Of a DNA stretch of 48,181 nt, positions 1 to 48,181 are shown in pieces. The stretch lies in assembly GCA_014874485.1 (NCBI GenBank), contig JADBJK010000015.1, positions 1 through 48,181 of the forward strand. The letters are read 5' to 3'. The notes beneath the pieces were generated by a model, which did no database searches, was not told the DNA's origin, and worked only from the letters and a program-made list of their open reading frames with translations. The position numbers and the translations under genes were made by a program. This stretch comes from Chloroflexota bacterium (GTDB lineage Bacteria; Chloroflexota; Anaerolineae; DTLA01). How positions within the stretch are numbered: position 1 is the stretch's first letter; the number at the start of each line of letters is the position of its first letter.

Positions 1-249
1 TTGCTTCGCTCGCAATGACAGCCCCACCTTGTCATTCTGAGCGGCGAAGCCGCGAAGAATCTCGCCAACCGAGTTGCTTCGCTCCGCTCGCAATGACAGG
101 TAGGCTGTCATGCACGTGCGACGCACCTCCAAGGTGCGTCGCACGTGGGGGTTGCTTCGCTCGCAATGACAGCCCCACCTTGTCATTCTGAGCGGCGAAG
201 CCGCGAAGAATCTCGCCAACCGAGTTGCTTCGCTCCGCTCGCAATGACA
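1..249. repeat. Direct repeat of TGTCAT-ended intergenic element
   Basis: A 98-base block at 1-98 recurs almost exactly at 152-249 (period 151). Inside each block is a 69-base element (30-98 and 181-249) that begins TGTCATTCTGAG and ends CGCAATGACA, so its ends form a short inverted repeat. The interior is GC-rich and self-complementary (GCGGCGAAGCCGC). The same element type recurs at about 5.3, 9.7, 13.1, 16.2-16.5 and 46.2 kb. Bases 250-350, up to the mfd stop codon, hold no gene that I can support. Confidence 0.85.
113..147. repeat. 35-bp hairpin repeat (family P1), copy 1
   Basis: Perfect inverted repeat with 16-base arms, CACGTGCGACGCACCT and its complement, around a 3-base loop. Other copies lie at 13122-13156 and 46334-46368, a degenerate one at 16535-16569, and half copies near 9800 and 16610. 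It lies between the two TGTCAT elements, as it usually does in this window. Confidence 0.85.
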
Positions 250-350
250 ATGTGGAGAAACCGCCAACCCGCGCGAACGAACACGAATGCCCCTTTGAAT
301 TCGTGCAGATTCGTGCGATTTGTGGATGGAACCTTCGCAGTTGCGCGGGG

Positions 351-3300
351 CTACCGCGAGGGCGAGGGCCTCGTTTCCGTGCGCGGCAGCGCGGCGAACA
401 CCGCATTCAGCGCCACCAGCGTCCGCTCCAGCGTGTCCCGCCAGGCGTCGTCCAGCGCGACCCACACCTGGCCGCGCCCCAGCCGCGCCCTGGGCGGCAG
501 TTCCCGCTTCAGTTCGGCCTCGGGCGCTTCGTACAGCCACCCCGCGCGCACCACGATCTGCTCGGCCTCCTGCCCGATGGTGCGCACGTCGCAGCGCGTC
601 GCCAGCGCCTTGACCCGCATCAGGTACAGCAGGTTCCGCGCCTCTGGCGGCATGGGGCCGAATCGGTCCTCCATCTCCTGTGCCAGGCGGTCCAGGTCTT
701 CCAGCGGCCCCGCGCCCGCGAATCGGCGGTACAACTGCAGGCGCATCGCCTCGTCTGGGATGTACGACTCGGGCAGGTACGCCGCCATGGGCAGGTTCAA
801 CTGCGTGGCCGACTGGAGCGGCCGCACGTACAGCGCCGTCTCGTCCAGCACCCGCGGGGGGCTTTCGCCCTTCAGTTCGCGCACGGCCTGGGCCAGCAGG
901 CGGCAGTACAGGTCAAACCCCACGGCGCTGATGTGCCCGTGCTGGCGCGCGCCGAGCAACTCGCCCGCGCCGCGAATCTCCAAGTCGCGCATGGCGATGC
1001 GGAACCCCGCCCCCAGTTCGCTGGCCTCCATGATGGTGTCCAGGCGCTTGCGGGCGATGGCGCTCAGCGGCTGGTGGCGCGGGTACAGCAGGTACGCGTA
1101 GGCCCGCTGGGTGCTGCGCCCCACGCGCCCGCGCAACTGGTACAACTGCGCCAGGCCGAATCGGTCTGCGCGGTTGATGATGATGGTGTTGGCGTTGGGG
1201 ATGTCCAGCCCGCTCTCTATGATGGACGTGCACACCAGGACGTCCAACTTGCCCGCGGCGAAGTCCAGCATCACCCGCTCCAGGTCGGCCTCGGGCATCT
1301 GGCCGTGCCCCACGCCCACCGTCGCCTCGGGCACCAGGCGCGCCACCCGCTGGGCGACCTGGTGGATGCCCTGCACGCGGTTGTGGACGAAGTACACCTG
1401 GCCGCCGCGGTTCAGTTCGCGCAGGATGGCGCGCCGAATCAGCGCCTCGTCGTACTCGCCGACGTAGGTCTTGATGGGCAGGCGGTCTTCGGGCGGCGTG
1501 TCAATGGTGCTCATGTCGCGCGCGCCCGTCAGCGACATGTACAGCGTGCGCGGGATGGGCGTCGCGGTGAGGGTGAGCACATCCACCTCGCGCCGCTTCT
1601 GCTTCAGCCACTCCTTGTGCGCCACGCCAAACCGCTGCTCCTCGTCCACGATGAGCAAGCCCAGGTCCTTGAACTGCACGTCCTTCTGCAACAGGCGGTG
1701 CGTGCCGATGATGATGTCCACGCGGCCCGTCGCCAGCCGCTCAAGGACTTGCTGCTGCTCCCGCTTGCTGCGGAAGCGCGACAGCATCTCCACCTCCACG
1801 GGGAAGGGCCGCATCCGCTCGCGGAAGGTTTCGTAGTGCTGCTGCGCCAGCACGGTGGTGGGCACCAGCACCGCCACCTGCTTGCCGTCCATCACGGCCT
1901 TGAACGCCGCCCGCAGCGCCACCTCGGTCTTGCCGTAGCCCACGTCGCCACAGATGAGGCGGTCCATGGGGTAGGGCCGCTCCATGTCGGCCTTGACGGC
2001 GCGCACCGCGTTCAGTTGGTCCTCGGTCTCCACGTAGGGGAACGCCGCCTCCAAATCGGCCTGCCACGGCGTGTCGGGCGAGAAGGCGTGCCCCGACACC
2101 ACCTCCCGCGCCGAGTACAGTTCCAGCAACTCCTTGGCGATGTTGGTAACCGCGCGCTTGGCCCTGGCCTTGACCAGCGTCCAGTCGGCGGTTCCCAGGC
2201 GGCTCAACGGCGGCGGCTTGTCCGTGGCGCCCACGTAGCGGCTGAGGCGGTCGGCCTGGTCAATGGGCACGTACAGTTTATCGGCCCCCTGGAAGTCCAC
2301 CTGCAGGTACTCGCGCTCGGCCCCCTCAACGGTCAGGCGCACCAGGCCCCGGAACACGCCGATGCCCTGCTCCACGTGCACCACGTAGTCGCCCGGCTTC
2401 ACGTCGGCGAAGAAGGCTTCGGGGCCGGGTGCGCGGCGCGGGCGCGGTCGGCGAGGCTCGGGCTTGGCCCAGCCGAACAGTTCGGTGTCGGTGAGGAGCA
2501 GCGCCTCGGCGGGGCCATCGGGCAACACCCGCAGCGTCCATCCGCCCTCCAGCATCCCCTGCACCAGCGTAACGGCGGACTCCGGCGGCGCGGACACGTC
2601 CTCACGCAATGCCGCGTCCAGTCGGTACGGCTCCAGCAGCGAGTGCAGGCGGTGGGCCTGGCGCGACACCACGACCACCTTGCACTCGTCGCCCGCCGCT
2701 TCGGCCACGCCGTCCAGCGCCGTGCGCAGTTGCCCGCCGTAGTGCGTCGCCGGGCCGAAGAGCGCGCCCACGGCGTGCGGCTCGTCGGCGTCGCCGGGGG
2801 GCCACCCAAGCCCGATGCGCGCGAACCCGCCCACCTGTGCCCGAATCTCCGCCCAGGTGAAGTAGGGCCGCGCCACGCCGCCGGCGGGCAAGTCGCCGCC
2901 CGCCTCCAACTGCTCCCGCAGGGCCTCGGCCTGCTCCTCGCCTTCCACGGCGGTGGCCTCAATCTCCTGCCAGTCCTCGGCCATCACCAGGGCATCGGGC
3001 GGCAGGTAGTGCAGCAGGCTGGCCGGCGCGGTGTAGGCAAACGGCAGGTAGAACTCTACCCCACGGAATCGCGCGCCCTCGGCCAGGTGGGATAACTCGG
3101 CCTGAATCTCCTCCAGCGCCGCCCCGTGGCAGTTGGAAAAGTCCCACGCCAGGCGCGACGGGGCCAAGCGCGCGGGGTCGGGCAACACCTCGCTGGCCGG
3201 GACCACCCGCACATGCTCCACGCGCTCCAGCGAGCGCTGCGTCGCGGGGTCGTACAGGCGCAGCGAGTCAATCTCGTCGCCCCAGAACTCCAGCCGCGCC

Positions 3301-3917
3301 GGATAGGGAACCTGCGGCGGGAACACGTCCACGATGCCGCCTCGCGCACCGAAGGTCCCCGGCGTGTCCACCACCGACGCAGGCTCGTAGCCCGCCTCCA
3401 CGAGGAACTGCGCCAGGGCGGTCGGAGAGATGCGCAGGCCCGCGCGAAGGACGCGGTCGTGGGTGCGGAACTCCCGCGGGGGAATCGTCTTGGATTGCAG
3501 CGCCCGCACCGAGGCGACGACAACCGGCGCCGACTCCGCGCCCTGCCGCAGCGCCAGGCTGGGCGGCGGGACCAGCGACTCCAGCGCCGCCAGCCGCTCC
3601 CGCAGCGTGTCCAGCGACCACGGGACGCGCTCGTAGGGCAGCGGGTCTGGTTCGGCGAAGACGCGCACCGCCGCGTGGTTCCCCAGGTACACGCGCACCT
3701 GCTCGGCCAGGGCACGCGCCCGGTCGGCCCGCGGCGCAAGGAGCAGCACGGGCCGCCGCGCGCTCCGGCACACCGCCGCAGCGAAAAAAGCGCGGGCCGC
3801 CGAGGTCAGGCCCGCGTGGAGGACCGCACCGGCCGCGGCCTCGCCCGTAACCTGGTGGAGAAAATCCTCAAAGGCCCGCTGCCGTTCCAGGAGCGGCAAA
3901 AGCCCCGACAGGTTCAT
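351..3917 (-). CDS. mfd: Transcription-repair coupling factor Mfd
   Basis: Superfamily 2 ATPase that removes RNA polymerase stalled at DNA lesions and recruits UvrA for nucleotide excision repair. The 1188 residues match the usual full length. An N-terminal UvrB-like region comes first, then the CarD-like RNA-polymerase-interaction domain near residues 500-560 ([14 protein letters not shown]). The motor carries Walker [10 protein letters not shown] near 656-664, the DEEQ box near 757, and the motif [10 protein letters not shown]. The C-terminal TRCF domain is present. The ATG lies one base after the pth stop codon (TGA at 3919-3921), so the two genes are probably translationally coupled. Identification is secure. 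Confidence 0.97.
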
Positions 3918-3918
3918 G

Positions 3919-4500
3919 TCAATCCCCGTTGAAGCGGTTCATCGCCGCTGCCAGCCCGTCGGCGAGGAAGCATTCCACGGCGTCGGCCGCCCGCTCCTGT
4001 GCAGTGTCCATGACGGCCCACTCGTCGGCGGTGAAGTCCTCCAGCACGTAGCGGTACGGCTCGCCGTAGGCCGGTCTGCCGATGCCCACGCGCAGGCGCG
4101 CGAAATTCTGCGTGCGCAGGTGCTCAATGATGGACGCCAGCCCCTTGTGGCCGCCTGCCCCGCCCGCCGGCCGCAGGCGAATCTTGCCCAGCGGCAGGTC
4201 CAGGTCATCGTACACGACGAGGAGGTTCTTGAGAGGGTCCACGTGATACCAGTGGACGAGGGCGGCCACCGACCCGCCGCTGAGGTTCATGAAGGTCTGC
4301 GGCTTGGCCAGCACCACGGGCACGCCGGCCAAGGTTACGCGGCAGGCCAGCGCCTTGCCCGGATGATTGGCGAAGGTGCCCCCCGCGCGGGCCGCCAGCC
4401 GATCCACAACCTGAAAGCCCACGTTATGCCGATTCTTGGCATAGCGTGGGCCTGGATTTCCCAACCCGACGATGAGAACCACCCGTCGCTCAGATGCCAT
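3919..4500 (-). CDS. pth: Peptidyl-tRNA hydrolase
   Basis: Cleaves peptidyl-tRNA released from stalled ribosomes, recycling tRNA in the cytoplasm. The 193-residue product opens with GLGNPGPRYAKNRHNVGF, holding the conserved Asn and the catalytic His. It continues with KPQTFMNLSGGSV and the VYDDLDLPLGKIRLR block with the conserved Asp. I chose the ATG at 4500 because the protein then begins MASERRVVLIVGLGNPG, as family members do. The longer open frame upstream adds only low-complexity sequence. It sits directly upstream of mfd with a one-base gap, a pairing common in bacteria. Confidence 0.96.
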   Translation of the reverse strand: MASERRVVLIVGLGNPGPRYAKNRHNVGFQVVDRLAARAGGTFANHPGKALACRVTLAGVPVVLAKPQTFMNLSGGSVAALVHWYHVDPLKNLLVVYDDLDLPLGKIRLRPAGGAGGHKGLASIIEHLRTQNFARLRVGIGRPAYGEPYRYVLEDFTADEWAVMDTAQERAADAVECFLADGLAAAMNRFNGD

Positions 4501-4568
4501 ATCGTCGCGCTTTCGCCCCGAACCGCTCACGAGCCGATGCCAAAGCGTAGCCAGGCGCACGTGCGGCC

Positions 4569-5252
4569 TCAACGCTCCGCGATGAGCCGGTACAACTGCC
4601 GCACCAGCGCCAGGAATCCCACCAGCAGGAACAGCCCCAGCGCCACACCCGCGCCCCAGCACATGGACGAAACCAGGCGGTTGAGGCTGAACGATGCACT
4701 GGGTGCAGGCGTGGGCTGCGTGTTGGGGACGGGCGTCGGCGGCTCCGGCGTAACCACCACAGGCACCTCAATCACGATGGTGGGCGTGGGAGGAAGGGGC
4801 GTGGAAGTCTTCGTCGGCGTGGGGGTCGCCGCAGGCGTGGGCGTCTCTGTGGGCATGGCGTTGGCGACCGTGATCTGCCGCACGATGTCCTCGTCAAAGT
4901 TGCCGTCGCGCCGCACCACCCGCAGCCGCAGCGAATAGGTCCCGTCGGGGACGAGGCCCTGGGTGTGCCAGGTCTCCAGCAGCCCGTTCTGCACGGGCGT
5001 CGTGTGGGTTGCGCCGATGAGAATCCACTGGTCATCGCGGGGGTTTGTGCCAGGCGCGTACTCCACCTTGTAGAACGAAAACTCGGGGTGCATGGCCGTC
5101 CCGCTGATGAGCACGCTTCCGCGCACCGTTACAGGCCCGCGCGGCGACGAAATCACCGCCTGCCCGCCCTGCGCCAGCGGCCCCGCAGCGACCGTGGACA
5201 CCAGGACAGCAACCAATGTCAATGAAGCAGCAACCACGAGCACTCGTTTCAT
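4569..5252 (-). CDS. Exported protein with Thr/Pro linker and C-terminal membrane anchor
   Basis: Unrecognised 227-residue surface protein. An N-terminal signal peptide (MKRVLVVAASLTLVAVLVSTVAAG) precedes a compact beta-rich domain at about 30-130, with phrases such as VRGSVLISGTA and LRLRVVRRDG typical of Ig-like or FlgD-like folds. Residues 133-195 are a Thr/Pro-rich linker (TPTPAATPTPTKTSTP) of the kind that spans the wall in Chloroflexota exported proteins. A hydrophobic helix (about 200-220) and a short basic tail end the protein, suggesting membrane anchoring with the domain outside. It is co-oriented with pth-mfd, 68 bases upstream of pth. The function is not predictable. Confidence 0.8.
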   Translation of the reverse strand: MKRVLVVAASLTLVAVLVSTVAAGPLAQGGQAVISSPRGPVTVRGSVLISGTAMHPEFSFYKVEYAPGTNPRDDQWILIGATHTTPVQNGLLETWHTQGLVPDGTYSLRLRVVRRDGNFDEDIVRQITVANAMPTETPTPAATPTPTKTSTPLPPTPTIVIEVPVVVTPEPPTPVPNTQPTPAPSASFSLNRLVSSMCWGAGVALGLFLLVGFLALVRQLYRLIAER

Positions 5253-5331
5253 CTACCCAGCATCTCTCCTGAACTGTAACCGGCTGCAGCGATTGCTTCG
5301 GGCGCTCCTGCCTCGCGATGACACTGCTATC

Positions 5332-5411
5332 TGTCATTGCGAGCCGCCAAAGGCGGCGAAGCAATCTCCCGCATCAACGATTGCTTCGGGCCTTCCCCGC
5401 CCTCGCATGAC
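5332..5411. repeat. TGTCAT-ended intergenic element
   Basis: One copy of the window-wide element, starting TGTCATTGCGAG and ending GCATGACG, with a GCCGCCAAAGGCGGC hairpin inside. A second, partial GATTGCTTCGGG unit precedes it at about 5291. It fills most of the 177-base gap between two minus-strand genes. Confidence 0.75.
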
Positions 5412-5429
5412 GGTTAGCAACAGCCCCTG

Positions 5430-5786
5430 TCAAGACCCAGGCGTGCCCTCCGGCGTCAACGTCGGCGCAGGCTCTCCGCCCATTCCGGACTCCTGAATCA
5501 GCAGGACGCCGAGGCGGTAGCGCAAATCAGGCACGTAGGAGTGCCCTGCCACGTACACGCCGACACCCAGGACGATCCCCAGCACAATGGAAAGCGCCAG
5601 CAATCCCACCCGTCCCCGCAACGTGGGCGGCCGCCCGCACTGGGGGCAGATGTGCACCCCCCTGGGCACGCGCGCCCCGCATATCCGACACCGCACCATC
5701 GCCACCCGCCCGCGCAAGACCGCGCCGCAATTCGGGCAGATGGCATTGTCCCGCGAGACCTTGGTTCCGCATTCCGGGCACTTCAT
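5430..5786 (-). CDS. Double zinc-ribbon membrane protein
   Basis: A 118-residue protein with two CxxC-CxxC zinc ribbons. The first is MKCPECGTKV...CPNCG (residues 3-20) and the second is CRICGARV...CPQCG (about 33-51). A single hydrophobic helix (LLALSIVLGIVLGVGVYVAG, about 63-82) and a short Pro/Thr-rich tail follow. Small proteins of this layout are common in Chloroflexota and Gram-positive bacteria, but their role is generally unknown. It lies 17 bases downstream of rseP on the same strand and is probably co-transcribed with it. The zinc ribbons would face the cytoplasm if the N-terminus is inside. Confidence 0.8.
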   Translation of the reverse strand: MKCPECGTKVSRDNAICPNCGAVLRGRVAMVRCRICGARVPRGVHICPQCGRPPTLRGRVGLLALSIVLGIVLGVGVYVAGHSYVPDLRYRLGVLLIQESGMGGEPAPTLTPEGTPGS

Positions 5787-5803
5787 GCGCCGATTCTCAG
5801 CCC

Positions 5804-6892
5804 CTAGAATGGATTGGGAATCTGGAACTGCGGCACCGGCGATACGATGTCCTGGTACGTGATGAGGATCATCACCAGCACCAGCATCACCAGGCCGATC
5901 CAGTGGACGAAGCCTTCCTTGCGCGGGTCCACCCGCTTGCCGCGAACCGCCTCAATGACGATGAACAGGATGCGCCCGCCGTCCAGCGCCGGCAGTGGCA
6001 GCAGGTTGGTCAGCCCCAGCGCCACGCCCAGCACGCCGATGAGCCGCAGGATGGGAAACCACCACCCGGTCTGCGCCGTCTGCGTGGCGGCCGACCCCGT
6101 GATCTGGAAGATGCCCACCGGTCCCACGGGCCGGGCCAGGCTCGGATCCAGCCCCTGGCGCAGCAGGAGCGCCGGCAGGCTCAACGTGAAGGCCAGCGTG
6201 CTCGCCACCTCGCGGGCGCCCAGGTACAGCGCCTCCAGCGGCGGCGAGTACTTCAGCGCGATGCGCGTCGTCTCTTCGGTGATGCCCACCCCCAGAGCGC
6301 CCTGGTACGGCGGGATGGGTATCCGGGGCACCACGCGCACCTGCACGTAGCCCACGCCCCGGCGGATGGTCAGCACGACCTCCTGCCCGGCCTTTTGGCT
6401 CACGTAGCGCGAGAAACTGGCCGCGCTGTCCACCTCTATGCCGTCCATCTGGATGATGACGTCGCCCGCCAGGATGCCCGCGGCCTGCGCCGGCGAGTCG
6501 CTCTCCACGCGCAGCACGACGGCATGCTTCGTCTCGGCCACCGTCGGCCAGCCGCTCATGTAGGCGAAGGCGAAGAACACCGCCGCCATGAGCAGGTTCA
6601 TCAGCGGCCCCGCCGCCAACACGGCCAGCCGCACGCGTTTGCTCTTGTCGGCGAACCCGCCTTCAACGCCCGGTTCGTTCTCGCCGGCCATACGGACAAA
6701 CGCGCCGAACGGGATGGCGTTGATGGTGTATTCCGTTTCGCCGCGCTTGGCCACCCGCACCAGCCTCGGCGGGAACCCAAGCCCGAACTCCTCAACCCGA
6801 ATCTTCGCCAGTTTTGCCGCGACGAAGTGGCCCAACTCGTGGGCGATCATCAGCGCGCTCAAAACCAGCAGTGGCACCACAAACGTCAGCAT
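5804..6892 (-). CDS. rseP: Site-2-type zinc metalloprotease RseP
   Basis: Intramembrane protease that cuts transmembrane anti-sigma factors or signal-peptide remnants within the membrane. The first membrane helix carries HELGH at residues 18-22, the HExxH zinc site. A PDZ domain follows at about 115-200 (GDVIIQMDGIEVDSA). The distal membrane motif NLLPLPALDGGRIL, which supplies the third zinc ligand (the Asp of LDG), lies near residue 305. At 362 residues it is the usual length for single-PDZ Gram-positive-type RseP. A consensus -10 box lies upstream at 6943-6948. No anti-sigma substrate gene is visible nearby. Confidence 0.95.
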   Translation of the reverse strand: MLTFVVPLLVLSALMIAHELGHFVAAKLAKIRVEEFGLGFPPRLVRVAKRGETEYTINAIPFGAFVRMAGENEPGVEGGFADKSKRVRLAVLAAGPLMNLLMAAVFFAFAYMSGWPTVAETKHAVVLRVESDSPAQAAGILAGDVIIQMDGIEVDSAASFSRYVSQKAGQEVVLTIRRGVGYVQVRVVPRIPIPPYQGALGVGITEETTRIALKYSPPLEALYLGAREVASTLAFTLSLPALLLRQGLDPSLARPVGPVGIFQITGSAATQTAQTGWWFPILRLIGVLGVALGLTNLLPLPALDGGRILFIVIEAVRGKRVDPRKEGFVHWIGLVMLVLVMILITYQDIVSPVPQFQIPNPF

Positions 6893-6942
6893 ACGTACCC
6901 TTTCCTGCGCACCGGCGCGAAGCCCGCGCGCGTCTGTGGCCT

Positions 6943-6971
6943 ATTATACGACTGGGATACCGCATGAGCAA
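6943..6971 (-). promoter_or_regulatory. Probable rseP promoter
   Basis: On the minus strand, a perfect TATAAT (6943-6948) is preceded at 17 bases by TTGCTC (6966-6971). It is about 50 bases upstream of the rseP start. The -10 is strong and the -35 matches only partly. Confidence 0.55.
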
Positions 6972-7086
6972 ATGCGGCGCGCCCCCACCCATGTACGGCC
7001 TCATCCACCGCAGCGCACGGCGAGAGCACGGGGGCAGTGCAATTCCCCCCACGCCCTTTGCGTCTGCGCGGTGGAGTCCGAGCGCC

Positions 7087-7905
7087 CTACGCCCGCAGGA
7101 TGGTCCCGAAACTCTCGTCGCCCAGGAGCGCGTCCCGCAGGCGGCCGGGAATCTCGCCCGAGAAGAAGTGCACGCGCACGTGCGGCTGCGACTCCACGAG
7201 CCGCGCCAGGGTCTCCACCTTCGCGAGCATCCCGCCCGTAACGTCCGTGCCGTGGGAGCCGCCGAGCCCGCCCGCGCCCTGCGCCAGCGTCGCCGGCGTG
7301 AGCACCGGAATCCGACGGCTGTCGGGATAGCGGATCGGGTCCGATTCGTACACACCGTCCACGATACCCGCCATGAGGATGCGGGCAGGCGGAATGCGCC
7401 GCGCCAGGTACAAGAAGATGTCCTCGGTGGAGATGATGGCCGTCCCCTGGCCGTCGTCAAACGCCACATCGCCGTACACCAGCGGCACAAGGTCATGCGC
7501 CAGCGCGGCCTCAATCGGCCCCGTCGCCATCTCCACCACCGCCCCCGCGCGCTTCCGCGCCGACGCCGAGGGCTGGAATGAGATGGCAGGCACGCCCGCT
7601 TCCAGACAGGCGTCCACAACCAGGCGATTCAGGCGGGCGGCCGCTGCGCTGGTCTCGGCCAGGCCGCGCCAGTCGTCCTGCCCCGCAAGGCCCGTGTGCA
7701 CGCCGTAGCGCCGCGCCGCGAAGTGCCCGAACGACCCGCTGCCGTGGCCCAGCACCACCCGCAGGCGCGGAGCCGCATCCAGCGCCGCCCGCACCTCCCG
7801 CGCCAGGCGGCGGATGACGTCCAGGCGCGGCGTGGCCTCTCGCGTCTTGTCCGTGATGAGCGAGCCGCCCAGTTTCACGAACACCGTCTCGCACTCCGCG
7901 CTCAT
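7087..7905 (-). CDS. Isopentenyl phosphate kinase
   Basis: Amino-acid-kinase-fold enzyme that phosphorylates isopentenyl phosphate to isopentenyl diphosphate, the last step of the archaeal mevalonate routes. The 272 residues start MSAECETVFVKLGGSLITDK, where K11 is in the phosphate-binding motif. They contain GHGSGSFGHF with H61 in the position of the catalytic His typical of this family, then GIVDGVYESDP and DVTGGMLAKVE. The ATG at 7905 overlaps the stop codon of the upstream gene as ATGA, so it is coupled to the aconitase-X small subunit. The related acetylglutamate and fosfomycin kinases lack the SFGH signature. The family is clear; the pathway rests on the neighbours. Confidence 0.9.
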   Translation of the reverse strand: MSAECETVFVKLGGSLITDKTREATPRLDVIRRLAREVRAALDAAPRLRVVLGHGSGSFGHFAARRYGVHTGLAGQDDWRGLAETSAAAARLNRLVVDACLEAGVPAISFQPSASARKRAGAVVEMATGPIEAALAHDLVPLVYGDVAFDDGQGTAIISTEDIFLYLARRIPPARILMAGIVDGVYESDPIRYPDSRRIPVLTPATLAQGAGGLGGSHGTDVTGGMLAKVETLARLVESQPHVRVHFFSGEIPGRLRDALLGDESFGTILRA

Positions 7906-8324
7906 TCCTTCTGCGCCCCCCGTCCCGCGCGGGCAACGCGGCGCACCGTAACCCACTCGCCGTCAATGGTAACCTCGTCGCCCGTGCGTATCTGCGTGAT
8001 GTCTATTCCGTCCACCATCGGGATGTTGGAGATGATGGCCCCGACGGCCACAATGGCCTCGCTGCTGGCGTTGATGATGCCCAGCGGAGCCAGCCCCTTA
8101 TACGCCAACCTGTACAGGACGTAGGAACCCACCGTGCTCCCCTTGCCCGTGGGGAACACGAGAATCTTGCCCGCCACCGATTGCCCTCGCAGGGGATGCC
8201 CCGCCTCCACCACGACGCCGGTCTCGGCATCCACGCCGCCGAGGAAGCCAATCGGCTCCGGCGAGACGAGCGCCTCGCCGTGGACCGTGCCCGCCTTGAT
8301 GACGCGCCCGCGCAATCTCAGCAC
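7902..8324 (-). CDS. Aconitase-X small (swivel) subunit, probable phosphomevalonate dehydratase
   Basis: DUF126-type swivel domain that pairs with the aconitase-X catalytic subunit. Motifs are VIKAGTVHGEALVSPEPIGF near the N-terminus and GKGSTVGSYVLYRL with the conserved active-site Ser region. I chose the GTG at 8324: an excellent GGAGGAGGGG precedes it at proper spacing, and it gives a normal 140-residue protein. The ATG at 8375 would overlap the large-subunit gene by 58 bases. With the GTG start the overlap with the large-subunit stop is 7 bases. In archaea, two-gene aconitase-X converts mevalonate 5-phosphate to trans-anhydromevalonate phosphate; the bacterial alternative is cis-3-hydroxyproline dehydration. 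Confidence 0.85.
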   Translation of the reverse strand: MLRLRGRVIKAGTVHGEALVSPEPIGFLGGVDAETGVVVEAGHPLRGQSVAGKILVFPTGKGSTVGSYVLYRLAYKGLAPLGIINASSEAIVAVGAIISNIPMVDGIDITQIRTGDEVTIDGEWVTVRRVARAGRGAQKE

Positions 8325-9562
8325 GCGCCCCTCCTCCGCGGCGGCCAGCACCCTCGCACCGCCGCATCCAGGCACTCGCCCAGCGTCCCAAGCCGCACCT
8401 GCAAGCCCGAATGCGACGGCGCGTAGAAGGCGGCCTTCGCCGAGTTCGTCGCCATCGTCTTCACGCCCAGCGCCTCCACCGGAGCCACCACCAGGCAGGT
8501 GTCGCTGACCACGTGGCCGCCCGCGTGCTCAATCGTTTGCACCCAGCCTGCTGCCTCGGCCCGCCGCCGCGTCTCGCGGGATGTCGTGATCCACAGCAGG
8601 CTCCGCACCCGCTTGCCCGCCAGGAACCGCGCCGCATCCCGCAACTCCTCCAGCGACGCATGGGGGCAGCCGATGCTCACGAAGTCAATGCGCTCCAACG
8701 GGCTGCTCAGGCGCGCGTACCCCTCGTCCAGCGAGTCAATCGTCAGTTCCTGGGCGTCGGGCCGCACGATGTCATCCAATTCCGATTCGGGCGTCATCCC
8801 CTGCACGTGGAACAGCGCCACCGCACCCGCCGCGGCCATGGCCGCCGCCAGTGCCCGCAGGTGCAGGGCTGCGGTGATGCCCTCGGCAGTCCAGGCCGCG
8901 CCGTCCGCGACGAAGTACGGGATGCCCTTACCCACGCGCCGCCCCACCTCGTAGCCCAGGACGCCGAAATCCACCTCGGTTCGCACCGGGCAGGCCACGC
9001 GCACGATGTGGGTGGCGCGACGGTTCTCGGTCAGGTGCAGGCCATAGCGGGCCGTGCGTCCGCAGATGGCCGCTGCCAGCGCGCTCGGCCCTCCTTCGCG
9101 GTTCGTCCGCGCCCCCAGGATGGAATTGGCGAAGGCCACCGCCGACGACTCGCTCCAGGCCAGGTGCGACCCCAGGCCCGGCACCTTGCCGATGAGGTAC
9201 GGCGTGCAGGTGCAGGTCATCTCAATCCCCATCCGCGCGTAGGCGTCCAGCACCTCCATCTGGCGGCGTGCGAATTCCTCCGGCAGGCCCAGCGTCTGCC
9301 ACTGCTCCAAGTCCATACCCGCCGGGTTCAGCATGGTGGGCACGCGCACCCGCGCCCCCTCCCGCGCCCATTCCTGCAGGAACAGCAGGCCCGCCTCGCC
9401 TAGGTTCTTGTAACTCACGCCCGCCACCTGGACGCTCTCCACCGGCACCAAATCCGCCGCGCCGTAGATCTTGCCCAGCGCGGTAACGATCTCCATCGCC
9501 TTTTGCACGGCCGGGCCTTCCTTGCCCGCCAGCATGTGCTTCTCTTGCCGCGTGAGGTACAT
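8318..9562 (-). CDS. Aconitase-X large (catalytic) subunit, probable phosphomevalonate dehydratase
   Basis: DUF521-type Fe-S dehydratase subunit of 414 residues starting MYLTRQEKHMLAGKEG, the usual family opening. Cysteines likely to hold the cluster occur in MTCTCTPYLIGKVPG, in the VACPVRTEVDFG segment and in SIGCPHASLEEL. The central AFANSILGARTNREGGPSAL block is highly characteristic. An in-frame GTG at 9568 sits at better spacing from the AGGAG site, so the true start may be two codons earlier. It is first in an operon with the swivel subunit and isopentenyl phosphate kinase, which argues for phosphomevalonate dehydratase rather than hydroxyproline dehydratase. Confidence 0.87.
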   Translation of the reverse strand: MYLTRQEKHMLAGKEGPAVQKAMEIVTALGKIYGAADLVPVESVQVAGVSYKNLGEAGLLFLQEWAREGARVRVPTMLNPAGMDLEQWQTLGLPEEFARRQMEVLDAYARMGIEMTCTCTPYLIGKVPGLGSHLAWSESSAVAFANSILGARTNREGGPSALAAAICGRTARYGLHLTENRRATHIVRVACPVRTEVDFGVLGYEVGRRVGKGIPYFVADGAAWTAEGITAALHLRALAAAMAAAGAVALFHVQGMTPESELDDIVRPDAQELTIDSLDEGYARLSSPLERIDFVSIGCPHASLEELRDAARFLAGKRVRSLLWITTSRETRRRAEAAGWVQTIEHAGGHVVSDTCLVVAPVEALGVKTMATNSAKAAFYAPSHSGLQVRLGTLGECLDAAVRGCWPPRRRGAC

Positions 9563-9568
9563 GCCCAC

Positions 9569-9874
9569 AGTTACTCCTGTCCCGAATGGCGGCCCTGCGC
9601 CGCCGGGCCCCATAATATCACACCGCCCCAGTTTTGCAACCGGCGGGCGGGTTCCATGGACACCGATTCAGGGGTTCCGTCCGCGCGGGTTCGCGGTTCT
9701 CCCCCATTGTCATGCAGAGCGAAGCGAAGTATCTCGGTTTGCGAGATTCTTCGGCACTCCGCGCCCTCGCAATGACAACCCCTGCCTGTCATCACCTCGC
9801 AGGTGCGTCGCACGTGCATGACAGGCTCATGGGATTCTTCGGCGCTGCGTGCCCGCGCATGACGGTTGCCCGCT
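9569..9874. repeat. Intergenic region with TGTCAT-ended elements
   Basis: This divergent gap holds no gene I can support. It contains one complete element at 9708-9777 (TGTCATGCAGAG to CAATGACA). After it come a half copy of the P1 hairpin (AGGTGCGTCGCACGTG, near 9801) and a truncated element reaching the ATGACG near 9860. The trpD-like promoter follows directly. Confidence 0.7.
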
Positions 9875-9903
9875 TTGACGTCGCCCGCCCCCTGTGCTAC
9901 ACT
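9875..9903 (+). promoter_or_regulatory. Promoter of the trpD-like gene
   Basis: TTGACG (9875-9880), 17-base spacer, TACACT (9898-9903), 33 bases before the ATG. This is a near-consensus housekeeping promoter. A closely matching design (TTGACG, 17, TACAAT) occurs at 28843-28871. Confidence 0.75.
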
Positions 9904-9936
9904 CTACCCAGACCTGATGCACCCGCGAGGAAGACC

Positions 9937-10962
9937 ATGAACTTCAGCGAGATCATCGCGCGCCTTGTCCAGCGGCATGCCCTGGACGAACGAGAGGCTG
10001 AACAAGCCCTCACCATGGTGCTGGAAGGGGACACTACCCCCGCCCAAACGGCGGCGTTCCTCGTCGCCCTGCGGATGAAGGGCGAGACCATCGCCGAGAT
10101 GACCGGCTTCGCGCGGGCCATGCGCAGCAAGGTCATCCCGGTCCGTACGCGCCGCCGCGACCTGGTGGACATCAGCGGGACCGGCGGCGACTACGCCCGA
10201 ACGTTCAACATCTCCACCACCGCGGCGTTTGTGGCCGCGGGGGCCGGCGCCGCCGTCGCCAAGCATGTGGACCGTTCGGTGTCCAGCCGGTGCAGCAGCG
10301 CCGACCTGCTGGAGCGCCTCGGCATCTGCCTGGCCCTGGACCCCGAACAGATCGCCCGCTGCATTGACGAGGTGGGCATCGGGTTCCTGTACGCGCCGCG
10401 CCTGCACCCGTCGCTGAAGTACGTGGCCGAAGCCCGCCGCGACCTGGGCATCCAGACGGTCTTTGACATCCTGGCCCCGCTCACCAATCCCGCCGGAGCC
10501 GAGGCGCGCGTGCTGGGCGTCTATGCCGGCTCGCTCACCGAACTCCTGGCCGGCGTCCTGCGCGTGCTGGGCGCGGTCTCGGCCTATGTGGTCTATGGCG
10601 CGGATGGCATGGACGAGTTCTCCACGACCGGCGTCAACAAGGTCAGCCGCCTGGAAGGCGGGACCATCACCACGTATGCGCTGGACTCGCTGGAATTTGA
10701 CCTGCCGCGGGCGTCGCTGCACGAACTGTCGGGCGGCAGTGTGGACGAGAACGTGGCCATCACGCAGGCCATCCTGTCGGGCGAGCGCGGCGCGCGACGC
10801 GACATCGTCGTGCTGAACGCCGCCGTGGCGCTGGTGGCCGCCGGCGTCGCCATGGACCTGCGGGAGGGCATCCAGCAAGCCGAGGCCGCCATTGACTCCC
10901 GCGCCGCCTGGCGCAAACTGCAAGAACTCGGCGCGCTGACGCAGAAACTGAAGGAAGACTGA
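9937..10962 (+). CDS. Anthranilate phosphoribosyltransferase-family protein (TrpD-like)
   Basis: A 341-residue member of the TrpD / nucleoside phosphorylase class III fold, which transfers phosphoribosyl groups. It keeps GTGGD at 81-85, TFNIST, RSVSSRCSSADLLERLG and GADGMDEFSTTGVNKV. Several signature positions differ from canonical TrpD. KHGNR is KHVDR (109-113), the residue after GTGGD is Tyr rather than Gly, and the usual NLLGPL is DILAPL. It is solitary, with no other trp gene nearby. It may be a true TrpD of divergent type or a paralogue with another amine or base substrate. The ATG at 9937 gives the standard family N-terminus. The promoter is at 9875-9903. Confidence 0.8.
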   Translation: MNFSEIIARLVQRHALDEREAEQALTMVLEGDTTPAQTAAFLVALRMKGETIAEMTGFARAMRSKVIPVRTRRRDLVDISGTGGDYARTFNISTTAAFVAAGAGAAVAKHVDRSVSSRCSSADLLERLGICLALDPEQIARCIDEVGIGFLYAPRLHPSLKYVAEARRDLGIQTVFDILAPLTNPAGAEARVLGVYAGSLTELLAGVLRVLGAVSAYVVYGADGMDEFSTTGVNKVSRLEGGTITTYALDSLEFDLPRASLHELSGGSVDENVAITQAILSGERGARRDIVVLNAAVALVAAGVAMDLREGIQQAEAAIDSRAAWRKLQELGALTQKLKED

Positions 10963-11004
10963 CCCGTGCCTGCCGCCTACACCCCACTCGGAGGAGGAAA
11001 CCCC

Positions 11005-12138
11005 ATGCGATATCGTCCGTTCGGCAACACCGGAGCCACCGTGAGCGCCCTGGGATTCGGCGCTATGCGCCTGCCCATGACCCCCGACGGGGAGCACGTG
11101 GACGAGGACCGCGCCATTCCGGTCATCCAGCGCGCGCTGGAACTGGGCATCAACTACCTGGACACGGCCCCGTACTACTGCAAGGGCGAGAGCGAAATCG
11201 TGCTGGGCAAGGCCATCAAAGGCTGGCGCGACCGCGTGTACATCTCCACCAAGAACCCGCTGGACAACCCCGACCCGGGCGAGTTCCGCCGGTGGCTGGA
11301 GACGTCACTCCGCAAACTGGACGTGGAGTATATTGATTTCTACCACATGTGGGGCATGAACAAGGTCAAGTACGAGACGATGGTGGGCACGCCCGGCGGG
11401 CGGCTGGAGGAGGCCCGCAAGGCCAAAGAAGAGGGACTCATCCGCCACATCAGTTTCTCGTTCCACGACACGCCCGAAGTCCTGGAATGGTTCATTGACA
11501 CCGGTTACTTTGAGAGCATGACGGTGCAGTACAACCTGCTGGACCGGGCCAACGAGGCCGCCATCGCCCGCGCCGCAGCCCGTGGCATGGGCGTCGTCAT
11601 CATGGGGCCTGTGGGCGGCGGACGCCTGGCCGAGACCTCGCCCGAAATCCGCAAACTCCTGCCCGCGGGCGTGTCGGGAAGCCCCGAACTGGCCCTGCGG
11701 TTCGTCCTGTCGCATCCCGGCGTGCACGTGGCGCTGTCGGGCATGAGCACTGTGCAGATGGTGGAGGAGAACGCCGCCACCGCATCGCGGGAGGAGCCGC
11801 TGAGCGCCGACGAGCGGGCCGCCATCGCCCGCGCCATGGATCAGATGGCCGCGCTGGCCCAACTGTACTGCACCGGCTGCGGCTACTGCATGCCGTGCCC
11901 CAACGACGTGAACATCCCGGAGAACTTCAAGTACATGAACTACTACCGCGTGTACGGCCTGGCCGAGTACGCGCGGCAGGCTTATGCCCAATTGGGCCGC
12001 CCGGGGAGTTGGATCAAGGGCCTCAAAGCCGAGGCCTGCGTCCAGTGCGGCGAGTGCGAACCCAAGTGCCCGCAGCACATCCCCATCATGAAGCAACTGG
12101 AGGAAGTGGCCGAGGTCCTGGGCGGCAAGACTCGCTGA
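11005..12138 (+). CDS. Aldo/keto reductase with C-terminal 4Fe-4S ferredoxin domain
   Basis: A 377-residue NAD(P)H-type oxidoreductase with an electron-transfer tail. The AKR barrel (MRYRPFGNTGATVSALGFG) has the usual catalytic set: Asp and Tyr in LDTAPYY, Lys in YISTKNPLD and His in IDFYHMWGMNK. The last 100 residues hold cysteine clusters CTGCGYCMPCPNDVNIP and CVQCGECEPKCPQHIPI, which should bind 4Fe-4S clusters. This fusion is common in anaerobes, where the substrate is usually unknown. The ATG at 11005 follows a strong GGAGGAGG; an upstream in-frame ATG at 10966 has no such site. It starts 42 bases after the trpD-like gene and is probably co-transcribed with it. Confidence 0.92.
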   Translation: MRYRPFGNTGATVSALGFGAMRLPMTPDGEHVDEDRAIPVIQRALELGINYLDTAPYYCKGESEIVLGKAIKGWRDRVYISTKNPLDNPDPGEFRRWLETSLRKLDVEYIDFYHMWGMNKVKYETMVGTPGGRLEEARKAKEEGLIRHISFSFHDTPEVLEWFIDTGYFESMTVQYNLLDRANEAAIARAAARGMGVVIMGPVGGGRLAETSPEIRKLLPAGVSGSPELALRFVLSHPGVHVALSGMSTVQMVEENAATASREEPLSADERAAIARAMDQMAALAQLYCTGCGYCMPCPNDVNIPENFKYMNYYRVYGLAEYARQAYAQLGRPGSWIKGLKAEACVQCGECEPKCPQHIPIMKQLEEVAEVLGGKTR

Positions 12139-12291
12139 CGAACCGTGGAGTCCGTGTCCATAGCGCAAATTCAGCACCAGCATGGGGAGCCCGCCGAGGC
12201 TGTCCAGAGCCTTCCTCTGCGCTCTCGGCGTTCTCGGCGGTGAATTTCACGTTATCCGGGGGCTTTTCTTTCTCTGATCGGGAGACGACCC

Positions 12292-13065
12292 ATGAACCGA
12301 CGACATTTCATCCGCGCCACCCTGCTCGCAGGTGCGGCCTCGCTGCTGCGGGCCTGCCTCGGCGTCCGCGTGGAGATCACGCCGCCGGCGACCGTGACGC
12401 CGCCCGCGGGGACGCCTGCGCCCTCGCCAACGCCCGCGCCGACCACAGCGCCCACCACCGGCCCGAAACTCCTGGGCAACGAGAACCGGCCGGGGTTCTT
12501 CATCCGCTACTACCGCGCCTTCCCCGCCCCTGACCGCACCGCCTGGCGGCTGCGCGTGGAGGGGATGGTGGAGAATCCGGGGGAGTTTGACTACCAGACG
12601 GTGCTGGGCTGGCCGCGCGTGGCCCAGGTCTCGCGCATGAAGTGCGTGGAGTGCTGGTCGGCCAAGGCCAAGTGGGAGGGGTTCACCTACGACACGCTGG
12701 CTGCCATCGTGAAGCCGCTCCCCACGGCCACGCACGTGCGGTTTGACTGCGCCGACGAGTACTGGGAAGTGGTGTCCATAGAGGAGCTGCGCGCGCCGCG
12801 GGTGCTGTTCGTCCTCAAGATGAACGACGAACTGCTGCCGGATGAATACGGCGCGCCCCTGCGCATGATTCTGCCATCCAAGTACGGGTACAAGGGTGCG
12901 AAGGCGGTGCACACGCTGACGTTCCAGGACAAGGACGGGCCGGGCTACTGGTCATTTGTCGGGCCGTACACCATCAGCGGGGACATTGAGCCGGGCATGG
13001 ATCACCCGCTGGATTTGGGCGGCGGTGCGCGGCCCATCTCCGGCGGCGAGATCACGGAGTACTGA
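12292..13065 (+). CDS. Exported molybdopterin-dependent oxidoreductase (sulfite oxidase / MsrP type)
   Basis: A 257-residue protein with the sulfite-oxidase molybdopterin fold. The N-terminus NRRHFIRATLLAGAASLLRAC combines a twin-arginine motif with a possible lipobox cysteine (C22), then a Thr/Pro-rich linker to about residue 58. It may therefore be a Tat-exported lipoprotein. The Mo-coordinating cysteine is likely C118 in RMKCVECWSAKAKW, with an extra Cys at 121. YGAPLRMILPSKYGYKGAK near 180-200 is the conserved cofactor-binding block. No heme-subunit gene (MsrQ-like) is adjacent. Substrates could be sulfite, oxidised methionine or another oxide. Confidence 0.85.
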   Translation: MNRRHFIRATLLAGAASLLRACLGVRVEITPPATVTPPAGTPAPSPTPAPTTAPTTGPKLLGNENRPGFFIRYYRAFPAPDRTAWRLRVEGMVENPGEFDYQTVLGWPRVAQVSRMKCVECWSAKAKWEGFTYDTLAAIVKPLPTATHVRFDCADEYWEVVSIEELRAPRVLFVLKMNDELLPDEYGAPLRMILPSKYGYKGAKAVHTLTFQDKDGPGYWSFVGPYTISGDIEPGMDHPLDLGGGARPISGGEITEY

Positions 13066-13085
13066 CGGCCCAGTTGCTGTTACAT

Positions 13086-13227
13086 TGTCATCGCGAGCGA
13101 AGCGAAGCCATCCAGTCGACCCACGTGCGACGCACTTCCGAAGTGCGTCGCACGTGGTTGTCATTGCGAGCGGAGCGAAGCCTCTCGGCCGACGAGATTC
13201 TTCGGCGCTGCGCGCCTCAGAATGACA
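13086..13227. repeat. TGTCAT-ended elements flanking a P1 hairpin
   Basis: The sequence starts TGTCATCGCGAGCGAAGCGAAGC, carries the P1 hairpin at 13122-13156, and ends in a full element at 13159-13227 (TGTCATTGCGAG to GAATGACA). A short imperfect palindrome (GTAGGGCCGACTCG...CCGCCCCTA, about 13239-13264) follows before the dsrE2 stop. Confidence 0.75.
13122..13156. repeat. 35-bp hairpin repeat (family P1), copy 2
   Basis: Perfect inverted repeat with arms CACGTGCGACGCACTT and complement around CCG. Relative to the copy at 113-147 it differs at the same position in both arms (CC/GG to TT/AA), so pairing is preserved. Confidence 0.85.
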
Positions 13228-13298
13228 ATGTAAACTTGTAGGGCCGACTCGCCGAGCCGCCCCTATTTCGGGCTATCCAGAATCCCTGTGGCAGAGCG

Positions 13299-13718
13299 CT
13301 AGATGAACAGCGTAATCTTGGAGTCCTTCGCCTCCTGGACGTAGGCCCCGACCGCGCCGTACTCGTCAATCCAGTCCTCGCGCAGGTCCTCTTTGCCCAC
13401 GCCCATGATCTCCATGGTCATCTCGCAGGCGATGACCTTGCCGCCCAGGTCGCGGAACTCCCGCATGAGGGTCTCCAGTTTGGCCACGTTGGCCTTCTGC
13501 ATCCGCCGACGGATCATCCACTTGCCCAGGCCCAGCATGTGCATCTTGGACAGCGGGCCGCGCTCCAGGCCGTTCTTCTTCAGCCGCTGAAGCCCCCAGA
13601 AGGTAAAATACAGGGACGCTTCCATCCCCATGGCAAGCGCCCCTGTACCGATGATCAACGCGCTGTAAATCTTATCATAGTCGCCGCTGTGCACGACGAT
13701 AGTGGCCTTGTCCGCCAT
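13299..13718 (-). CDS. DsrE2-type sulfur-transfer protein
   Basis: DsrE/F family protein of 139 residues, thought to carry persulfide sulfur. It has the membrane-like segment ALIIGTGALAMGMEASLYFTFWGLQ and the conserved cysteine in VIACEMTMEIMGVG (about residue 98), both typical of the DsrE2 branch. It is last in a four-gene operon, 18 bases after tusA. TusA and DsrE2 genes are often adjacent, and TusA is thought to exchange persulfide with DsrE partners. Here the context is Fe-S assembly rather than dissimilatory sulfur oxidation. Confidence 0.88.
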   Translation of the reverse strand: MADKATIVVHSGDYDKIYSALIIGTGALAMGMEASLYFTFWGLQRLKKNGLERGPLSKMHMLGLGKWMIRRRMQKANVAKLETLMREFRDLGGKVIACEMTMEIMGVGKEDLREDWIDEYGAVGAYVQEAKDSKITLFI

Positions 13719-13736
13719 GGTCGGCCTCCTTTCGGC

Positions 13737-13961
13737 CTACTTGCGGATGCGGATACGCCACGTCCCGTCATCCGCGTCGGTGATGTCCAGCAGTTGCAGC
13801 CCCAGGTTCTTGACCGCCATGGGAATCTCCCGCTTGGACGCCTGGTGCGTGCCGACGACTTCCACCACGTCGCCCTCGGCGGCCTTGCGCAGGGCCTTGC
13901 GCGTCTCAATCAGCGGAATCGGGCAGGTCTCGCCCTTCACGTCCACAACAATGTGCGCCAT
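13737..13961 (-). CDS. tusA: TusA-family sulfur carrier
   Basis: A 74-residue cytoplasmic protein that holds sulfur as a cysteine persulfide. The hallmark is VKGETCPIPLIETRKAL, the Cys-Pro motif with the active Cys at about residue 13. The following VEVVGTHQASKREIPMAVKNLG completes the two-layer alpha/beta fold. The ATG at 13961 follows GGGAGGTGCCT. The upstream extension of the open frame overlaps the iscU-like gene and is not plausible. It lies 29 bases after the IscU fusion and 18 before dsrE2, in one operon. Confidence 0.93.
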   Translation of the reverse strand: MAHIVVDVKGETCPIPLIETRKALRKAAEGDVVEVVGTHQASKREIPMAVKNLGLQLLDITDADDGTWRIRIRK

Positions 13962-13990
13962 AGGCACCTCCCGCGCGGCGCAGGCCGCGC

Positions 13991-14638
13991 CTATTCTTCC
14001 TCGTCGTCGTTGAAGATCACGCGCACCTCGGCCACGTCCCACAGCGGCTCCAGGCGCTCGCGAATCTCCTGCTCAATGTTGTTGGCGAACTGGTGATCCC
14101 GCGACAGGTCCACCCACACGGTAATGACGCCGTTGTTCACGTCGGTCTTCTTGACGACGTGGGTCTTGACGATGTCCAGGCCCGTGAGCGGGTTCATCAC
14201 GTGGCGCAGGCGCTTCTCCACCACCTCCACGGTCGTCGGCTCGCGGTCTTCCACCAGGCCGTGCTTCTCCTCGTAGTTGCGGATGGCGGCGCGGAGCGTG
14301 TCCACCGCCAGCACCGAGCAGTGCACCTTGACCGCAGGTAGCCCGCCCAGTTCCTCGGCGGCGGCCTTCCAACTGATCTTGCGGGCCTCGTCCAGCGTCT
14401 TGCCCTTCGCCAGTTCGGTGATGATGGACCCCGTGGCGATGTTGGACGCGCAACCGTAGGACTCAAACTTGATGTCCTTGATGGTCTTGGTCTCCTCGTC
14501 CACCTTCAGGTACAGGGTTACCATATCCCCGCAGGCGGGGCTGCCCTCGGTGGCCTTGGCGTCGTAGTCCTCCAATCGGCCCACGTTGCGCGGGTTCTTG
14601 AAGTGCTCAATCACTTTTTCGCTGTACGGAATCGGCAT
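13991..14638 (-). CDS. IscU-type Fe-S scaffold fused to a DUF59 (MIP18-like) domain
   Basis: A 215-residue fusion. Residues 1-125 are an IscU scaffold with all cluster ligands: C36 and D38 in GSPACGDM, C63 in YGCASNIA, and H106/C107 in VKVHCSVLAVDTLRAAI. The chaperone-binding LPPVK of the E. coli protein reads LPAVK. Residues 136-210 match the DUF59 / Mrp N-terminal fold (RLRHVMNPLTGLDIVKTHVV), a domain used in Fe-S maturation factors, but the usual CP pair is RDHQFANN here. It follows the IscS-like gene after 88 bases containing a hairpin. The normal bacterial IscU is about 130 residues, so the fusion is notable. Confidence 0.88.
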   Translation of the reverse strand: MPIPYSEKVIEHFKNPRNVGRLEDYDAKATEGSPACGDMVTLYLKVDEETKTIKDIKFESYGCASNIATGSIITELAKGKTLDEARKISWKAAAEELGGLPAVKVHCSVLAVDTLRAAIRNYEEKHGLVEDREPTTVEVVEKRLRHVMNPLTGLDIVKTHVVKKTDVNNGVITVWVDLSRDHQFANNIEQEIRERLEPLWDVAEVRVIFNDDEEE

Positions 14639-14677
14639 AAGTTCTATCCCTCCAAAGTTTTCGCCATTGGCTATACG

Positions 14678-14707
14678 CCATTAGCCTTTGGCCCTTCGCT
14701 AATGGCC
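14678..14707. repeat. Intercistronic inverted repeat
   Basis: GCCATTAGC (14678-14686) and GCTAATGGC (14699-14707) form a 9-bp stem with a 12-base loop between the iscS-like and iscU-like genes. No T-run follows, so a terminator is unlikely. An mRNA-stability or processing hairpin is possible. Confidence 0.5.
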
Positions 14708-14726
14708 AGAGGCCAACGGCTATCGG

Positions 14727-15899
14727 CTACTTTTCATCCTTACCCAGCGGGCTGATGCGACGCAGGGTTTCAATGACTTCCGCTGTGGCTTCTATCACGC
14801 GGTCCACTTCCTCCACGGTGTTGTAACGGCTCAGCGAGTAACGGATGGAGCCGTGGGCCAGTTCGTGGGTCTTGCCCATGGCCATCAGCACGTAACTCGG
14901 CTCCAGCGAGCGGCTGAAGCAGGCCGAGCCCGTTACCACGGCGATGCCCATCATGTCCAGGTGGAGCAGCGTGGACTCACCCTCGGCGTAGTGGAACGAG
15001 ACGTTGACATTGCCCGGCAGGCGGCGGTAGCGCGGCCCGTTGAGTTCCGTCTTGGGGATGCGCGCCAGGAGGCCGTCAATCAGGCGGTCGCGCAGGCTGG
15101 AGATGTACTCCACCTGCGTGGCGCTGGTCATCTCCACGGCCTTGGCGAACCCCACGGCACCTGGCACGTTCTCCACGCCGCCCCGCATGTTGAACTCCAT
15201 GAACCCGCCGTGCATCCACTTGGCGATGGGCGTCCCCTCGCGCACGTACAGCGCGCCGATGCCCTTGGGCCCGTGAATCAGGTGCGCCGTGATGGTTACC
15301 AGGTCGGCGGGCGTCTCGGCCAGGTTCAGCGGGACCTTGGTGAACGTGTGCGACGCGTCGGTATGAAACGCCACGCCCCGCTCCTTGACAATCGCCGCGA
15401 TGGCGTCAATGTCCTGAATCGTGCCCACCTCTTCGTTGGCGTGCTGGATGGAGACGAGGAACGTGTCGTCGGTGATGCTCTCGCGCAACTGGTCCAGGTC
15501 CACGAACCCCTCGCCGTCCACGTCCAGGTAGGTAACCCGCACGCCTTCTTTCTCCAGAGCCTGGGCGGTGTCCAGCACCGACCGGGACTCAATCTTGGAG
15601 ATGATGAGGTGGTTCTTCTTGCCGCGGAAGGCGCGCGCCATGCCCTTGAGCGCCCAGTTGTTGGATTCGGTCTCGCCCGACGTGAAGATGACTTCTTCGG
15701 GTTTGGCCGCGCCCAGGGCCTGGGCGATGGTGACGCGGGCGGCATCCAGCGCCTCGCGGACCTCAATCCCGGGCGAGTGGCTGAACTGCGACGACGCCAC
15801 CGCGTACTTCTCGGTGAAGAAAGGGAGCATGGCTTCCACGACGGCCGGGTCCACCCGCGTCGTCGCTGCGTTATCCATGTAGATGATTTCGTTCTGCAT
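14727..15899 (-). CDS. IscS-like protein lacking the PLP lysine
   Basis: A 390-residue aminotransferase-fold protein aligning end to end with cysteine desulfurase IscS. The active cysteine is kept (C327 in TGSACFSRSLEPSYVL), as is the PLP-stacking region Asp (D181). But the Schiff-base lysine (K206 of E. coli, in SGHKIYGPKG) is Leu207 in TAHLIHGPKG. The PLP-contacting His104 is Ser105 (IESRSVLD), Gln183 is His184, and Asn155 is Glu156. Desulfurase activity is therefore unlikely. Archaeoglobus fulgidus IscS also lacks this lysine and is thought to donate a Cys ligand to an IscU-bound cluster. It is first in the operon; the promoter and operator lie at 16024-16084. Confidence 0.92.
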   Translation of the reverse strand: MQNEIIYMDNAATTRVDPAVVEAMLPFFTEKYAVASSQFSHSPGIEVREALDAARVTIAQALGAAKPEEVIFTSGETESNNWALKGMARAFRGKKNHLIISKIESRSVLDTAQALEKEGVRVTYLDVDGEGFVDLDQLRESITDDTFLVSIQHANEEVGTIQDIDAIAAIVKERGVAFHTDASHTFTKVPLNLAETPADLVTITAHLIHGPKGIGALYVREGTPIAKWMHGGFMEFNMRGGVENVPGAVGFAKAVEMTSATQVEYISSLRDRLIDGLLARIPKTELNGPRYRRLPGNVNVSFHYAEGESTLLHLDMMGIAVVTGSACFSRSLEPSYVLMAMGKTHELAHGSIRYSLSRYNTVEEVDRVIEATAEVIETLRRISPLGKDEK

Positions 15900-16023
15900 C
15901 CTACACTTCCCTTGCAAGGATTCGGTTCGGCAGGAGCGGCGCGTTTGGCAGGAACCGATGCCCACTGTGTTGGGCCGCGCGCGCCGCTTCTACCATCTGT
16001 ATTCTATTCCATGCAAGCGCTGC

Positions 16024-16047
16024 CGAATATGACTTTGGTCATATTCG
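16024..16047. promoter_or_regulatory. Perfect inverted-repeat operator of the Fe-S operon
   Basis: CGAATATGAC and GTCATATTCG pair perfectly around TTTG. The site begins about 9 bases downstream of the -10 box on the minus strand, so a bound repressor would block transcription start or clearance. The ATATGAC half-site resembles ArsR/SmtB-type sites more than the IscR consensus; the regulator is unknown. Confidence 0.75.
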
Positions 16048-16055
16048 CGGGGCAA

Positions 16056-16084
16056 ATCCTATCATAAAGTCGGATTTCTGTCAA
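16056..16084 (-). promoter_or_regulatory. Promoter of the iscS-like operon
   Basis: On the minus strand: TTGACA (16079-16084), 17-base spacer, TAGGAT (16056-16061). The predicted start is near 16049, giving a leader of about 150 bases before the ATG at 15899. Confidence 0.7.
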
Positions 16085-16162
16085 AGCAGGGAGATGGGCG
16101 AAGGGATTCGGTTCTGTCTCTTGGCAGGGCGCTATGACTTTACCAGAGGGATTCATTGGTGG

Positions 16163-16532
16163 CGCGTCATTGCGAGGGGCGAAGCCCCGAAGCAATCTCC
16201 GGAGCGCGAGATGGCTTCGCTTCGCTCGCAAGGACAGGCATATGTTGTCATTGCGAGGGGCGCAGTGCCCGAAGAAGTAGGGGCGACTCTCAGAGCCGCC
16301 CCTACAAGTTTACCATTGTCATTCTGAGCGGCGAAGCCGCGAAGAATCTCGTCAGCGAGATGCTTCGCTTCGCTCAGCATGACAGTGGCCTGTCATTCTG
16401 AGCGGCGAAGCCGCGAAGAATCTCGTCAGCGAGATGCTTCGCTTCGCTCAGCATGACAGTGGCCTGTCATTCTGAGCGGCGAAGCCGCGAAGAATCTCGT
16501 CAGCGAGATGCTTCGCTTCGCTCGCAAGGACA
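16163..16532. repeat. Repeat block with three 74-bp tandem units
   Basis: Units starting TGTCATTCTGAGCGGCG lie at 16317, 16391 and 16465, exactly 74 bases apart and nearly identical. Before them are an element at about 16165-16235 and a truncated one at 16247. The truncated element runs into an imperfect palindrome, GTAGGGGCGACTCTCAGAGC then CGCCCCTAC (16277-16305). The whole 15900-16648 interval has no supportable gene. It holds the Fe-S operon promoter at one end and this block at the other. Confidence 0.85.
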
Positions 16533-16534
16533 GG

Positions 16535-16569
16535 CACGTGCGACGCACCTCCGAGATGCGTTGCACGTG
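16535..16569. repeat. Degenerate P1 hairpin copy
   Basis: The left arm CACGTGCGACGCACCT is intact; the right arm reads AGATGCGTTGCACGTG with two changes that weaken pairing. It follows the tandem block directly. A further left-arm fragment (CGTGCGACGCACG) is near 16607. Confidence 0.7.
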
Positions 16570-16648
16570 GCGTCAGCTGAGACGCTTCGCTCGCAATGAC
16601 GTGGCCCGTGCGACGCACGCCTGGGACCGAAACTCGCCACCGCCCCAT

Positions 16649-16677
16649 TTTACGGAACCGCCCCCTCGCGCTATACT
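16649..16677 (+). promoter_or_regulatory. Probable promoter of the PBP gene
   Basis: TTTACG (16649-16654), 17-base spacer, TATACT (16672-16677), about 56 bases upstream of the chosen ATG. Confidence 0.55.
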
Positions 16678-16732
16678 TGTGCCGTATCCGGGAGTGCCTG
16701 AGGCAGGAATCCCGTTCGCATTGGAGATGTGC

Positions 16733-18802
16733 ATGTTCAGGCTGCGCGCGCTCATCCCTGCACTGCTGGCGGCCCTCGTGGCGGTCTCGGCCTGCACACC
16801 CGCGCCGACCCCGCCCGCGACGCCCGCGGCGACCAACGACCCCGCCGAGGTGGTCAGCGCGTTCCTGACCGCCTGGCGCCAGGCGCGCTACTCCGAGATG
16901 TACCGTCTCCTGTCGCCCGACGACCAGGCGGCCTACGCCGAGGACGCCTTCACCACCGCCTACGCTGACTTCGCCAGCGTGGCCAAACTCACCGCCCTGA
17001 ACCCCCAGGTCATCTCGCTCCTCGTGGACAAGGATCAGGCGCGGGCGCGGTTCCGCGTGTCCTACCGCAGCCAGACCGTGGGCGACTTTGAGCGCGAGAA
17101 CGTCCTGGCGCTGGCCCTGGTGGGGGACGCGTGGCGGGTGCGGTGGTCGCCTGCGGCTATCCTCCCGGAGATGCAGCCGGGGGACAAGGTGCACGTCCTC
17201 TACCAGACCTCGGTCAGAGGGAACATCTACGACCGCGCGGGGCACGCGCTGGCGGCCCAGGCCACCTATGTAACCGTGGGCGTCGTCCCTGCCCACATCC
17301 AGGACGAGCGCATCCTGCTGGCCGCGTTGAGCCGCGTCTTCGGGCTGGCACCTGCCGCCATACAGGAGAAGTACAAGAACGCGCCCCGCGGCGATTGGTT
17401 CATGCCCGTTGGCGACATCGCGCCCGAACAGGCCCAGGCGTTCTACGACGACCTGCGCGCCGACCCAGGGATAGAGATGCGCGAGACGTTCCGCCGCGCC
17501 TATCCCGACGGGCCTCTCTTCGCCCACATTGTGGGCTACCTGGGGCAAATCAGCGAAGACGAACTCAAGACCTGGCACATGAAGGGCTACCAGAGCGGGG
17601 ATGTCGTCGGGAAGAGCGGCCTGGAAGCCTGGGCTGAGCCGTACCTGGCAGGGCAGCGCGGCGCGCAACTGGTCGTGCTCACGAAGGAAGGGCAGGTGCG
17701 CGGCATTGTGGCGCAACGCCCCGCCGTGCATTCGCGCAACGTCGTCGTTACCCTCAACACCGCGTTGCAGCAGGCGGCGACCGAGGCGCTCGGCGACCGC
17801 ATCGGCGCTATCGTGGCGCTGGACCCACGCGATGGCTCGGTGCTGGCCCTGGTGAGTTACCCCGCCTTTGACCCCAACGATTTTGCCGCGGGCGTCTCGG
17901 CCTCGGTCTGGAGCGCGCTCACGGGCGATGCCCGCAAGCCCCTGCTCAACCGCACGACGCAGGCGGTGTACCCTGCGGGCTCCATCTTCAAGGTGGTTAC
18001 CATGGCGGCGGCGCTGGAAAACGCGGGGTTTGCCGCCGACAGCACGTTTACGTGCACCGGGGCGTTCTCCGCGTACAACCGCACGTGGAAGTGCTACGGC
18101 GTGCACGGTACGCTGGATTTGGTGCGCGGGCTGACCCAGTCGTGCGACGTGGTCTTCTACACCCTGGGCAAGGCGCTCTACGAGGCCGACGCCAACGCCC
18201 TTTCCAACATGGCGCGCGGGTTCGGCCTGGGCAGGGCGACAGGGATTGACCTGCCCGGCGAGTCGCCCGGCCTGGTGCCCGATGGCGCATGGAAGCAACA
18301 GGCGCGGGGCGAGGCGTGGTACCCCGGCGACGGCATCAACCTCGCCATCGGCCAGGGCGACCTGCTGGTTACGCCGATTCAGATTGCCACGCTGTACGCC
18401 GCCATCGCCAACGGGGGCACGCTGTACCGCCCCCACGTGGTGGCCGAGGTGCCGGCCTGGACCGAGGGCGAGCAGGACATCGTGATCCAACCGGAAGTCA
18501 TCGGGACGCTGCCCGTGTCCGCAGAGCATCTGGCTGCCATACGGCGCGGGCTGGAAGGGGTAACCCAGCCGCCCTACGGAACCTCGTGGCGCGTGTTCCA
18601 GGGGATGCCGATTTCGGTGGCGGGCAAGAGCGGCACCGCCGAGAACATCGTTGAGATACCGCACTCGTGGTGGGTGGGGTACGCGCCGGCCGACAACCCG
18701 GAGATCGTCGTGGCCGCCATTGTGGAGAACGTGGGCGAGGGGAGCCGTTTCGCCGCGCCCATCGTGCGGCAGGTGATGGAAGCCTGGATGCGGTTGAGGT
18801 GA
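16733..18802 (+). CDS. MecA-type class B penicillin-binding lipoprotein (transpeptidase)
   Basis: A 689-residue D,D-transpeptidase that cross-links peptidoglycan. The ATG at 16733 follows GGAG and yields a lipoprotein signal, MFRLRALIPALLAALVAVSAC, with lipobox VSAC (C21). An NTF2-like MecA N-terminal domain spans about 35-145 (EVVSAFLTAWRQARYSEMYR). The PBP dimerisation domain runs to about 350 (GNIYDRAGHALA). The transpeptidase has SxxK in AGSIFKVVT (Ser near 416), SCD near 468 in place of SxN, and KSGT near 630. An Asp at the third position of SxN also occurs in PBP2-type enzymes. It is followed 4 bases later by a small SAF gene. Confidence 0.92.
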   Translation: MFRLRALIPALLAALVAVSACTPAPTPPATPAATNDPAEVVSAFLTAWRQARYSEMYRLLSPDDQAAYAEDAFTTAYADFASVAKLTALNPQVISLLVDKDQARARFRVSYRSQTVGDFERENVLALALVGDAWRVRWSPAAILPEMQPGDKVHVLYQTSVRGNIYDRAGHALAAQATYVTVGVVPAHIQDERILLAALSRVFGLAPAAIQEKYKNAPRGDWFMPVGDIAPEQAQAFYDDLRADPGIEMRETFRRAYPDGPLFAHIVGYLGQISEDELKTWHMKGYQSGDVVGKSGLEAWAEPYLAGQRGAQLVVLTKEGQVRGIVAQRPAVHSRNVVVTLNTALQQAATEALGDRIGAIVALDPRDGSVLALVSYPAFDPNDFAAGVSASVWSALTGDARKPLLNRTTQAVYPAGSIFKVVTMAAALENAGFAADSTFTCTGAFSAYNRTWKCYGVHGTLDLVRGLTQSCDVVFYTLGKALYEADANALSNMARGFGLGRATGIDLPGESPGLVPDGAWKQQARGEAWYPGDGINLAIGQGDLLVTPIQIATLYAAIANGGTLYRPHVVAEVPAWTEGEQDIVIQPEVIGTLPVSAEHLAAIRRGLEGVTQPPYGTSWRVFQGMPISVAGKSGTAENIVEIPHSWWVGYAPADNPEIVVAAIVENVGEGSRFAAPIVRQVMEAWMRLR

Positions 18803-18806
18803 AGCC

Positions 18807-19064
18807 GTGAGAGCAGATACGCTCCAAACGACGCATGCATTGGACAATGTGGTCATGGCCGAGTATGATATTGCGGCAGGCACGTTGGTTCGCGTGCGGC
18901 GCGGCGAGGAGGAAATCGCCGTTGCTGTGGCAGACGACGTGCCTTTCGGGTGCCTGCTGGCGATTCGGGACATCCCGCGGGGCAGGCCGGTCATCCGCGC
19001 GGGCGTGCGGGTTGGCATCGCTGCCGCGCACGTGCGTGCTGGGCAACGGGTGGATCTTCGCTGA
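18807..19064 (+). CDS. Stand-alone SAF-domain protein (UxaA N-terminal type)
   Basis: An 85-residue protein matching the small N-terminal SAF domain of altronate dehydratase and sulfolactate sulfo-lyase: ALDNVVMAEYDIAAGTLVRV, then VPFGCLLAIRDIPRGRPVIR and AAHVRAGQRVDLR. In that family the small domain is usually joined to, or encoded beside, a large catalytic subunit, but none is in this window. The GTG start at 18807 is supported by GAGGTGA overlapping the PBP stop codon, so it is coupled to the PBP gene. Family membership is clear; the role is unknown. Confidence 0.8.
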   Translation: MRADTLQTTHALDNVVMAEYDIAAGTLVRVRRGEEEIAVAVADDVPFGCLLAIRDIPRGRPVIRAGVRVGIAAAHVRAGQRVDLR

Positions 19065-19082
19065 GCGCATGGAGGGCGTCTC

Positions 19083-20000
19083 ATGAGAGCCAACATCGGG
19101 CTGATGGATATCCTCTTCCCCATGTTTGACCTAGTGTTTGATTTCTGGCCCTTTCTCCTGGTCTCGTCGGTCATCAATGCGCGCAGAAATCTCCTGCGCA
19201 CGGCGCTTGCGATCTGGGCGTTCCTGGGGCTGATGCGTTTGGTGCTTGTTTTCAACCCCACTCCCATCACGCAATCGCTGCTCATTCCCGAGCCCCAGAG
19301 CACGGGCTGGTTTCTTGTGGTCGGAGCCGTGCTGGGCCTGGTGCAACTGGGCGTGATCGCGCGGAACGTGCTGCGCGCCCCGGGCGGGAAGTTTGGCCGG
19401 GTCGCGACGGTGGACGATCTGTTGGCGCTGTCTCCCCGCGAGTTTGAGGAGATGGTCGCCGACCTGTACCGCGCGTATGGACACGACGCGAAGCGCACGG
19501 GTTCCCTCGGCGACCATGGAGTGGATGTCCGCGTTCGGGCAGCCAACGGCGAGAAGTGGGTCGTTCAATGCAAGCGCTGGCGCACGCCCGTGGGCGAGCC
19601 CGTCGTCCGCGACTTCTACGGGATGATGCAACATGAGAAGGCGGACAAGGGGGCTATCGTCGCCGTCCGCGGTTTCACGCCGCAAGCGCGAGAATGGGCG
19701 CGCGGCAAGCCCATCATTCTCTACGATGGGAACGAATTCTTGAGGGCGTGGAAGCGCGCCGTGAAACCGGCGGGTTCCACGAAGACAGCGAGCGCGCCTG
19801 CCACGGACGCCGCCCAGCCGTCGCCAACCCCGGCGCTGGCCAGCGACCCGCCGCTGTGTCCGGCATGTGGTGTTCCCATGGTGCTCCGCGTCGCCTCAAC
19901 GGGGGAGCACCGGGGCAAGCCCTTCTACGGTTGCCCCAATTATCCGCGGTGCCGTGAGATCCAGCCGGTTCCAGATCGCCCGGACACATCCGCCAAGTGA
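19083..20000 (+). CDS. Membrane-anchored Mrr-type nuclease with topoisomerase zinc finger
   Basis: A 305-residue protein with three parts. The first 100 residues contain hydrophobic helices (about 9-30, 40-58 and 75-93), suggesting a membrane anchor. Residues 110-225 are an Mrr-like PD-(D/E)xK nuclease (FEEMVADLYRAYGHDAKRTG) with catalytic D148 in GDHGVDV and Q162-x-K164 in VVQCKRW. Residues 258-295 form a topoisomerase I-type C4 zinc finger (CPACGVPM...YGCPNYPRCRE). Mrr-fold proteins cut modified or foreign DNA, but many membrane-linked ones have unknown roles. It lies 18 bases after the SAF gene, on the same transcript by spacing. Confidence 0.87.
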   Translation: MRANIGLMDILFPMFDLVFDFWPFLLVSSVINARRNLLRTALAIWAFLGLMRLVLVFNPTPITQSLLIPEPQSTGWFLVVGAVLGLVQLGVIARNVLRAPGGKFGRVATVDDLLALSPREFEEMVADLYRAYGHDAKRTGSLGDHGVDVRVRAANGEKWVVQCKRWRTPVGEPVVRDFYGMMQHEKADKGAIVAVRGFTPQAREWARGKPIILYDGNEFLRAWKRAVKPAGSTKTASAPATDAAQPSPTPALASDPPLCPACGVPMVLRVASTGEHRGKPFYGCPNYPRCREIQPVPDRPDTSAK

Positions 20001-20021
20001 ATCCCTATTGGAGAGAGTCCT

Positions 20022-21017
20022 ATGTCTAATCCCACTCGCGTGATTCAATATGGCCTGGGGCCCATCGGAAGCGCCATCGCTCGCCACGTTACCGAGCGCG
20101 ACGGCCTTGTGCTCGTTGGGGCTGTGGATGTGGACCCGGCCAAGTCAGGCCGCGATGTGGGCGAGGTCATCGGACTGGGCCGAGAGTTGGGCTTCCCCGT
20201 AACCGCTACCCTGGCCGAGACCCTGGCCCGTACCGATGCCGACGCGGCCCTGCACGCCACCAGTTCCTACTTTGACCGCTTCAAGCCGCAGATTCTGGAA
20301 CTGCTGGATGCCGGCCTGGACGTGGTGTCCACCGCCGAGGAGTTGTCGTTCCCGTGGCTGGCGCACCCGGACGAGGCGCGGGAGATAGACGCAGCGGCCA
20401 AGCGGGCAGGGAAGACGGTCCTCGGCACGGGCGTGAACCCGGGCTTTCTTATGGACTCGTTGCCGCTGTTCCTCACGGCCATCTGCCAGCGCGTGGAGCA
20501 CATTGAGGTCCGGCGGGCGCAGAACGCCTCGCTGCGGCGCGGGCCGTTCCAGGCGAAAATCGGCGCGGGGCTGACCGTGGACGAGTTCCAGGCGCGCATG
20601 GCCGCGGGCCGCATGGGGCACGTGGGCCTGCCCGAGTCCATGGGCATGATCTTCCACACGCTGGGGCGGACGCTGGCACGGTACGAGTCGGCGGTGGAGC
20701 CGGTGGTGGCCGAGCGGCGCGTGGTTACCGAGTTCTTTGACGTGCCGCCCGGCCGGGTCATCGGCCTGAAGCAGACGGCGCGCGGCTTCGCCCCCGAAGG
20801 CGAGTTCGTGGTGCTGACCTTCCTCGCCGCGCTGGACGCCGAGGAGAACTGCGACACGATTCGGATACGCGGCGTTCCCGACCTAGAGGTTACGCTGCGG
20901 GGGACGAACGGAGACGCGGCCACGGTCGCCATCGCCGTCAACGCCATCAAGCGGGTGCGCGAGGCCGAGCCTGGCCTGGCGACCATGCCCGACCTGCCTC
21001 TCATCACCTACGGGTAG
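20022..21017 (+). CDS. Dihydrodipicolinate-reductase-like dehydrogenase (2,4-diaminopentanoate dehydrogenase type)
   Basis: A 331-residue NAD(P)-dependent oxidoreductase. The N-terminal Rossmann fold reads VIQYGLGPIGSAIARHVTER, followed by VDVDPAKSGRDVGEVIG. The DapB-like half contains VLGTGVNPGFLMDSLP and GLKQTARGF. The length and the GxNPGFxMD phrase match the family that includes 2,4-diaminopentanoate dehydrogenase of ornithine fermentation. No other ornithine-degradation gene is in the window, so the substrate is uncertain. The ATG at 20022 follows GGAGAGAG, 21 bases after the nuclease gene. Confidence 0.8.
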   Translation: MSNPTRVIQYGLGPIGSAIARHVTERDGLVLVGAVDVDPAKSGRDVGEVIGLGRELGFPVTATLAETLARTDADAALHATSSYFDRFKPQILELLDAGLDVVSTAEELSFPWLAHPDEAREIDAAAKRAGKTVLGTGVNPGFLMDSLPLFLTAICQRVEHIEVRRAQNASLRRGPFQAKIGAGLTVDEFQARMAAGRMGHVGLPESMGMIFHTLGRTLARYESAVEPVVAERRVVTEFFDVPPGRVIGLKQTARGFAPEGEFVVLTFLAALDAEENCDTIRIRGVPDLEVTLRGTNGDAATVAIAVNAIKRVREAEPGLATMPDLPLITYG

Positions 21018-21801
21018 CCGAGGCCCGCAGTCGGCAACAGACCTCATAGTGGGCGCGGCGTGCCCGCCCAACGCGAAGCCATCGTGCAGGGTTCGTAGGG
21101 GTGCAGCGCGCTGCGTCCCTACACGTGGCGGGGGTTTAGCCCCGCGCTGTGCCGCCCACAGTTGCCCGAGGCTGAAGCCGTCGGGCTGAAGGGGCGAAGC
21201 CCTACGGGCTACCCCAGCCCCGAAGGGGCTTGGCTTGTTCAGCGCGGGGGTTCAGCCCCGCGCGGTGCCCACAGTCGCCCGACGCTAAAGCATCGGGCTG
21301 AAAGGGCGAAGCCCTGCGGGCTGGTGCGAGTGCGCGGCTTCCCCTTCGTGTCTTTCGCGGCCTTTCGCGGCGTTCGTGATCCAGACGCCCCTCACCCTGG
21401 CCCTCTCCCCGCGGGAGAGGGAACGCGGCGTGCCCGCCCAACGCGAGGCCGTCGGGCTGAAGGGGCGAAGCCCTACGGGCTACCCCAGCCCCGAAGGGGC
21501 TTGGCTTGTTCAGCGCGGGGGTTCAGCCCCGCGCGGTGCCCACAGTCGCCCGAGGCTGAAGCCGTCGGGCTGAAGGGGCGAAGCCCTAGCGGGCTGGTGC
21601 GGACGCGCGGGCCCCTTTCGCGTCCTTCGTGGCTTTTCGCGGCGTTCGCGGTCCAAACGCCCCTCACCCTGGCCCTCTCCCGGCGGGAGAGGGAACGCGT
21701 GGGCCCCTTTCGCGTCCTTCGCGGCCTTTCGCGGCGTTCGCGGTCCAAACACCCCTCACCCTGGCCCTCTCCCCGCGGGCGAGGGAACGCGGCCCGCGCG
21801 C
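21018..21801. repeat. Modular GC-rich repeat field
   Basis: No supportable gene. Three module types recur. (a) GTCGGGCTGAAGGGGCGAAG with the downstream CCCCAGCCCCGAAGGGGCTT and CGGGGGTTCAGCCCCGCGC hairpins, at about 21178-21290 and 21448-21555 (270 bases apart), with a partial third after 21562. (b) CCTCACCCTGGCCCTCTCCC with GAGAGGG, at about 21386, 21658 and 21750. (c) CTTTCGCGGCGTTCG tracts between them. Modules (a) and (c) reappear, (c) in inverse orientation, in the tandem array at 47821-48181. Confidence 0.8.
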
Positions 21802-23535
21802 CTACAATCGCGCGATCTCGGCCTCCAGCCGCGCCATAGTCTCGGCGATGAGGCCCAGTTCCTGGCGGGTCTTGGTCAGGTGGTCGTGCTCGGAGCGGAT
21901 GAAGCGCGTGTACGGTTCAATGGCCTCTTCCAGTTTGGACAGGCTTCGGTCCAGTTCGCGGTCAAACTGCCCCGTGAGGGCGGCCATGAGTTTCTCGCGC
22001 AGGGCGGCGATCTTGGCGCGCAATTCGTCCTTGGCCTTGCGTCGGCGAGCGGGGATCACGAACAGGCCCAGGGCCGCCAGCGCCGTCGCCGCCACCACGC
22101 CCGTTACATCCAACGCGGTGGTGGAGAACACGGCCGTGAGCACCGCCCCCAGGCCGATGGCGCCCACTTCCACCAGCGCCGTCGTCGCCACGGCCGTCCG
22201 CACCGAATCGGCCACCTGCTCGGCTTCGGCGCGGCGGTCGTAGGTCTCAATGGTGCGCTGGGTCTCCCGCCACACGGTCTGGAGCAGGCGGTCGCGGTCG
22301 TAGTCAAACGTCCCGCCGACCTGGCCCACGATGCGATCCGCGTGGACGGCGCGCCGCTCTGCGAGATGATCCATCACCCCCTGCCACTGCCGCAGGTTCT
22401 TCGCCACCAGCCAGTCAATGACCTCAATCACGCGCCGCTCTATGGTCTGGGGCACGTCGCCCACGACCTCGCGCTCAAACTCGGCCTGCAGGCGGCTCTT
22501 GTTGATGAGGTCAAAGATGCGGGCCAGCCGTATGGTCTCGTCAAAGTAGGCCATCCCGCGATTCTCAAACTCGTGCAGGACGTTCTCCACATCGGCCAGG
22601 CGGAAGCGGAAGTCACGCCGCATGTCCTCGCGGTACGCCTGCATCTGGCGGTAGATGTCCTCCACAGCCGCGATGTCGTCCTTGAGCAACGCCAGGCGGC
22701 CGTCAATGGTCCCCAGGGCCGTGGCGATGAGCCGCTGGCCCACCTTGAGCGGGTTGCTGAACTTCAGGCGGATGCGCTCCTTCTCGTCCAGCGTGTCCAC
22801 AATGTACTTCTCTAGAGCGGCGAAGCGGCTGCGCTCCAGCAGCGTTGCGTCGCCCGTCTGTTTCGCGCGGAAGGCTTGCTTGGCCGAGACGGGGAAGACC
22901 TCGGGCGTGAAGCCTAGCAAGGCGCGGGCGTTCTCCGTGATGAAGGTCTCTATCTCTTGCACCTGGCCGTCCGATTCCAGGATGTCTATCTTGTTGAGGA
23001 TGACGACGACCTTCTTGCCCCAGTTGCGGATGCGTTCCAGGAACGCGCGCTCGCTTTCGGTGAAGGGGCGGTCGGCGGAGGTTACGAACAGCACCATGTC
23101 GGCACGGGGGACGAACTCCTCGGTGATGGCCTCGTGCTCGCGCTGGATGGCGTTGGTGCCGGGCGTGTCCACGATGTTGATTTCCTGCAGCAGGTCCAGC
23201 GGCGCGGTGATGACATCCAGCGCCGCGCCCTGGGCCGTGCGGCTGACCTCCGTGCCGTACTTCAGGAGGTTGATGCGCGTGGTCGTGGGGGTTACGCCCT
23301 CCTCCAGCACGGGCTGGGCCAGCAGAGCATTGATGAAGGCACTCTTGCCCGAGTTGAACTCCCCGACCACCACCAGCAGGAACAATTCATCCAGCGTGCG
23401 GATGGACTGCTCCAGCCTCTCCTGGTCTTTCGCATCCAGGCCGAAGCGGGCCAGCGCCACCTGAAGGTTGCCAAGTGCCCGGCGCTCCTCGGCCAGGATG
23501 CGGGACTGGGTCTTGTCCAGAATGCGGCGTAGCAT
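21802..23535 (-). CDS. Dynamin-family GTPase
   Basis: A 577-residue bacterial dynamin-like GTPase, a class that reshapes or repairs membranes. The GTPase domain has the P-loop GEFNSGKSAFINALL (near 65), the switch threonines in GVTPTTTRINLL, DTPGTN, and NKIDIL in the specificity loop. Long helical stretches follow. A hydrophobic hairpin near residues 440-485 (ALVEVGAIGLGAVLTAVFST and VAATALAALGLFVIP) probably inserts into membrane. A coiled-coil tail ends the protein. The ATG at 23535 follows GGAGGT and gives MLRRILDKTQ; the upstream extension has no such site. Bacterial dynamins often come as adjacent pairs, but only one is here. Confidence 0.9.
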   Translation of the reverse strand: MLRRILDKTQSRILAEERRALGNLQVALARFGLDAKDQERLEQSIRTLDELFLLVVVGEFNSGKSAFINALLAQPVLEEGVTPTTTRINLLKYGTEVSRTAQGAALDVITAPLDLLQEINIVDTPGTNAIQREHEAITEEFVPRADMVLFVTSADRPFTESERAFLERIRNWGKKVVVILNKIDILESDGQVQEIETFITENARALLGFTPEVFPVSAKQAFRAKQTGDATLLERSRFAALEKYIVDTLDEKERIRLKFSNPLKVGQRLIATALGTIDGRLALLKDDIAAVEDIYRQMQAYREDMRRDFRFRLADVENVLHEFENRGMAYFDETIRLARIFDLINKSRLQAEFEREVVGDVPQTIERRVIEVIDWLVAKNLRQWQGVMDHLAERRAVHADRIVGQVGGTFDYDRDRLLQTVWRETQRTIETYDRRAEAEQVADSVRTAVATTALVEVGAIGLGAVLTAVFSTTALDVTGVVAATALAALGLFVIPARRRKAKDELRAKIAALREKLMAALTGQFDRELDRSLSKLEEAIEPYTRFIRSEHDHLTKTRQELGLIAETMARLEAEIARL

Positions 23536-23664
23536 GGGACCTCCGATGTGCGTCGTTTCGCCCTGCATACTAGCGGAAGACGAGCCCGGCGTCAAGGCCG
23601 AGTTTGCCGCAGGGCAGCGCGTCGGTTATCATCGGGCAACATTCACGGACGCTGGTGGAGGCCG

Positions 23665-24003
23665 ATGGAGAGCAAACGCCTGGCGCGCGAGCGCAAGACG
23701 GTGGCAGCGATGATCCGCATCTACTGCCGGGGGCAACACGGCACCCGCGCCGGCCTGTGCGCCGAGTGCGGGGAGTTGCTGGCCTACGCCCAAGAGCGGC
23801 TGGAGCGGTGCCGGTTCGGCGCGGACAAGCCGACGTGCGCCAACTGCCCCGTGCACTGCTACAGGCCCGCCATGCGCGAGCGAATCCGCGCCGTGATGCG
23901 CTACGCCGGCCCGCGCATGTCCTACCGCCATCCCGTCCTCACACTGTATCACTTTCTGGATGGCCGCAGGAAGGGACCAGAGAAGAGGCAGAACGGCGAA
24001 TAA
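23665..24003 (+). CDS. YgbA-type cysteine-rich protein (nitrous-oxide-stimulated promoter family)
   Basis: A 112-residue protein of the YgbA_NO family. It starts MESKRLARERKTVAAMIRIYC, then has CAECGELLAYAQERLERCRFG, a cysteine group TCANCPVHCYRP, and MREIRAVMRYAGPRM-like basic sequence (RERIRAVMRYAGPRM here). Seven cysteines suggest metal or Fe-S binding. In enterobacteria ygbA is under the NO-sensing repressor NsrR, and its molecular role is not settled. The ATG at 23665 gives the family N-terminus. It stands alone between the minus-strand dynamin and the restriction-modification island. Confidence 0.85.
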   Translation: MESKRLARERKTVAAMIRIYCRGQHGTRAGLCAECGELLAYAQERLERCRFGADKPTCANCPVHCYRPAMRERIRAVMRYAGPRMSYRHPVLTLYHFLDGRRKGPEKRQNGE

Positions 24004-24127
24004 CAGGAGGCGGGTTCCTCGTACCTGCCTCGCTACCCCAGAGACGTGCTGCGGCTGGAGATAGGCTCCGTGCTCTGCGTATTCTTTCTATAGGATCCTC
24101 GTCAGGCCGGATAGACCGCCAGCGCTA

Positions 24128-24652
24128 TCACAGTTTCCCGAGGCGATTCGCGTCCGCTGTTATCATCGCCCCATAGTCAATTGACCGCGCGAATTCGTCC
24201 CACCTTGCCACCACAACAGATCTTGGCAGCGTGCCTGATTCCTGGTAGTATTCCAGTACGTCAATCCGCCCGAAGGTCACCAACAGGGCGAGAAGAGAAT
24301 CAGAGGCACCCTGCGGTGACACAACGAACGAGTATTCCGGTTTGGCGACTTTGCTGTATATGAGAATCTGGGACACGTGCGCCAATCTGATAGGAACATT
24401 CTTGCATTCAACGAAAGCCAGCCGTGTCTGGGTCTTGGTGATGACAAACCCAACGACGTCAACGTGAATATCCCACGACGGCCACTCGGCCGGTAGGTTC
24501 TGATCCAAACCATTCTGTTTGATGAGTTTTGCTAGACTTGACCGTGATGCGTCAAACACGTTGACATCCGCCAGCCGGTGTCTGCCCTTCAGAAACACCG
24601 ACAGCCATTCACAGACCGGGCGGTACATCTCGGGCTCGCTGGCGTAAGGCAT
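24128..24652 (-). CDS. Putative PD-(D/E)xK restriction endonuclease subunit
   Basis: A 174-residue protein, unrecognised beyond its nuclease fold. WDIHVDVVGF (D61, D65) and LAFVECKN (E82, K84) give a D-x16-E-x-K motif with the expected strand spacing for Mg-dependent restriction nucleases. It has no obvious DNA-recognition domain. It is third in a minus-strand set after a DNA methyltransferase and a LAGLIDADG-like protein, 64 bases from the latter. Base composition here is visibly richer in A+T than in neighbouring genes, suggesting transfer. It is probably the cleavage subunit of a restriction-modification system; no cognate specificity can be inferred. Confidence 0.65.
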   Translation of the reverse strand: MPYASEPEMYRPVCEWLSVFLKGRHRLADVNVFDASRSSLAKLIKQNGLDQNLPAEWPSWDIHVDVVGFVITKTQTRLAFVECKNVPIRLAHVSQILIYSKVAKPEYSFVVSPQGASDSLLALLVTFGRIDVLEYYQESGTLPRSVVVARWDEFARSIDYGAMITADANRLGKL

Positions 24653-24716
24653 AGGCTTCTACATCCTGCGTCGTGAAAGCGGCGAGTTGGGATGATGCTA
24701 GATTGGAAGCCGCTCT

Positions 24717-25652
24717 CTACCCCTCTTCAATGGTTTCTTCAGCCATGGCCATGTCTGTCGGGTCGTTTGGCTGTGGCTGCCGCGTGCAGCCCAAGACTTT
24801 ACAGATCTGCCAGTAGGAATCGAAGTGCTTGCCCCAAAGACGCTTATCCAGCTTGTCCGCGTTGTGCTCCCGTTGATCGGTCGGCTTATCGCGGGGTCTA
24901 CGAAGCCCCGGGCACTTGCCGTACTTCACGTCGGGGAAACTCTTGGCGTCAAACTCGGCAAACTCCGTGAGAATCTGCTGTTTGTATTCTAGTGAGAAAC
25001 CAACCTTCAAGAAGGGCTGGGCAAAAACGTTTATCTGATGTTCTCGGAAGTCTCTGCCCATGTTTGGATGTCCCCACGTTATCAATTGCACAGGGACGTC
25101 AAGGTGATCTTGAAGCAGCGTGCACAGCTGGACAGGTAGTTCCCAGTTGGTGGGGTAGTTCAAAACGTCGAGCCTGACGCGGTGCCTGCCATCCACGTAG
25201 CGGTTGGCATGCCGGATGTTCCCAGCAACGTCGGCGAAACCGCGAACAAACTCCCTCTTCCATTCGACAGGAAGTTCTGGGTCTAGGAATACTTTGGGGA
25301 TTCGGAAATACGCATAATCGGTCTTGCCTTCGGTTAGAAGTAGGATGTTGCGCCAAATCATATTGTGACGCATGAAGCGGATGACGAGATGAACGCCATT
25401 GTTCTTGGCGATCTTCTGAATGTCGGTATCCAGAAGCTCCTGGAGACGGTCCAGGATTTTGTCTAGCCCGAGTCTGATGGCCGTGTCCAGGGAGAAGGTG
25501 CTGGAAATACCCTGCGCCTCAAGGGATTGGTAACTGAATTCAATGGTCAGTTGGCGGACGCCGGAAACTTCAGCGATGGTGCCGCGGCCGATAATCAGGC
25601 CTGCAAGATACGCTACGTCTGCGTCTATGTAGTCATCCAGTCTAGAGTGCAT
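24717..25652 (-). CDS. Degenerate LAGLIDADG-fold protein of the R-M island
   Basis: A 311-residue protein with two LAGLIDADG-like helices about 120 residues apart, AYLAGLIIGRGTI (residues 14-26) and REFVRGFADVAGNI (near 134-147), each followed by beta-rich sequence. The acidic residue that binds catalytic metal (second D of the motif) is Arg in the first copy and Ala in the second. Cleavage by this fold is therefore doubtful, and DNA binding is the likelier job. The C-terminal 70 residues are basic and contain two cysteines. It starts 18 bases after the methyltransferase with GAGGTAG before the ATG, so the genes form one unit. Base composition is A+T-shifted. Confidence 0.7.
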   Translation of the reverse strand: MHSRLDDYIDADVAYLAGLIIGRGTIAEVSGVRQLTIEFSYQSLEAQGISSTFSLDTAIRLGLDKILDRLQELLDTDIQKIAKNNGVHLVIRFMRHNMIWRNILLLTEGKTDYAYFRIPKVFLDPELPVEWKREFVRGFADVAGNIRHANRYVDGRHRVRLDVLNYPTNWELPVQLCTLLQDHLDVPVQLITWGHPNMGRDFREHQINVFAQPFLKVGFSLEYKQQILTEFAEFDAKSFPDVKYGKCPGLRRPRDKPTDQREHNADKLDKRLWGKHFDSYWQICKVLGCTRQPQPNDPTDMAMAEETIEEG

Positions 25653-25670
25653 TATCTACCTCGCCCCAAA

Positions 25671-26564
25671 CTACGTCCAGGGCCTCTGGAAGATGAGGAT
25701 GAACTCGTGGGCCTTGTTAACACGAAAGACGTGAGGATAACCGAGTGGCCTCATATTATTGTATTCATGCCGCCGGTCCCAGATAATGATATCATCGTAG
25801 ACGAAGCCGATCTCCTGCATAGAATCAGCGAAGTCGCTGTGGAAGGGATAGAACTTGTTTTTCTTTCTGAGATCCATTACCACCACGCAGCAGTAAGCAC
25901 CGGGCCTCATAGCCCTATAAACTTTGGCGAATATTTCTTTCAGTTGGAGTAGAAACTCATGGTAGTCGCTGATTCTCCCCAGGTCACCAGCCTCATCTCC
26001 GTAATGCCTGATCTCCTTGTAGTCCGCAGTGCGTTTCTCAGTAAGGATATTCCAATATGGGGGAGAGGTAACCACCAAGTCAACCGAGCCCTCGCCAACA
26101 TACTGCAGCAGGTCTCTCGCGTTGGCAGTATGGATGACCGCACTTCCTCCTGGGACATCAAACATAGAGGCAATGGCACATCTGGATCTGGCCTTGTCGG
26201 CAAACTCTGGGTTCAACTCAATTCCGATCCCGTGCTTACCCAGCCTTTTCGCAGCCAAGACCGTCGTACCTACCCCCGCGAAGGGATCAAGAACAACTTT
26301 GTCATCGCGGTTGGTAAATATCTCTATCAGGCGGCTTACCAGGGCCAAAGGAAAGATGGCAGGGTGGCCAAGTTCGATCTCTTCTGGTGTCTTCTTGATG
26401 TCACTCCAGATAGAGATTGAATACTTCGTCCATGTCTTGCCGTCAAGTTCGTTGGCGCGGCCTTTCGCGCTGCCGGCGCGGGACAAGCCTTCTTCCTCGT
26501 CCTCGGCTAGCGCGGATTCGCATTCTTGAGACAAGAGGGGTTGGGCTGGTTCAGCAATCGACAT
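25671..26564 (-). CDS. DNA methyltransferase (N4-cytosine/N6-adenine type)
   Basis: A 297-residue modification enzyme. In order it has HPAIFP (67-72), the SAM-binding motif I DPFAGVGTT (93-101), GIELNPEF, and the catalytic TSPPYW (166-171). TSPPYW is frequent in N4-cytosine enzymes. I chose the ATG at 26564, which has GGAG at 8 bases; the first ATG of the frame at 26603 lacks a ribosome site. There is no separate target-recognition domain beyond the C-terminal 120 residues. It is first in a three-gene island with the LAGLIDADG-fold protein and the nuclease, and should protect host DNA from the latter. Confidence 0.88.
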   Translation of the reverse strand: MSIAEPAQPLLSQECESALAEDEEEGLSRAGSAKGRANELDGKTWTKYSISIWSDIKKTPEEIELGHPAIFPLALVSRLIEIFTNRDDKVVLDPFAGVGTTVLAAKRLGKHGIGIELNPEFADKARSRCAIASMFDVPGGSAVIHTANARDLLQYVGEGSVDLVVTSPPYWNILTEKRTADYKEIRHYGDEAGDLGRISDYHEFLLQLKEIFAKVYRAMRPGAYCCVVVMDLRKKNKFYPFHSDFADSMQEIGFVYDDIIIWDRRHEYNNMRPLGYPHVFRVNKAHEFILIFQRPWT

Positions 26565-26847
26565 AATCCATGCTCCAATTACCACTGCATAACTGGCCTG
26601 CATTCACATTCTAAGGCACGAAAAACCGTTTGTCAAGTCCATCTGCTCTTGGACACGTAACATACACGGTGGGTGAGTTTGCAGTCCCCACCTGGCCGCC
26701 AGGAAAGGTGCAGAAATAGGGAGAACGCCCCGCGCGGCTAGCAACAGACTGCGAAATTCAGGGACGATGTCCCACCATTATGTTAACCAACTGCCTATTC
26801 TACAGACACTGCTCTTGCGTCGCCCCCTCTGCGCTCCGTGGTGAACC
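26565..26847. other. Gene-free stretch between R-M island and mutL
   Basis: This is the upstream region of the methyltransferase and the downstream region of mutL. I see no gene, RNA or clear promoter. A fragment CTCTGCGCTCCGTGGTGAA near 26828 resembles the CTCTGCG...GGTGAA debris found at 12.2, 28.6 and 41.8 kb. Confidence 0.5.
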
Positions 26848-28590
26848 CTACCTCCCGAACTCCCGCGCCAGCAGCCCCATGCTCAGGTGCAGCACCGTCG
26901 GGCGGCCGTGAGGGCACGTGCGCGGGAACTCAGACCGCTCCAACTGCTCCACCAGCGCCCGCATTTCCTCCACGGTCAGCGTCTTGCCCGCCCGCACCGC
27001 GCCGTGGCAGGCCACAACCGCCGTTACCCTGTGGCCCTGCACGAGCGGCGGGGGCTCTTGCCCCAGTTCGTTCAGCGTGTCCCGCAGCACTGTGGCAATG
27101 TCATCCCCCGCGATGGCCGCCGGCACCGCCCGCACCAGGCACGTGTCCTCGCCAAATGGCTCTATCTCAAACCCCAGCGCCGCCAGGTCCCCCAGCGCCT
27201 CCTCCAGCGTGCTCATCTGCAGTGGGGTCAGTTCCACCGGCAGGGGCTGGAGCAACTGCTGCACGGCCACCTGGGCGGCGGCCTGCTGGGCCATGAGTTG
27301 ATCGTACATCACCCGCTCGTGGGCCGCGTGCTGGTCAATCAGGTACAGGCCGTCGGGGCCTTCGGCGATGATGTACATCTGCGCCAACTGGCCCAGCACG
27401 CGCAGCGGCGGAAGTCTGCGGGCGGCGGGATCGGGCCGCTCGGGCACCTGGAACACCGGCGTGCGGACGGCCTCCGTGTCGCCTGTGCGCTGGGCCTCCA
27501 GCCCCAACTGGCTCAGCGTGCGGAACCGCTCCGTGTCGGCCTGGGCCTGTGTCGGCTGCGGCATGTGCATCTCGGGCACAGGGGCGTGGGCCACCAGCAC
27601 GCGGCGCACCGCCCGCTGGGTCTCCGAGAACACCAGCGATGGATTGCGGAACCGGACCTCGCTCTTGGCAGGGTGGACGTTCACATCCACCTCGGCGGGG
27701 TCCATTTCCAGCAGGATGACGGCCACGGGGAATCGGCCCTCGGGCAGCATGGTGTGGTACGCCTGGATGACCGCGTAGGCCAGCGAGCGATCTTGCACCC
27801 AGCGTCGGTTGACGAACAGCATCAGCCCGTCGCGGTCCGAGCGGGTCAGCGACGGCTCGCTTACGTAGCCGCGCACGCGGACTTTGGCGTCGGGCGACAG
27901 GCTCGCGTCCTCGGCGGGGTCCACCGGCAGCAAGCGTGCCGCGGTGTCCGCCCCGAAGACCTTGGCCAGCACGTCCAGCAGCCTGCCGCTACCGGGCGAC
28001 TGGAACGCAAGCCGCCCATCGCGCACCAGCGAGAAGTGCACGTCCGGAAACGCGATGGCGTATCGCATGACCACGTTGGCGATGTGCGCCGACTCGGTGG
28101 CGTCGGCCTTGAGGAACTTGAGGCGCGCGGGGACGTTGTAGAACAGGTTCTCCACGGTTACCGTTGTCCCGCGGGGGCTGGCGCGGCCCTCGCGTTGCAC
28201 GACCTGCCCACCCTCCACGCGCAGGAATGTGCCCACCTCGTCCTCCGCCGCCCGTGTCAGCAGCGATACGCGCGCCACCGCCGCGATGCTGGCCAGCGCC
28301 TCGCCGCGGAACCCCAGCGTGCGGATCGCGGCCAGGTCCTCCACCGACGCGATCTTGCTGGTGGCGTGGCGGGCGAAGGCCAGTTCAGCCTCGCGGGCAG
28401 GGATGCCGCTGCCGTTGTCGGCAACGCGGATGAGCCGACGGCCGCCCTCGCGGGTCTCAATCTGGATGTCGGTAGCCCCCGCATCCAGCGCGTTCTCCAC
28501 CAGTTCCTTGACCACAGACGCGGGGCGTTCCACCACCTCTCCGGCGGCGATCTTGTTGGCGATTTCGGGCGGCAACAGACGTATGGGCAT
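26848..28590 (-). CDS. mutL: DNA mismatch repair protein MutL
   Basis: A 580-residue mismatch-repair ATPase. The GHKL N-terminus is complete: IAAGEVVERPASVVKELVEN, DAGATDI, DNGSGIP and GFRGEALASI. The C-terminal half carries the endonuclease signature DQHAAHERVMYD, in which the usual last Glu of DQHA(x)2E(x)4E is Asp, and CPHGRP near the end, so it is of the nicking type. The ATG at 28590 gives MPIRLLPPEIANKIAAGEV; the ATG nine codons upstream is less likely. No mutS is in this window. A TACAAT box on the minus strand at 28690-28695 may be its -10. Confidence 0.96.
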   Translation of the reverse strand: MPIRLLPPEIANKIAAGEVVERPASVVKELVENALDAGATDIQIETREGGRRLIRVADNGSGIPAREAELAFARHATSKIASVEDLAAIRTLGFRGEALASIAAVARVSLLTRAAEDEVGTFLRVEGGQVVQREGRASPRGTTVTVENLFYNVPARLKFLKADATESAHIANVVMRYAIAFPDVHFSLVRDGRLAFQSPGSGRLLDVLAKVFGADTAARLLPVDPAEDASLSPDAKVRVRGYVSEPSLTRSDRDGLMLFVNRRWVQDRSLAYAVIQAYHTMLPEGRFPVAVILLEMDPAEVDVNVHPAKSEVRFRNPSLVFSETQRAVRRVLVAHAPVPEMHMPQPTQAQADTERFRTLSQLGLEAQRTGDTEAVRTPVFQVPERPDPAARRLPPLRVLGQLAQMYIIAEGPDGLYLIDQHAAHERVMYDQLMAQQAAAQVAVQQLLQPLPVELTPLQMSTLEEALGDLAALGFEIEPFGEDTCLVRAVPAAIAGDDIATVLRDTLNELGQEPPPLVQGHRVTAVVACHGAVRAGKTLTVEEMRALVEQLERSEFPRTCPHGRPTVLHLSMGLLAREFGR

Positions 28591-28842
28591 GGCTTCGTCC
28601 TTCGGGATGTCTTTCACCGCGGGGCACGCGGAGAGCGCAGGGGAGACCCGACCCTCACGCTGGTCTCTGCGTCCGTGGCGGTGGATTTCATTGTAGCACA
28701 GGCGGCGGCAGAGGCAAAGGCGACGGCGCGAGAAGCATTTGCGAGCGTTCGCCTCGCCACAGGGAGCGCGGAGAGCGCGGTCTTGGCACGCTCCGCGGTG
28801 AGACCCCGTGCGACACGCATCGGCGAACCTGCTGCGCCACGT
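28591..28842. other. Divergent intergenic region upstream of mutL
   Basis: No supportable gene. It contains GCACGCGGAGAGCGCAG-type debris near 28623 and 28770 and a candidate minus-strand TACAAT (28690-28695) for mutL. The plus-strand promoter of the next small gene follows directly. Confidence 0.5.
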
Positions 28843-28871
28843 TTGACGGCCCCCGCGCGCGCTGCTACAAT
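28843..28871 (+). promoter_or_regulatory. Promoter of the small gene at 28897
   Basis: TTGACG (28843-28848), 17-base spacer, TACAAT (28866-28871), 25 bases before the ATG. It matches the trpD-like promoter in -35 and spacing. Confidence 0.75.
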
Positions 28872-28896
28872 GGCGCAGGCAATCCGGAGGCGGGAG

Positions 28897-29118
28897 ATGC
28901 TGAGGAATTGGCGCATGGTGCAGGAATTTGAAGACGCCCTGCTGCGGAGCGAGCCGCCCGACTACTTCCGCAATCTGCGAATCGTTGAGGCGCTCCTCGC
29001 GGAGGCGCGGGCGCTGGGTGTGCTGCCTCTCCGCGATCCGCTGGACGGGATTGACGTGGACATCCGCGTGGCGGAGGTGATGCGTGTTCTCGGGGGCGAT
29101 TCATGGCGCGATTCATGA
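28897..29118 (+). CDS. Small uncharacterised protein, 3' end altered by a repeat
   Basis: A 73-residue protein, not recognised: MLRNWRMVQEFEDALLRSEP, then DYFRNLRIVEALLAEARALG and IDVDIRVAEVMRVLGGDSW. It is acidic and mostly helical. It has a near-consensus promoter (28843-28871) and GGAGG upstream, so it is probably expressed. The stop codon lies in GATTCATGAAT (29110-29120), which matches the centre of the 28-38 bp palindromes found just downstream. The original C-terminus was therefore probably replaced by repeat insertion. A decayed copy of its middle (AATCCGCGGATCGTTGAGG, 29976) lies 1 kb downstream. Confidence 0.6.
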   Translation: MLRNWRMVQEFEDALLRSEPPDYFRNLRIVEALLAEARALGVLPLRDPLDGIDVDIRVAEVMRVLGGDSWRDS

Positions 29119-29144
29119 ATCTCCCCTACAGGATACAGGCACAC

Positions 29145-29235
29145 ATGCGCAAATACGACCTCATCGTGATCGGAACAGGCGCTGGCATGAACGTGGCGGC
29201 CAATGCCGCGGCCCACGGCATGCGCGTCGTGGAGC
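29145..29235 (+). pseudogene. Truncated copy of the 5' end of the lpd-like gene
   Basis: It begins ATGCGCAAATACGACCTCAT and follows the first 96 bases of the gene at 30099 with few changes: GCTGGC for GCCGGC, AATGCC for AACGCC, and loss of six bases in CGCGTCGCCGTCGTG. It breaks off at GTGGAGC and runs into the palindrome at 29240. Only the start of the FAD-binding fold remains, so it is not functional. Confidence 0.85.
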
Positions 29236-29239
29236 GAAC

Positions 29240-29277
29240 AACCCGTAGGGGCAATTCATGAATTGCCCCTACGGGTT
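29240..29277. repeat. 38-bp perfect palindrome (family P2), copy 1
   Basis: Perfectly self-complementary, centred on ATTCATGAAT with arms AACCCGTAGGGGCAATTCA. It lies directly upstream of the RAYT transposase gene. Other copies: 29861-29888, 30044-30075 and a variant at 46269-46290. Confidence 0.9.
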
Positions 29278-29295
29278 GTAGGCAGGACAGATGTC

Positions 29296-29850
29296 ATGAA
29301 GTACGATCCAGACAAGCACCATCGCCGTTCCATCCGCCTCAAGGGGTACGACTACTCGCAGGGCGGTGCGTACGCGATCACCGTCTGCATACGTAACCGA
29401 GAGTGTATCCTGGGTGAGGTGGTGGGAGACCGCGTAGCCTTATCCGCATTGGGGACGAAAGCCCAAGAGCTCTGGCTAGCGATTCCCGGACGGTTTGAGA
29501 ACGTGTTGCTGGATGAATTCATCGTGATGCCCAATCACGTGCACGGTATCATCGTTATCCAAGGAGAGGTCAAGACAATGGTTGAGCCTCCCGAACCTGC
29601 TCTAGATGCGCCGATTTCCCGCGAGCAACGGCGACAGATGCTGATCCCAAAGATTGTCGGGTATTTCAAGATGAATTCCGCAAAATCTATCAACCTCCTG
29701 CGGAATACGCCAGGGGTTCCTGTGTGGCAACGCAACTACTACGAGCGGGTCATCCGCACGGAGGAAGAATGGAATATCCTGCGTCAATACATTGCTGGGA
29801 ATCCTCAGCGTTGGCACGAGGACGAGGAGAACCCTTCTGTCTTCCGTTGA
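29296..29850 (+). mobile_element. REP-associated Y1 transposase (RAYT) gene
   Basis: A 184-residue TnpA_REP-type HUH transposase of the IS200/IS605 superfamily, related to enzymes that move short palindromic REP sequences as single strands. It has RRSIRLKGYDYSQGGAYAIT at the start, the HUH motif in MPNHVHGIIVI (about residue 80), and a distal Tyr in NYYERVIRTEEEWNILRQYI as the nucleophile candidate, followed by NPQRW. The ATG at 29296 gives the family start MKYDPDKHHRRSIRLKGYDY. The gene is intact and lies between palindromes at 29240-29277 and 29861-29888 that share the same core, its likely substrates. Confidence 0.92.
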
Positions 29851-29860
29851 CTCGCGAATA

Positions 29861-29888
29861 GTAGGGGCAATTCATGAATTGCCCCTAC
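29861..29888. repeat. 28-bp perfect palindrome (family P2), copy 2
   Basis: GTAGGGGCAATTCA followed by its complement, 11 bases after the transposase stop codon. It is identical in core to copies 1 and 3. Confidence 0.9.
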
Positions 29889-30043
29889 GGACCAACGCCG
29901 CAAGGAGGCTGACATGCGCAAATACGACCTCATCGTGGGCCACGTCGCATGGGGATGAAGGAGGCTCATTTTTGCAATCCGCGGATCGTTGAGGCGCTCC
30001 TCGCGGAGGGATTGACGCGGACATCCAAATGCATGTGAGGATC
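29889..30043 (+). pseudogene. Scrambled fragments of lpd 5' end and of the small gene
   Basis: Bases 29861-29937 repeat 30046-30122 (period 185), including the ribosome site CAAGGAGGCTGAC and the first 24 bases of the lpd-like reading frame. After GTGGGCCACGTCGCATGGGG comes a stretch at about 29974-30035 that matches the interior of the small gene at 28897, with one internal deletion (CTCGCGGAG joined to GGATTGACG). Neither fragment encodes a protein. Confidence 0.8.
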
Positions 30044-30075
30044 CCGTAGGGGCAATTCATGAATTGCCCCTACGG
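30044..30075. repeat. 32-bp perfect palindrome (family P2), copy 3
   Basis: CCGTAGGGGCAATTCA and complement, 23 bases upstream of the lpd-like start codon and just before its AAGGAGG ribosome site. It could fold in the mRNA leader and affect translation. Confidence 0.9.
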
Positions 30076-30098
30076 ACCAATGCTGCAAGGAGGCTGAC

Positions 30099-31493
30099 AT
30101 GCGCAAATACGACCTCATCGTGATCGGAACAGGCGCCGGCATGAACGTGGCGGCCAACGCCGCGGCCCACGGCCTGCGCGTCGCCGTCGTGGAGCACGGC
30201 CCCCTGGGCGGCACGTGCCTCAATAACGGGTGCATCCCCACCAAAATCCTGCTCTACCCCGCCGATGTCATCCGCGCCCTGGAAGACGCCGCGGACATCG
30301 GCGTTCACGGCAGCGTCTCCAGGGTGGATTTCGGCCTCATCATGCAGCGGGTGCACGCCTACGTGGACGAGGGGCGCGAGGAGATGGAGCGCGCCCTGGC
30401 CCATTCCAAGAACCCCCAGATGTACCGCGACACCGGCGAGTTCATCGGCGACTACACGCTCCGCGTCGGTAAGGAGACCATCACCGCGCCCAAGATTCTC
30501 ATCGCGTCGGGCGCGAGGCCCCTGGTGCCGCCGGTGGACGGCCTGCGCGAGACCGGCTACCTGGACAACGTGTCCGTGCTGAGCCTGCGCGAGCCGCCCG
30601 AGAGTCTCATCATCATGGGCGGCGGGTACATCGCCTGCGAGTACGGCCATTTCTTCTCGGCGGTGGGAACGAAGGTTACCATCCTGGGACGCAACCCGCG
30701 CCTGCTCAAGGAAGAGGAGCCGGAGATTTCGGCCATCGTCAAGCGCCGCTTCTCCAAGTACGCCGAGATTCACACCAACTTTGAGGTCGTCCGGGTGGGC
30801 AGGGCCGACGGCAAGAAGGTGGTAACCGCCCGCGACCGGAGCGACGGCCAGACCTACGACTTCGTGGCCGACGAGATTCTGCTGGCCGTGGGGCGGCAGT
30901 CCAACGCCGACCTGCTGAAGCCGGAGAAGACCGGCGTCCAGACCGACAAGGACGGCTGGGTCGTGGTCAACGAGTACCTGGAGACGACGAAGCCCAACAT
31001 CTGGGCGCTTGGCGACGCCATCGGCAAGCACATGTTCCGCCACACGGCGAACTACGAGTCCGAGGCCGTCTGGCACTCCATCGCCACCGGGCACCGCCAC
31101 CCGGTGGATTTCCACGCGGTCCCGCACGCGGTCTTCGGCTACCCACAAGTGGGGTCGGTGGGCATGACCGAGGCCGAGGCGCTGGCCGCGGGCCGCAAGA
31201 TTCTGGTGGGCCGCGCCCGCTACACCGACGTAACGAAGGGCTACGCCATGGGCGAGGAAGACAGCCTGGTGAAGGTCGTGGTGGAGCAGGAGACAGGCAA
31301 GATTCTGGGATGCCACATCGTGGGCACGGACGCGGCCATCCTGGTACAGCAGATCGTGTACCTGATGAACGCCGGCGACCAGTCGTACACACCCCTGGCC
31401 GACTCGCAGGTCATTCACCCGGCGCTCAGCGAGGCGGTCGTGGCGGCGTTTGCGCGGCTGGCCCCGCCCGAGCACGAGCACCACGCGGACTGA
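30099..31493 (+). CDS. Dihydrolipoamide dehydrogenase-like flavoprotein
   Basis: A 464-residue FAD/NAD(P) disulfide oxidoreductase. It has the FAD fold (YDLIVIGTGAGMNVAANAAA) and redox-active cysteines in GGTCLNNGCIPTKIL (about residues 40 and 45). The NAD-binding fold is IIMGGGYIACEYGHFF near 170, GRQSNADLLKPE and ALGDAIG complete the FAD site, and the dimer-interface HPALSEAV supplies the catalytic His-Glu pair. Nearest families are Lpd, mycothione reductase and mercuric reductase. No 2-oxo-acid dehydrogenase gene is adjacent, so the physiological disulfide is unknown. AAGGAGG precedes the ATG. Its 5' end has been copied twice upstream. Confidence 0.88.
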   Translation: MRKYDLIVIGTGAGMNVAANAAAHGLRVAVVEHGPLGGTCLNNGCIPTKILLYPADVIRALEDAADIGVHGSVSRVDFGLIMQRVHAYVDEGREEMERALAHSKNPQMYRDTGEFIGDYTLRVGKETITAPKILIASGARPLVPPVDGLRETGYLDNVSVLSLREPPESLIIMGGGYIACEYGHFFSAVGTKVTILGRNPRLLKEEEPEISAIVKRRFSKYAEIHTNFEVVRVGRADGKKVVTARDRSDGQTYDFVADEILLAVGRQSNADLLKPEKTGVQTDKDGWVVVNEYLETTKPNIWALGDAIGKHMFRHTANYESEAVWHSIATGHRHPVDFHAVPHAVFGYPQVGSVGMTEAEALAAGRKILVGRARYTDVTKGYAMGEEDSLVKVVVEQETGKILGCHIVGTDAAILVQQIVYLMNAGDQSYTPLADSQVIHPALSEAVVAAFARLAPPEHEHHAD

Positions 31494-31578
31494 TCGCGGG
31501 CATCGCCCTTGCAGTGGGGTTCTCGGCGCGGCTTGGAACCGCGAGCCGACACAAACGGACGCGCGCGTAGATTCGCGG

Positions 31579-32343
31579 TTACGCCCGCCCGCAGGGTGAG
31601 GGGAAATCCCCGCGCGCGCCGAGCACCTGGTCGGCGGAGAAGACCGGCCCGTCGCGGCACACCAGCAGGCCGTGGTGGTCGCACGACCCGCACACGCCCA
31701 GCCCGCACTTCATCATGCGCTCCATGCTGAACTGGCCGGGCACGCCCCGCTCGCGGCACAGGTGCGCCAGGCGCTGGAGCATGGCCTCGGGCCCGCAGGC
31801 GTACAGCGCGGCGTCGGGGTTCGCGTCCAGCAGGCGCGCGGCCACGTCGGTGGCGAGGCCCCTGTGCCCCAGCGAACCGTCCTCGGTGGCAAGGTGCACG
31901 CTACAGCCCGCGTCGCGGAACCGCTCGGCCAGCACCAGGTCGCAGGCGCGCTTGGCCCCCAACGCGACGGCCACCTCTACGCCCTCGGCCCGAAGGCGCC
32001 GGGCCAGGAACGCCAGCGGCGCTGCGCCGTATCCCCCGGCCACCAGCACCGCCGGGCGCGCGAGCCGTTCAAACCCTCGCCCGTAAGGCCCGCGCAGCCA
32101 CAGGCGGTCGCCCACGCGCAGGCGGTGCGCCGCCTCGGTAAACGGCCCCACGCGCGCGATGGTCAGGGTAATCGGCGCGTCGTCCACCAGGCTGAAGGGC
32201 TTCTCGTTCACCCGCGGAAGCCAGACCATGACGAACTGCCCTGGCTCGGCCTGAACCGCGCCGTCCAGCGTGAACGTGCGCACCGTGGGCGATTCGTCGC
32301 GGATGTCGCGAATGCGGAAGGCAGTGGGCAGGTCAAGCGTCAT
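31579..32343 (-). CDS. pyrK: Dihydroorotate dehydrogenase electron-transfer subunit PyrK
   Basis: Carries electrons from the PyrD flavin to NAD(+) through FAD and a 2Fe-2S cluster. The 254 residues include the FAD motif EKPFSLVD, the NAD-domain loop [17 protein letters not shown], and the cluster cysteines in [25 protein letters not shown]-like order (C of [15 protein letters not shown]). It is last in the operon, and its start overlaps the end of pyrD by 11 bases. It faces the lpd-like gene convergently, with 85 bases between them. Confidence 0.94.
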
Positions 32344-33268
32344 GGGCCAGGCCTCGCATCTGGGATATGTCCGAGTAGCCGTGCGTCTCCATGAACCCGC
32401 GCAGTTCCTCGCGGATGGCGGCGAAGACCTCCGGGCCGCGGTAGTACACCGCCGAGCCGATGCCGACCGCCGTCGCGCCCGCCATGATCATCTCCACGGC
32501 GTCGCGCCCGCAGGTTACGCCGCCGATGCCGATGACGGGCACTCGCACCGCGCGCGACACGTCGTACACGCAGCGCACGGCGATGGGGCGGATGGCGGGC
32601 CCCGACACGCCCCCCGTTCGGTTGGCCAGGATGGGCTTGCCGCTGTCCGTGTCAATGACCATCCCCGGCCCCAGCGTGTTGATGGCCGCGATGGCGTCGG
32701 CTCCTTCGCCCTCAACCGCGCGGGCGATGGCGGCGATGTCGGGCACATTGGGCGACAGTTTCACGATGATGGGGAGCGACACGGCGCGCCGCACGGCAGC
32801 CGTAACGGCGGCGGCATCCCGCGCGTCGGCGGCGAACGGGCGGCCGAACTCCGCCTCCACGTTCGGGCACGAGATGTTGACCTCAATGAAATCGGGCGCG
32901 GCCTCGGCCACCTTGCGGGCCACGTCGCCGAACCCCTGCACCGTCTCGGCGAAGATGCTGGCGATGAGCGGCACGCCCAGCGGGGCGAGCCGGGCCTTGG
33001 CGTCGCGCAGGATGCGCACCTCTTCGTCCGCGCCTGGGTTGCTCAACCCCACCGCGTTGATGAGGCCATGGCCCCATGCCAGCACCGTCGGGTTGGGGTG
33101 GCCGGCGCGCGGGGTCGGGCCGCAGGACTTGGACGTAACCGCGCCCGCGCCGCATCGCGCCACGCGCTCCAGCAACTCGGCGCTGGTGCCCAGGATGCCC
33201 GATGCCAGCACCAGCGGATTGCCGAGGCGGACGCCGCACAGGGGAACCGACAGGTCGGGCGCGGTCAT
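32333..33268 (-). CDS. pyrD: Dihydroorotate dehydrogenase catalytic subunit (class 1B)
   Basis: FMN enzyme oxidising dihydroorotate to orotate, the fourth step of UMP synthesis. The 311 residues contain [11 protein letters not shown], the catalytic-cysteine motif [33 protein letters not shown] and GIGGV for phosphate binding. The adjacent pyrK marks it as the NAD-linked class 1B type. It overlaps pyrFE by 4 bases upstream and pyrK by 11 downstream, so all three are translationally coupled. Confidence 0.95.
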
Positions 33269-34677
33269 GACCGGTCTGCCTCCAGGTAGGCCAGCACCTG
33301 CGCCCGCTGCTCGGCGGTGATGCGCCCGTGCTTCGTCAGGATGTCCAGGAGTTCGGTCAGGCGGAAGGCGCTGTGCAGGGTGTAGCCCGCCCGTGCCAGG
33401 TCGGCAGCGGCCCCCTGCTCGCGGTCTATGAGCACCACCATGTCGGTGATACGCACGCCTTCGGCCTCCAGGGCCTGGGCCACTTCTATCTTGCTGGCCC
33501 CTGTCGTCGCCAGGTCGTCCAGCACGACGACGGTCTCGCCCGGCTCGTACAGCCCCTCTATGGAGCGGCGCGTGCCGTATTCCTTGACCTCGCGCCGAGG
33601 GTACACCATCGGCTTGCCCGTGAGGAGCGACACCGCCGTGCCGATGGGCATCGCGGCGTAGGGAATGGCCGCCAGGCGGTCGTAGGTCAGGCCCGCCAGC
33701 AACTGCGCGTACACGCTGGCCACCTGGCTCAGCACTTCGGGATACGAGGCCAGCACGCGCAGGTCAATGTAGATGGGCGACAGTTTGCCCGACTTGAGCC
33801 GGAACTCGCCGAAGCGCACCGCTTCGCAGTCGGCCAGCGCCAGCGCCAGATGCTCGTGCAGGCTCCACTCCGCGCCGGGCTTGCGCCCCTCGGCAATGGC
33901 GGTGTGGAGCGCCCGCGCGGCCTGGGCGGGGTCATCGGCGTACAGGATGCTGCGCGACGCGGCGATGAGCAGCCCGGAACCGCCCGCGTCCAAGCCGTTG
34001 GCCAGGGTCATGGCCAAATCCCCGCCCTGCGCCCCGACGCCCGGGACGAGGAACCAGCGGTCGGGCGCGGTGGCCCGAATCCGCGCCAGGTGCTCGGCGT
34101 GCGTCGCGCCGACCACCAGCCCGACGGAAGGCGGCGTCCCGGCGGCCACGCGCTGCGCCACCTGCAGGAACAGCGGCTCGCCCAGGGGAGCGCGGGTCTG
34201 AAACTCCGCCGCGCCTGGGTTGGACGTGAGGCACAGGACGAACAGCCCGCGGTCGCCGTACTTCAGGAACGGCGACAGGGCTTCCAGGCCCAGGTAGGGG
34301 TTCACGGTCAGGGCGTCGGCCTCCCAGACCTCAAAGGCGGCGCGGGCGTAGGCTTCGGCGGTGCTCCCGATGTCGCCGCGTTTGGCGTCCAGGATGACGG
34401 GAACCTCCGGCGGGATGGCGGCGATGGTGGCCGCCAGCGCCTGCAGGCCCGCTTGCCCCAGCACCTCGTAGAAGGCGAAGTTGGGCTTGAACGCCGCGGC
34501 GAAGGGGGCCGTCTGCTCTATGATGTAGCGGTTGAACGCGGCGATGGGGTCATCGGCGGAGCGGAATCGCGCCGGTATCCGCGACAGGTCGGGGTCCAGC
34601 CCCACGCACAGCAGCGACCCCGAGCGGGCCACTGCGTCCTGCAATTTCTCCAAGAACGGGCGCGCATTGCGGGTCAT
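33265..34677 (-). CDS. pyrFE: Bifunctional OMP decarboxylase / orotate phosphoribosyltransferase (PyrF-PyrE fusion)
   Basis: A 470-residue fusion doing the last two steps to UMP. The N-terminal 270 residues are a type-2 OMP decarboxylase with [19 protein letters not shown] and the catalytic DAKRGD at 97-102. The C-terminal 190 residues are orotate phosphoribosyltransferase with the PRPP motif [11 protein letters not shown] at 383-393 and [17 protein letters not shown]. The order is decarboxylase first, the reverse of animal UMP synthase. It is preceded by AGGAGG, lies 10 bases after mazG, and overlaps pyrD by 4 bases. Confidence 0.95.
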
Positions 34678-34687
34678 GTCCTTCCTC

Positions 34688-36136
34688 CTACCAGGGTGTC
34701 TCGTCGGCCTTCGCCGCTTCCCACAGCGCGTCCTGCTCCTCCGGCGTCAAATCGGCGAGGGTGCAGCCGGTCTCGGCGCAGCGGCGCTCCATGGCGGCGA
34801 AGCGACGCGCGAAGCGGGCGTTGGCCCGGCGCAGGGCGCTCTCCGCATCCACGTGGAGCCACCGGGCCAGGTTCACCACCGCGAACAGCAGGTCGCCCAT
34901 CTCGCCTTCCCGCTCCTCGTCGGTTTGGGCCTCGGCCAGTTCCTGGAGTTCCTCGGCGATCTTGCGGCGGACGCCCTCAATGTCCGGCCAGTCAAACCCC
35001 ACGCGGGCCACGCGGGACTGGTAGTCCTGGGCCTGCGATAGCGCGGGCAGCGTCTTGGGCACGCCGTCCAGCATGGAGCGGTGGTCGGCGTGGTTGCGCT
35101 CCTCGCGCTTGATTTCCTCCCAGTTGACGGTAACCTCAGCCGCGCCGGAGACCTTGACATCGCCGAAGACGTGGGGATGGCGGCGTTTCAGTTTGGCGTC
35201 AATGTGGGCGATGACGTCGGGCATGCGGAATTCGCCCTCGTCGGTGGCGATTTGGGCATGGAGCACGATTTGCAGCAGCAGGTCGCCCAATTCCTCCATG
35301 AGGGCATCCGCATCGTCCCGGTCTATGGCTTCCAGCGCCTCGTAGGCTTCCTCCAGCAGGTTGGTGCGCAGGGTCTGGTGGGTCTGCTCCCTGTCCCAGG
35401 GACAGCCATCGGGCGCGCGTAGGTGGGCGATGGTCTCCTGGAACGACTCCATGCCGCCGGGCTGGGGCAACGGCGGGATGTACAGCGACGTGAGGTGATC
35501 CACCCACGCCTGGCGGTCTATCTCGTACAGCGGGAGTTCGGCGACGCGCTGGCGGGGCGTGCCTGCCGCACCCACGAGGACGACCGGGTGCTCGTCGGGG
35601 TACTGGTTCATCAGCGTGAGTTTCACCTCGGCGGCCAAATCGCGGCTGTACAGTTGCGCCACCAGCGCGGGCCGGTCGGGGTCAAGGCGCGGGTGATGGA
35701 GCAGGGCGAGTTCCGTGGCGTCGGCGATTTGCAGGCCGTCCAGCGCGTCCACGCCCAGCGCCGAGAGGGTCGGCTCCACGAAACTCAACCCGTCCACGAT
35801 GCGGACGGGGATTCCGGCCTCGCGTGCCATCTGGAGCGCCAACTGCACGCTGCGCTCGCCCACCAGCGGGTGGCCGGGGACGGCGTACACCGCGCCCTCG
35901 TCGCGCCGCGCCAGGCGGATGACCTCGTGGGCGATGGCTGTGTACACCTGGGCGAAGTCGTCGTATTCCTCGTAGAAGCGGTCAAAGGAGTGGACGGCGG
36001 TCGCCGGCAGCGCGTCCACAGTGGGGTGCTTGCGCGTGCGGACGTAGATTTCGGGGGCGCGCGTCAGCACGTCCTGCGCCTCCAGGGTCAGCAGTTTCGG
36101 GTCGCCCGGCCCTAGGCCGACGATGATGAGATTCAT
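34688..36136 (-). CDS. mazG: Tetrapyrrole-methylase-like / MazG nucleotide pyrophosphohydrolase fusion
   Basis: A 482-residue protein of YabN layout. Residues 1-215 are a tetrapyrrole-methylase-like domain (MNLIIVGLGPGDPKLLTLEA, VPGHPLVGERSVQ). Residues 225-480 are MazG, which hydrolyses (d)NTPs to NMP and PPi, with metal-binding EE..D helices in LLEEAYEALEAID and MEELGDLLLQIV, repeated in weaker form as KIAEELQELAEAQ and EGEMGDLLFAVVN. It heads the pyrimidine operon. GAGGTAGC precedes the ATG, and an extended -10 promoter at 36174-36182 drives it. Its link with pyrimidine genes suggests nucleotide-pool cleaning. Confidence 0.93.
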   Translation of the reverse strand: MNLIIVGLGPGDPKLLTLEAQDVLTRAPEIYVRTRKHPTVDALPATAVHSFDRFYEEYDDFAQVYTAIAHEVIRLARRDEGAVYAVPGHPLVGERSVQLALQMAREAGIPVRIVDGLSFVEPTLSALGVDALDGLQIADATELALLHHPRLDPDRPALVAQLYSRDLAAEVKLTLMNQYPDEHPVVLVGAAGTPRQRVAELPLYEIDRQAWVDHLTSLYIPPLPQPGGMESFQETIAHLRAPDGCPWDREQTHQTLRTNLLEEAYEALEAIDRDDADALMEELGDLLLQIVLHAQIATDEGEFRMPDVIAHIDAKLKRRHPHVFGDVKVSGAAEVTVNWEEIKREERNHADHRSMLDGVPKTLPALSQAQDYQSRVARVGFDWPDIEGVRRKIAEELQELAEAQTDEEREGEMGDLLFAVVNLARWLHVDAESALRRANARFARRFAAMERRCAETGCTLADLTPEEQDALWEAAKADETPW

Positions 36137-36146
36137 GCTACCTCAC

Positions 36147-36175
36147 TTGACAAAGGGATTCGGTTGGTGTATGAT
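36147..36175 (+). promoter_or_regulatory. Consensus promoter of tRNA-Gly
   Basis: TTGACA (36147-36152), 17-base spacer, TATGAT (36170-36175). The predicted start lies about 5 bases before the tRNA. It overlaps the divergent mazG promoter. Confidence 0.85.
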
Positions 36176-36182
36176 TATATCA
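36174..36182 (-). promoter_or_regulatory. Extended -10 promoter of the mazG-pyr operon
   Basis: On the minus strand TGATATAAT, a TGn-extended consensus -10 without a good -35 at 17 bases. It shares bases 36174-36175 with the tRNA -10, so the two divergent promoters cannot both be occupied at once. Confidence 0.6.
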
Positions 36183-36187
36183 CAAAA

Positions 36188-36259
36188 GCGGGTGTAGCGC
36201 AGGGGTAGCGCATCTGCTTCCCAAGCAGAGTGTCGTGGGTTCGAATCCCATCACCCGCT
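36188..36259 (+). tRNA. tRNA-Gly (anticodon CCC)
   Basis: A 72-base cloverleaf. The acceptor stem GCGGGTG pairs with CACCCGC. The D-arm is GCGC/GCGC, the anticodon stem TCTGC/GCAGA with loop TTCCCAA (anticodon CCC at 36220-36222), and the T-arm GTGGG/CCCAT with TTCGAAT. The discriminator base is T. CCA is not encoded (CCT follows). It has its own promoter and terminator, so it is a single-gene transcript. Confidence 0.95.
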
Positions 36260-36264
36260 CCTGG

Positions 36265-36294
36265 AAGGCCGCTCCGATGGGGGCGGCTTTCTTC
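36265..36294 (+). terminator. Rho-independent terminator after tRNA-Gly
   Basis: GCCGCTCC and GGGGCGGC pair (one G-T) around GATG, extended by AA/TT at the base, followed by TTTCTTCTT. It begins 6 bases after the tRNA end. Confidence 0.85.
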
Positions 36295-36307
36295 TTATTA
36301 TGACGCA

Positions 36308-36335
36308 TTGACGTTTGACGCCTGGGGCGTATAAT
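36308..36335 (+). promoter_or_regulatory. Probable promoter of the nonulosonate cluster
   Basis: TTGACG (36308-36313), 16-base spacer, TATAAT (36330-36335); an overlapping second TATAAT follows at 36335-36340. The leader to the methyltransferase is long. It contains a 12-codon reading frame (ATG at 36367, stop TAG at 36403-36405) of unknown meaning. Confidence 0.55.
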
Positions 36336-36508
36336 ATAATACGACGAGTAGTCGCCAATTGAAGAGATGCTGTTGAAGGATCCCGACTTTGATCACCTGG
36401 TCTAGAACCGCCCCAATGCGATCATCGCCTGGAACCAGCCGCACTGAGGTCTGGTCGTCCAGACACTCCGCCGATGACGCTGGGCGCTTCTATCAAGTAG
36501 ATGTGCGC

Positions 36509-37519
36509 ATGGGAAAACCCGTAGATATCCTCGCCCTCAAGGCGGGCGTCCTTGAGGACTTCGCGGCCCACGCGGCGCGCACGCGCGACAGCAGAACCCG
36601 CCTGTATGCACCAGGCGCAACGGAGCGTGTTCATCAGTGCCCCATCTGCGGGGCGGACAGCGCGGACAGCGTTCTGCGGCTGATCGTCTACGGCGCAGCC
36701 TACCATCAGTGCCCCGAGTGCAGCCATTGCTACGTCCTTGACCGGCCCACGAAGACGGCGCTTGAGCAGTTCTACGCGAGCGACGCGTACTACGCGGCCG
36801 CATACACTGACATCCGCGCAGCCGAAACCCGGGTGCGGCAGGTTGCCGTCCCAAAGGCCGAATGGATGGTGGAGCAATTTGAGCGACTCTACGGGCGGAA
36901 ACCGCAGTCCATCCTGGACGTTGGGGCGGGCGGCGGGCATTTCGTCCACGCGTGCAAGCAGATGGGTCTAGAGGCCCGCGGCATTGAACTGAGTGCGGCA
37001 AGCCGCGATTTCTGCCGAAGTCACTTTGGGTTTGATTTGGATTCGGTGAACTTCACAGAGGCGTGGCACGCATTCCAGGGCGTTGACGTGGTTACGTTTT
37101 GGGGCGTGATTGAGCATGTTCCAGACCCCCTGGACCTGCTGCGCGCGGCGGCCAGGCTGCTTGAAGGCCGGGACGGGCTCGTCGTCGCCGAAGTGCCCCG
37201 CTGGGAATCGCTCAGCACCGCCGTTCAGACCGCCTTCCCCGACTTCGTTGTCCGTCATCTGGATCCGCTGGGCCACATCCATTGCTTCACTGACAGTTCC
37301 ATCGCCACCGCATTTGAACTGGCCGGGTTTGCGCCCGCGGCGGCGTGGTACTTCGGTATGGATGCATACGAACTCACGGTGCAACTCGCCACCCTCTTAG
37401 GAGAGAACCGAGTTGTTGGCACCCTGGGGCCGCACATCCCGGTTCTGCAATGTGCTGCTGACCAGGGGCGCTTGTCCGATGAAATCGTGCTGGCGGGGAG
37501 GCCAGCCGCGATCCTGTAG
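36509..37519 (+). CDS. Class I SAM-dependent methyltransferase with N-terminal zinc-binding motif
   Basis: A protein of about 336 residues. A Cys4 zinc motif comes first (CPICGADSADS and, 30 residues on, CPECSHCYV). A Methyltransf_23-like domain follows, with SILDVGAGGGHFVHACKQMG as the SAM-binding motif and VVTFWGVIEHVPDPLDLLR. This layout is common in glycan and lipid methyltransferases of surface-polysaccharide loci. It lies 9 bases before the CMP-sugar synthetase fusion. The start is uncertain: the frame is open from an ATG at 36389, but neither ATG has a good ribosome site and the upstream residues look non-family. It probably methylates a sugar or its precursor. Confidence 0.8.
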   Translation: MGKPVDILALKAGVLEDFAAHAARTRDSRTRLYAPGATERVHQCPICGADSADSVLRLIVYGAAYHQCPECSHCYVLDRPTKTALEQFYASDAYYAAAYTDIRAAETRVRQVAVPKAEWMVEQFERLYGRKPQSILDVGAGGGHFVHACKQMGLEARGIELSAASRDFCRSHFGFDLDSVNFTEAWHAFQGVDVVTFWGVIEHVPDPLDLLRAAARLLEGRDGLVVAEVPRWESLSTAVQTAFPDFVVRHLDPLGHIHCFTDSSIATAFELAGFAPAAAWYFGMDAYELTVQLATLLGENRVVGTLGPHIPVLQCAADQGRLSDEIVLAGRPAAIL

Positions 37520-37528
37520 GGAGGCTCC

Positions 37529-39199
37529 GTGTCCGAACGAATCCTTGCCATCATCCCGGCCCGCCGCGGCTCCAAGGGCGTGCGCCGCAAGAACCTGCGC
37601 CTGCTCAACGGCCGCCCGCTGCTGTACTACATCCTGCACACCGCGCTGAACTCGCGGCGCATCACCGACATCGTCCTCACGTCCGAGGACGAGGACATCC
37701 TGACCTACGGCGCGCAGTTCGGCGTCCTGCTGCGACGGCGCCCGCCCGCGCTGGCCGAGGACGCCGTGCCGCTGGCCCCTGTGGTGCGGGACGCCCTGGC
37801 GTGGGCCACGGAGCAGCGCGGGGCCTACTCCGTGGTGGTGCGGCTCCAGCCCACCTGCCCGCTGCTTCGCCCCGAAACGCTGGACCGCGCCATTGACGCG
37901 TTCCTGACCCAGGACGTGGACACGCTCCTGGCCGCGACCGACGCCACGCATCTCATGTGGCGCGAGGAGAATGGGCGGCCCGTGCCCGATTACCCCGCGC
38001 GCGTCAACCGCCAGCAACTGCCGCGCCGCTACCGCGAGTCGGGCGCGTTCCTCATCACCCGCCCCGAGTGGTTCCAGGCGGGCGACGGCATCGGCCCGCG
38101 CGTCTCCATCGTGGAGTTGCCCGAAGACGAGGGGCTGGACATTGACACCAAGACCGACTGGCTCGTGGCCGAGACGCTGATGCGAAAACTGCGGATTGCC
38201 ATCGTAACCGCCGCCAATGCCTCGCTCGGCATGGGCCACCTGTACCGCATGCTGACCATCGCCGACGCGCTCCTGGGGCACGACATCGCGTTCGTCGCCG
38301 TGGACACCGACGCGCGGTACCTGGCGCTGGTGCAGGAGCACGGCTACGCGGTGATGGAGGCAGCGCCGCATGAGGTGCTGGACCGCCTGGCCGAGTTGCG
38401 GCCGAGCCTCGTCATCAACGACATCCTGGACACGACCGCCGACTACGTGCGCCACCAGCGGGAACTGGGCGCGTTTGTCGTCAACTTTGAGGACCTGGGC
38501 AGCGGGGCCGATGAGGCGCACCTGGTGTTCAATGCGCTGTACGAGAACAGCCATCCCAGGGAGACGCACCGCTTCGGCCACGCCTACTTCTGCCTGCCCG
38601 AGCATTTCGCCCACGTGCCGCTCGCCGAATTCCGCGACCCACCGCAGACGCTCCTCATCACCTTCGGCGGCGTGGACCAGAACAACCTCACGTGCCAGGT
38701 TCTGGGCGTGCTGCCCCGCGTCCTGGATGCAGTGCCGCTGGCCCGCGTGGATGTGGTCGTGGGGCCTGGGTACGCGCACGATGCCGAACTGGCGCAGGCG
38801 CTGGCGGGGCTGCCGCGCGCGGTCGCCGAGCGGGTGCAGGTGCAGCGCAGCGTGCGCAACATGGCGAAGGTCATGCGCCAGGCCGACGTGGCCGTTACGT
38901 CCAACGGCCGCACCGTGTACGAGTTGGCGGCGATGGGCGTGCCCACCATCAGCATCTCGCAGAACGACCGCGAGACGCTGCACCTCTTCGCGCGCTACAA
39001 CAAAGGCGTGCGCTATCTGGGGATGGCTTCGCCGCGCACGTCGGAAATGGCGCAGGCGGCGCTGATTGAGATCCTCACCCAGCCCCATGTGCGGCGGGCC
39101 ATGCGCGAGGCGCTGCTTCAGACCGACTTGCGCGGCGGGCTGAACCGCGTCGTCGGCGAGATTCAGAGCGAATACTGGAGATGGAAGAATGCGCGGTGA
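37529..39199 (+). CDS. CMP-nonulosonate cytidylyltransferase fused to a PseG-like UDP-sugar hydrolase
   Basis: A 556-residue two-domain enzyme. Residues 1-225 are a NeuA/PseF-type CMP-sugar synthetase (ILAIIPARRGSKGVRRKNLR, LTSEDEDIL, LQPTCPLLRPETL). Residues 228-556 are PseG-like, a GT-B-fold hydrolase that removes UDP from a 2,4-diacetamido sugar before condensation (ASLGMGHLYRMLTIADALL, ITFGGVDQNNLT, NGRTVYELAAMGVPTISISQ). The pairing indicates pseudaminic- or legionaminic-type acids rather than plain sialic acid. The GTG start at 37529 follows GGGAGG. The 3' end overlaps the synthase gene by 11 bases. Confidence 0.9.
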   Translation: MSERILAIIPARRGSKGVRRKNLRLLNGRPLLYYILHTALNSRRITDIVLTSEDEDILTYGAQFGVLLRRRPPALAEDAVPLAPVVRDALAWATEQRGAYSVVVRLQPTCPLLRPETLDRAIDAFLTQDVDTLLAATDATHLMWREENGRPVPDYPARVNRQQLPRRYRESGAFLITRPEWFQAGDGIGPRVSIVELPEDEGLDIDTKTDWLVAETLMRKLRIAIVTAANASLGMGHLYRMLTIADALLGHDIAFVAVDTDARYLALVQEHGYAVMEAAPHEVLDRLAELRPSLVINDILDTTADYVRHQRELGAFVVNFEDLGSGADEAHLVFNALYENSHPRETHRFGHAYFCLPEHFAHVPLAEFRDPPQTLLITFGGVDQNNLTCQVLGVLPRVLDAVPLARVDVVVGPGYAHDAELAQALAGLPRAVAERVQVQRSVRNMAKVMRQADVAVTSNGRTVYELAAMGVPTISISQNDRETLHLFARYNKGVRYLGMASPRTSEMAQAALIEILTQPHVRRAMREALLQTDLRGGLNRVVGEIQSEYWRWKNAR

Positions 39200-40277
39200 G
39201 TTGACCATCGGCAAGCGAACGCTGGCGCGCGACCGCTTCCAGCAGCCCTACATCATCGCCGAGGCGGGGGTGAACCACGAGGGCAGCCTGGACGTGGCGG
39301 TGGAGATGGTGCGCCGCGCCGCCCAGGCAGGGGCCGACGCCGTCAAGTTCCAGACGTACAAGGCCGAGACCCTGGCGTCGCGCCATTCTCCCTCGTACTG
39401 GGACACCACGAAGGAGCCGACCCGCAGCCAGTACGAACTGTTCAAGAAGTACGACCGATTCGGCGACAGGGAATACGAGCGGCTGGCCGAGGTGGCGCGG
39501 GAGTGCGGCATAGACTTCCTGTCCACGCCCTTTGACCTGCGGGCGGTGGACATGCTGGGGCCCCTGGTTCCAGCGTACAAGGTGGCGTCGGCGGACATCA
39601 CGAACGTGCCGCTCCTGCGCCGCGTGGCCCAGAAGGGCAAGCCGATCCTCCTATCCACAGGCGCGTCCACCCTGTCGGAAATCCACCGCGCGCTGGAAAT
39701 CATCCGCGCCGAGGGGAACGAGCAGGTCGCGCTCCTGCACTGCGTGCTGAACTACCCCACGGCCTACGCCGACGCCAACTTGGGGATGATCGCCCACATG
39801 CGCCGTGTCTTCCCGGACCACATCATCGGCTACTCGGATCACACGCCCGCCGACCGCATGGACGAGGTGCTGTTTCTAGCGTGGCTGCTGGGCGCGCAGG
39901 TGCTGGAGAAGCATTACACCCACGACAGGACGCTGCCAGGGAACGACCACTATCACGCCATGGACGCGGGCGACCTGGCGCGGTTCGTGGAGCGGGTGCG
40001 GTTCGCCGAGGCGCTGTTTGGGAGCGACGAGAAGCGGTACCTGGCGTCGGAGGAGCCAGCACGCGCCCATGCCCGTCGCAGCCTGGTGGCCGCGCGACCC
40101 ATCCGCAAGGGTCAGGTGATCACCGCCGACGATGTGGTGTGCAAGCGCCCAGGAACCGGCATCCCGCCGACGCTGTACGACTACGTGGTAGGCGGCGTGG
40201 CTCTCATGGATATAGAGGCAGACGATATCCTGACGTTTGACACAGTCGCGTTGCGCACACTCGGCATGGGCCGCTAG
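39189..40277 (+). CDS. Nonulosonic acid synthase (NeuB/PseI/LegI family)
   Basis: A 362-residue enzyme that condenses phosphoenolpyruvate with a six-carbon amino sugar to give a nine-carbon acid. The TIM barrel has YIIAEAGVNHEGSLDVAVEM, ADAVKFQTYKAETLAS, KVASADITNVPLL, STGASTLSEI, LLHCVLNYPT and GYSDHTP, with EKHYTHDRTLPGNDH near the barrel end. A C-terminal antifreeze-like SAF domain (RSLVAARPIRKGQVITADDV) caps the active site. It overlaps the preceding gene by 11 bases. It cannot be assigned to Neu, Pse or Leg specificity by eye; the PseG-like partner favours Pse/Leg. Confidence 0.94.
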   Translation: MRGELTIGKRTLARDRFQQPYIIAEAGVNHEGSLDVAVEMVRRAAQAGADAVKFQTYKAETLASRHSPSYWDTTKEPTRSQYELFKKYDRFGDREYERLAEVARECGIDFLSTPFDLRAVDMLGPLVPAYKVASADITNVPLLRRVAQKGKPILLSTGASTLSEIHRALEIIRAEGNEQVALLHCVLNYPTAYADANLGMIAHMRRVFPDHIIGYSDHTPADRMDEVLFLAWLLGAQVLEKHYTHDRTLPGNDHYHAMDAGDLARFVERVRFAEALFGSDEKRYLASEEPARAHARRSLVAARPIRKGQVITADDVVCKRPGTGIPPTLYDYVVGGVALMDIEADDILTFDTVALRTLGMGR

Positions 40278-40288
40278 CGAGGAGCGCC

Positions 40289-41749
40289 TTGTTCCGCCAA
40301 CTCAAGAGCCTCGTGGCGCAATCGGCAACGTATGGCCTGGGCGACCTGCTGACGAAGGCCATCGCCTTCCTGCTCATCCCCGTGTACACGCGCTACCTGT
40401 CGGTGGCCGACTACGGAATCCTGGGCGTGGCGAGCAGCCTGACCGCCGTGCTGGGGATTCTGTATCCCCTGGGCCTGAACGCTGCGGCCATGCGCTTCTA
40501 TTACGACGCGCCCGACGAGGTTTCGCGCCGCGACCTGCTGGGCACGATGGCCGTGGCGGTGCTCGCCATCGGGCTGGCGCTCACGCTGATTCTGGCGGCC
40601 ACGCCCCTCGGCCCGACCCTCTTCGGCCTGGCGGTGCGGGATATCCCGTTCTCACCGTACATCACGACGCTGCTGTGGACGGCGTGCTTCGCCAACGCTT
40701 CGGTGATCCCGCTGGTCATCTTCCGCGTGCAGGAGCGGCCGCGCCGCTATGTGGCCTACACCGTGGGCGGGTTCCTGCTGACCACGGCGGCCATCCTGTA
40801 CTTCGTGGTGGGGCGGCGCACGGGCGCTCTGGGCAACCTGCGGGGCGTGATGATCGCCTCGGGCATCATGATGCTGGCCTACGTGGCCACCACGTTCCGA
40901 CACGCGAACCTGACCTTCCAGCGGCGGTGGCTTGCCCAGGGCCTGGCCTATGGGCTGCCTGTGGTGCCGCATCTGCTGGCCCACTGGGCGCTGACCCTCT
41001 CGGACCGCAGCATTCTCAACCACCTGGTGCCGCTGGATCAGGTGGGGGTGTACACGCTGGCCTATCAGGTGAGCATCGCCCTGAGCCTCGTTACGCAGGC
41101 GCTCAACACCGCGTGGATGCCGTTCTTCTACCGCCTGGCGTCGGAGCCGGACGCGGAGCGGAAACTGGCCCGCTTCTTCACCTACTACCTGGGCATCGCG
41201 ACCTTTGTGGCGCTGGGCCTGGCGATGCTGGGCGGGGACATCATCCTCATCGTGGCCGCCCCCACCTTCCACAGTGCCGCGGGGTGGGTGCCGGTGATCA
41301 CCCTGGCCCATCTGGCGCAGGGGTTCTACTACCCCGCCGTCTTCGCCCTGTTCTACCGGCGCAAGACGGCCTATCTGCCGCTCATCACCGGCTCGGCGGC
41401 GGCGCTGAACATCGCCCTGAACCTGGCGCTGATCCCATCGTGGGGCATTGCGGCGGCGGCGTGGAGCAAGGTAGCGGCCTACGTAGTGCTGGCGGCCATC
41501 ACGTTCGCCGCGGGCCAGCGCGTGTATCGCATTCCCTGGGAGGGGCGGCGGGTTGCCCTGATGGTGGGGCTGGGCGCGGGGCTGTGGGCGGCGTCGGCGC
41601 TCCTGCTGGGGCCGCTGGCGCTGGGGGCGCGGGTGGCGGCGCGGCTGGCCCTGTTCGCCGCGTTCCCGCTGCTGCTGTGGGCAGCGCGGTTCCCGACGGG
41701 CGACGAGCGCGCCCACGTGATGCGCCTGCTGGCGGGCCGTCGGCGGTAG
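40289..41749 (+). CDS. Polysaccharide flippase (Wzx / MOP family)
   Basis: A 486-residue integral membrane protein with about 12-14 hydrophobic helices, starting FRQLKSLVAQSATYGLGDLL and TKAIAFLLIPVYTRYLSVAD, the standard opening of MATE/MOP polysaccharide transporters. It should flip lipid-linked glycan units across the membrane. The start codon is TTG at 40289, supported by GAGGAG at proper spacing and by the family N-terminus. It is last in the nonulosonate operon, 11 bases after the synthase, which suggests that the acid is built into an exported glycan. Confidence 0.9.
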   Translation: MFRQLKSLVAQSATYGLGDLLTKAIAFLLIPVYTRYLSVADYGILGVASSLTAVLGILYPLGLNAAAMRFYYDAPDEVSRRDLLGTMAVAVLAIGLALTLILAATPLGPTLFGLAVRDIPFSPYITTLLWTACFANASVIPLVIFRVQERPRRYVAYTVGGFLLTTAAILYFVVGRRTGALGNLRGVMIASGIMMLAYVATTFRHANLTFQRRWLAQGLAYGLPVVPHLLAHWALTLSDRSILNHLVPLDQVGVYTLAYQVSIALSLVTQALNTAWMPFFYRLASEPDAERKLARFFTYYLGIATFVALGLAMLGGDIILIVAAPTFHSAAGWVPVITLAHLAQGFYYPAVFALFYRRKTAYLPLITGSAAALNIALNLALIPSWGIAAAAWSKVAAYVVLAAITFAAGQRVYRIPWEGRRVALMVGLGAGLWAASALLLGPLALGARVAARLALFAAFPLLLWAARFPTGDERAHVMRLLAGRRR

Positions 41750-41918
41750 GGAGAAAATCTCGGTTCGCCTCTGCGCGCCGTGCTTATCACCGCAGAGACG
41801 CAGAGGACACAGAGGACACAGAAAATATCTCTCTACCACCTCTGCGCTCTCTGCGATCTCTGCGGTGCATTTTCCTGCGGTGAATTCTCCTGCGGTGAAT
41901 TCTCCGCAGGTCGCCAGC
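41750..41918. repeat. Inverted-repeat debris between convergent genes
   Basis: ACCGCAGAGACGCAGAG (41789-41805) pairs with CTCTGCGATCTCTGCGGT (41849-41866) as a long imperfect stem. Three short GCGGTGAATTCTCC-like direct repeats follow (41874-41905). Related CTCTGCG pieces occur at 12.2, 26.8 and 28.6 kb. No gene. The stem could act as a bidirectional barrier between the two convergent transcripts. Confidence 0.6.
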
Positions 41919-44900
41919 CTACGGCGAGAAGCGGCTGATGCCCCTGTCGGTGGCGAACCACACCGCGCCGCGCCCGTCGGCAACGATGGCGCGCACGTTG
42001 GCCGACGCCAGGCCGGAGTTGCGCGGCGTGTACACCTCCCAGGTGCGCCCGTCGTAGGCCGCCACGCCGCCCTCTATCACGATCCAAACCTTCCCGTGAA
42101 CCGTGTCCACCGCCCACAGGCGATTGGGGTTGTTCGCCGTTTGCAGGATGCGCGCGTAGTCATAGCCCACGGCTTCGGGCAGGTGGCGGTAGTTGAACCA
42201 GGACGTGCCCACGAGTCGGCGGATGGCCTGCCGCGCGCCGAACCAGCGCATCCCCTCGCCGCCCAACGCCAGCCCCCAAATCTCCTGCTCGGTGGGCGGC
42301 ATGGTCGGGTCGGTGTACGTCTCCCAGGTCTTCCCGTCGTACCGCGCGACGCCCGCGCTGGTGGCACACCACAGGACGCCGTCGCTGCCCACCGCCAGGG
42401 ACAGCACGCGCCCGCCCGGAAGCCCGTTGCTGCCGGGCGCGTAGGATGTCCAACTCTCCTTGCGGCGCACGCTGACCCCGTTCTCGCTGCCGACCCAGAG
42501 CGCGCCCGTCCCATCCCGTGCCAGCGACAGCGCGCGCCCCGCGGCCAGCCCGCCTTCGCCGGCCTTGAACTTCGTCCAGCGCTGGCCGTCGTACAGGGCC
42601 ACGCCGTCGTCCGCCGCGAACCAGATGCGCCCCTCCGCGTCGGCCAGGATGGCGTTGACGTTGGCGGGGGCCTGCTCGCGGGCGGTGAACGTGGTCCAGC
42701 GCCCGGCCTCGTACCGTGCGGGCGGGCTGCCCGCGAACCCGGCCCACAGCGCGCCATCCGGCGCAATCGCCAGGGCCCGGACGCGGTTGGACGGCGGGGC
42801 GTTGCCCGTCGTGGAGCGCCGCGTCCACATCTGCCCGTCAAAGTCGGCCAGGCCGGTGTCCAGGATGGCCCAGATTCTGCCGCCTGCGGCCAGGATGGGC
42901 CAGCGCTTGCTCCGGAGCACAGGCTGCTTCCACAGGGCCGCGTACTGCACCGCCGCGTCGCGCACCGCCCCCACGCGGCTCCACCGGCCGTCATACCGGT
43001 AGATGCCCTGGGGCGACGTGGCCCACACCGTGCCGTCCGCCGTCTGCGCCAGGGCCGTGGCCCCGCCGGGCGCGCCACTGTCTGCCGCGTAGGCCATCCA
43101 CGCGCCGTTCTGGAATCGCGCCACGCCCGTATCGGTTGCGGCCAGCACCGTGCTGTCGGTCAGCACGAGGAGCGCGTTCACCATGCCGGGCGGCAGGCCG
43201 GAGTTCTGGGCCGTGTAGGTGAGGACCCCCTGGTCCGACAGGGCGGTTACGCCAAGCCAGGACGCCACCCAGCGCCGCCCCTCCGGGTCCAGGGCGATGT
43301 CGGTGATGGGCTGGCCCTGAATGCGAAACGCGACCTGAGGGATGGCGTTGCCCCAGACCGCGTACACGACGCCGTCGCCGGTGCCGGCCCACACCGCGCC
43401 ATCCGGGCCGACGGCGACCGCGCGGAAGTCGCCCTGCGGGACGTCCGGCTCGCCGATGCGCAGGGTGATCCAGTTCGGCGCGGCATAGCGGCTCACCCCG
43501 CCCGCCGTCGCGGCCCACACGTCGCCGTTGGCCGCAAGCGCCAGGTCGTACACCTGGTTGCCGCGAAGCCCGTCCTGCGGCGCGAGGAACTGCTGGAACG
43601 CACCGCCGTCCGCGCTCCACCGGACGATGCCTCCGGTCGTCGCTGCCCACACGTAGCGGCCGTCGGACGCGAGCGCGCGCACCTCATCGCCGCTGGCGAA
43701 GGTCGTCCACGCCGCCAGGTTTGCCGCCGGCGTCCCTGTGGGCAGTGGGGTTACGGTCGGCTCCGGCGTCGGCTCGGCGGGCACGTCGTGGATCACGTAC
43801 ACGGTGGCCTGCCGCGAACTGCAGGCGAACACCCGCTGCCGCTCGGCGTCTGTGGCCAACAGATACGACGCCCCGCCCGTGGCCACCTGCGACAGGACCT
43901 CGCCCGTGCGCCCGTCCACGATGGCCACCGTGCCGTCCAGCAGCGCGGCGTACACCCTGCCGCGCGATTCGTCCAGCGCCAGCGCCGCCAGCCCGGCCTG
44001 GAGCGGCACGGTGTCGGACATGCGGCTCTGGCTGTCCAGCAGCATCAGGCGATTGTCGCCATAGGCCCCCGCGAAGGTCTTGCCCCTGGTCCTGTCGCCC
44101 ACGACGGTGAACGGCGCGTACCCCTCGGCGATGTCCGCGCCCGTGGACAGTTCGCCGTAGGGGTACACCTGCTGGGTCTGCAAGTCCACCAGCGCGACCC
44201 GCACGGGCTGGCTTCCGTAGGCGAGGACTACCACGCCCCGAGCCGCGTCGGCCACGGCGGCCATTGGGTCGCCCGCACGGGCCGCCAGCGCCACTTGAAC
44301 CCGCTGCTCTTCCAGTGAGCGGCCATCCAGCAGCGAGAGCGCCAGCGTGCCCGGGCTGCTCGGCGACTGCCACACGGCGAGGAGCGCGCCCGCGTTCTCA
44401 TCCACGTCCAGGGCGACCAGTTTCCCGCCGCGCAAGGTCTTCAGCAGGCGGTGGGTCGCGCCGTCCAGGACCTGCACCGAGGACGGCGGCCCCGAAAGTC
44501 CCGCGTAAACCTGGTTCAGGCGACTGTTGACGCCGATCAGCGGCGCGCCTGCCGACTCCAGCACCCTGCCGGCGGTTCGGCTTCCGGGCACAGCCGCGTA
44601 CAGGCCATCGGCGCACGACACCCACACCTCGCCGGTGGCGGAATTCACGGCGAGGGCAACAGGACGCGGGCCTGAGGCGATGGCGCGCGCGGCCTGCTCC
44701 CGATTCGGCGAGAAGGCGTACACCGTCGCCCCGACGGAATCCGCCAGGTACACCTGGCCGTCGGTCGGGTGCGCGGCGGCAGCAGAGGGTACCAGCGCGT
44801 GCGGAATCAGGTCCTGGCTGCGGGTGTTCAGGTCTATCACGGCCACTGCGCCCTCCGCCGGCAGGGACACGAACAGCCGATCTTGCTCCGGGTCCAGGAC

Positions 44901-46160
44901 CATCGCCTCAGCCCTGGAGGGCAGCGTCCAGCGCAGGAACTCGGCCCCGTCGGGAGCGAGCGCCAGGACGAGCCTCTCGCCGGGGATGACAACGTAGGAC
45001 ACGCCGCTGGACGGGTGGATGATGGCGGGCCCTGGCGGTCCCGGCAGGTCCAGCGCGGTTATCCGCCCGCGGTCCACCAGAGCGGCCTGCTCCCCTCCGG
45101 CCTGTGCGACGACGAGTCGGCGGGCCGCGGCCTGCGGTTGCAGGAAATGCGCGGACGGGAACAGGTCCAGCGACGTGAGACCGGCGGGCCTGCGCGTATC
45201 CACAACAAGCAGCCGCCCCTGGCTCCAGTCGGTGATGTACAAGGTGTTCAGGCCCGGGTCCAGCGCCATCTCCGCCGGTTCGCCGCCCAGGTCATACGTG
45301 CCTTCAACCCCGGAATCGGGCGCATAGACCGTCATGGACGCCGCGTACTGGTGCAGGATGAACAGGCGATGGGTGCGCTCGTCCACGGCGAAGGCGCTGG
45401 GCGCGGCGGGCAACGGCACCACATCCACCCTGCCGGTGCGCGCGTCCAACACCGAGAGCGCGTTGGCAACCTCCTGCCCCTGGGCGTCGGTCGCGCCGGA
45501 CAAATACACCTTGCCCGTGTCTGGGTCGGCGGCCATGAGGGGGTGCGAGCCTCCGGCGCGAACCTGCACCATCAGCCCCGTGCTCACGTTGACGGCGGCT
45601 ACCCTGCCGGAAGCCAGCGACACAACCGCGAGGTTGTACGACGGCACGAACACCGTCCGCCAGGGCGGGGCAGCGAGGGTTACGTTGCGGCCGATGACGC
45701 CCGTCCCGCCGTCCAGGACGTACAACGCGGCGGGACCGCTTCCGCCCGCGCCCCCAAGAAGCACGCGCTGCGATTCGGAATCCAGCCCCAGGATGCGGCT
45801 GCCGCGGGGCACGGGCACGCGGGTTACGCGCAGGGTGCGCGTGTCCACGATGTCCACTTCCTCGGCGCACAGCACGTAGAGGCGGTGGTGCCTGGCGTCC
45901 AGCGCCATGTCCGTGGGGTTGACGCCGATGCCCTGGCGCAGCGGGATGACCCCGGCGAGGATGGGGCCGACGGGCGCGGGGGTGGGGCTGACCTGGGGCT
46001 GGGGCGTGCGGGGCGTGCGCTGGGCGGCTCCGGGGGTGCCGGTGCCCACGTTCGCCTGGCACGCGCCCAGAAGCAGCGCACTCGCCACGATGGCCAGCGC
46101 CACCCGCGCCATCCATGCGTGCCCTATTGGTCTTCGGCGGTGCAACAGGGGCGACCTCAT
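41919..46160 (-). CDS. Giant beta-propeller lipoprotein
   Basis: A 1413-residue surface lipoprotein, the largest gene in the window. The ATG at 46160 follows a perfect AGGAGG at 6 bases. The signal ends in the lipobox LLLGAC (near residue 37), followed by a Thr/Pro-rich linker (TPRTPQPQVSPTPAPVG). Residues of about 90-800 are YVTN-type propeller blades (DMALDARHHRLYVLCAEEVD, AVNSATGEVWVSCADGLY). After a second Pro/Thr linker, about 825-1413 are two-component-regulator-type propeller repeats (VYDLALAANGDVWAATAGGV, FRAVAVGPDGAVWAGTGDGV). No enzyme or kinase domain is present. It is probably an extracellular binding scaffold; the ligand is unknown. Confidence 0.85.
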   Translation of the reverse strand: MRSPLLHRRRPIGHAWMARVALAIVASALLLGACQANVGTGTPGAAQRTPRTPQPQVSPTPAPVGPILAGVIPLRQGIGVNPTDMALDARHHRLYVLCAEEVDIVDTRTLRVTRVPVPRGSRILGLDSESQRVLLGGAGGSGPAALYVLDGGTGVIGRNVTLAAPPWRTVFVPSYNLAVVSLASGRVAAVNVSTGLMVQVRAGGSHPLMAADPDTGKVYLSGATDAQGQEVANALSVLDARTGRVDVVPLPAAPSAFAVDERTHRLFILHQYAASMTVYAPDSGVEGTYDLGGEPAEMALDPGLNTLYITDWSQGRLLVVDTRRPAGLTSLDLFPSAHFLQPQAAARRLVVAQAGGEQAALVDRGRITALDLPGPPGPAIIHPSSGVSYVVIPGERLVLALAPDGAEFLRWTLPSRAEAMVLDPEQDRLFVSLPAEGAVAVIDLNTRSQDLIPHALVPSAAAAHPTDGQVYLADSVGATVYAFSPNREQAARAIASGPRPVALAVNSATGEVWVSCADGLYAAVPGSRTAGRVLESAGAPLIGVNSRLNQVYAGLSGPPSSVQVLDGATHRLLKTLRGGKLVALDVDENAGALLAVWQSPSSPGTLALSLLDGRSLEEQRVQVALAARAGDPMAAVADAARGVVVLAYGSQPVRVALVDLQTQQVYPYGELSTGADIAEGYAPFTVVGDRTRGKTFAGAYGDNRLMLLDSQSRMSDTVPLQAGLAALALDESRGRVYAALLDGTVAIVDGRTGEVLSQVATGGASYLLATDAERQRVFACSSRQATVYVIHDVPAEPTPEPTVTPLPTGTPAANLAAWTTFASGDEVRALASDGRYVWAATTGGIVRWSADGGAFQQFLAPQDGLRGNQVYDLALAANGDVWAATAGGVSRYAAPNWITLRIGEPDVPQGDFRAVAVGPDGAVWAGTGDGVVYAVWGNAIPQVAFRIQGQPITDIALDPEGRRWVASWLGVTALSDQGVLTYTAQNSGLPPGMVNALLVLTDSTVLAATDTGVARFQNGAWMAYAADSGAPGGATALAQTADGTVWATSPQGIYRYDGRWSRVGAVRDAAVQYAALWKQPVLRSKRWPILAAGGRIWAILDTGLADFDGQMWTRRSTTGNAPPSNRVRALAIAPDGALWAGFAGSPPARYEAGRWTTFTAREQAPANVNAILADAEGRIWFAADDGVALYDGQRWTKFKAGEGGLAAGRALSLARDGTGALWVGSENGVSVRRKESWTSYAPGSNGLPGGRVLSLAVGSDGVLWCATSAGVARYDGKTWETYTDPTMPPTEQEIWGLALGGEGMRWFGARQAIRRLVGTSWFNYRHLPEAVGYDYARILQTANNPNRLWAVDTVHGKVWIVIEGGVAAYDGRTWEVYTPRNSGLASANVRAIVADGRGAVWFATDRGISRFSP

Positions 46161-46239
46161 CCGCTGCCTCCTGCGCCATTGTAGCATAGGTTGCCGCGAC
46201 AGGGTAAACGAGTTTTCTACCACGGGGATTCTTGTAGGG

Positions 46240-46324
46240 TGTCATTGCGAGGGCGTGCAGTGCCCGTAGGGACAATTCATGAATTGTCCCGTCAACCGAG
46301 AGGCTTCGCTTCGCTCGCAATGAC
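46240..46324. repeat. TGTCAT element carrying a nested P2 palindrome
   Basis: Outer ends TGTCATTGCGAGGGCG (46240) and CGCTCGCAATGACG (to 46324) are those of the window-wide element. Its interior is interrupted at about 46266-46293 by a P2-type palindrome. This looks like one repeat inserted inside another, in the asnS upstream region. Confidence 0.75.
46269..46290. repeat. 22-bp P2 palindrome, compensated variant
   Basis: GGGACAATTCA and its complement. Relative to the copies near 30 kb, one G-C pair of the arm has become A-T on both sides, keeping perfect symmetry. Confidence 0.85.
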
Positions 46325-46333
46325 GTGGGAAGG

Positions 46334-46368
46334 CACGTGCGACGCACCTCGGAGGTGCGTCGCACGTG
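46334..46368. repeat. 35-bp hairpin repeat (family P1), copy 3
   Basis: Perfect inverted repeat, arms CACGTGCGACGCACCTC and complement around a single G, 29 bases upstream of the asnS -35 box. Confidence 0.85.
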
Positions 46369-46396
46369 GATTTTCTCCGCGGTCAAGTAAACGAGT

Positions 46397-46425
46397 ATGA
46401 CAGATTCCCCGCGCCGTGATATAAT
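46397..46425 (+). promoter_or_regulatory. Promoter of asnS
   Basis: ATGACA (46397-46402), 17-base spacer, TATAAT (46420-46425), about 40 bases before the ATG. Confidence 0.75.
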
Positions 46426-46465
46426 CCCCTCTGACCAACAGATGGCAACCCGCGGGGAGGTTCCG

Positions 46466-47764
46466 ATGCAAGAAGATCAGACCTACATCCAGGACATCGC
46501 CCAGCACGAGGGGGAGGAAGTAACGCTCAAGGGGTGGCTTTTCCGCAGCACCGACAAGGGGAAACTCCAGTTCCTCATGCTGCGGGATGGGACGGGGTTC
46601 ATCCAGTGCGTCGTCTTCCAGAAGGCCGTCTCGCCCGAGACCTTTGAAGCCGCGCGGCGCGTTACCCAGGAGTCGTCGCTCATCGTGCGCGGCAAGGTGC
46701 GCAAGGAGCCGCGCGCTCCGGGCGGCTACGAGGTGGACGCCTCGGAAGTGCAGATTGTGCAACTGGCGCAGGACTACCCCATCACGCCCAAGGAGCACGG
46801 CGTGGACTTCCTGATGGACAGGCGGCACCTGTGGCTGCGGTCGCAATCGCAGTGGGCCGTCATGCGCGTGCGCGCCACCGTCATCCGCGCCATCCGCGAC
46901 TGGCTGGACAGCCACGGCTTCCTGAACCTGGACACGCCCATCCTGACGCCCACATCGTGCGAGGATACGACGACCCTGTTCGCCACCGACTACTTCGGCG
47001 AGCCGGCGTACCTGACCCAGAGCGGGCAACTGTACAACGAAGCCCACATCATGGCCTTCGGCAAGGTGTACTGCTTCGGGCCGACCTTCCGCGCCGAGAA
47101 GTCCAAGACACGCCGCCACCTGATGGAGTTCTGGATGGTGGAGCCGGAGATGGCCTATGCCGACCTGGACGACTGCATGAAGGTGGAGGAGGAGTTCGTC
47201 TCGTACATCGTCCAGACGACCCTGCGCGAGCGCGCCTACGAGTTGTCGCTGTTGGGCCGCGACACGACGCTCCTACAGAACGTTACGCCTCCCTTCCCGC
47301 GCATCTCCTACGATGACGCCGTGAAACTGCTGAACGAGAAGGGCGTCCCGATTACCTGGGGCGAGGACTTTGGCGCGCCCCACGAGACCACCATCGCCGA
47401 GAGTTTTGACAAGCCGGTGTTCGTGCACCACTATCCGGCCCAGTGCAAAGCCTTCTACATGGAGGTAGAGCCCGACCGTCCGGAACTGTCCAAGTCGGTG
47501 GACCTGCTGGCCCCGGAGGGATACGGCGAGATCATCGGCGGGGGCGAGCGCACCGCCAGCCTGGAACTGCTGGAGCGCCGCATTGAGGAGCACAAACTCA
47601 AGCGCGAGGCGTATGAGTGGTACCTGGACCTGCGGCGCTACGGCTCCGTGCCCCATGCGGGGTTCGGGCTGGGGCTGGAGCGCACGGTGGCGTGGATCTG
47701 CGGCCTGTCGCACATTCGGGAGACCATCCCGTTCCCGCGCATGCTCACGCGGCTGTACCCGTAG
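46466..47764 (+). CDS. asnS: Asparaginyl-tRNA synthetase
   Basis: A 432-residue class IIb synthetase that charges tRNA-Asn. An OB-fold anticodon domain leads ([20 protein letters not shown]). The catalytic core carries [20 protein letters not shown], the AsnRS form of motif 2, and [20 protein letters not shown] as motif 3. [13 protein letters not shown] favours AsnRS over AspRS. The ATG at 46466 has GGGGAGG at proper spacing; upstream in-frame ATGs lie inside or before the promoter. It is a single gene with its own promoter. Confidence 0.96.
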
Positions 47765-47820
47765 GCGGGGCCGCGCGGGCCCTGCGCCCTCGCCTGCCGG
47801 GAGAGGGCTGGGGTGAGGGC

Positions 47821-48181
47821 GGGCGCACGGCGGCGCGGGGGTTTAGCCCCGCGCTGAGAGGGCAAAGCCCTGCGGGCTACCCCAGCCCCGAAGGGGCTTG
47901 GCGCTTTTAGCCCGGTGCTTCAGCGCCGGGCGGCGGGCGGGGCGTTTGGATCACGAACGCCGCGAAAGGGCGCGAAAGGCACGAAAGGGTCGGTCGGGCG
48001 CACGGCGGCGCGGGGCTAAACCCCCGTGCTGAGAGGGCAAAGCCCTGCGGGCTACCCCAGCCCCGAAGGGGCTTGGCGCTTTCAGCCCGGTGCTTCAGCG
48101 CCGGGCGGCGGGCGGGGCGTTTGGATCACGAACGCCGCGAAAGGGCGCGAAAGGCACGAAAGGGTCGGGCGGGCGCACGGC
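47821..48181. repeat. 175-bp tandem repeat running off the window end
   Basis: GGGCGCACGGCGGCGCGGGG begins at 47821 and 47996, and the next unit starts at 48171, giving an exact 175-base period. Each unit holds hairpins (CAAAGCCCTGCGGGCT, CCCCGAAGGGG, GCCCGGTGCTTCAGCGCCGGGC) and a CGAACGCCGCGAAAGG tract, the inverse of a module at 21.3-21.7 kb. Bases 47765-47820 hold a further CCTGCCGGGAGAGGG module. No gene. Confidence 0.9.

Follow-up and report, generated by a model that had tools for sequence, protein, structure and literature searches.

Gene organization of the locus

The window analyzed here is a 48,181-nucleotide stretch of DNA from a Chloroflexota metagenome-assembled genome (MAG; 3.74 Mb in 122 contigs, 95.7% complete, 3% contamination). 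On the minus strand, positions 7087-9562 are occupied by three overlapping genes, which code for the two subunits of a split aconitase X (AcnX) and for isopentenyl phosphate kinase (IPK) (Table 1). The large and small subunit genes overlap by 7 nt (8318-8324) and the small subunit and IPK genes by 4 nt, ATGA (7902-7905), just as the first-pass annotation of this DNA had described. The three genes probably constitute one translational unit of an archaeal-type mevalonate pathway. Comparison within the genus gave dN/dS values of 0.09-0.11 for the AcnX large subunit, 0.09 for the small one and 0.20 for IPK, which indicates that these are maintained coding genes.

Table 1. Coordinates of genes and signals at the locus and of the single-chain AcnX genes
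Feature	Position	Strand	Details
AcnX large subunit (putative phosphomevalonate dehydratase, domains 1-3)	8318..9562	-	ATG at 9562, stop at 8318, 414 aa
Shine-Dalgarno-like AGGAG for AcnX large subunit	about 9574-9578	-	
AcnX small (swivel) subunit	7902..8324	-	GTG start at 8324, stop at 7902, 140 aa
Shine-Dalgarno-like GGAGGAGGGG	8328-8337	-	ahead of GTG of AcnX small subunit
IPK	7087..7905	-	ATG at 7905, stop at 7087, 272 aa
Promoter-like site TTGCAA-16-TATTAT, extended TG	9612..9639	-	5' of the three-gene unit; consensus scan alone, 9/12, weak
Single-chain AcnX of family f8	L202:7315-9129	+	
Single-chain AcnX of family f8	L203:5520-7310	-	
Single-chain AcnX of family f8	L233-L243		

Two observations concern the surroundings of the locus. 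A gene for an M50 protease (RseP-like, sequence judged by eye) comes after IPK both in the window (5804-6892) and in a relative (L045:8334-9368), so the order large subunit, small subunit, IPK, RseP is kept between two families. Genes resembling those for IscU-/IscS-type Fe-S cluster assembly (by eye) lie at 13991-15965, about 4-6 kb from the putative Fe-S dehydratase.

The AcnX pair as a putative phosphomevalonate dehydratase

The identification of a split AcnX pair with IPK, made initially from the sequence alone, was borne out by Pfam and NCBIfam matches and by PDB relatives. The large subunit matches the Pfam AcnX family (502 bits, E 1e-150) and the small subunit the Pfam swivel domain (E 7e-34). 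Their best PDB relatives are the two chains of the Thermococcus kodakarensis dehydratase (TkAcnX), 7cnr_A (E 5e-107) and 7cnr_B (E 3e-40), respectively.

We then considered which residues bind the cluster and mevalonate 5-phosphate in the structure of the Thermococcus enzyme (PMC8184944). Of these, the three Cys ligands have been mutation-tested in the Aeropyrum enzyme (PMC10040528). All 18 landmark residues of phosphomevalonate dehydratase (PMDh) are kept in the window, 14/14 in the large and 4/4 in the small subunit. They include the [4Fe-4S] ligands C110, C283 and C342 (Tk numbering) and all of the mevalonate-5-phosphate contacts, namely G48, V49, S50, N53, N79, E129, S130, S131, K361 and Y365 of the large subunit and S62, T63, V64 and L27 of the small one. 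In six other Chloroflexota AcnX large subunits the G-V-S motif is missing, and the C283 position is taken by Ser, Thr or Ala. Type I is represented in this comparison by the 7d2r double mutant (S449C/C510V), whose Cys at the C283 position was introduced by engineering. The AcnX tree places the window protein in a Chloroflexota clade (99% SH-aLRT, 32 rows) among archaeal dehydratases and apart from type I/IIa AcnX. Residues and tree together support the assignment of the pair to phosphomevalonate dehydratase (AcnX type IIb). As a [4Fe-4S] enzyme of this kind, it would convert (R)-mevalonate 5-phosphate into trans-anhydromevalonate 5-phosphate. The pair shares with the PMDh of Aeropyrum pernix and T. 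kodakarensis (AcnX type IIb) the two-subunit architecture, the Fe-S ligands, the substrate residues and the linkage to UbiD and IPK seen in archaeal loci. It differs in its bacterial host, and also in having nine extra residues after NPAG (window residues about 84-92), an insert missing from the Thermococcus enzyme.

The only AcnX equivalog in NCBIfam is cis-3-hydroxyproline dehydratase, and the window protein does match it. However, the score of 317 bits is far under the 700-bit cut-off, and the type I landmarks are missing, with Ala at the position of Asp203, Ser at Ile206 and Val at Thr72 (PMC8184944). Moreover, the PMDh ligands C110/C283/C342 are in place, and the tree puts the window gene with archaeal dehydratases and not with other Chloroflexota AcnX. 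Residues and tree thus contradict a cis-3-hydroxyproline dehydratase; we consider this identity very improbable and rejected it.

IPK and the remaining genes of the archaeal-type route

The kinase scores 169.7 bits against the NCBIfam isopentenyl phosphate kinase model NF040647 (cut-off 120), and its closest solved structures are archaeal IPKs (PDB E 3e-39 and weaker). The catalytic His and the AA-kinase motifs are there (SFGH and GTDVTGG), as are, judged by eye, the conserved residues published in Table 2 of PMC3857490. IPK was found in all genomes of the class in our phylum sample.

The first-pass annotation had proposed an anhydromevalonate route in this bacterium and had suggested looking for mevalonate kinase (MVK), HMGR and UbiD/UbiX elsewhere in the genome. 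All of them were found. HMGR resides on contig C10, and the gene after it, which overlaps it by 4 nt, codes for an archaeal-type HMG-CoA synthase (548 bits). The single UbiD of the genome is part of an MVK-UbiX-UbiD cluster on contig C74. In the UbiD tree it is placed in a 99% clade among archaeal enzymes adjoining AcnX, apart from other Chloroflexota UbiDs, and it belongs to the clade of archaeal anhydromevalonate-phosphate decarboxylase (AMPD). As this UbiD is encoded on a contig other than that of AcnX, its pairing with AcnX rests on relatives. One of them (L053) has MVK, UbiD, both AcnX subunits and IPK in one stretch. Four more (L045, L056, L059 and L069) show the arrangement UbiD, large subunit, small subunit, IPK, and in G072, G397, G200 and G232 UbiD, UbiX and the two AcnX subunits occur together. 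Given the archaeal-clade placement and the joined genes in relatives, the window-genome UbiD is likely an anhydromevalonate phosphate decarboxylase. The linkage to the kinase had been put forward as a functional clue for bacterial two-gene AcnX, and it proved a useful one: among relatives AcnX, UbiD, UbiX, MVK and IPK are linked in differing combinations. Two genomes, G361 and G184 (L046; G361:C140, G184:C168), have the AcnX large subunit away from the small one, and in G361 the small subunit adjoins IPK.

HMG-CoA synthase, HMGR, MVK, PMDh, AMPD with UbiX and IPK are thus all encoded in one genome. By gene content the archaeal mevalonate route is complete, with enzyme activities predicted from the genes. 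The UbiD, encoded together with its UbiX behind mevalonate kinase, would decarboxylate trans-anhydromevalonate 5-phosphate to isopentenyl phosphate, which the adjacent IPK would turn into IPP. No IspG was found in the window's genome, and the MEP pathway was therefore ruled out. Among the five GHMP hits of this genome none reaches the threshold of a phosphomevalonate kinase model. One of the five, a GHMP-family protein without an assignment (L013:4989-5981, plus strand, contig C71), stays under all mevalonate-kinase cut-offs; part of the classical route could be present if this protein is phosphomevalonate kinase. A full MEP or classical pathway with no decarboxylase partner would have spoken against the proposal; what we found is a genome without IspG or a recognizable phosphomevalonate kinase and with UbiD.

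Genes of archaeal origin in a MAG with some contamination might also stem from an archaeal contig placed in the wrong bin. However, bacterial housekeeping genes flank the locus on both sides within the window. GC content (0.64-0.68) and tetranucleotide composition (r at least 0.975) agree with those of the MVK/UbiD, HMGR and PMD contigs, and the same genes recur in 3/3 genomes of the genus as well as in many families of its class. We consequently rejected bin contamination, on the agreement in composition across four contigs and the genus-wide presence, and regard it as extremely unlikely.

A second, ATP-dependent decarboxylase in the same genome

The window's genome also codes for a DMD/PMD-family decarboxylase (L012, contig C68), which passes the curated model. 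Among solved structures its best relative is the Anaerolinea thermophila enzyme, and it has the PMD-type specificity residues of that PMD, WGARD and KGHERA. Structures 6n0x and 6n0z of the A. thermophila enzyme differ from each other at two positions (N to K, H to M); the protein of the window's genome has Ala and His there, and so lacks the Lys of diphosphate-type enzymes. Mutagenesis of PMD is reported to change its specificity (Thomas et al. 2019, as cited in PMC9254496). Within the genus, PMD dN/dS is 0.17-0.19. Both routes are present in 3/3 genomes of the genus, where both are kept under purifying selection. The bacterium therefore appears to have an ATP-dependent PMD route in addition to a dehydratase/decarboxylase route, the two converging on one IPK.

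This result modifies the initial proposal in two respects. The anhydromevalonate route stands as far as the residues and tree of PMDh, MVK, HMGR and the archaeal-clade UbiD with UbiX are concerned, but it is accompanied by PMD. Likewise, of the genes expected to be absent, IspG and a recognizable phosphomevalonate kinase are indeed missing, whereas an ATP-dependent decarboxylase, one without the diphosphate-type Lys, is present. The 'different decarboxylase route' of some Chloroflexota, drawn as a contrast to this bacterium, is thus found here as well. To our knowledge, archaea with the archaeal-type route usually have no PMD/DMD-family decarboxylase. The window's genome departs from that pattern, with PMD as an added route and no part missing. 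In the alternative pathway described for Roseiflexus castenholzii and Anaerolinea (PMC3857490), PMD converts mevalonate 5-phosphate into isopentenyl phosphate. IPK is common to that pathway and the present genome, and an Anaerolinea-type PMD is here too, but beside PMDh and AMPD.

It might be argued that the genome runs the PMD/IPK route alone, of the haloarchaeal or Roseiflexus type, leaving the AcnX pair as an idle relic or with another substrate. The PMD on C68, with its WGARD and KGHERA residues and its presence in 3/3 genomes of the genus, fits such a view. Nevertheless, we find it unlikely: the AcnX subunits evolve at a dN/dS of about 0.1, every dehydratase residue is kept, AcnX is kept along with its UbiD partner, and 16/74 genomes of the same class lack PMD, all 16 with archaeal-type or fused AcnX. 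Considering gene content, residues, trees, linkage and selection, we hold it very likely that AcnX, IPK and UbiD/UbiX form an archaeal-type route, with reactions inferred, that converges with the PMD route on one IPK. PMD would get to isopentenyl phosphate directly, so that the two routes would meet at the same IPK. The ATP-free route would depend on Fe-S and prenyl-FMN and would be cheaper, possibly oxygen-labile, while the PMD route would cost one more ATP. Our guess is that the two serve different conditions. Since PMD is present and under selection, the main flux need not run through the archaeal route.

Distribution in Anaerolineae and a single-chain AcnX

Among 74 genomes of the same class, 48 have PMD only, 16 have PMDh or fused AcnX without PMD, 10 have both and none has neither. 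Every PMD-less genome has PMDh or fused AcnX (Fisher p 8e-10 for the pattern, n=74, with kinship ignored). IspG was found in 0/74 of these genomes and in 5/5 controls, Chloroflexota of other classes. Archaeal-clade UbiD (at least 50% identity) occurs in exactly 11 of 400 Chloroflexota, nine with PMDh-like AcnX and two with fused AcnX. The archaeal-type route is widespread in the class Anaerolineae, where it is found in many families.

Family f8 has a single-chain AcnX of 604 aa in which the large part precedes the swivel part, opposite to the order in type I. It is present at full length in 12 f8 genomes. An archaeal-clade UbiD, 61% identical to that of the window's genome, directly precedes it, and an AMPD-type UbiD lies next to it in at least four f8 genomes (G144, G372, G492 and G564). 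The three Cys, GVS, N79, K361 and Y365 are kept; N53 is not. Both f8 genomes of the phylum sample lack PMD. We infer that the single-chain protein acts as the dehydratase. Its tree placement is uncertain (branch length 2.63), and the AlphaFold model (11 sequences, mean pLDDT 55) was too poor for use.

Origins and possible replacement of the route

The AcnX tree separates the bacterial dehydratases into two groups that make no single clade, one of them being the window's group. The second group (families f2, f5, f12, f105 and f120) is nested among Asgard sequences (Loki- and Thorarchaeota), and the UbiD tree repeats the split for the members included. A single transfer into Chloroflexota was rejected by the AU test (p 6e-40 for AcnX and 6.5e-6 for UbiD; the p-values are indicative, coming from quick trees with groups named after the tree was seen). 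The agreement of the two trees points to acquisition on at least two occasions, once from within Asgard archaea.

An archaeal mevalonate pathway has been published for another Chloroflexota bacterium, Candidatus Promineifilum breve (Kanno et al. 2024, doi 10.1128/aem.01106-24, as cited in PMC13001223, ref. 64). The novelty implied by the first-pass annotation accordingly does not hold, and the window module is not the first of its kind. What differs here is the extent, with many families of the class and at least two origins. In our literature search, we found no report of coexisting routes, the class-wide pattern, two origins or the reversed fusion, parts of which the 2024 paper may contain. 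The archaeal mevalonate route has been thought nearly exclusive to archaea, and its bacterial presence rested on one characterized example. The dehydratase and decarboxylase of Ca. P. breve were reportedly tested by Kanno and co-workers.

We moderately favor the view that in Anaerolineae the conversion of mevalonate 5-phosphate into isopentenyl phosphate behaves as an interchangeable cassette. The archaeal dehydratase and decarboxylase would have been acquired at least twice (once from within Asgard archaea), coexisting with PMD in several families, including this genus, standing in its place in others, and in one family acting through a single-chain dehydratase with its domains in reversed order. 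If so, a genome that has both routes would represent the standing intermediate that has been postulated for the replacement of one mevalonate pathway by another. The class-wide pattern of either route or both, with no genome devoid of the two, makes the swap of an essential pathway step testable. It would also give bacterial two-gene AcnX a function beyond hydroxyproline breakdown and put bacterial enzymes on offer for an ATP-saving isoprenoid route.

The second bacterial PMDh group comprises L047-L050, L245 and L246; UbiD and UbiX are linked in L047-L050, and in L047 a PMD gene adjoins UbiD. In addition, a contig labelled candidate division KSB1 (L081) has both AcnX subunits plus an IPK-like gene, placed on a long branch, and could represent contamination or a further bacterial acquisition.

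Follow-up and report, generated by a model that had tools for sequence, protein, structure and literature searches.

What does an IscS-like protein contribute to an operon of Fe-S and sulfur-carrier genes once its Schiff-base lysine is gone, and from where does the sulfur then come? The question is raised by a stretch of 48,181 nucleotides from a Chloroflexota bacterium of the class Anaerolineae, which we refer to in its entirety as the window. Four of its genes run in one direction, in the order IscS-like protein, IscU fusion, TusA-like protein and DsrE2-like protein, with gaps of 88, 29 and 18 nt, and a fifth gene converges on them:

14727-15899, minus strand: IscS-like protein, 390 aa (Pfam Aminotran_5, 250 bits)
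13991-14638, minus strand: IscU fusion, 215 aa (Pfam NifU_N + FeS_assembly_P, the latter being DUF59)
13737-13961, minus strand: TusA-like sulfur carrier, 74 aa (Pfam TusA, 80 bits), with C13 in its CPxP motif
13299-13718, minus strand: DsrE2-like protein, 139 aa (Pfam DrsE_2, PF13686, 119 bits), with a single conserved cysteine, C98
12292-13065, plus strand: molybdopterin (SUOX/MsrP-like) oxidoreductase, convergent neighbour of the operon

The oxidoreductase probably lies outside the operon, which it adjoins in three lineages (the window, L074:4939-5751 and L091:2177-2893). The TusA-like protein scores under the NCBIfam TusA cut-off despite its CPxP cysteine and the DsrE2-like protein falls under the DsrE2 cut-off (63 vs 210); C13 is kept in 32 of 32 relatives of the former and C98 in 27 of 27 relatives of the latter.

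Residues of the IscS-like protein were numbered against a reference that we take to be E. coli IscS, in which H104, N155, D180, Q183, H205, K206, C328 and R354 aligned where expected. Four positions are changed in the window protein (H104 to S105, N155 to E156, Q183 to H184 and K206 to L207) and five are retained: T76 as T77, D180 as D181, H205 as H206, R354 as R353 and C328 as C327, which sits in the mobile-loop motif GSACFSRSLE. The features of a desulfurase that are missing are thus the Schiff-base lysine and the H104/N155/Q183 set, and the one that is present is the mobile-loop persulfide cysteine. The first-pass annotation had listed these same four substitutions together with the kept cysteine, and the alignment bears it out in full. 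Its judgement that the gene is not decaying was also sound. L207 occurs in two more genomes of the genus, whose IscS-like proteins are 98% and 97% identical to that of the window; with three genomes in agreement, the substitution is not peculiar to one assembly, and an error of sequencing or assembly is ruled out as its source. Position 184 is variable within the genus, being Q and not H in one congener. Among the genomes of the genus dN/dS is 0.03-0.05 for the IscS-like gene, which rules out a pseudogene, and 0.03-0.08 for the IscU fusion; TusA is without amino-acid change. Loss of a catalytic residue, taken alone, would fit relaxed selection, a pseudogene or a sequencing error, but given these ratios, the 55 family members that lack the lysine, the conserved operon and the invariant loop and IscU ligands, we attach next to no probability to that explanation. 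The evidence supports a genuine loss of the lysine that extends across the clade and is subject to purifying selection.

Relatives of the window operon are found well beyond its genus. A near-identical locus, L018, comes from an Anaerolineae MAG. Among 396 genomes of the class Anaerolineae, about 39 genomes in more than 10 families encode an IscS-like protein at 53-64% identity; the fused IscU comes after nearly all of these genes, and mostly TusA and DsrE2 do too. At the 39 loci the lysine site is occupied by L (19), T (16), V (2), R (1) or M (1), H104 is replaced by D in 38, N155 by Q in 38 and Q183 by H in 36, and the residues corresponding to window C327 and D181 are invariant. When the IscU fusion was used as the query it was found also in other Chloroflexota; in two of these, whose small genomes are each a single contig, the genes run tusA, dsrE2, IscS-like gene, IscU fusion. 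Three more phyla were sampled, each being the one to which a particular MAG belongs. The fusion is present in 23 of the 147 genomes sampled for a Guaymas Basin MAG and in 4 of the 348 for a Bacillota MAG, and it was found in none of the 246 for an actinomycetotal MAG, an absence that proves little.

The family that results, drawn from three phylum samples, comprises 69 loci for the IscS-like protein. N155 is changed and the loop cysteine is kept in all 69; the lysine is missing from 55 and still present in 14. The IscS proteins outside the family, with that of Archaeoglobus left out, have H104, N155, Q183 and K206 in 28 of 28 cases. The family has the loop signature C-F-S-R/K, and H replaces Y208. 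In E. coli numbering, D180 is invariant, R354 is retained in 63 of 65 and T76, S203 and H205 in most cases, and D104, Q155 and H183 show about 94% conservation within the Lys-less clade; the residue at the lysine position itself varies among L, T, V, R and M. A conserved K-to-L clade, which the earlier reading had proposed to look for, is therefore found as regards the absence of lysine but not as regards leucine, since the site residue varies and the lysine was lost repeatedly. The retention of D180, the phosphate-site residues and R354 suggests that the pocket still binds something. With the D/Q/H set of most Lys-less relatives added, the term 'empty shell' may undersell the protein, and the rebuilt pocket, being itself conserved, may hold another ligand. 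Pairing of the IscS-like protein with the fusion is near-universal rather than proven for each locus: at L057 (G008) a Lys-less protein is present and fused IscU, TusA and DsrE2 were not detected within the 7 kb examined, and L090 has no visible IscU but stops at a contig edge.

A tree of the IscS-like proteins, built with the catalytic columns removed, gathers the family into one clade with support of 100/100 (99 in a quick tree). A single Lys-less clade within the family, and with it a single loss of the lysine, was rejected (p-AU 9e-51), and by the tree the lysine is lost at least about four times: in a large clade to which the window genus belongs, in the pair L167/L168 (R), in L159 (L) and in L178 (R). 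Among the cases known from a single genome there could be sequencing errors. Support for placing the window genus in the large D/Q/H clade is weak (84/54). In the Lys-containing members N155 has already gone, and H104 or Q183 is often altered too; since N155 is absent from the family while the lysine is still there, loss of the lysine is a late and repeated step. Archaeoglobus IscS falls among the canonical proteins in the best tree. A lysine loss in common with it was rejected by the AU test (p 1.7e-46), and its placement as sister to the whole family was not (p-AU 0.315). On these data the archaeal protein is best regarded as an analogue, rather than a shown family member, that lost its lysine separately.

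Neighbouring genes in the relatives were counted only with tblastn or Pfam support. Of the 31 Lys-less loci flanked by 3 kb or more on each side, 27 have TusA nearby and 21 have both TusA and DsrE2. DsrE2 is beside none of the 14 Lys-containing loci, taken at any length, so only Lys-less members have it. Kinship among the loci makes all these counts non-independent. The tusA-dsrE2 linkage is kept, in either order, in Chloroflexota and in the two further phylum samples. Ferritin is encoded at 12 loci, mostly within the operon, and one family has cysK, an extra NifU_N protein and a CysE-FeS_assembly_P fusion directly upstream of it. The partner genes in the relatives thus point to iron, Fe-S clusters and sulfide as the business of the locus. 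Several further arrangements were seen. In about nine loci a non-heme ferritin gene lies between the IscS-like gene and the fused IscU (for example, L083:6441-6935), and the fusion of CysE, a serine acetyltransferase, to FeS_assembly_P upstream of the IscS-like gene (L083:8157-9155) recurs in L062, L063, L068 and L086. At about ten loci an HMA-domain P-type (copper-like) ATPase is encoded downstream of dsrE2 (L064:5895-8480 and relatives). An Rrf2-type regulator and nadA stand beside the Lys-containing members L169, L170, L173, L177 and L166, and in four of these five the IscS-like protein has G, A or N at H104 and D at N155.

The partner of the IscS-like protein is a complete scaffold. The window protein has the ligands C36, D38, C63, H106 and C107, and C36, D38, C63, K104, H106 and C107 are kept in 64 of 64 full-length fusions. 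It had been called an IscU fusion from the outset, correctly, and the fused domain can now be named: residues 132-214 of the predicted structure match DUF59/CIAO2B proteins (Z about 10-11), giving a DUF59/MIP18 fold, and the N-terminal part matches the Archaeoglobus IscU chain 4eb5_C (Z 24.3). No conserved cysteine is present in the fused FeS_assembly_P/DUF59 domain. The model of the IscS-like protein matches NFS1/IscS (Z 46-50 over about 365 residues). Both models come from shallow alignments (7 and 4 sequences, with one model in five good) and support the fold only; the cysteine loop has a pLDDT below 50, and the geometry of the pocket was therefore left unread.

In the window genome, which is 95.7% complete, the fusion is the sole NifU_N protein found, and a canonical IscS/IscU pair was not found. 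A search of the window genome and two congeners at E <= 1e-60 found no canonical IscS, a protein that most of the other operon-bearing Chloroflexota do encode. The SufBD core is represented in the window genome by one protein with a weak match (57 bits), and a SufC-like ATPase and a DUF59 protein of the SUF-associated kind are encoded nearby (L179, G000 C38), a set that appears to resemble a minimal SMS-type system. The second, Lys-containing IscS or SufS for which the first-pass annotation had proposed a search of the genome exists in part: no canonical IscS was found, but two class-V proteins do have the lysine, a SufS-like one that is under its cut-off and a TIGR01977 one. Because such proteins exist, other enzymes could still supply TusA with cysteine-derived sulfur, and cysteine may still be the ultimate source. 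The TIGR01977 cysteine-desulfurase-like protein is encoded about 6.5 kb from selA (L143:3959-5110 and 11572-12957) and scores 403 bits against the SclA selenocysteine lyase, under the cut-off.

E. coli IscS loses its desulfurase activity upon any one of the substitutions H104Q, Q183E and K206A (PMC9978102). Since four positions are changed in the window protein, there is strong reason to infer that it should not be a desulfurase; and, with both the loop cysteine and the ligands of IscU conserved, the complex with IscU would still use that cysteine. We consider it probable, and a good deal more so than any alternative, that the IscS-like protein is a non-desulfurase platform which receives sulfur through TusA/DsrE2 or as sulfide and offers C327 to IscU. 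The IscS-like dimer would dock onto the IscU portion of the fusion, bringing C327 to the assembly site. The sulfur would not come from cysteine bound to the IscS-like protein itself; it would reach the complex either as sulfide or as a persulfide carried by TusA, which would have been charged by way of DsrE2 or by some other desulfurase or sulfurtransferase. C327 would then hand on sulfane sulfur or act as a temporary cluster ligand, and the fused DUF59 domain probably aids cluster hand-over or targeting. TusA and IscU compete for binding to E. coli IscS (PMC11302665); H2S supports assembly on IscU in E. coli deleted for iscS, replacing IscS (PMC13015791); and the SMS system takes sulfide (PMC12192291). 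On sequence evidence C327 may be a ligand donor or a persulfide relay, with either sulfur source, and we somewhat prefer the relay because of the tusA-dsrE2 linkage. The platform reading has to accommodate the 14 Lys-containing members, which could have some PLP chemistry, and those Lys-less members beside which DsrE2 or TusA is absent. The first-pass annotation had proposed a structural IscS shell on which clusters are fed from sulfide or from TusA and DsrE2; the lost lysine, the invariant loop cysteine and the IscU ligands agree with this, and it is the word 'shell' that the D/Q/H pocket may outgrow. A more elaborate form of the proposal, put forward tentatively, is that the pocket has been rebuilt for another ligand and that the loop cysteine passes TusA/DsrE2 sulfur to a scaffold with its own delivery domain.

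The precedent cited for a structural role is real: Archaeoglobus IscS is without the lysine and without desulfurase activity, and it supplies a cysteine ligand to an IscU-bound cluster (PMC7585200). Were the bacterial protein purely a ligand donor of this type, sulfide and iron would assemble on IscU, C327 would only complete the coordination, and TusA and DsrE2 would serve elsewhere, for example in tRNA or Moco sulfuration. The use of sulfide by IscU and by SMS, the cysK and cysE-like genes upstream in one family and the single, low-scoring SufBD-core protein of the genome are all in keeping with such an arrangement, but it leaves unexplained the repeated tusA-dsrE2 linkage in three phylum samples, and we regard it as possible and clearly less probable than the platform. 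Alternatively, the protein might still be an enzyme of changed chemistry, with PLP, PMP or another phosphorylated ligand held non-covalently in the D/Q/H pocket and another substrate turned over or sensed. This would suit the invariant D180, the largely retained T76, S203, H205 and R354, and a D/Q/H set conserved without drift. That conservation could, however, be structural, and the residue at the lysine position drifts, unlike a new catalytic residue, so we think the idea improbable.

It is more doubtful still that the protein is a regulatory decoy that binds IscU and/or TusA, competes with canonical IscS and tunes the flow of sulfur. Most relatives do encode a canonical IscS, and the competition between IscU and TusA for IscS supplies a means; but no such competitor was detected at the threshold used in any of the three genomes of the window genus, the protein shares its operon with a complete scaffold of its own, and a decoy has no need for an invariant loop cysteine.

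The closest known counterpart of the window protein is IscS of Archaeoglobus fulgidus (4eb5), another Lys-less IscS fold with a mobile-loop cysteine and an IscU partner, at 43% identity and with Z 46.7 to the model. It differs in keeping H104 and N155 and in having D199 at the lysine site (vs L/T) and L at R354, and its IscU, as solved, is an unfused chain of 153 aa. Methanosarcina acetivorans IscS1, also archaeal and reported to be without the essential lysine (PMC7585200), can be likened by description only; its association with TusA/DsrE2 or with the fusion is not reported in the literature examined. MIS (MisS-MisU) is likewise a pair of IscS-like and IscU-like proteins, without carriers, but a cysteine desulfurase is part of its definition (PMC12192291, PMC11559095), whereas here the scaffold ligands are present and the desulfurase residues absent. 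Adjacent tusA and dsrE2 genes occur in the tusA-dsrE2 and rhd-tusA-dsrE2 units, which are tied to sulfur oxidation by Dsr or Hdr (PMC4175335); here the two genes are tied to an IscS-IscU pair. The C-terminal domain of the fusion shares the fold of the DUF59 proteins SufT and MIP18 (CIAO2B) and, unlike them, is without a conserved cysteine and joined to a scaffold. In the accessible literature, outside which most subscription papers lie, we found no bacterial Lys-less IscS with a fused IscU, and no account of the TusA-DsrE2 operon, the repeated lysine loss or the D/Q/H pocket. The novelty claimed earlier for the four-gene arrangement thus stands within that literature, but the principle of a Lys-less IscS beside IscU was already known from archaea; it is the bacterial family, the fusion and the operon that look new.

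These findings carry a warning for annotation: the window IscS-like protein is under the NCBIfam cut-offs for NifS (467, with 531 needed) and IscS (383, with 643 needed), yet its nearest named families are cysteine desulfurases. A non-persulfide role for a protein of the IscS type has so far rested mainly on one archaeal protein, expressed in E. coli. Bacteria repeat the case: the desulfurase residues have been lost several times, the loop cysteine, IscU and its ligands have stayed fixed, and sulfur carriers have joined the operon. The repeated losses make both the non-catalytic role and a desulfurase-free sulfur supply directly testable in bacteria, and they suggest that many uncultured bacteria may build their clusters with sulfur from elsewhere, using a dead enzyme as the platform.

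What the first reader, a model, noticed from the sequence alone, without database searches (positions are those of the whole stretch)
24128..26564. Three-gene restriction-modification candidate with a catalytically dead LAGLIDADG-fold subunit
Tight minus-strand set: methyltransferase, LAGLIDADG-like protein (18-base gap), then a small PD-(D/E)xK protein (64-base gap). Both LAGLIDADG helices are recognisable (YLAGLIIGRG and FVRGFADVAG), but the metal-binding acid is Arg or Ala. The 174-residue nuclease has D61/D65 and E82-x-K84 but little room for target recognition. Inference: a homing-endonuclease scaffold has been recruited as the DNA-reading subunit for a separate nuclease, as WhiA recruited the fold for DNA binding. 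The more A+T-rich composition supports horizontal gain. I know no described system of this layout.
Basis: partly seen in the sequence, partly recalled or inferred. Interest (0 to 1): 0.82.

Follow-up and report, generated by a model that had tools for sequence, protein, structure and literature searches.

The report
Restriction system with dead meganuclease reader
This looks like a bacterial anti-virus restriction system in which a homing-endonuclease-type protein that has lost its cutting residues probably reads the DNA address for a small separate cutting enzyme; the same arrangement recurs in several bacterial phyla, on plasmids and in phages, but its function has not been tested.

Summary
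In detail: a minus-strand trio of methyltransferase (MT, 310 aa), LAGLIDADG-like protein (LAG, 311 aa) and small nuclease (NUC, 174 aa) at 24128-26603. LAG has no sequence match in Pfam, NCBIfam, PADLOC or the PDB, but its AlphaFold2 model is a LAGLIDADG pseudodimer (Z 15.9 to PI-SceI, 14.4 to WhiA). In 25 of 25 homologues both metal-binding positions are non-acidic. In 26 non-redundant loci (Chloroflexota, Acidobacteriota, Poribacteria, Lactiplantibacillus plasmids, gut phages) LAG always neighbours a DNA methyltransferase, and NUC follows wherever testable, except in one LAG fused to a 1,122-aa protein. Within one LAG-NUC clade the methyltransferase has been exchanged, so the pair should carry its own specificity. 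A congener lacks the trio at the same site. Best reading: a Type II-like R-M system with a two-subunit restriction enzyme, LAG reading and NUC cutting. R-M is well supported; the division of labour is inferred. No described R-M system with a LAGLIDADG subunit was found in the literature searched.

The parts
25671..26603 (-). MT: DNA amino-methyltransferase (310 aa; alternative start 26564), circularly permuted N6_N4 family with intact DPFAGVGTT and TSPPYW motifs
   Evidence: PF01555 E 7.4e-36 in two stretches; order reversed relative to PDB 2zie; catalytic motifs invariant in 11 homologues
24717..25652 (-). LAG: LAGLIDADG-fold protein (311 aa), proposed DNA-reading subunit
   Evidence: AF2 pLDDT 85.4, pTM 0.88; the 50 best Foldseek matches are LAGLIDADG proteins; Z 15.9 PI-SceI, 14.8 I-DmoI, 14.4 WhiA
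25581..25610 (-). LAGLIDADG helix 1, YLAGLIIGRG; metal-acid position is R23
   Evidence: R or N in 25/25 homologues
25221..25250 (-). LAGLIDADG helix 2, FVRGFADVAG; metal-acid position is A143
   Evidence: A, G, T or S in 25/25 homologues
25023..25223 (-). Second beta-saddle of LAG (residues 144-210), the most conserved element, rich in R/N/H/Q
   Evidence: mean column entropy of strands 0.65-0.90 against 1.55-2.34 in the strands of the first half
24128..24652 (-). NUC: small PD-(D/E)xK nuclease (174 aa), proposed catalytic subunit
   Evidence: AF2 pLDDT 92.3, pTM 0.89; Z 8.3 PaqCI nuclease domain, 8.1 BsaWI, 6.9 R.BspD6I small subunit
24401..24460 (-). NUC active-site block D65 ... E82-x-K84
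   Evidence: invariant in 23/23 homologues, as are E6, Q95 and Y99
23974..26808 (.). Acquired segment carrying the trio; in a congener the same flanks enclose a ~660-bp segment with a small SAM-methyltransferase gene instead
   Evidence: G+C drop

Best explanation
A three-gene Type II-like restriction-modification system. MT methylates a base (m4C or m6A; the TSPPYW motif leans to m4C) in the target site and protects the host. The restriction enzyme is split in two: LAG, a LAGLIDADG meganuclease fold that lost both metal-binding acids, binds the target through its beta-saddles, and NUC, a compact PD-(D/E)xK nuclease without an obvious recognition domain, is recruited by LAG and cuts unmethylated DNA, probably with two copies of NUC because LAG cannot cut. 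Shown here by computation: the folds, loss of the LAG acids, intact nuclease and methyltransferase motifs, constant linkage, purifying selection, exchange of the methyltransferase, horizontal gain. Inferred: DNA binding by LAG, a LAG-NUC complex, cleavage and its methylation sensitivity.
For: Gene order MT-LAG-NUC conserved across Chloroflexota, Acidobacteriota, Poribacteria and viral contigs. LAG next to a DNA methyltransferase in 26/26 non-redundant loci; NUC directly downstream in all loci where the contig continues and LAG is unfused (one NUC, L011, is frame-disrupted). LAG fold; acids absent in 25/25. NUC fold and invariant E/D/ExK/Q. Purifying selection on LAG, dN/dS 0.09-0.14, like NUC 0.08-0.12 and MT 0.05-0.16. 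Parallel divergence of LAG and NUC, Mantel r 0.94, p 0.0002. MTase exchange: L021/L022 nest with L024 in the LAG-NUC clade that otherwise carries EcoRI-type m6A plus m5C MTases, so specificity of the restricting part does not come from one MTase. On the 6.5-kb L. plantarum plasmid p9, LAG and NUC are the only evident candidates for the restriction part. The fused m6A+m5C MTases fit the rule that Type IIT systems have two MTases, sometimes in one chain, and a precedent exists for a small specificity-free catalytic subunit (BspD6I, 186 aa; PMC4081073). In L033 LAG is fused to a different large protein, without NUC but beside a related MTase, as expected of a transferable DNA reader.
Against: No experiment shows cutting, DNA binding or methylation. 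No complex of LAG and NUC could be modelled (single-chain prediction only). Mantel correlations partly reflect shared vertical descent. NUC fold matches are in the range where unrelated models also score (best Z 8.5), although the conserved residues agree. The compact MT also has little room for a recognition domain, so LAG might serve MT too.
Confidence: 0.7

Rival explanations
1. NUC is a complete small Type IIP-like enzyme with its own specificity, and LAG is a regulator of the operon, as WhiA is a transcription factor.
For: Enzymes of similar size with own specificity exist (R.PvuII, own knowledge); WhiA shows that dead LAGLIDADG proteins can become regulators (PMC3781837).
Against: NUC models as little more than the catalytic core plus a beta-hairpin. 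LAG has no evident HTH, which carries DNA specificity in WhiA. LAG is retained next to NUC in every testable unfused locus, including phages, plasmids and different MTases, and in L033 LAG is fused to another large protein.
Confidence: 0.12
2. LAG is a shared specificity subunit for both MT and NUC, like the S subunit of Type I, IIB or IIH systems (M + S + R).
For: The permuted MT has only about 30 conserved residues where the relative 2zie has its inter-motif insert, so it may have a reduced recognition region; MT and LAG are always adjacent, also in L033 without NUC.
Against: In L017, L019, L020, L023, L024 the same LAG-NUC pair sits beside EcoRI-type and m5C MTases that match their families over full length and should read DNA themselves.
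Confidence: 0.1
3. LAG is a decayed homing endonuclease gene that merely sits in an R-M operon as a selfish insertion.
For: LAGLIDADG proteins are typically encoded by mobile elements (own knowledge).
Against: No intein or intron context, same position in all loci, purifying selection and conserved saddle residues despite dead active sites.
Confidence: 0.03

Closest known systems
Heterodimeric Type IIS/IIT enzymes such as R.BspD6I (604-aa reader/nickase plus 186-aa catalytic subunit)
   Same: Restriction enzyme split into a large DNA-reading and a small PD-(D/E)xK catalytic subunit of similar size; paired or fused MTases in some members (PMC4081073; NUC vs 2p14 Z 6.9)
   Different: Large subunit of BspD6I also cuts; here it is a LAGLIDADG fold without catalytic acids
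LAGLIDADG homing endonucleases (PI-SceI, I-DmoI)
   Same: Pseudodimeric alpha-beta-beta-alpha-beta-beta-alpha fold, Z 15.9 and 14.8
   Different: Both metal-binding acids lost in all members; no intron or intein; fixed partner genes
WhiA / DUF199
   Same: Domesticated LAGLIDADG fold without catalytic residues, Z 14.4
   Different: WhiA has a C-terminal HTH that carries DNA specificity and acts in transcription; LAG has no evident HTH and no sequence match to it
PaqCI (Type IIS)
   Same: NUC resembles its nuclease domain, Z 8.3
   Different: PaqCI has reader and cutter in one chain; its paper mentions no LAGLIDADG fold
Type IIH AhdI and Type IIB S-subunit systems
   Same: A separate non-catalytic specificity protein in an R-M system (PMC4081073)
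   Different: Those S subunits serve the methyltransferase; fold unrelated as far as I know (own knowledge)

Membership tests
Restriction-modification system (Type II-like) | DNA methyltransferase with intact SAM and catalytic motifs | tested here: met
Restriction-modification system (Type II-like) | Linked endonuclease with intact active-site residues | tested here: met
   D65, E82-x-K84 invariant, PD-(D/E)xK model
Restriction-modification system (Type II-like) | Linkage kept across distant genomes and mobile elements | tested here: met
   26 non-redundant loci
Restriction-modification system (Type II-like) | Sequence-specific cleavage blocked by cognate methylation | not testable with these tools
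   needs biochemistry
LAGLIDADG fold | Two alpha-beta-beta-alpha-beta-beta-alpha halves with LAGLIDADG helices | tested here: met
LAGLIDADG homing endonuclease (active) | Acidic metal ligand at position 8 of the motifs | tested here: not met
   R/N and A/G/T/S in 25/25
[quoted passage not shown]
   No Pfam match at all; C-terminal part of the model is of lower confidence
PD-(D/E)xK superfamily | Fold with E/D/ExK active site | tested here: met
Type IIT heterodimer | Two different catalytic sites | tested here: not met
   LAG has no acids at its usual site and the model shows no PD-(D/E)xK domain
PADLOC-listed defence families | Profile match of LAG or NUC | tested here: not met
   LAG none; NUC only E 0.04 to one homing-endonuclease model

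The most novel reading that the evidence does not exclude
LAG is a transferable address module domesticated from a meganuclease: its conserved second half reads a common half-site, its variable first half reads different half-sites, and it is paired with a matching MTase and with exchangeable effectors, NUC in most loci and a 1,122-aa fusion beside a DinG/RecQ-like helicase in another, so the family is a natural series of retargeted meganuclease readers with detached cutters.
Probability: 0.25. Interest if true: 0.87.

Novelty: new variant of a known kind. Interest (0 to 1): 0.72.

Why it matters
Homing endonucleases of the GIY-YIG, HNH and PD-(D/E)xK kinds share catalytic folds with restriction enzymes, but the review of Type II enzymes I could search discusses PD-(D/E)xK, HNH, GIY-YIG and a few rare folds and does not contain the word LAGLIDADG. 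That would give natural examples of meganuclease readers uncoupled from cutting, with a small separate nuclease, which is of interest both for the evolution of immunity and for DNA-targeting tools. Members on a plasmid of a cultured food bacterium (L. plantarum P9) make it directly testable.

Tried and rejected
Pfam, NCBIfam, PADLOC, PHROGs and PDB sequence searches with LAG and NUC gave no credible family. A single-protein scan of viral contigs found nothing; alignment queries did. NUC without LAG: 400 genomes of the phylum gave only trios, a fragment at a contig start and a weak partial match (G162, E 6.6e-4) that is not a full NUC. I considered that MT in L021/L022 was recently transferred from the Chloroflexota group; the MT tree puts it outside that group, so I claim only exchange inside the Bacillota-type LAG-NUC clade. 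I considered that the window is chimeric; both flanks match a congener at 92-95% on one contig. PaqCI as a one-chain version of LAG-NUC: its paper does not mention a LAGLIDADG fold and it did not appear among the LAG fold matches shown. The N-terminal part of the L033 fusion gave no match. A Type II enzyme with a LAGLIDADG reader was sought in five literature searches without a hit.

Full report
Observation. Three ORFs lie on the minus strand: MT 25671-26603, LAG 24717-25652 and NUC 24128-24652, with gaps of 18 and 64 bases. G+C is 0.51-0.56 here and about 0.66-0.70 around it. MT is a permuted N6_N4 DNA methyltransferase (PF01555 E 7.4e-36), whose halves match PDB 2zie in reversed order. LAG and NUC match no family at usable E-values.

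Fold. An alignment of 19 LAG sequences gave an AlphaFold2 model of pLDDT 85.4 and pTM 0.88 with alpha-beta-beta-alpha-beta-beta-alpha twice. The 50 best Foldseek matches are LAGLIDADG proteins, including WhiA; second-look Z is 15.9 for PI-SceI, 14.8 for I-DmoI and 14.4 for WhiA. The residue that would bind metal is R23 in helix 1 and A143 in helix 2; in 25 homologues the first is R or N and the second A, G, T or S. So the usual active sites are absent throughout the family, not just in this copy. NUC models at pLDDT 92.3 and pTM 0.89 as a compact PD-(D/E)xK fold; best matches are AF1548 (Z 8.5), the PaqCI nuclease domain (8.3), BsaWI (8.1) and, lower, the 186-residue small subunit of R.BspD6I (6.9). 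E6, D65, E82, K84, Q95 and Y99 are invariant in 23 homologues; D61 is not.

Neighbourhood. A scan of bacterial genomes gave 14 relatives of LAG at 45-63% identity in Chloroflexota, Acidobacteriota and Poribacteria; every one has MT upstream and NUC downstream (in L011 NUC is interrupted by a frame break). More distant relatives (26-31%) sit on two L. plantarum plasmids, in two Heliusvirales phages and in viral contigs, again with NUC directly behind. In all, 26 non-redundant loci have LAG beside a DNA methyltransferase; NUC follows in all but L030, where the contig ends, and L033, where LAG is the C-terminus of a 1,122-aa protein beside a related MT.

Exchange of the methyltransferase. L017, L019, L020, L023 and L024 carry an EcoRI-type adenine MTase and a C5-cytosine MTase, fused or adjacent (the L020 gene is annotated as a DNA methyltransferase of the same length, and was not itself scanned), while L021 and L022 carry the permuted MT. 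In the LAG and NUC trees L021/L022 fall with L024 inside that clade (support 90/75 for LAG and 100/99 for NUC). The LAG-NUC pair therefore stayed while the MTase changed, which argues that the pair has its own specificity. Fused or paired MTases of different kinds are what Type IIT systems with asymmetric sites show (PMC4081073), so the Bacillota-type members may read an asymmetric site; this is inference.

Constraint. LAG is under purifying selection (dN/dS 0.09-0.14 in close pairs), like NUC and MT. Identity matrices of LAG and NUC correlate at r 0.94, which shows co-inheritance, not contact. Conservation in LAG is lopsided: the strands of the second half have mean entropies of 0.65-0.90, those of the first half 1.55-2.34. 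The conserved saddle is rich in Arg, Asn, His and Gln. I read this as a retained DNA-contacting surface, possibly with one constant and one variable half-site, but it could also be a partner surface.

Gain. The phylum is Chloroflexota, inferred because G214, of the same phylum, holds a locus identical to one in a Chloroflexaceae MAG. Two genomes of the same genus lack LAG. In one, G302, both flanks align at 92-95% and the trio is replaced by about 660 bp with a small SAM-methyltransferase gene, frame-disrupted in that copy. Only 5 of 199 relatives have LAG.

Mechanism. Most likely MT protects a site and LAG-NUC cuts it when unmethylated, with LAG reading and NUC cutting. The main rival is that NUC reads DNA itself and LAG regulates; the other is that LAG is a shared S-like subunit for MT too.

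Novelty. Two-subunit restriction enzymes with a small catalytic subunit are known (BspD6I), and dead LAGLIDADG proteins are known (WhiA). A LAGLIDADG protein as a subunit of an R-M system was not found in the literature I could search, which excludes most subscription papers and REBASE. I file it as a new variant of a known kind.

Noticed in passing
L033 (G347:C91) 763-5253 and 5872-11547: LAG domain fused at the C-terminus of a 1,122-aa protein without other family matches, followed by a related MTase, a 179-aa protein and a 1,891-aa protein with DEDDh exonuclease, DinG-like and RecQ-like helicase regions: possibly another defence system using the same reader.
   Followed up: partly
L024 2868-3941: A NOV_C-type protein with a likely PD-(D/E)xK motif sits between the m5C MTase and LAG in this viral contig.
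   Followed up: partly
L023 6403-8991: A Ppl-like (PHP-AAA) defence ATPase directly follows NUC, suggesting a defence cluster on this viral contig.
   Followed up: partly
L013 3369-3915: A broken second copy of the NUC gene upstream of an intact MT-LAG-NUC trio.
   Followed up: no
L011 5932-6441: NUC reading frame is interrupted while MT and LAG are intact; either an assembly error or loss of the cutting subunit.
   Followed up: no
window 21160-21760: Imperfect G+C-rich repeated segments (matching 21194-21324 and 21435-21597) that also match near 48008 and in a congener.
   Followed up: no
window 29203-29850: ORF resembling a REP-associated tyrosine (Y1) transposase with repeat-like flanks, judged by eye only.
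   Followed up: no

Follow-up and report, generated by a model that had tools for sequence, protein, structure and literature searches.

A lineage-specific REPtron among partial copies of its host gene neighbors in a Chloroflexota genome, and an in-frame palindrome at the hinge of many RAYT genes

The stretch of DNA analyzed here (the window) comprises 48,181 nucleotides of contig JADBJK010000015.1 from a Chloroflexota bacterium (assembly GCA_014874485.1), and the locus of interest lies at 28.9-31.5 kb. Its upstream neighbor is a mutL-like gene on the reverse strand (26848..28617; Pfam MutL_C and DNA_mis_repair), followed on the forward strand by a small gene of 73 aa, S (28897..29118), that has no Pfam match. 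A REP-associated tyrosine transposase (RAYT) gene is open from 29296 to 29850 on the forward strand and encodes 184 aa, with HVH at residues 81-83 and an invariant tyrosine, Y148. It lies between two perfect GTAGGGGCAATTCATGAATTGCCCCTAC palindromes: P1 (42 nt; 29238..29279), with the RAYT start codon 16 nt downstream, and P2 (28 nt; 29861..29888), located 10 nt downstream of the stop codon. A third perfect palindrome, P3 (32 nt; 30044..30075), precedes the intact leader of a complete lpd-like gene (30099..31493, forward strand) for a pyridine nucleotide-disulphide oxidoreductase. A degenerate fourth palindrome, P0 (29099..29131; 67% to the P1 reference copy), overlaps the end of S and is additional to those in the preliminary description of this DNA.

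The junction of S, palindrome and lpd start is present as three partial copies around the RAYT gene. The upstream copy (266 nt) consists of part of S, P0 and lpd copy 1, which is 91 nt of the lpd 5' end (29145..29235, forward strand) with three substitutions and a 6-nt deletion relative to lpd. The copy directly 3' of the RAYT gene (79 nt) consists of P2 and lpd copy 2, the latter comprising the leader and first 24 nt of lpd (29889..29937, forward strand). The working copy is formed by S', P3 and the intact lpd, where S' (29974..30026, forward strand) is a fragment of the S interior with about 43 nt deleted internally. Between lpd copy 2 and S' is a 36-nt junction sequence (29938..29973) with only short, chance-level matches genome-wide, none of them convincing. 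A repeat comparison within 28.0-31.5 kb recovers the lpd start twice (29137-29229 and 30091-30183; 93 nt, 95% identity). The S interior likewise occurs twice (28970-29005 and 29974-30009; 36 nt, 94%), with a further short match of S' to S beyond the deletion, up to 30026. As cut for alignment, the left and right copies of the direct duplication measure 266 nt and 222 nt. The preliminary description had already recognized the intact transposase between perfect palindromes, the 91-base copy of the lpd 5' end, and a second copy fused to a deleted copy of the S interior, all of which we recover. Its statement that 29861-29937 "equals" 30046-30122 with a period of 185 is correct for the spacing and slightly too strong for the sequence, as these 77-nt segments are 97% identical.

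We take the enzyme to be a RAYT, as first described, based on its predicted fold and its HVH and WQRNYY motifs, both conserved in an alignment of its relatives. The HUH motif and catalytic tyrosine (H81, H83, Y148) are invariant in 25 aligned sequences, the window's included. An AlphaFold2 model from this 25-sequence alignment (pLDDT 80.4, pTM 0.76) has as its first-ranked Foldseek match 4er8, a RAYT-REP hairpin complex (E 9.2e-07; TM 0.49/0.55), which ranks above IS200/IS605 transposases. NCBIfam NF047646 (REP_Tyr_transpos) matches at E 5.4e-13 but at 49.1 bits, below its curated cut-off of 80 bits, which is an annotation threshold and not a defining trait of RAYTs. The protein has no Pfam match at 0.001, and its sequence matches no solved structure at E up to 1. 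The fold and catalytic design are shared with the IS200/IS605 family, whereas the palindromes at the ends of the window unit are common to a dispersed family.

The literature describes a REPtron as a RAYT gene with inverted REP palindromes on its flanks (PMC2817692, PMC3733652, PMC6006769) and reports that RAYTs cut single-strand REP hairpins (PMC8266576). Palindrome bracketing of the window RAYT is this known REPtron layout: an enzyme with HUH motif and catalytic tyrosine has GTAG-headed palindromes close on either side, and P1 and P2 recur dispersed in the genome. Unlike those of described REPtrons, the window palindromes are perfect and carry GTAG at both ends; they therefore lack an orientation, and the GTAG head pairs with CTAC. 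The exact 28-mer palindrome has 13 copies in the 3.74-Mb genome, compared to none in a backward-read control, and a looser pattern, allowing at most two mismatches, has 138, again compared to none; the palindromes are therefore not due to chance. Their core, GGRCARTTCATGAAYTGYCC, occurs 127 times in the window's genome, four times in congener G002 and not at all in congener G001; it is present in 10 of 396 class genomes, with no more than nine in any of the other 393. The 127 core palindromes could be read as a burst driven by the RAYT, but this is weakened by the GGGAC-form palindromes, which sit at one constant point in another dispersed repeat (GTCATTGCGAG...), so that the number of independent insertions is overstated; the observation comes from the loci examined outside the exact GGGGC set, most of which were GGGAC-form. 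The preliminary description had the RAYT bracketed by its own palindromes, in keeping with P1 before the start codon and P2 after the stop. The nearest neighbors of the window RAYT in a quick tree of 192 RAYTs (L225 and L226) carry in-gene palindromes with cores CAATTCGTGAATTG and CAATTCATGAATTG, each identical to the window's core or differing from it by one base. In the class search, the relative closest to the window RAYT (L094) shows the same bracketing, with a TTCATGAA-centered palindrome upstream of the gene.

An lpd search of 41 related genomes matched six at E 1e-80, two of the same genus beside the window's own: G002 and G001, with lpd proteins 97% and 91% identical to that of the window. 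In G002 the site consists of S, a short remnant with half a palindrome, then lpd; in G001 it consists of S, a DUF6036/AbiEii-like nucleotidyltransferase gene that is missing from the window, then lpd. S and lpd are each single copy in both genomes, and in neither does the site contain a RAYT or any further copy of S or lpd. Because these two same-genus genomes have single copies and no RAYT there, the window arrangement is derived. The preliminary description had looked to relatives lacking the transposase for the ancestral junction, the comparison made here, and had held that the same arrangement without a transposase would count against it; neither congener has one. G002 has likewise lost most of the nucleotidyltransferase gene, whereas the RAYT and duplications are confined to the window's lineage. 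The duplication is also recent, because, besides the deletion, 3 of 91 sites distinguish lpd copy 1 from lpd, compared to 8 of 97 between the lpd genes of the window and the nearer congener, G002. The best matches of the window RAYT in the congeners reach 34-56% identity over the matched stretches, and none is a near relative. The absence of the unit from the congeners at this site differs from the vertical inheritance described for RAYTs (PMC8049555) and from the description that REPtrons do not move as a unit (PMC6006769), and the host-gene copies around the unit are a further difference from the known REPtrons.

What has to be explained is thus an established, derived and recent arrangement with palindromes on either side of the RAYT and three partial junction copies. 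We consider it somewhat better than even (a probability of roughly 0.55) that a REPtron, comprising the RAYT and its cognate palindromes, reached the S-lpd site after the split from the nearest sequenced congener, and that breakage or nicking at a palindrome followed by strand switching then copied the junction twice. The break or nick would occur where a palindrome is extruded as a hairpin of single-stranded DNA, a type of substrate cut by this enzyme class; strand switching between near-identical palindromes may follow, each switch copying from a few dozen up to a few hundred neighboring bases. Events would probably be started by RAYT cutting instead of replication stalling at the palindrome. 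The survivors would only be those outcomes with one whole lpd copy, hence the intact lpd. In simplest outline, the REPtron would lie within a partial direct duplication, its right-hand palindrome already carrying the leader-lpd stub. At least two copying steps are needed, since the palindrome-leader-lpd segments of copies 2 and 3 are 97% alike and the leader of copy 1 is more decayed. The preliminary description called the locus a snapshot of a RAYT moving or duplicating host DNA; the lineage-specific change is in line with this, but a single event leaves the third copy (29889-29937) unexplained. Making host-DNA copies is a candidate role of the RAYT; the copying may have been started by the RAYT or may stem from spontaneous palindrome events.

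A real, if lesser, possibility is that the copies arose through ordinary slippage during replication, or through unequal exchange, between perfect palindromes. The RAYT would then be a bystander that either arrived separately or exploits the palindromes as places to land. No dedicated enzyme is required for sequence to be deleted or duplicated at palindromes, and palindrome sites of this genome that have no RAYT also adjoin repeats. With palindromes masked, direct repeats were found at 25 of 39 palindrome loci (21 GGGGC-type, the window included, and 18 GGGAC-type) compared to 4 of 20 control loci, eight of which themselves contain a palindrome-like site. Another locus (L042) is a palindrome-bearing local tandem duplication with no RAYT match. 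However, many of the other palindrome loci copy a dispersed repeat and not coding genes; repeats beside palindromes, many of them this dispersed repeat or minisatellites, do not hold up as general host-gene copies.

A case comparable to the window is L120, where the final 78-88 nt of a gene resembling uroporphyrinogen decarboxylase recur beyond the RAYT at 97% identity, with one gene-end copy on either side of the insert. In its congener (G034) the gene end is present once and the insert is absent, leaving a clean empty site, which argues against slippage. Restriction-modification gene ends are also copied across the RAYT at L256, L267, L270, L271, L198 and L277, loci that match one another in locus-to-locus comparison. 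From motifs in the translations, we take the copied parts to be an hsdR-like start (L256), an hsdR-like end (L198) and a methylase-like end (L270). A supposed close parallel to the window, L096, was set aside as a rearranged operon, read from motifs in the translations as hsdS-RAYT-hsdR; congeners G137 and G207 likewise have a RAYT at this place, between hsdS-like and hsdR-like genes.

Surveys of RAYT loci show a modest excess of RAYT-straddling duplications over in-flank controls, which include repeats inside proteins. Direct repeats straddle the RAYT gene at 6 of 79 loci. With protein-level matches counted as well, straddling repeats were found at 16/115 loci, compared to 1/114 mismatched pairs and 1/20 non-RAYT loci. 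Relative to in-flank comparisons at similar distance, straddling repeats number 7/75 versus 4/150 in 450-nt windows, 6/75 versus 4/150 in 320-nt windows, 6/63 versus 6/126 in a second locus set, and 23/156 versus 24/311 at looser settings. The single cases of host-gene copies across a RAYT are more telling than this excess.

The same cases bear on the idea that REPtron insertion itself yields a target duplication of tens to hundreds of bases, unlike other Y1 transposases. In its favor are the window and L120, each with an empty site in a congener, and the six restriction-modification loci, yet we think it unlikely. Such copies are seen at a minority of RAYT loci and range from about 22 to 266 nt, L096 turned out to be a rearranged operon, and the window's third copy demands a further event. 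IS200/IS605 elements are described as lacking larger target duplications (PMC2817692), whereas host copies straddle the window unit, although they may not stem from insertion. Finally, an artefact of this fragmented, metagenome-type assembly (122 contigs) is very improbable: assemblers do fail at repeats, but the copies differ by about 3-6%, unlike collapsed or looped repeats, the site is well inside a 122,758-base contig, and a second assembly (L120) shows a similar layout. Overall, the window holds a lineage-specific REPtron with untidy but real host copies.

More surprising than the window arrangement is a palindrome within RAYT genes themselves. In 109 of 192 distinct RAYT genes from many phyla, an in-frame palindrome lies in the gene at one flexible hinge, defined as a start at window residues 80-120; the window RAYT has no hinge palindrome in its gene. 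The 192 were pooled, after removal of short and repeated proteins, from seven genus loci, 68 class loci (the best-scoring places of the class search outside the genus), 40 hand-picked lower-list places and 80 named-genome loci. Hairpins were called when the arms reached 11 or more, net of a penalty for one mismatch, and the loop did not exceed 8, a criterion that misses weaker palindromes. In the class set, 40 of 68 loci have an in-gene palindrome, and any hairpin appears in 9 of 1360 codon-shuffled versions. The named genomes, again from many phyla, have an in-gene hairpin at 53 of 80 loci, compared to 6 of 800 shuffled versions; in two of the 53 (L248 and L269) it lies elsewhere in the gene, near residues 46-60, and six hairpins in the pool of 192 lie elsewhere than the hinge. 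Hairpin density in the named set is 1.15 per kb in RAYT ORFs versus 0.10 per kb in flanking DNA beyond a distance of 300 nt. The GGGG..CCCC type accounts for 102 of 110 hinge hairpins, with 64 different 14-nt centers. Both predicted structures place the hinge in a loop modeled at low confidence, which spans residues 95-103 of the window protein and residues 92-107 and 109-115 of L225.

Hinge palindromes also resemble those flanking the same gene. The cores agree within 10% in 47 of 59 hinge-flank pairs (44 genes), compared to a mean of 4.5 and a maximum of 10 in 200 partner shuffles, which treat related genes as independent though they are not. A palindrome-rich genome could feed both positions from the same pool. 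Mere spill-over from an abundant repeat is argued against by one genome (G112), in which the sole match to GTAGGGGCN10-15GCCCCTAC is the hinge palindrome. On the RAYT tree, which is quick and has few firm branches (30 of 189 starred), the hinge trait needs 40 parsimony changes versus 62 with shuffled labels, and at least 10 are forced by firm branches; from 40 versus 62, the palindrome comes and goes yet shows some inheritance. As a fair alternative, the hinge may be a permissive loop in which insertions are tolerated.

Rickettsia palindromic elements are short palindromes placed in frame within coding genes, and the RAYT hinge palindromes are likewise short, in frame and in coding genes. They differ in lying at one hinge of a palindrome-acting enzyme class and in matching the gene's own flanks. 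PMC3733652 mentions REPs located within other genes, and also flanking repeats whose sequence overlaps the ends of RAYT genes. We found no report of a REP in the middle of a RAYT gene, or of host-gene copies around a RAYT, in the accessible portions of PMC3733652, PMC6006769, PMC2817692, PMC3686654, PMC8266576, PMC8049555 and related listings, a set that mostly excludes subscription papers and preprints. We tentatively propose, as a reading less likely than not, that a large multi-phylum group of RAYTs carries its own recognition palindrome at the hinge joining the HUH strand to the tyrosine segment, in frame and flank-matched. This palindrome would have a role in cis: it might, for instance, offer an internal site for cutting or anchoring and so tie the enzyme to its substrate, or it might serve as a self-limiting switch. 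Such REPtrons would be genuinely mobile units that copy neighboring gene ends, as in the window.

RAYTs have been described as domesticated single-copy genes, and the way they spread palindromes is at issue. The window offers a recent RAYT arrival with sequenced relatives that lack the RAYT, and the in-gene palindrome of many RAYTs reports the enzyme's probable substrate. Together, the recent arrival and the in-gene palindromes open both the pairing of RAYT with REP and the mobility of REPtrons to direct tests in laboratory strains.

An in-frame GTAGGGGC..GCCCCTAC palindrome is located at the hinge, the flexible loop between the HUH strand and the tyrosine segment, in 109 of 192 distinct RAYTs (among others, those at loci L096, L097, L099-L102, L114, L225, L226, L233, and L243). 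The same hinge features a GDHK repeat run in the RAYT of contig C99 (L014:1054-1812); 5' of this gene is a different hairpin, GCGTTATGATACTTTTTG.., that is also present in the same-genus genome G002 (L029).

Within the window's own genome, G000, the GGGAC-type palindrome usually occupies one fixed point in a dispersed repeat (GTCATTGCGAGGGCGC...; L054 and L056-L073), and the two together constitute a composite element. Several palindromes of this genome adjoin long tandem arrays (L002, L041, and L050). Between the counterparts of the small gene S (28897-29118 in the window) and the lpd-like gene (30099-31493 in the window), a DUF6036/AbiEii-like nucleotidyltransferase gene is kept in the congener G001 (L024, about 1950-2490, minus strand), reduced in G002, and lost in the window genome.

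Queries resembling hsdR, hsdS, or methylase genes matched 18 of the 180 RAYT loci searched, all with flanks of at least 300 nt on both sides, versus 0 of 57 G000 loci. RAYT loci in putative type I restriction-modification operons include L102, L191, L198, L256, L267, L271, L277, L288, L306, and L307, and the gene order hsdS-RAYT-hsdR (putative names, as read from translations) is common to L096 and its congeners G137 and G207. Apparent type I restriction-modification operons are frequent homes for RAYT genes.
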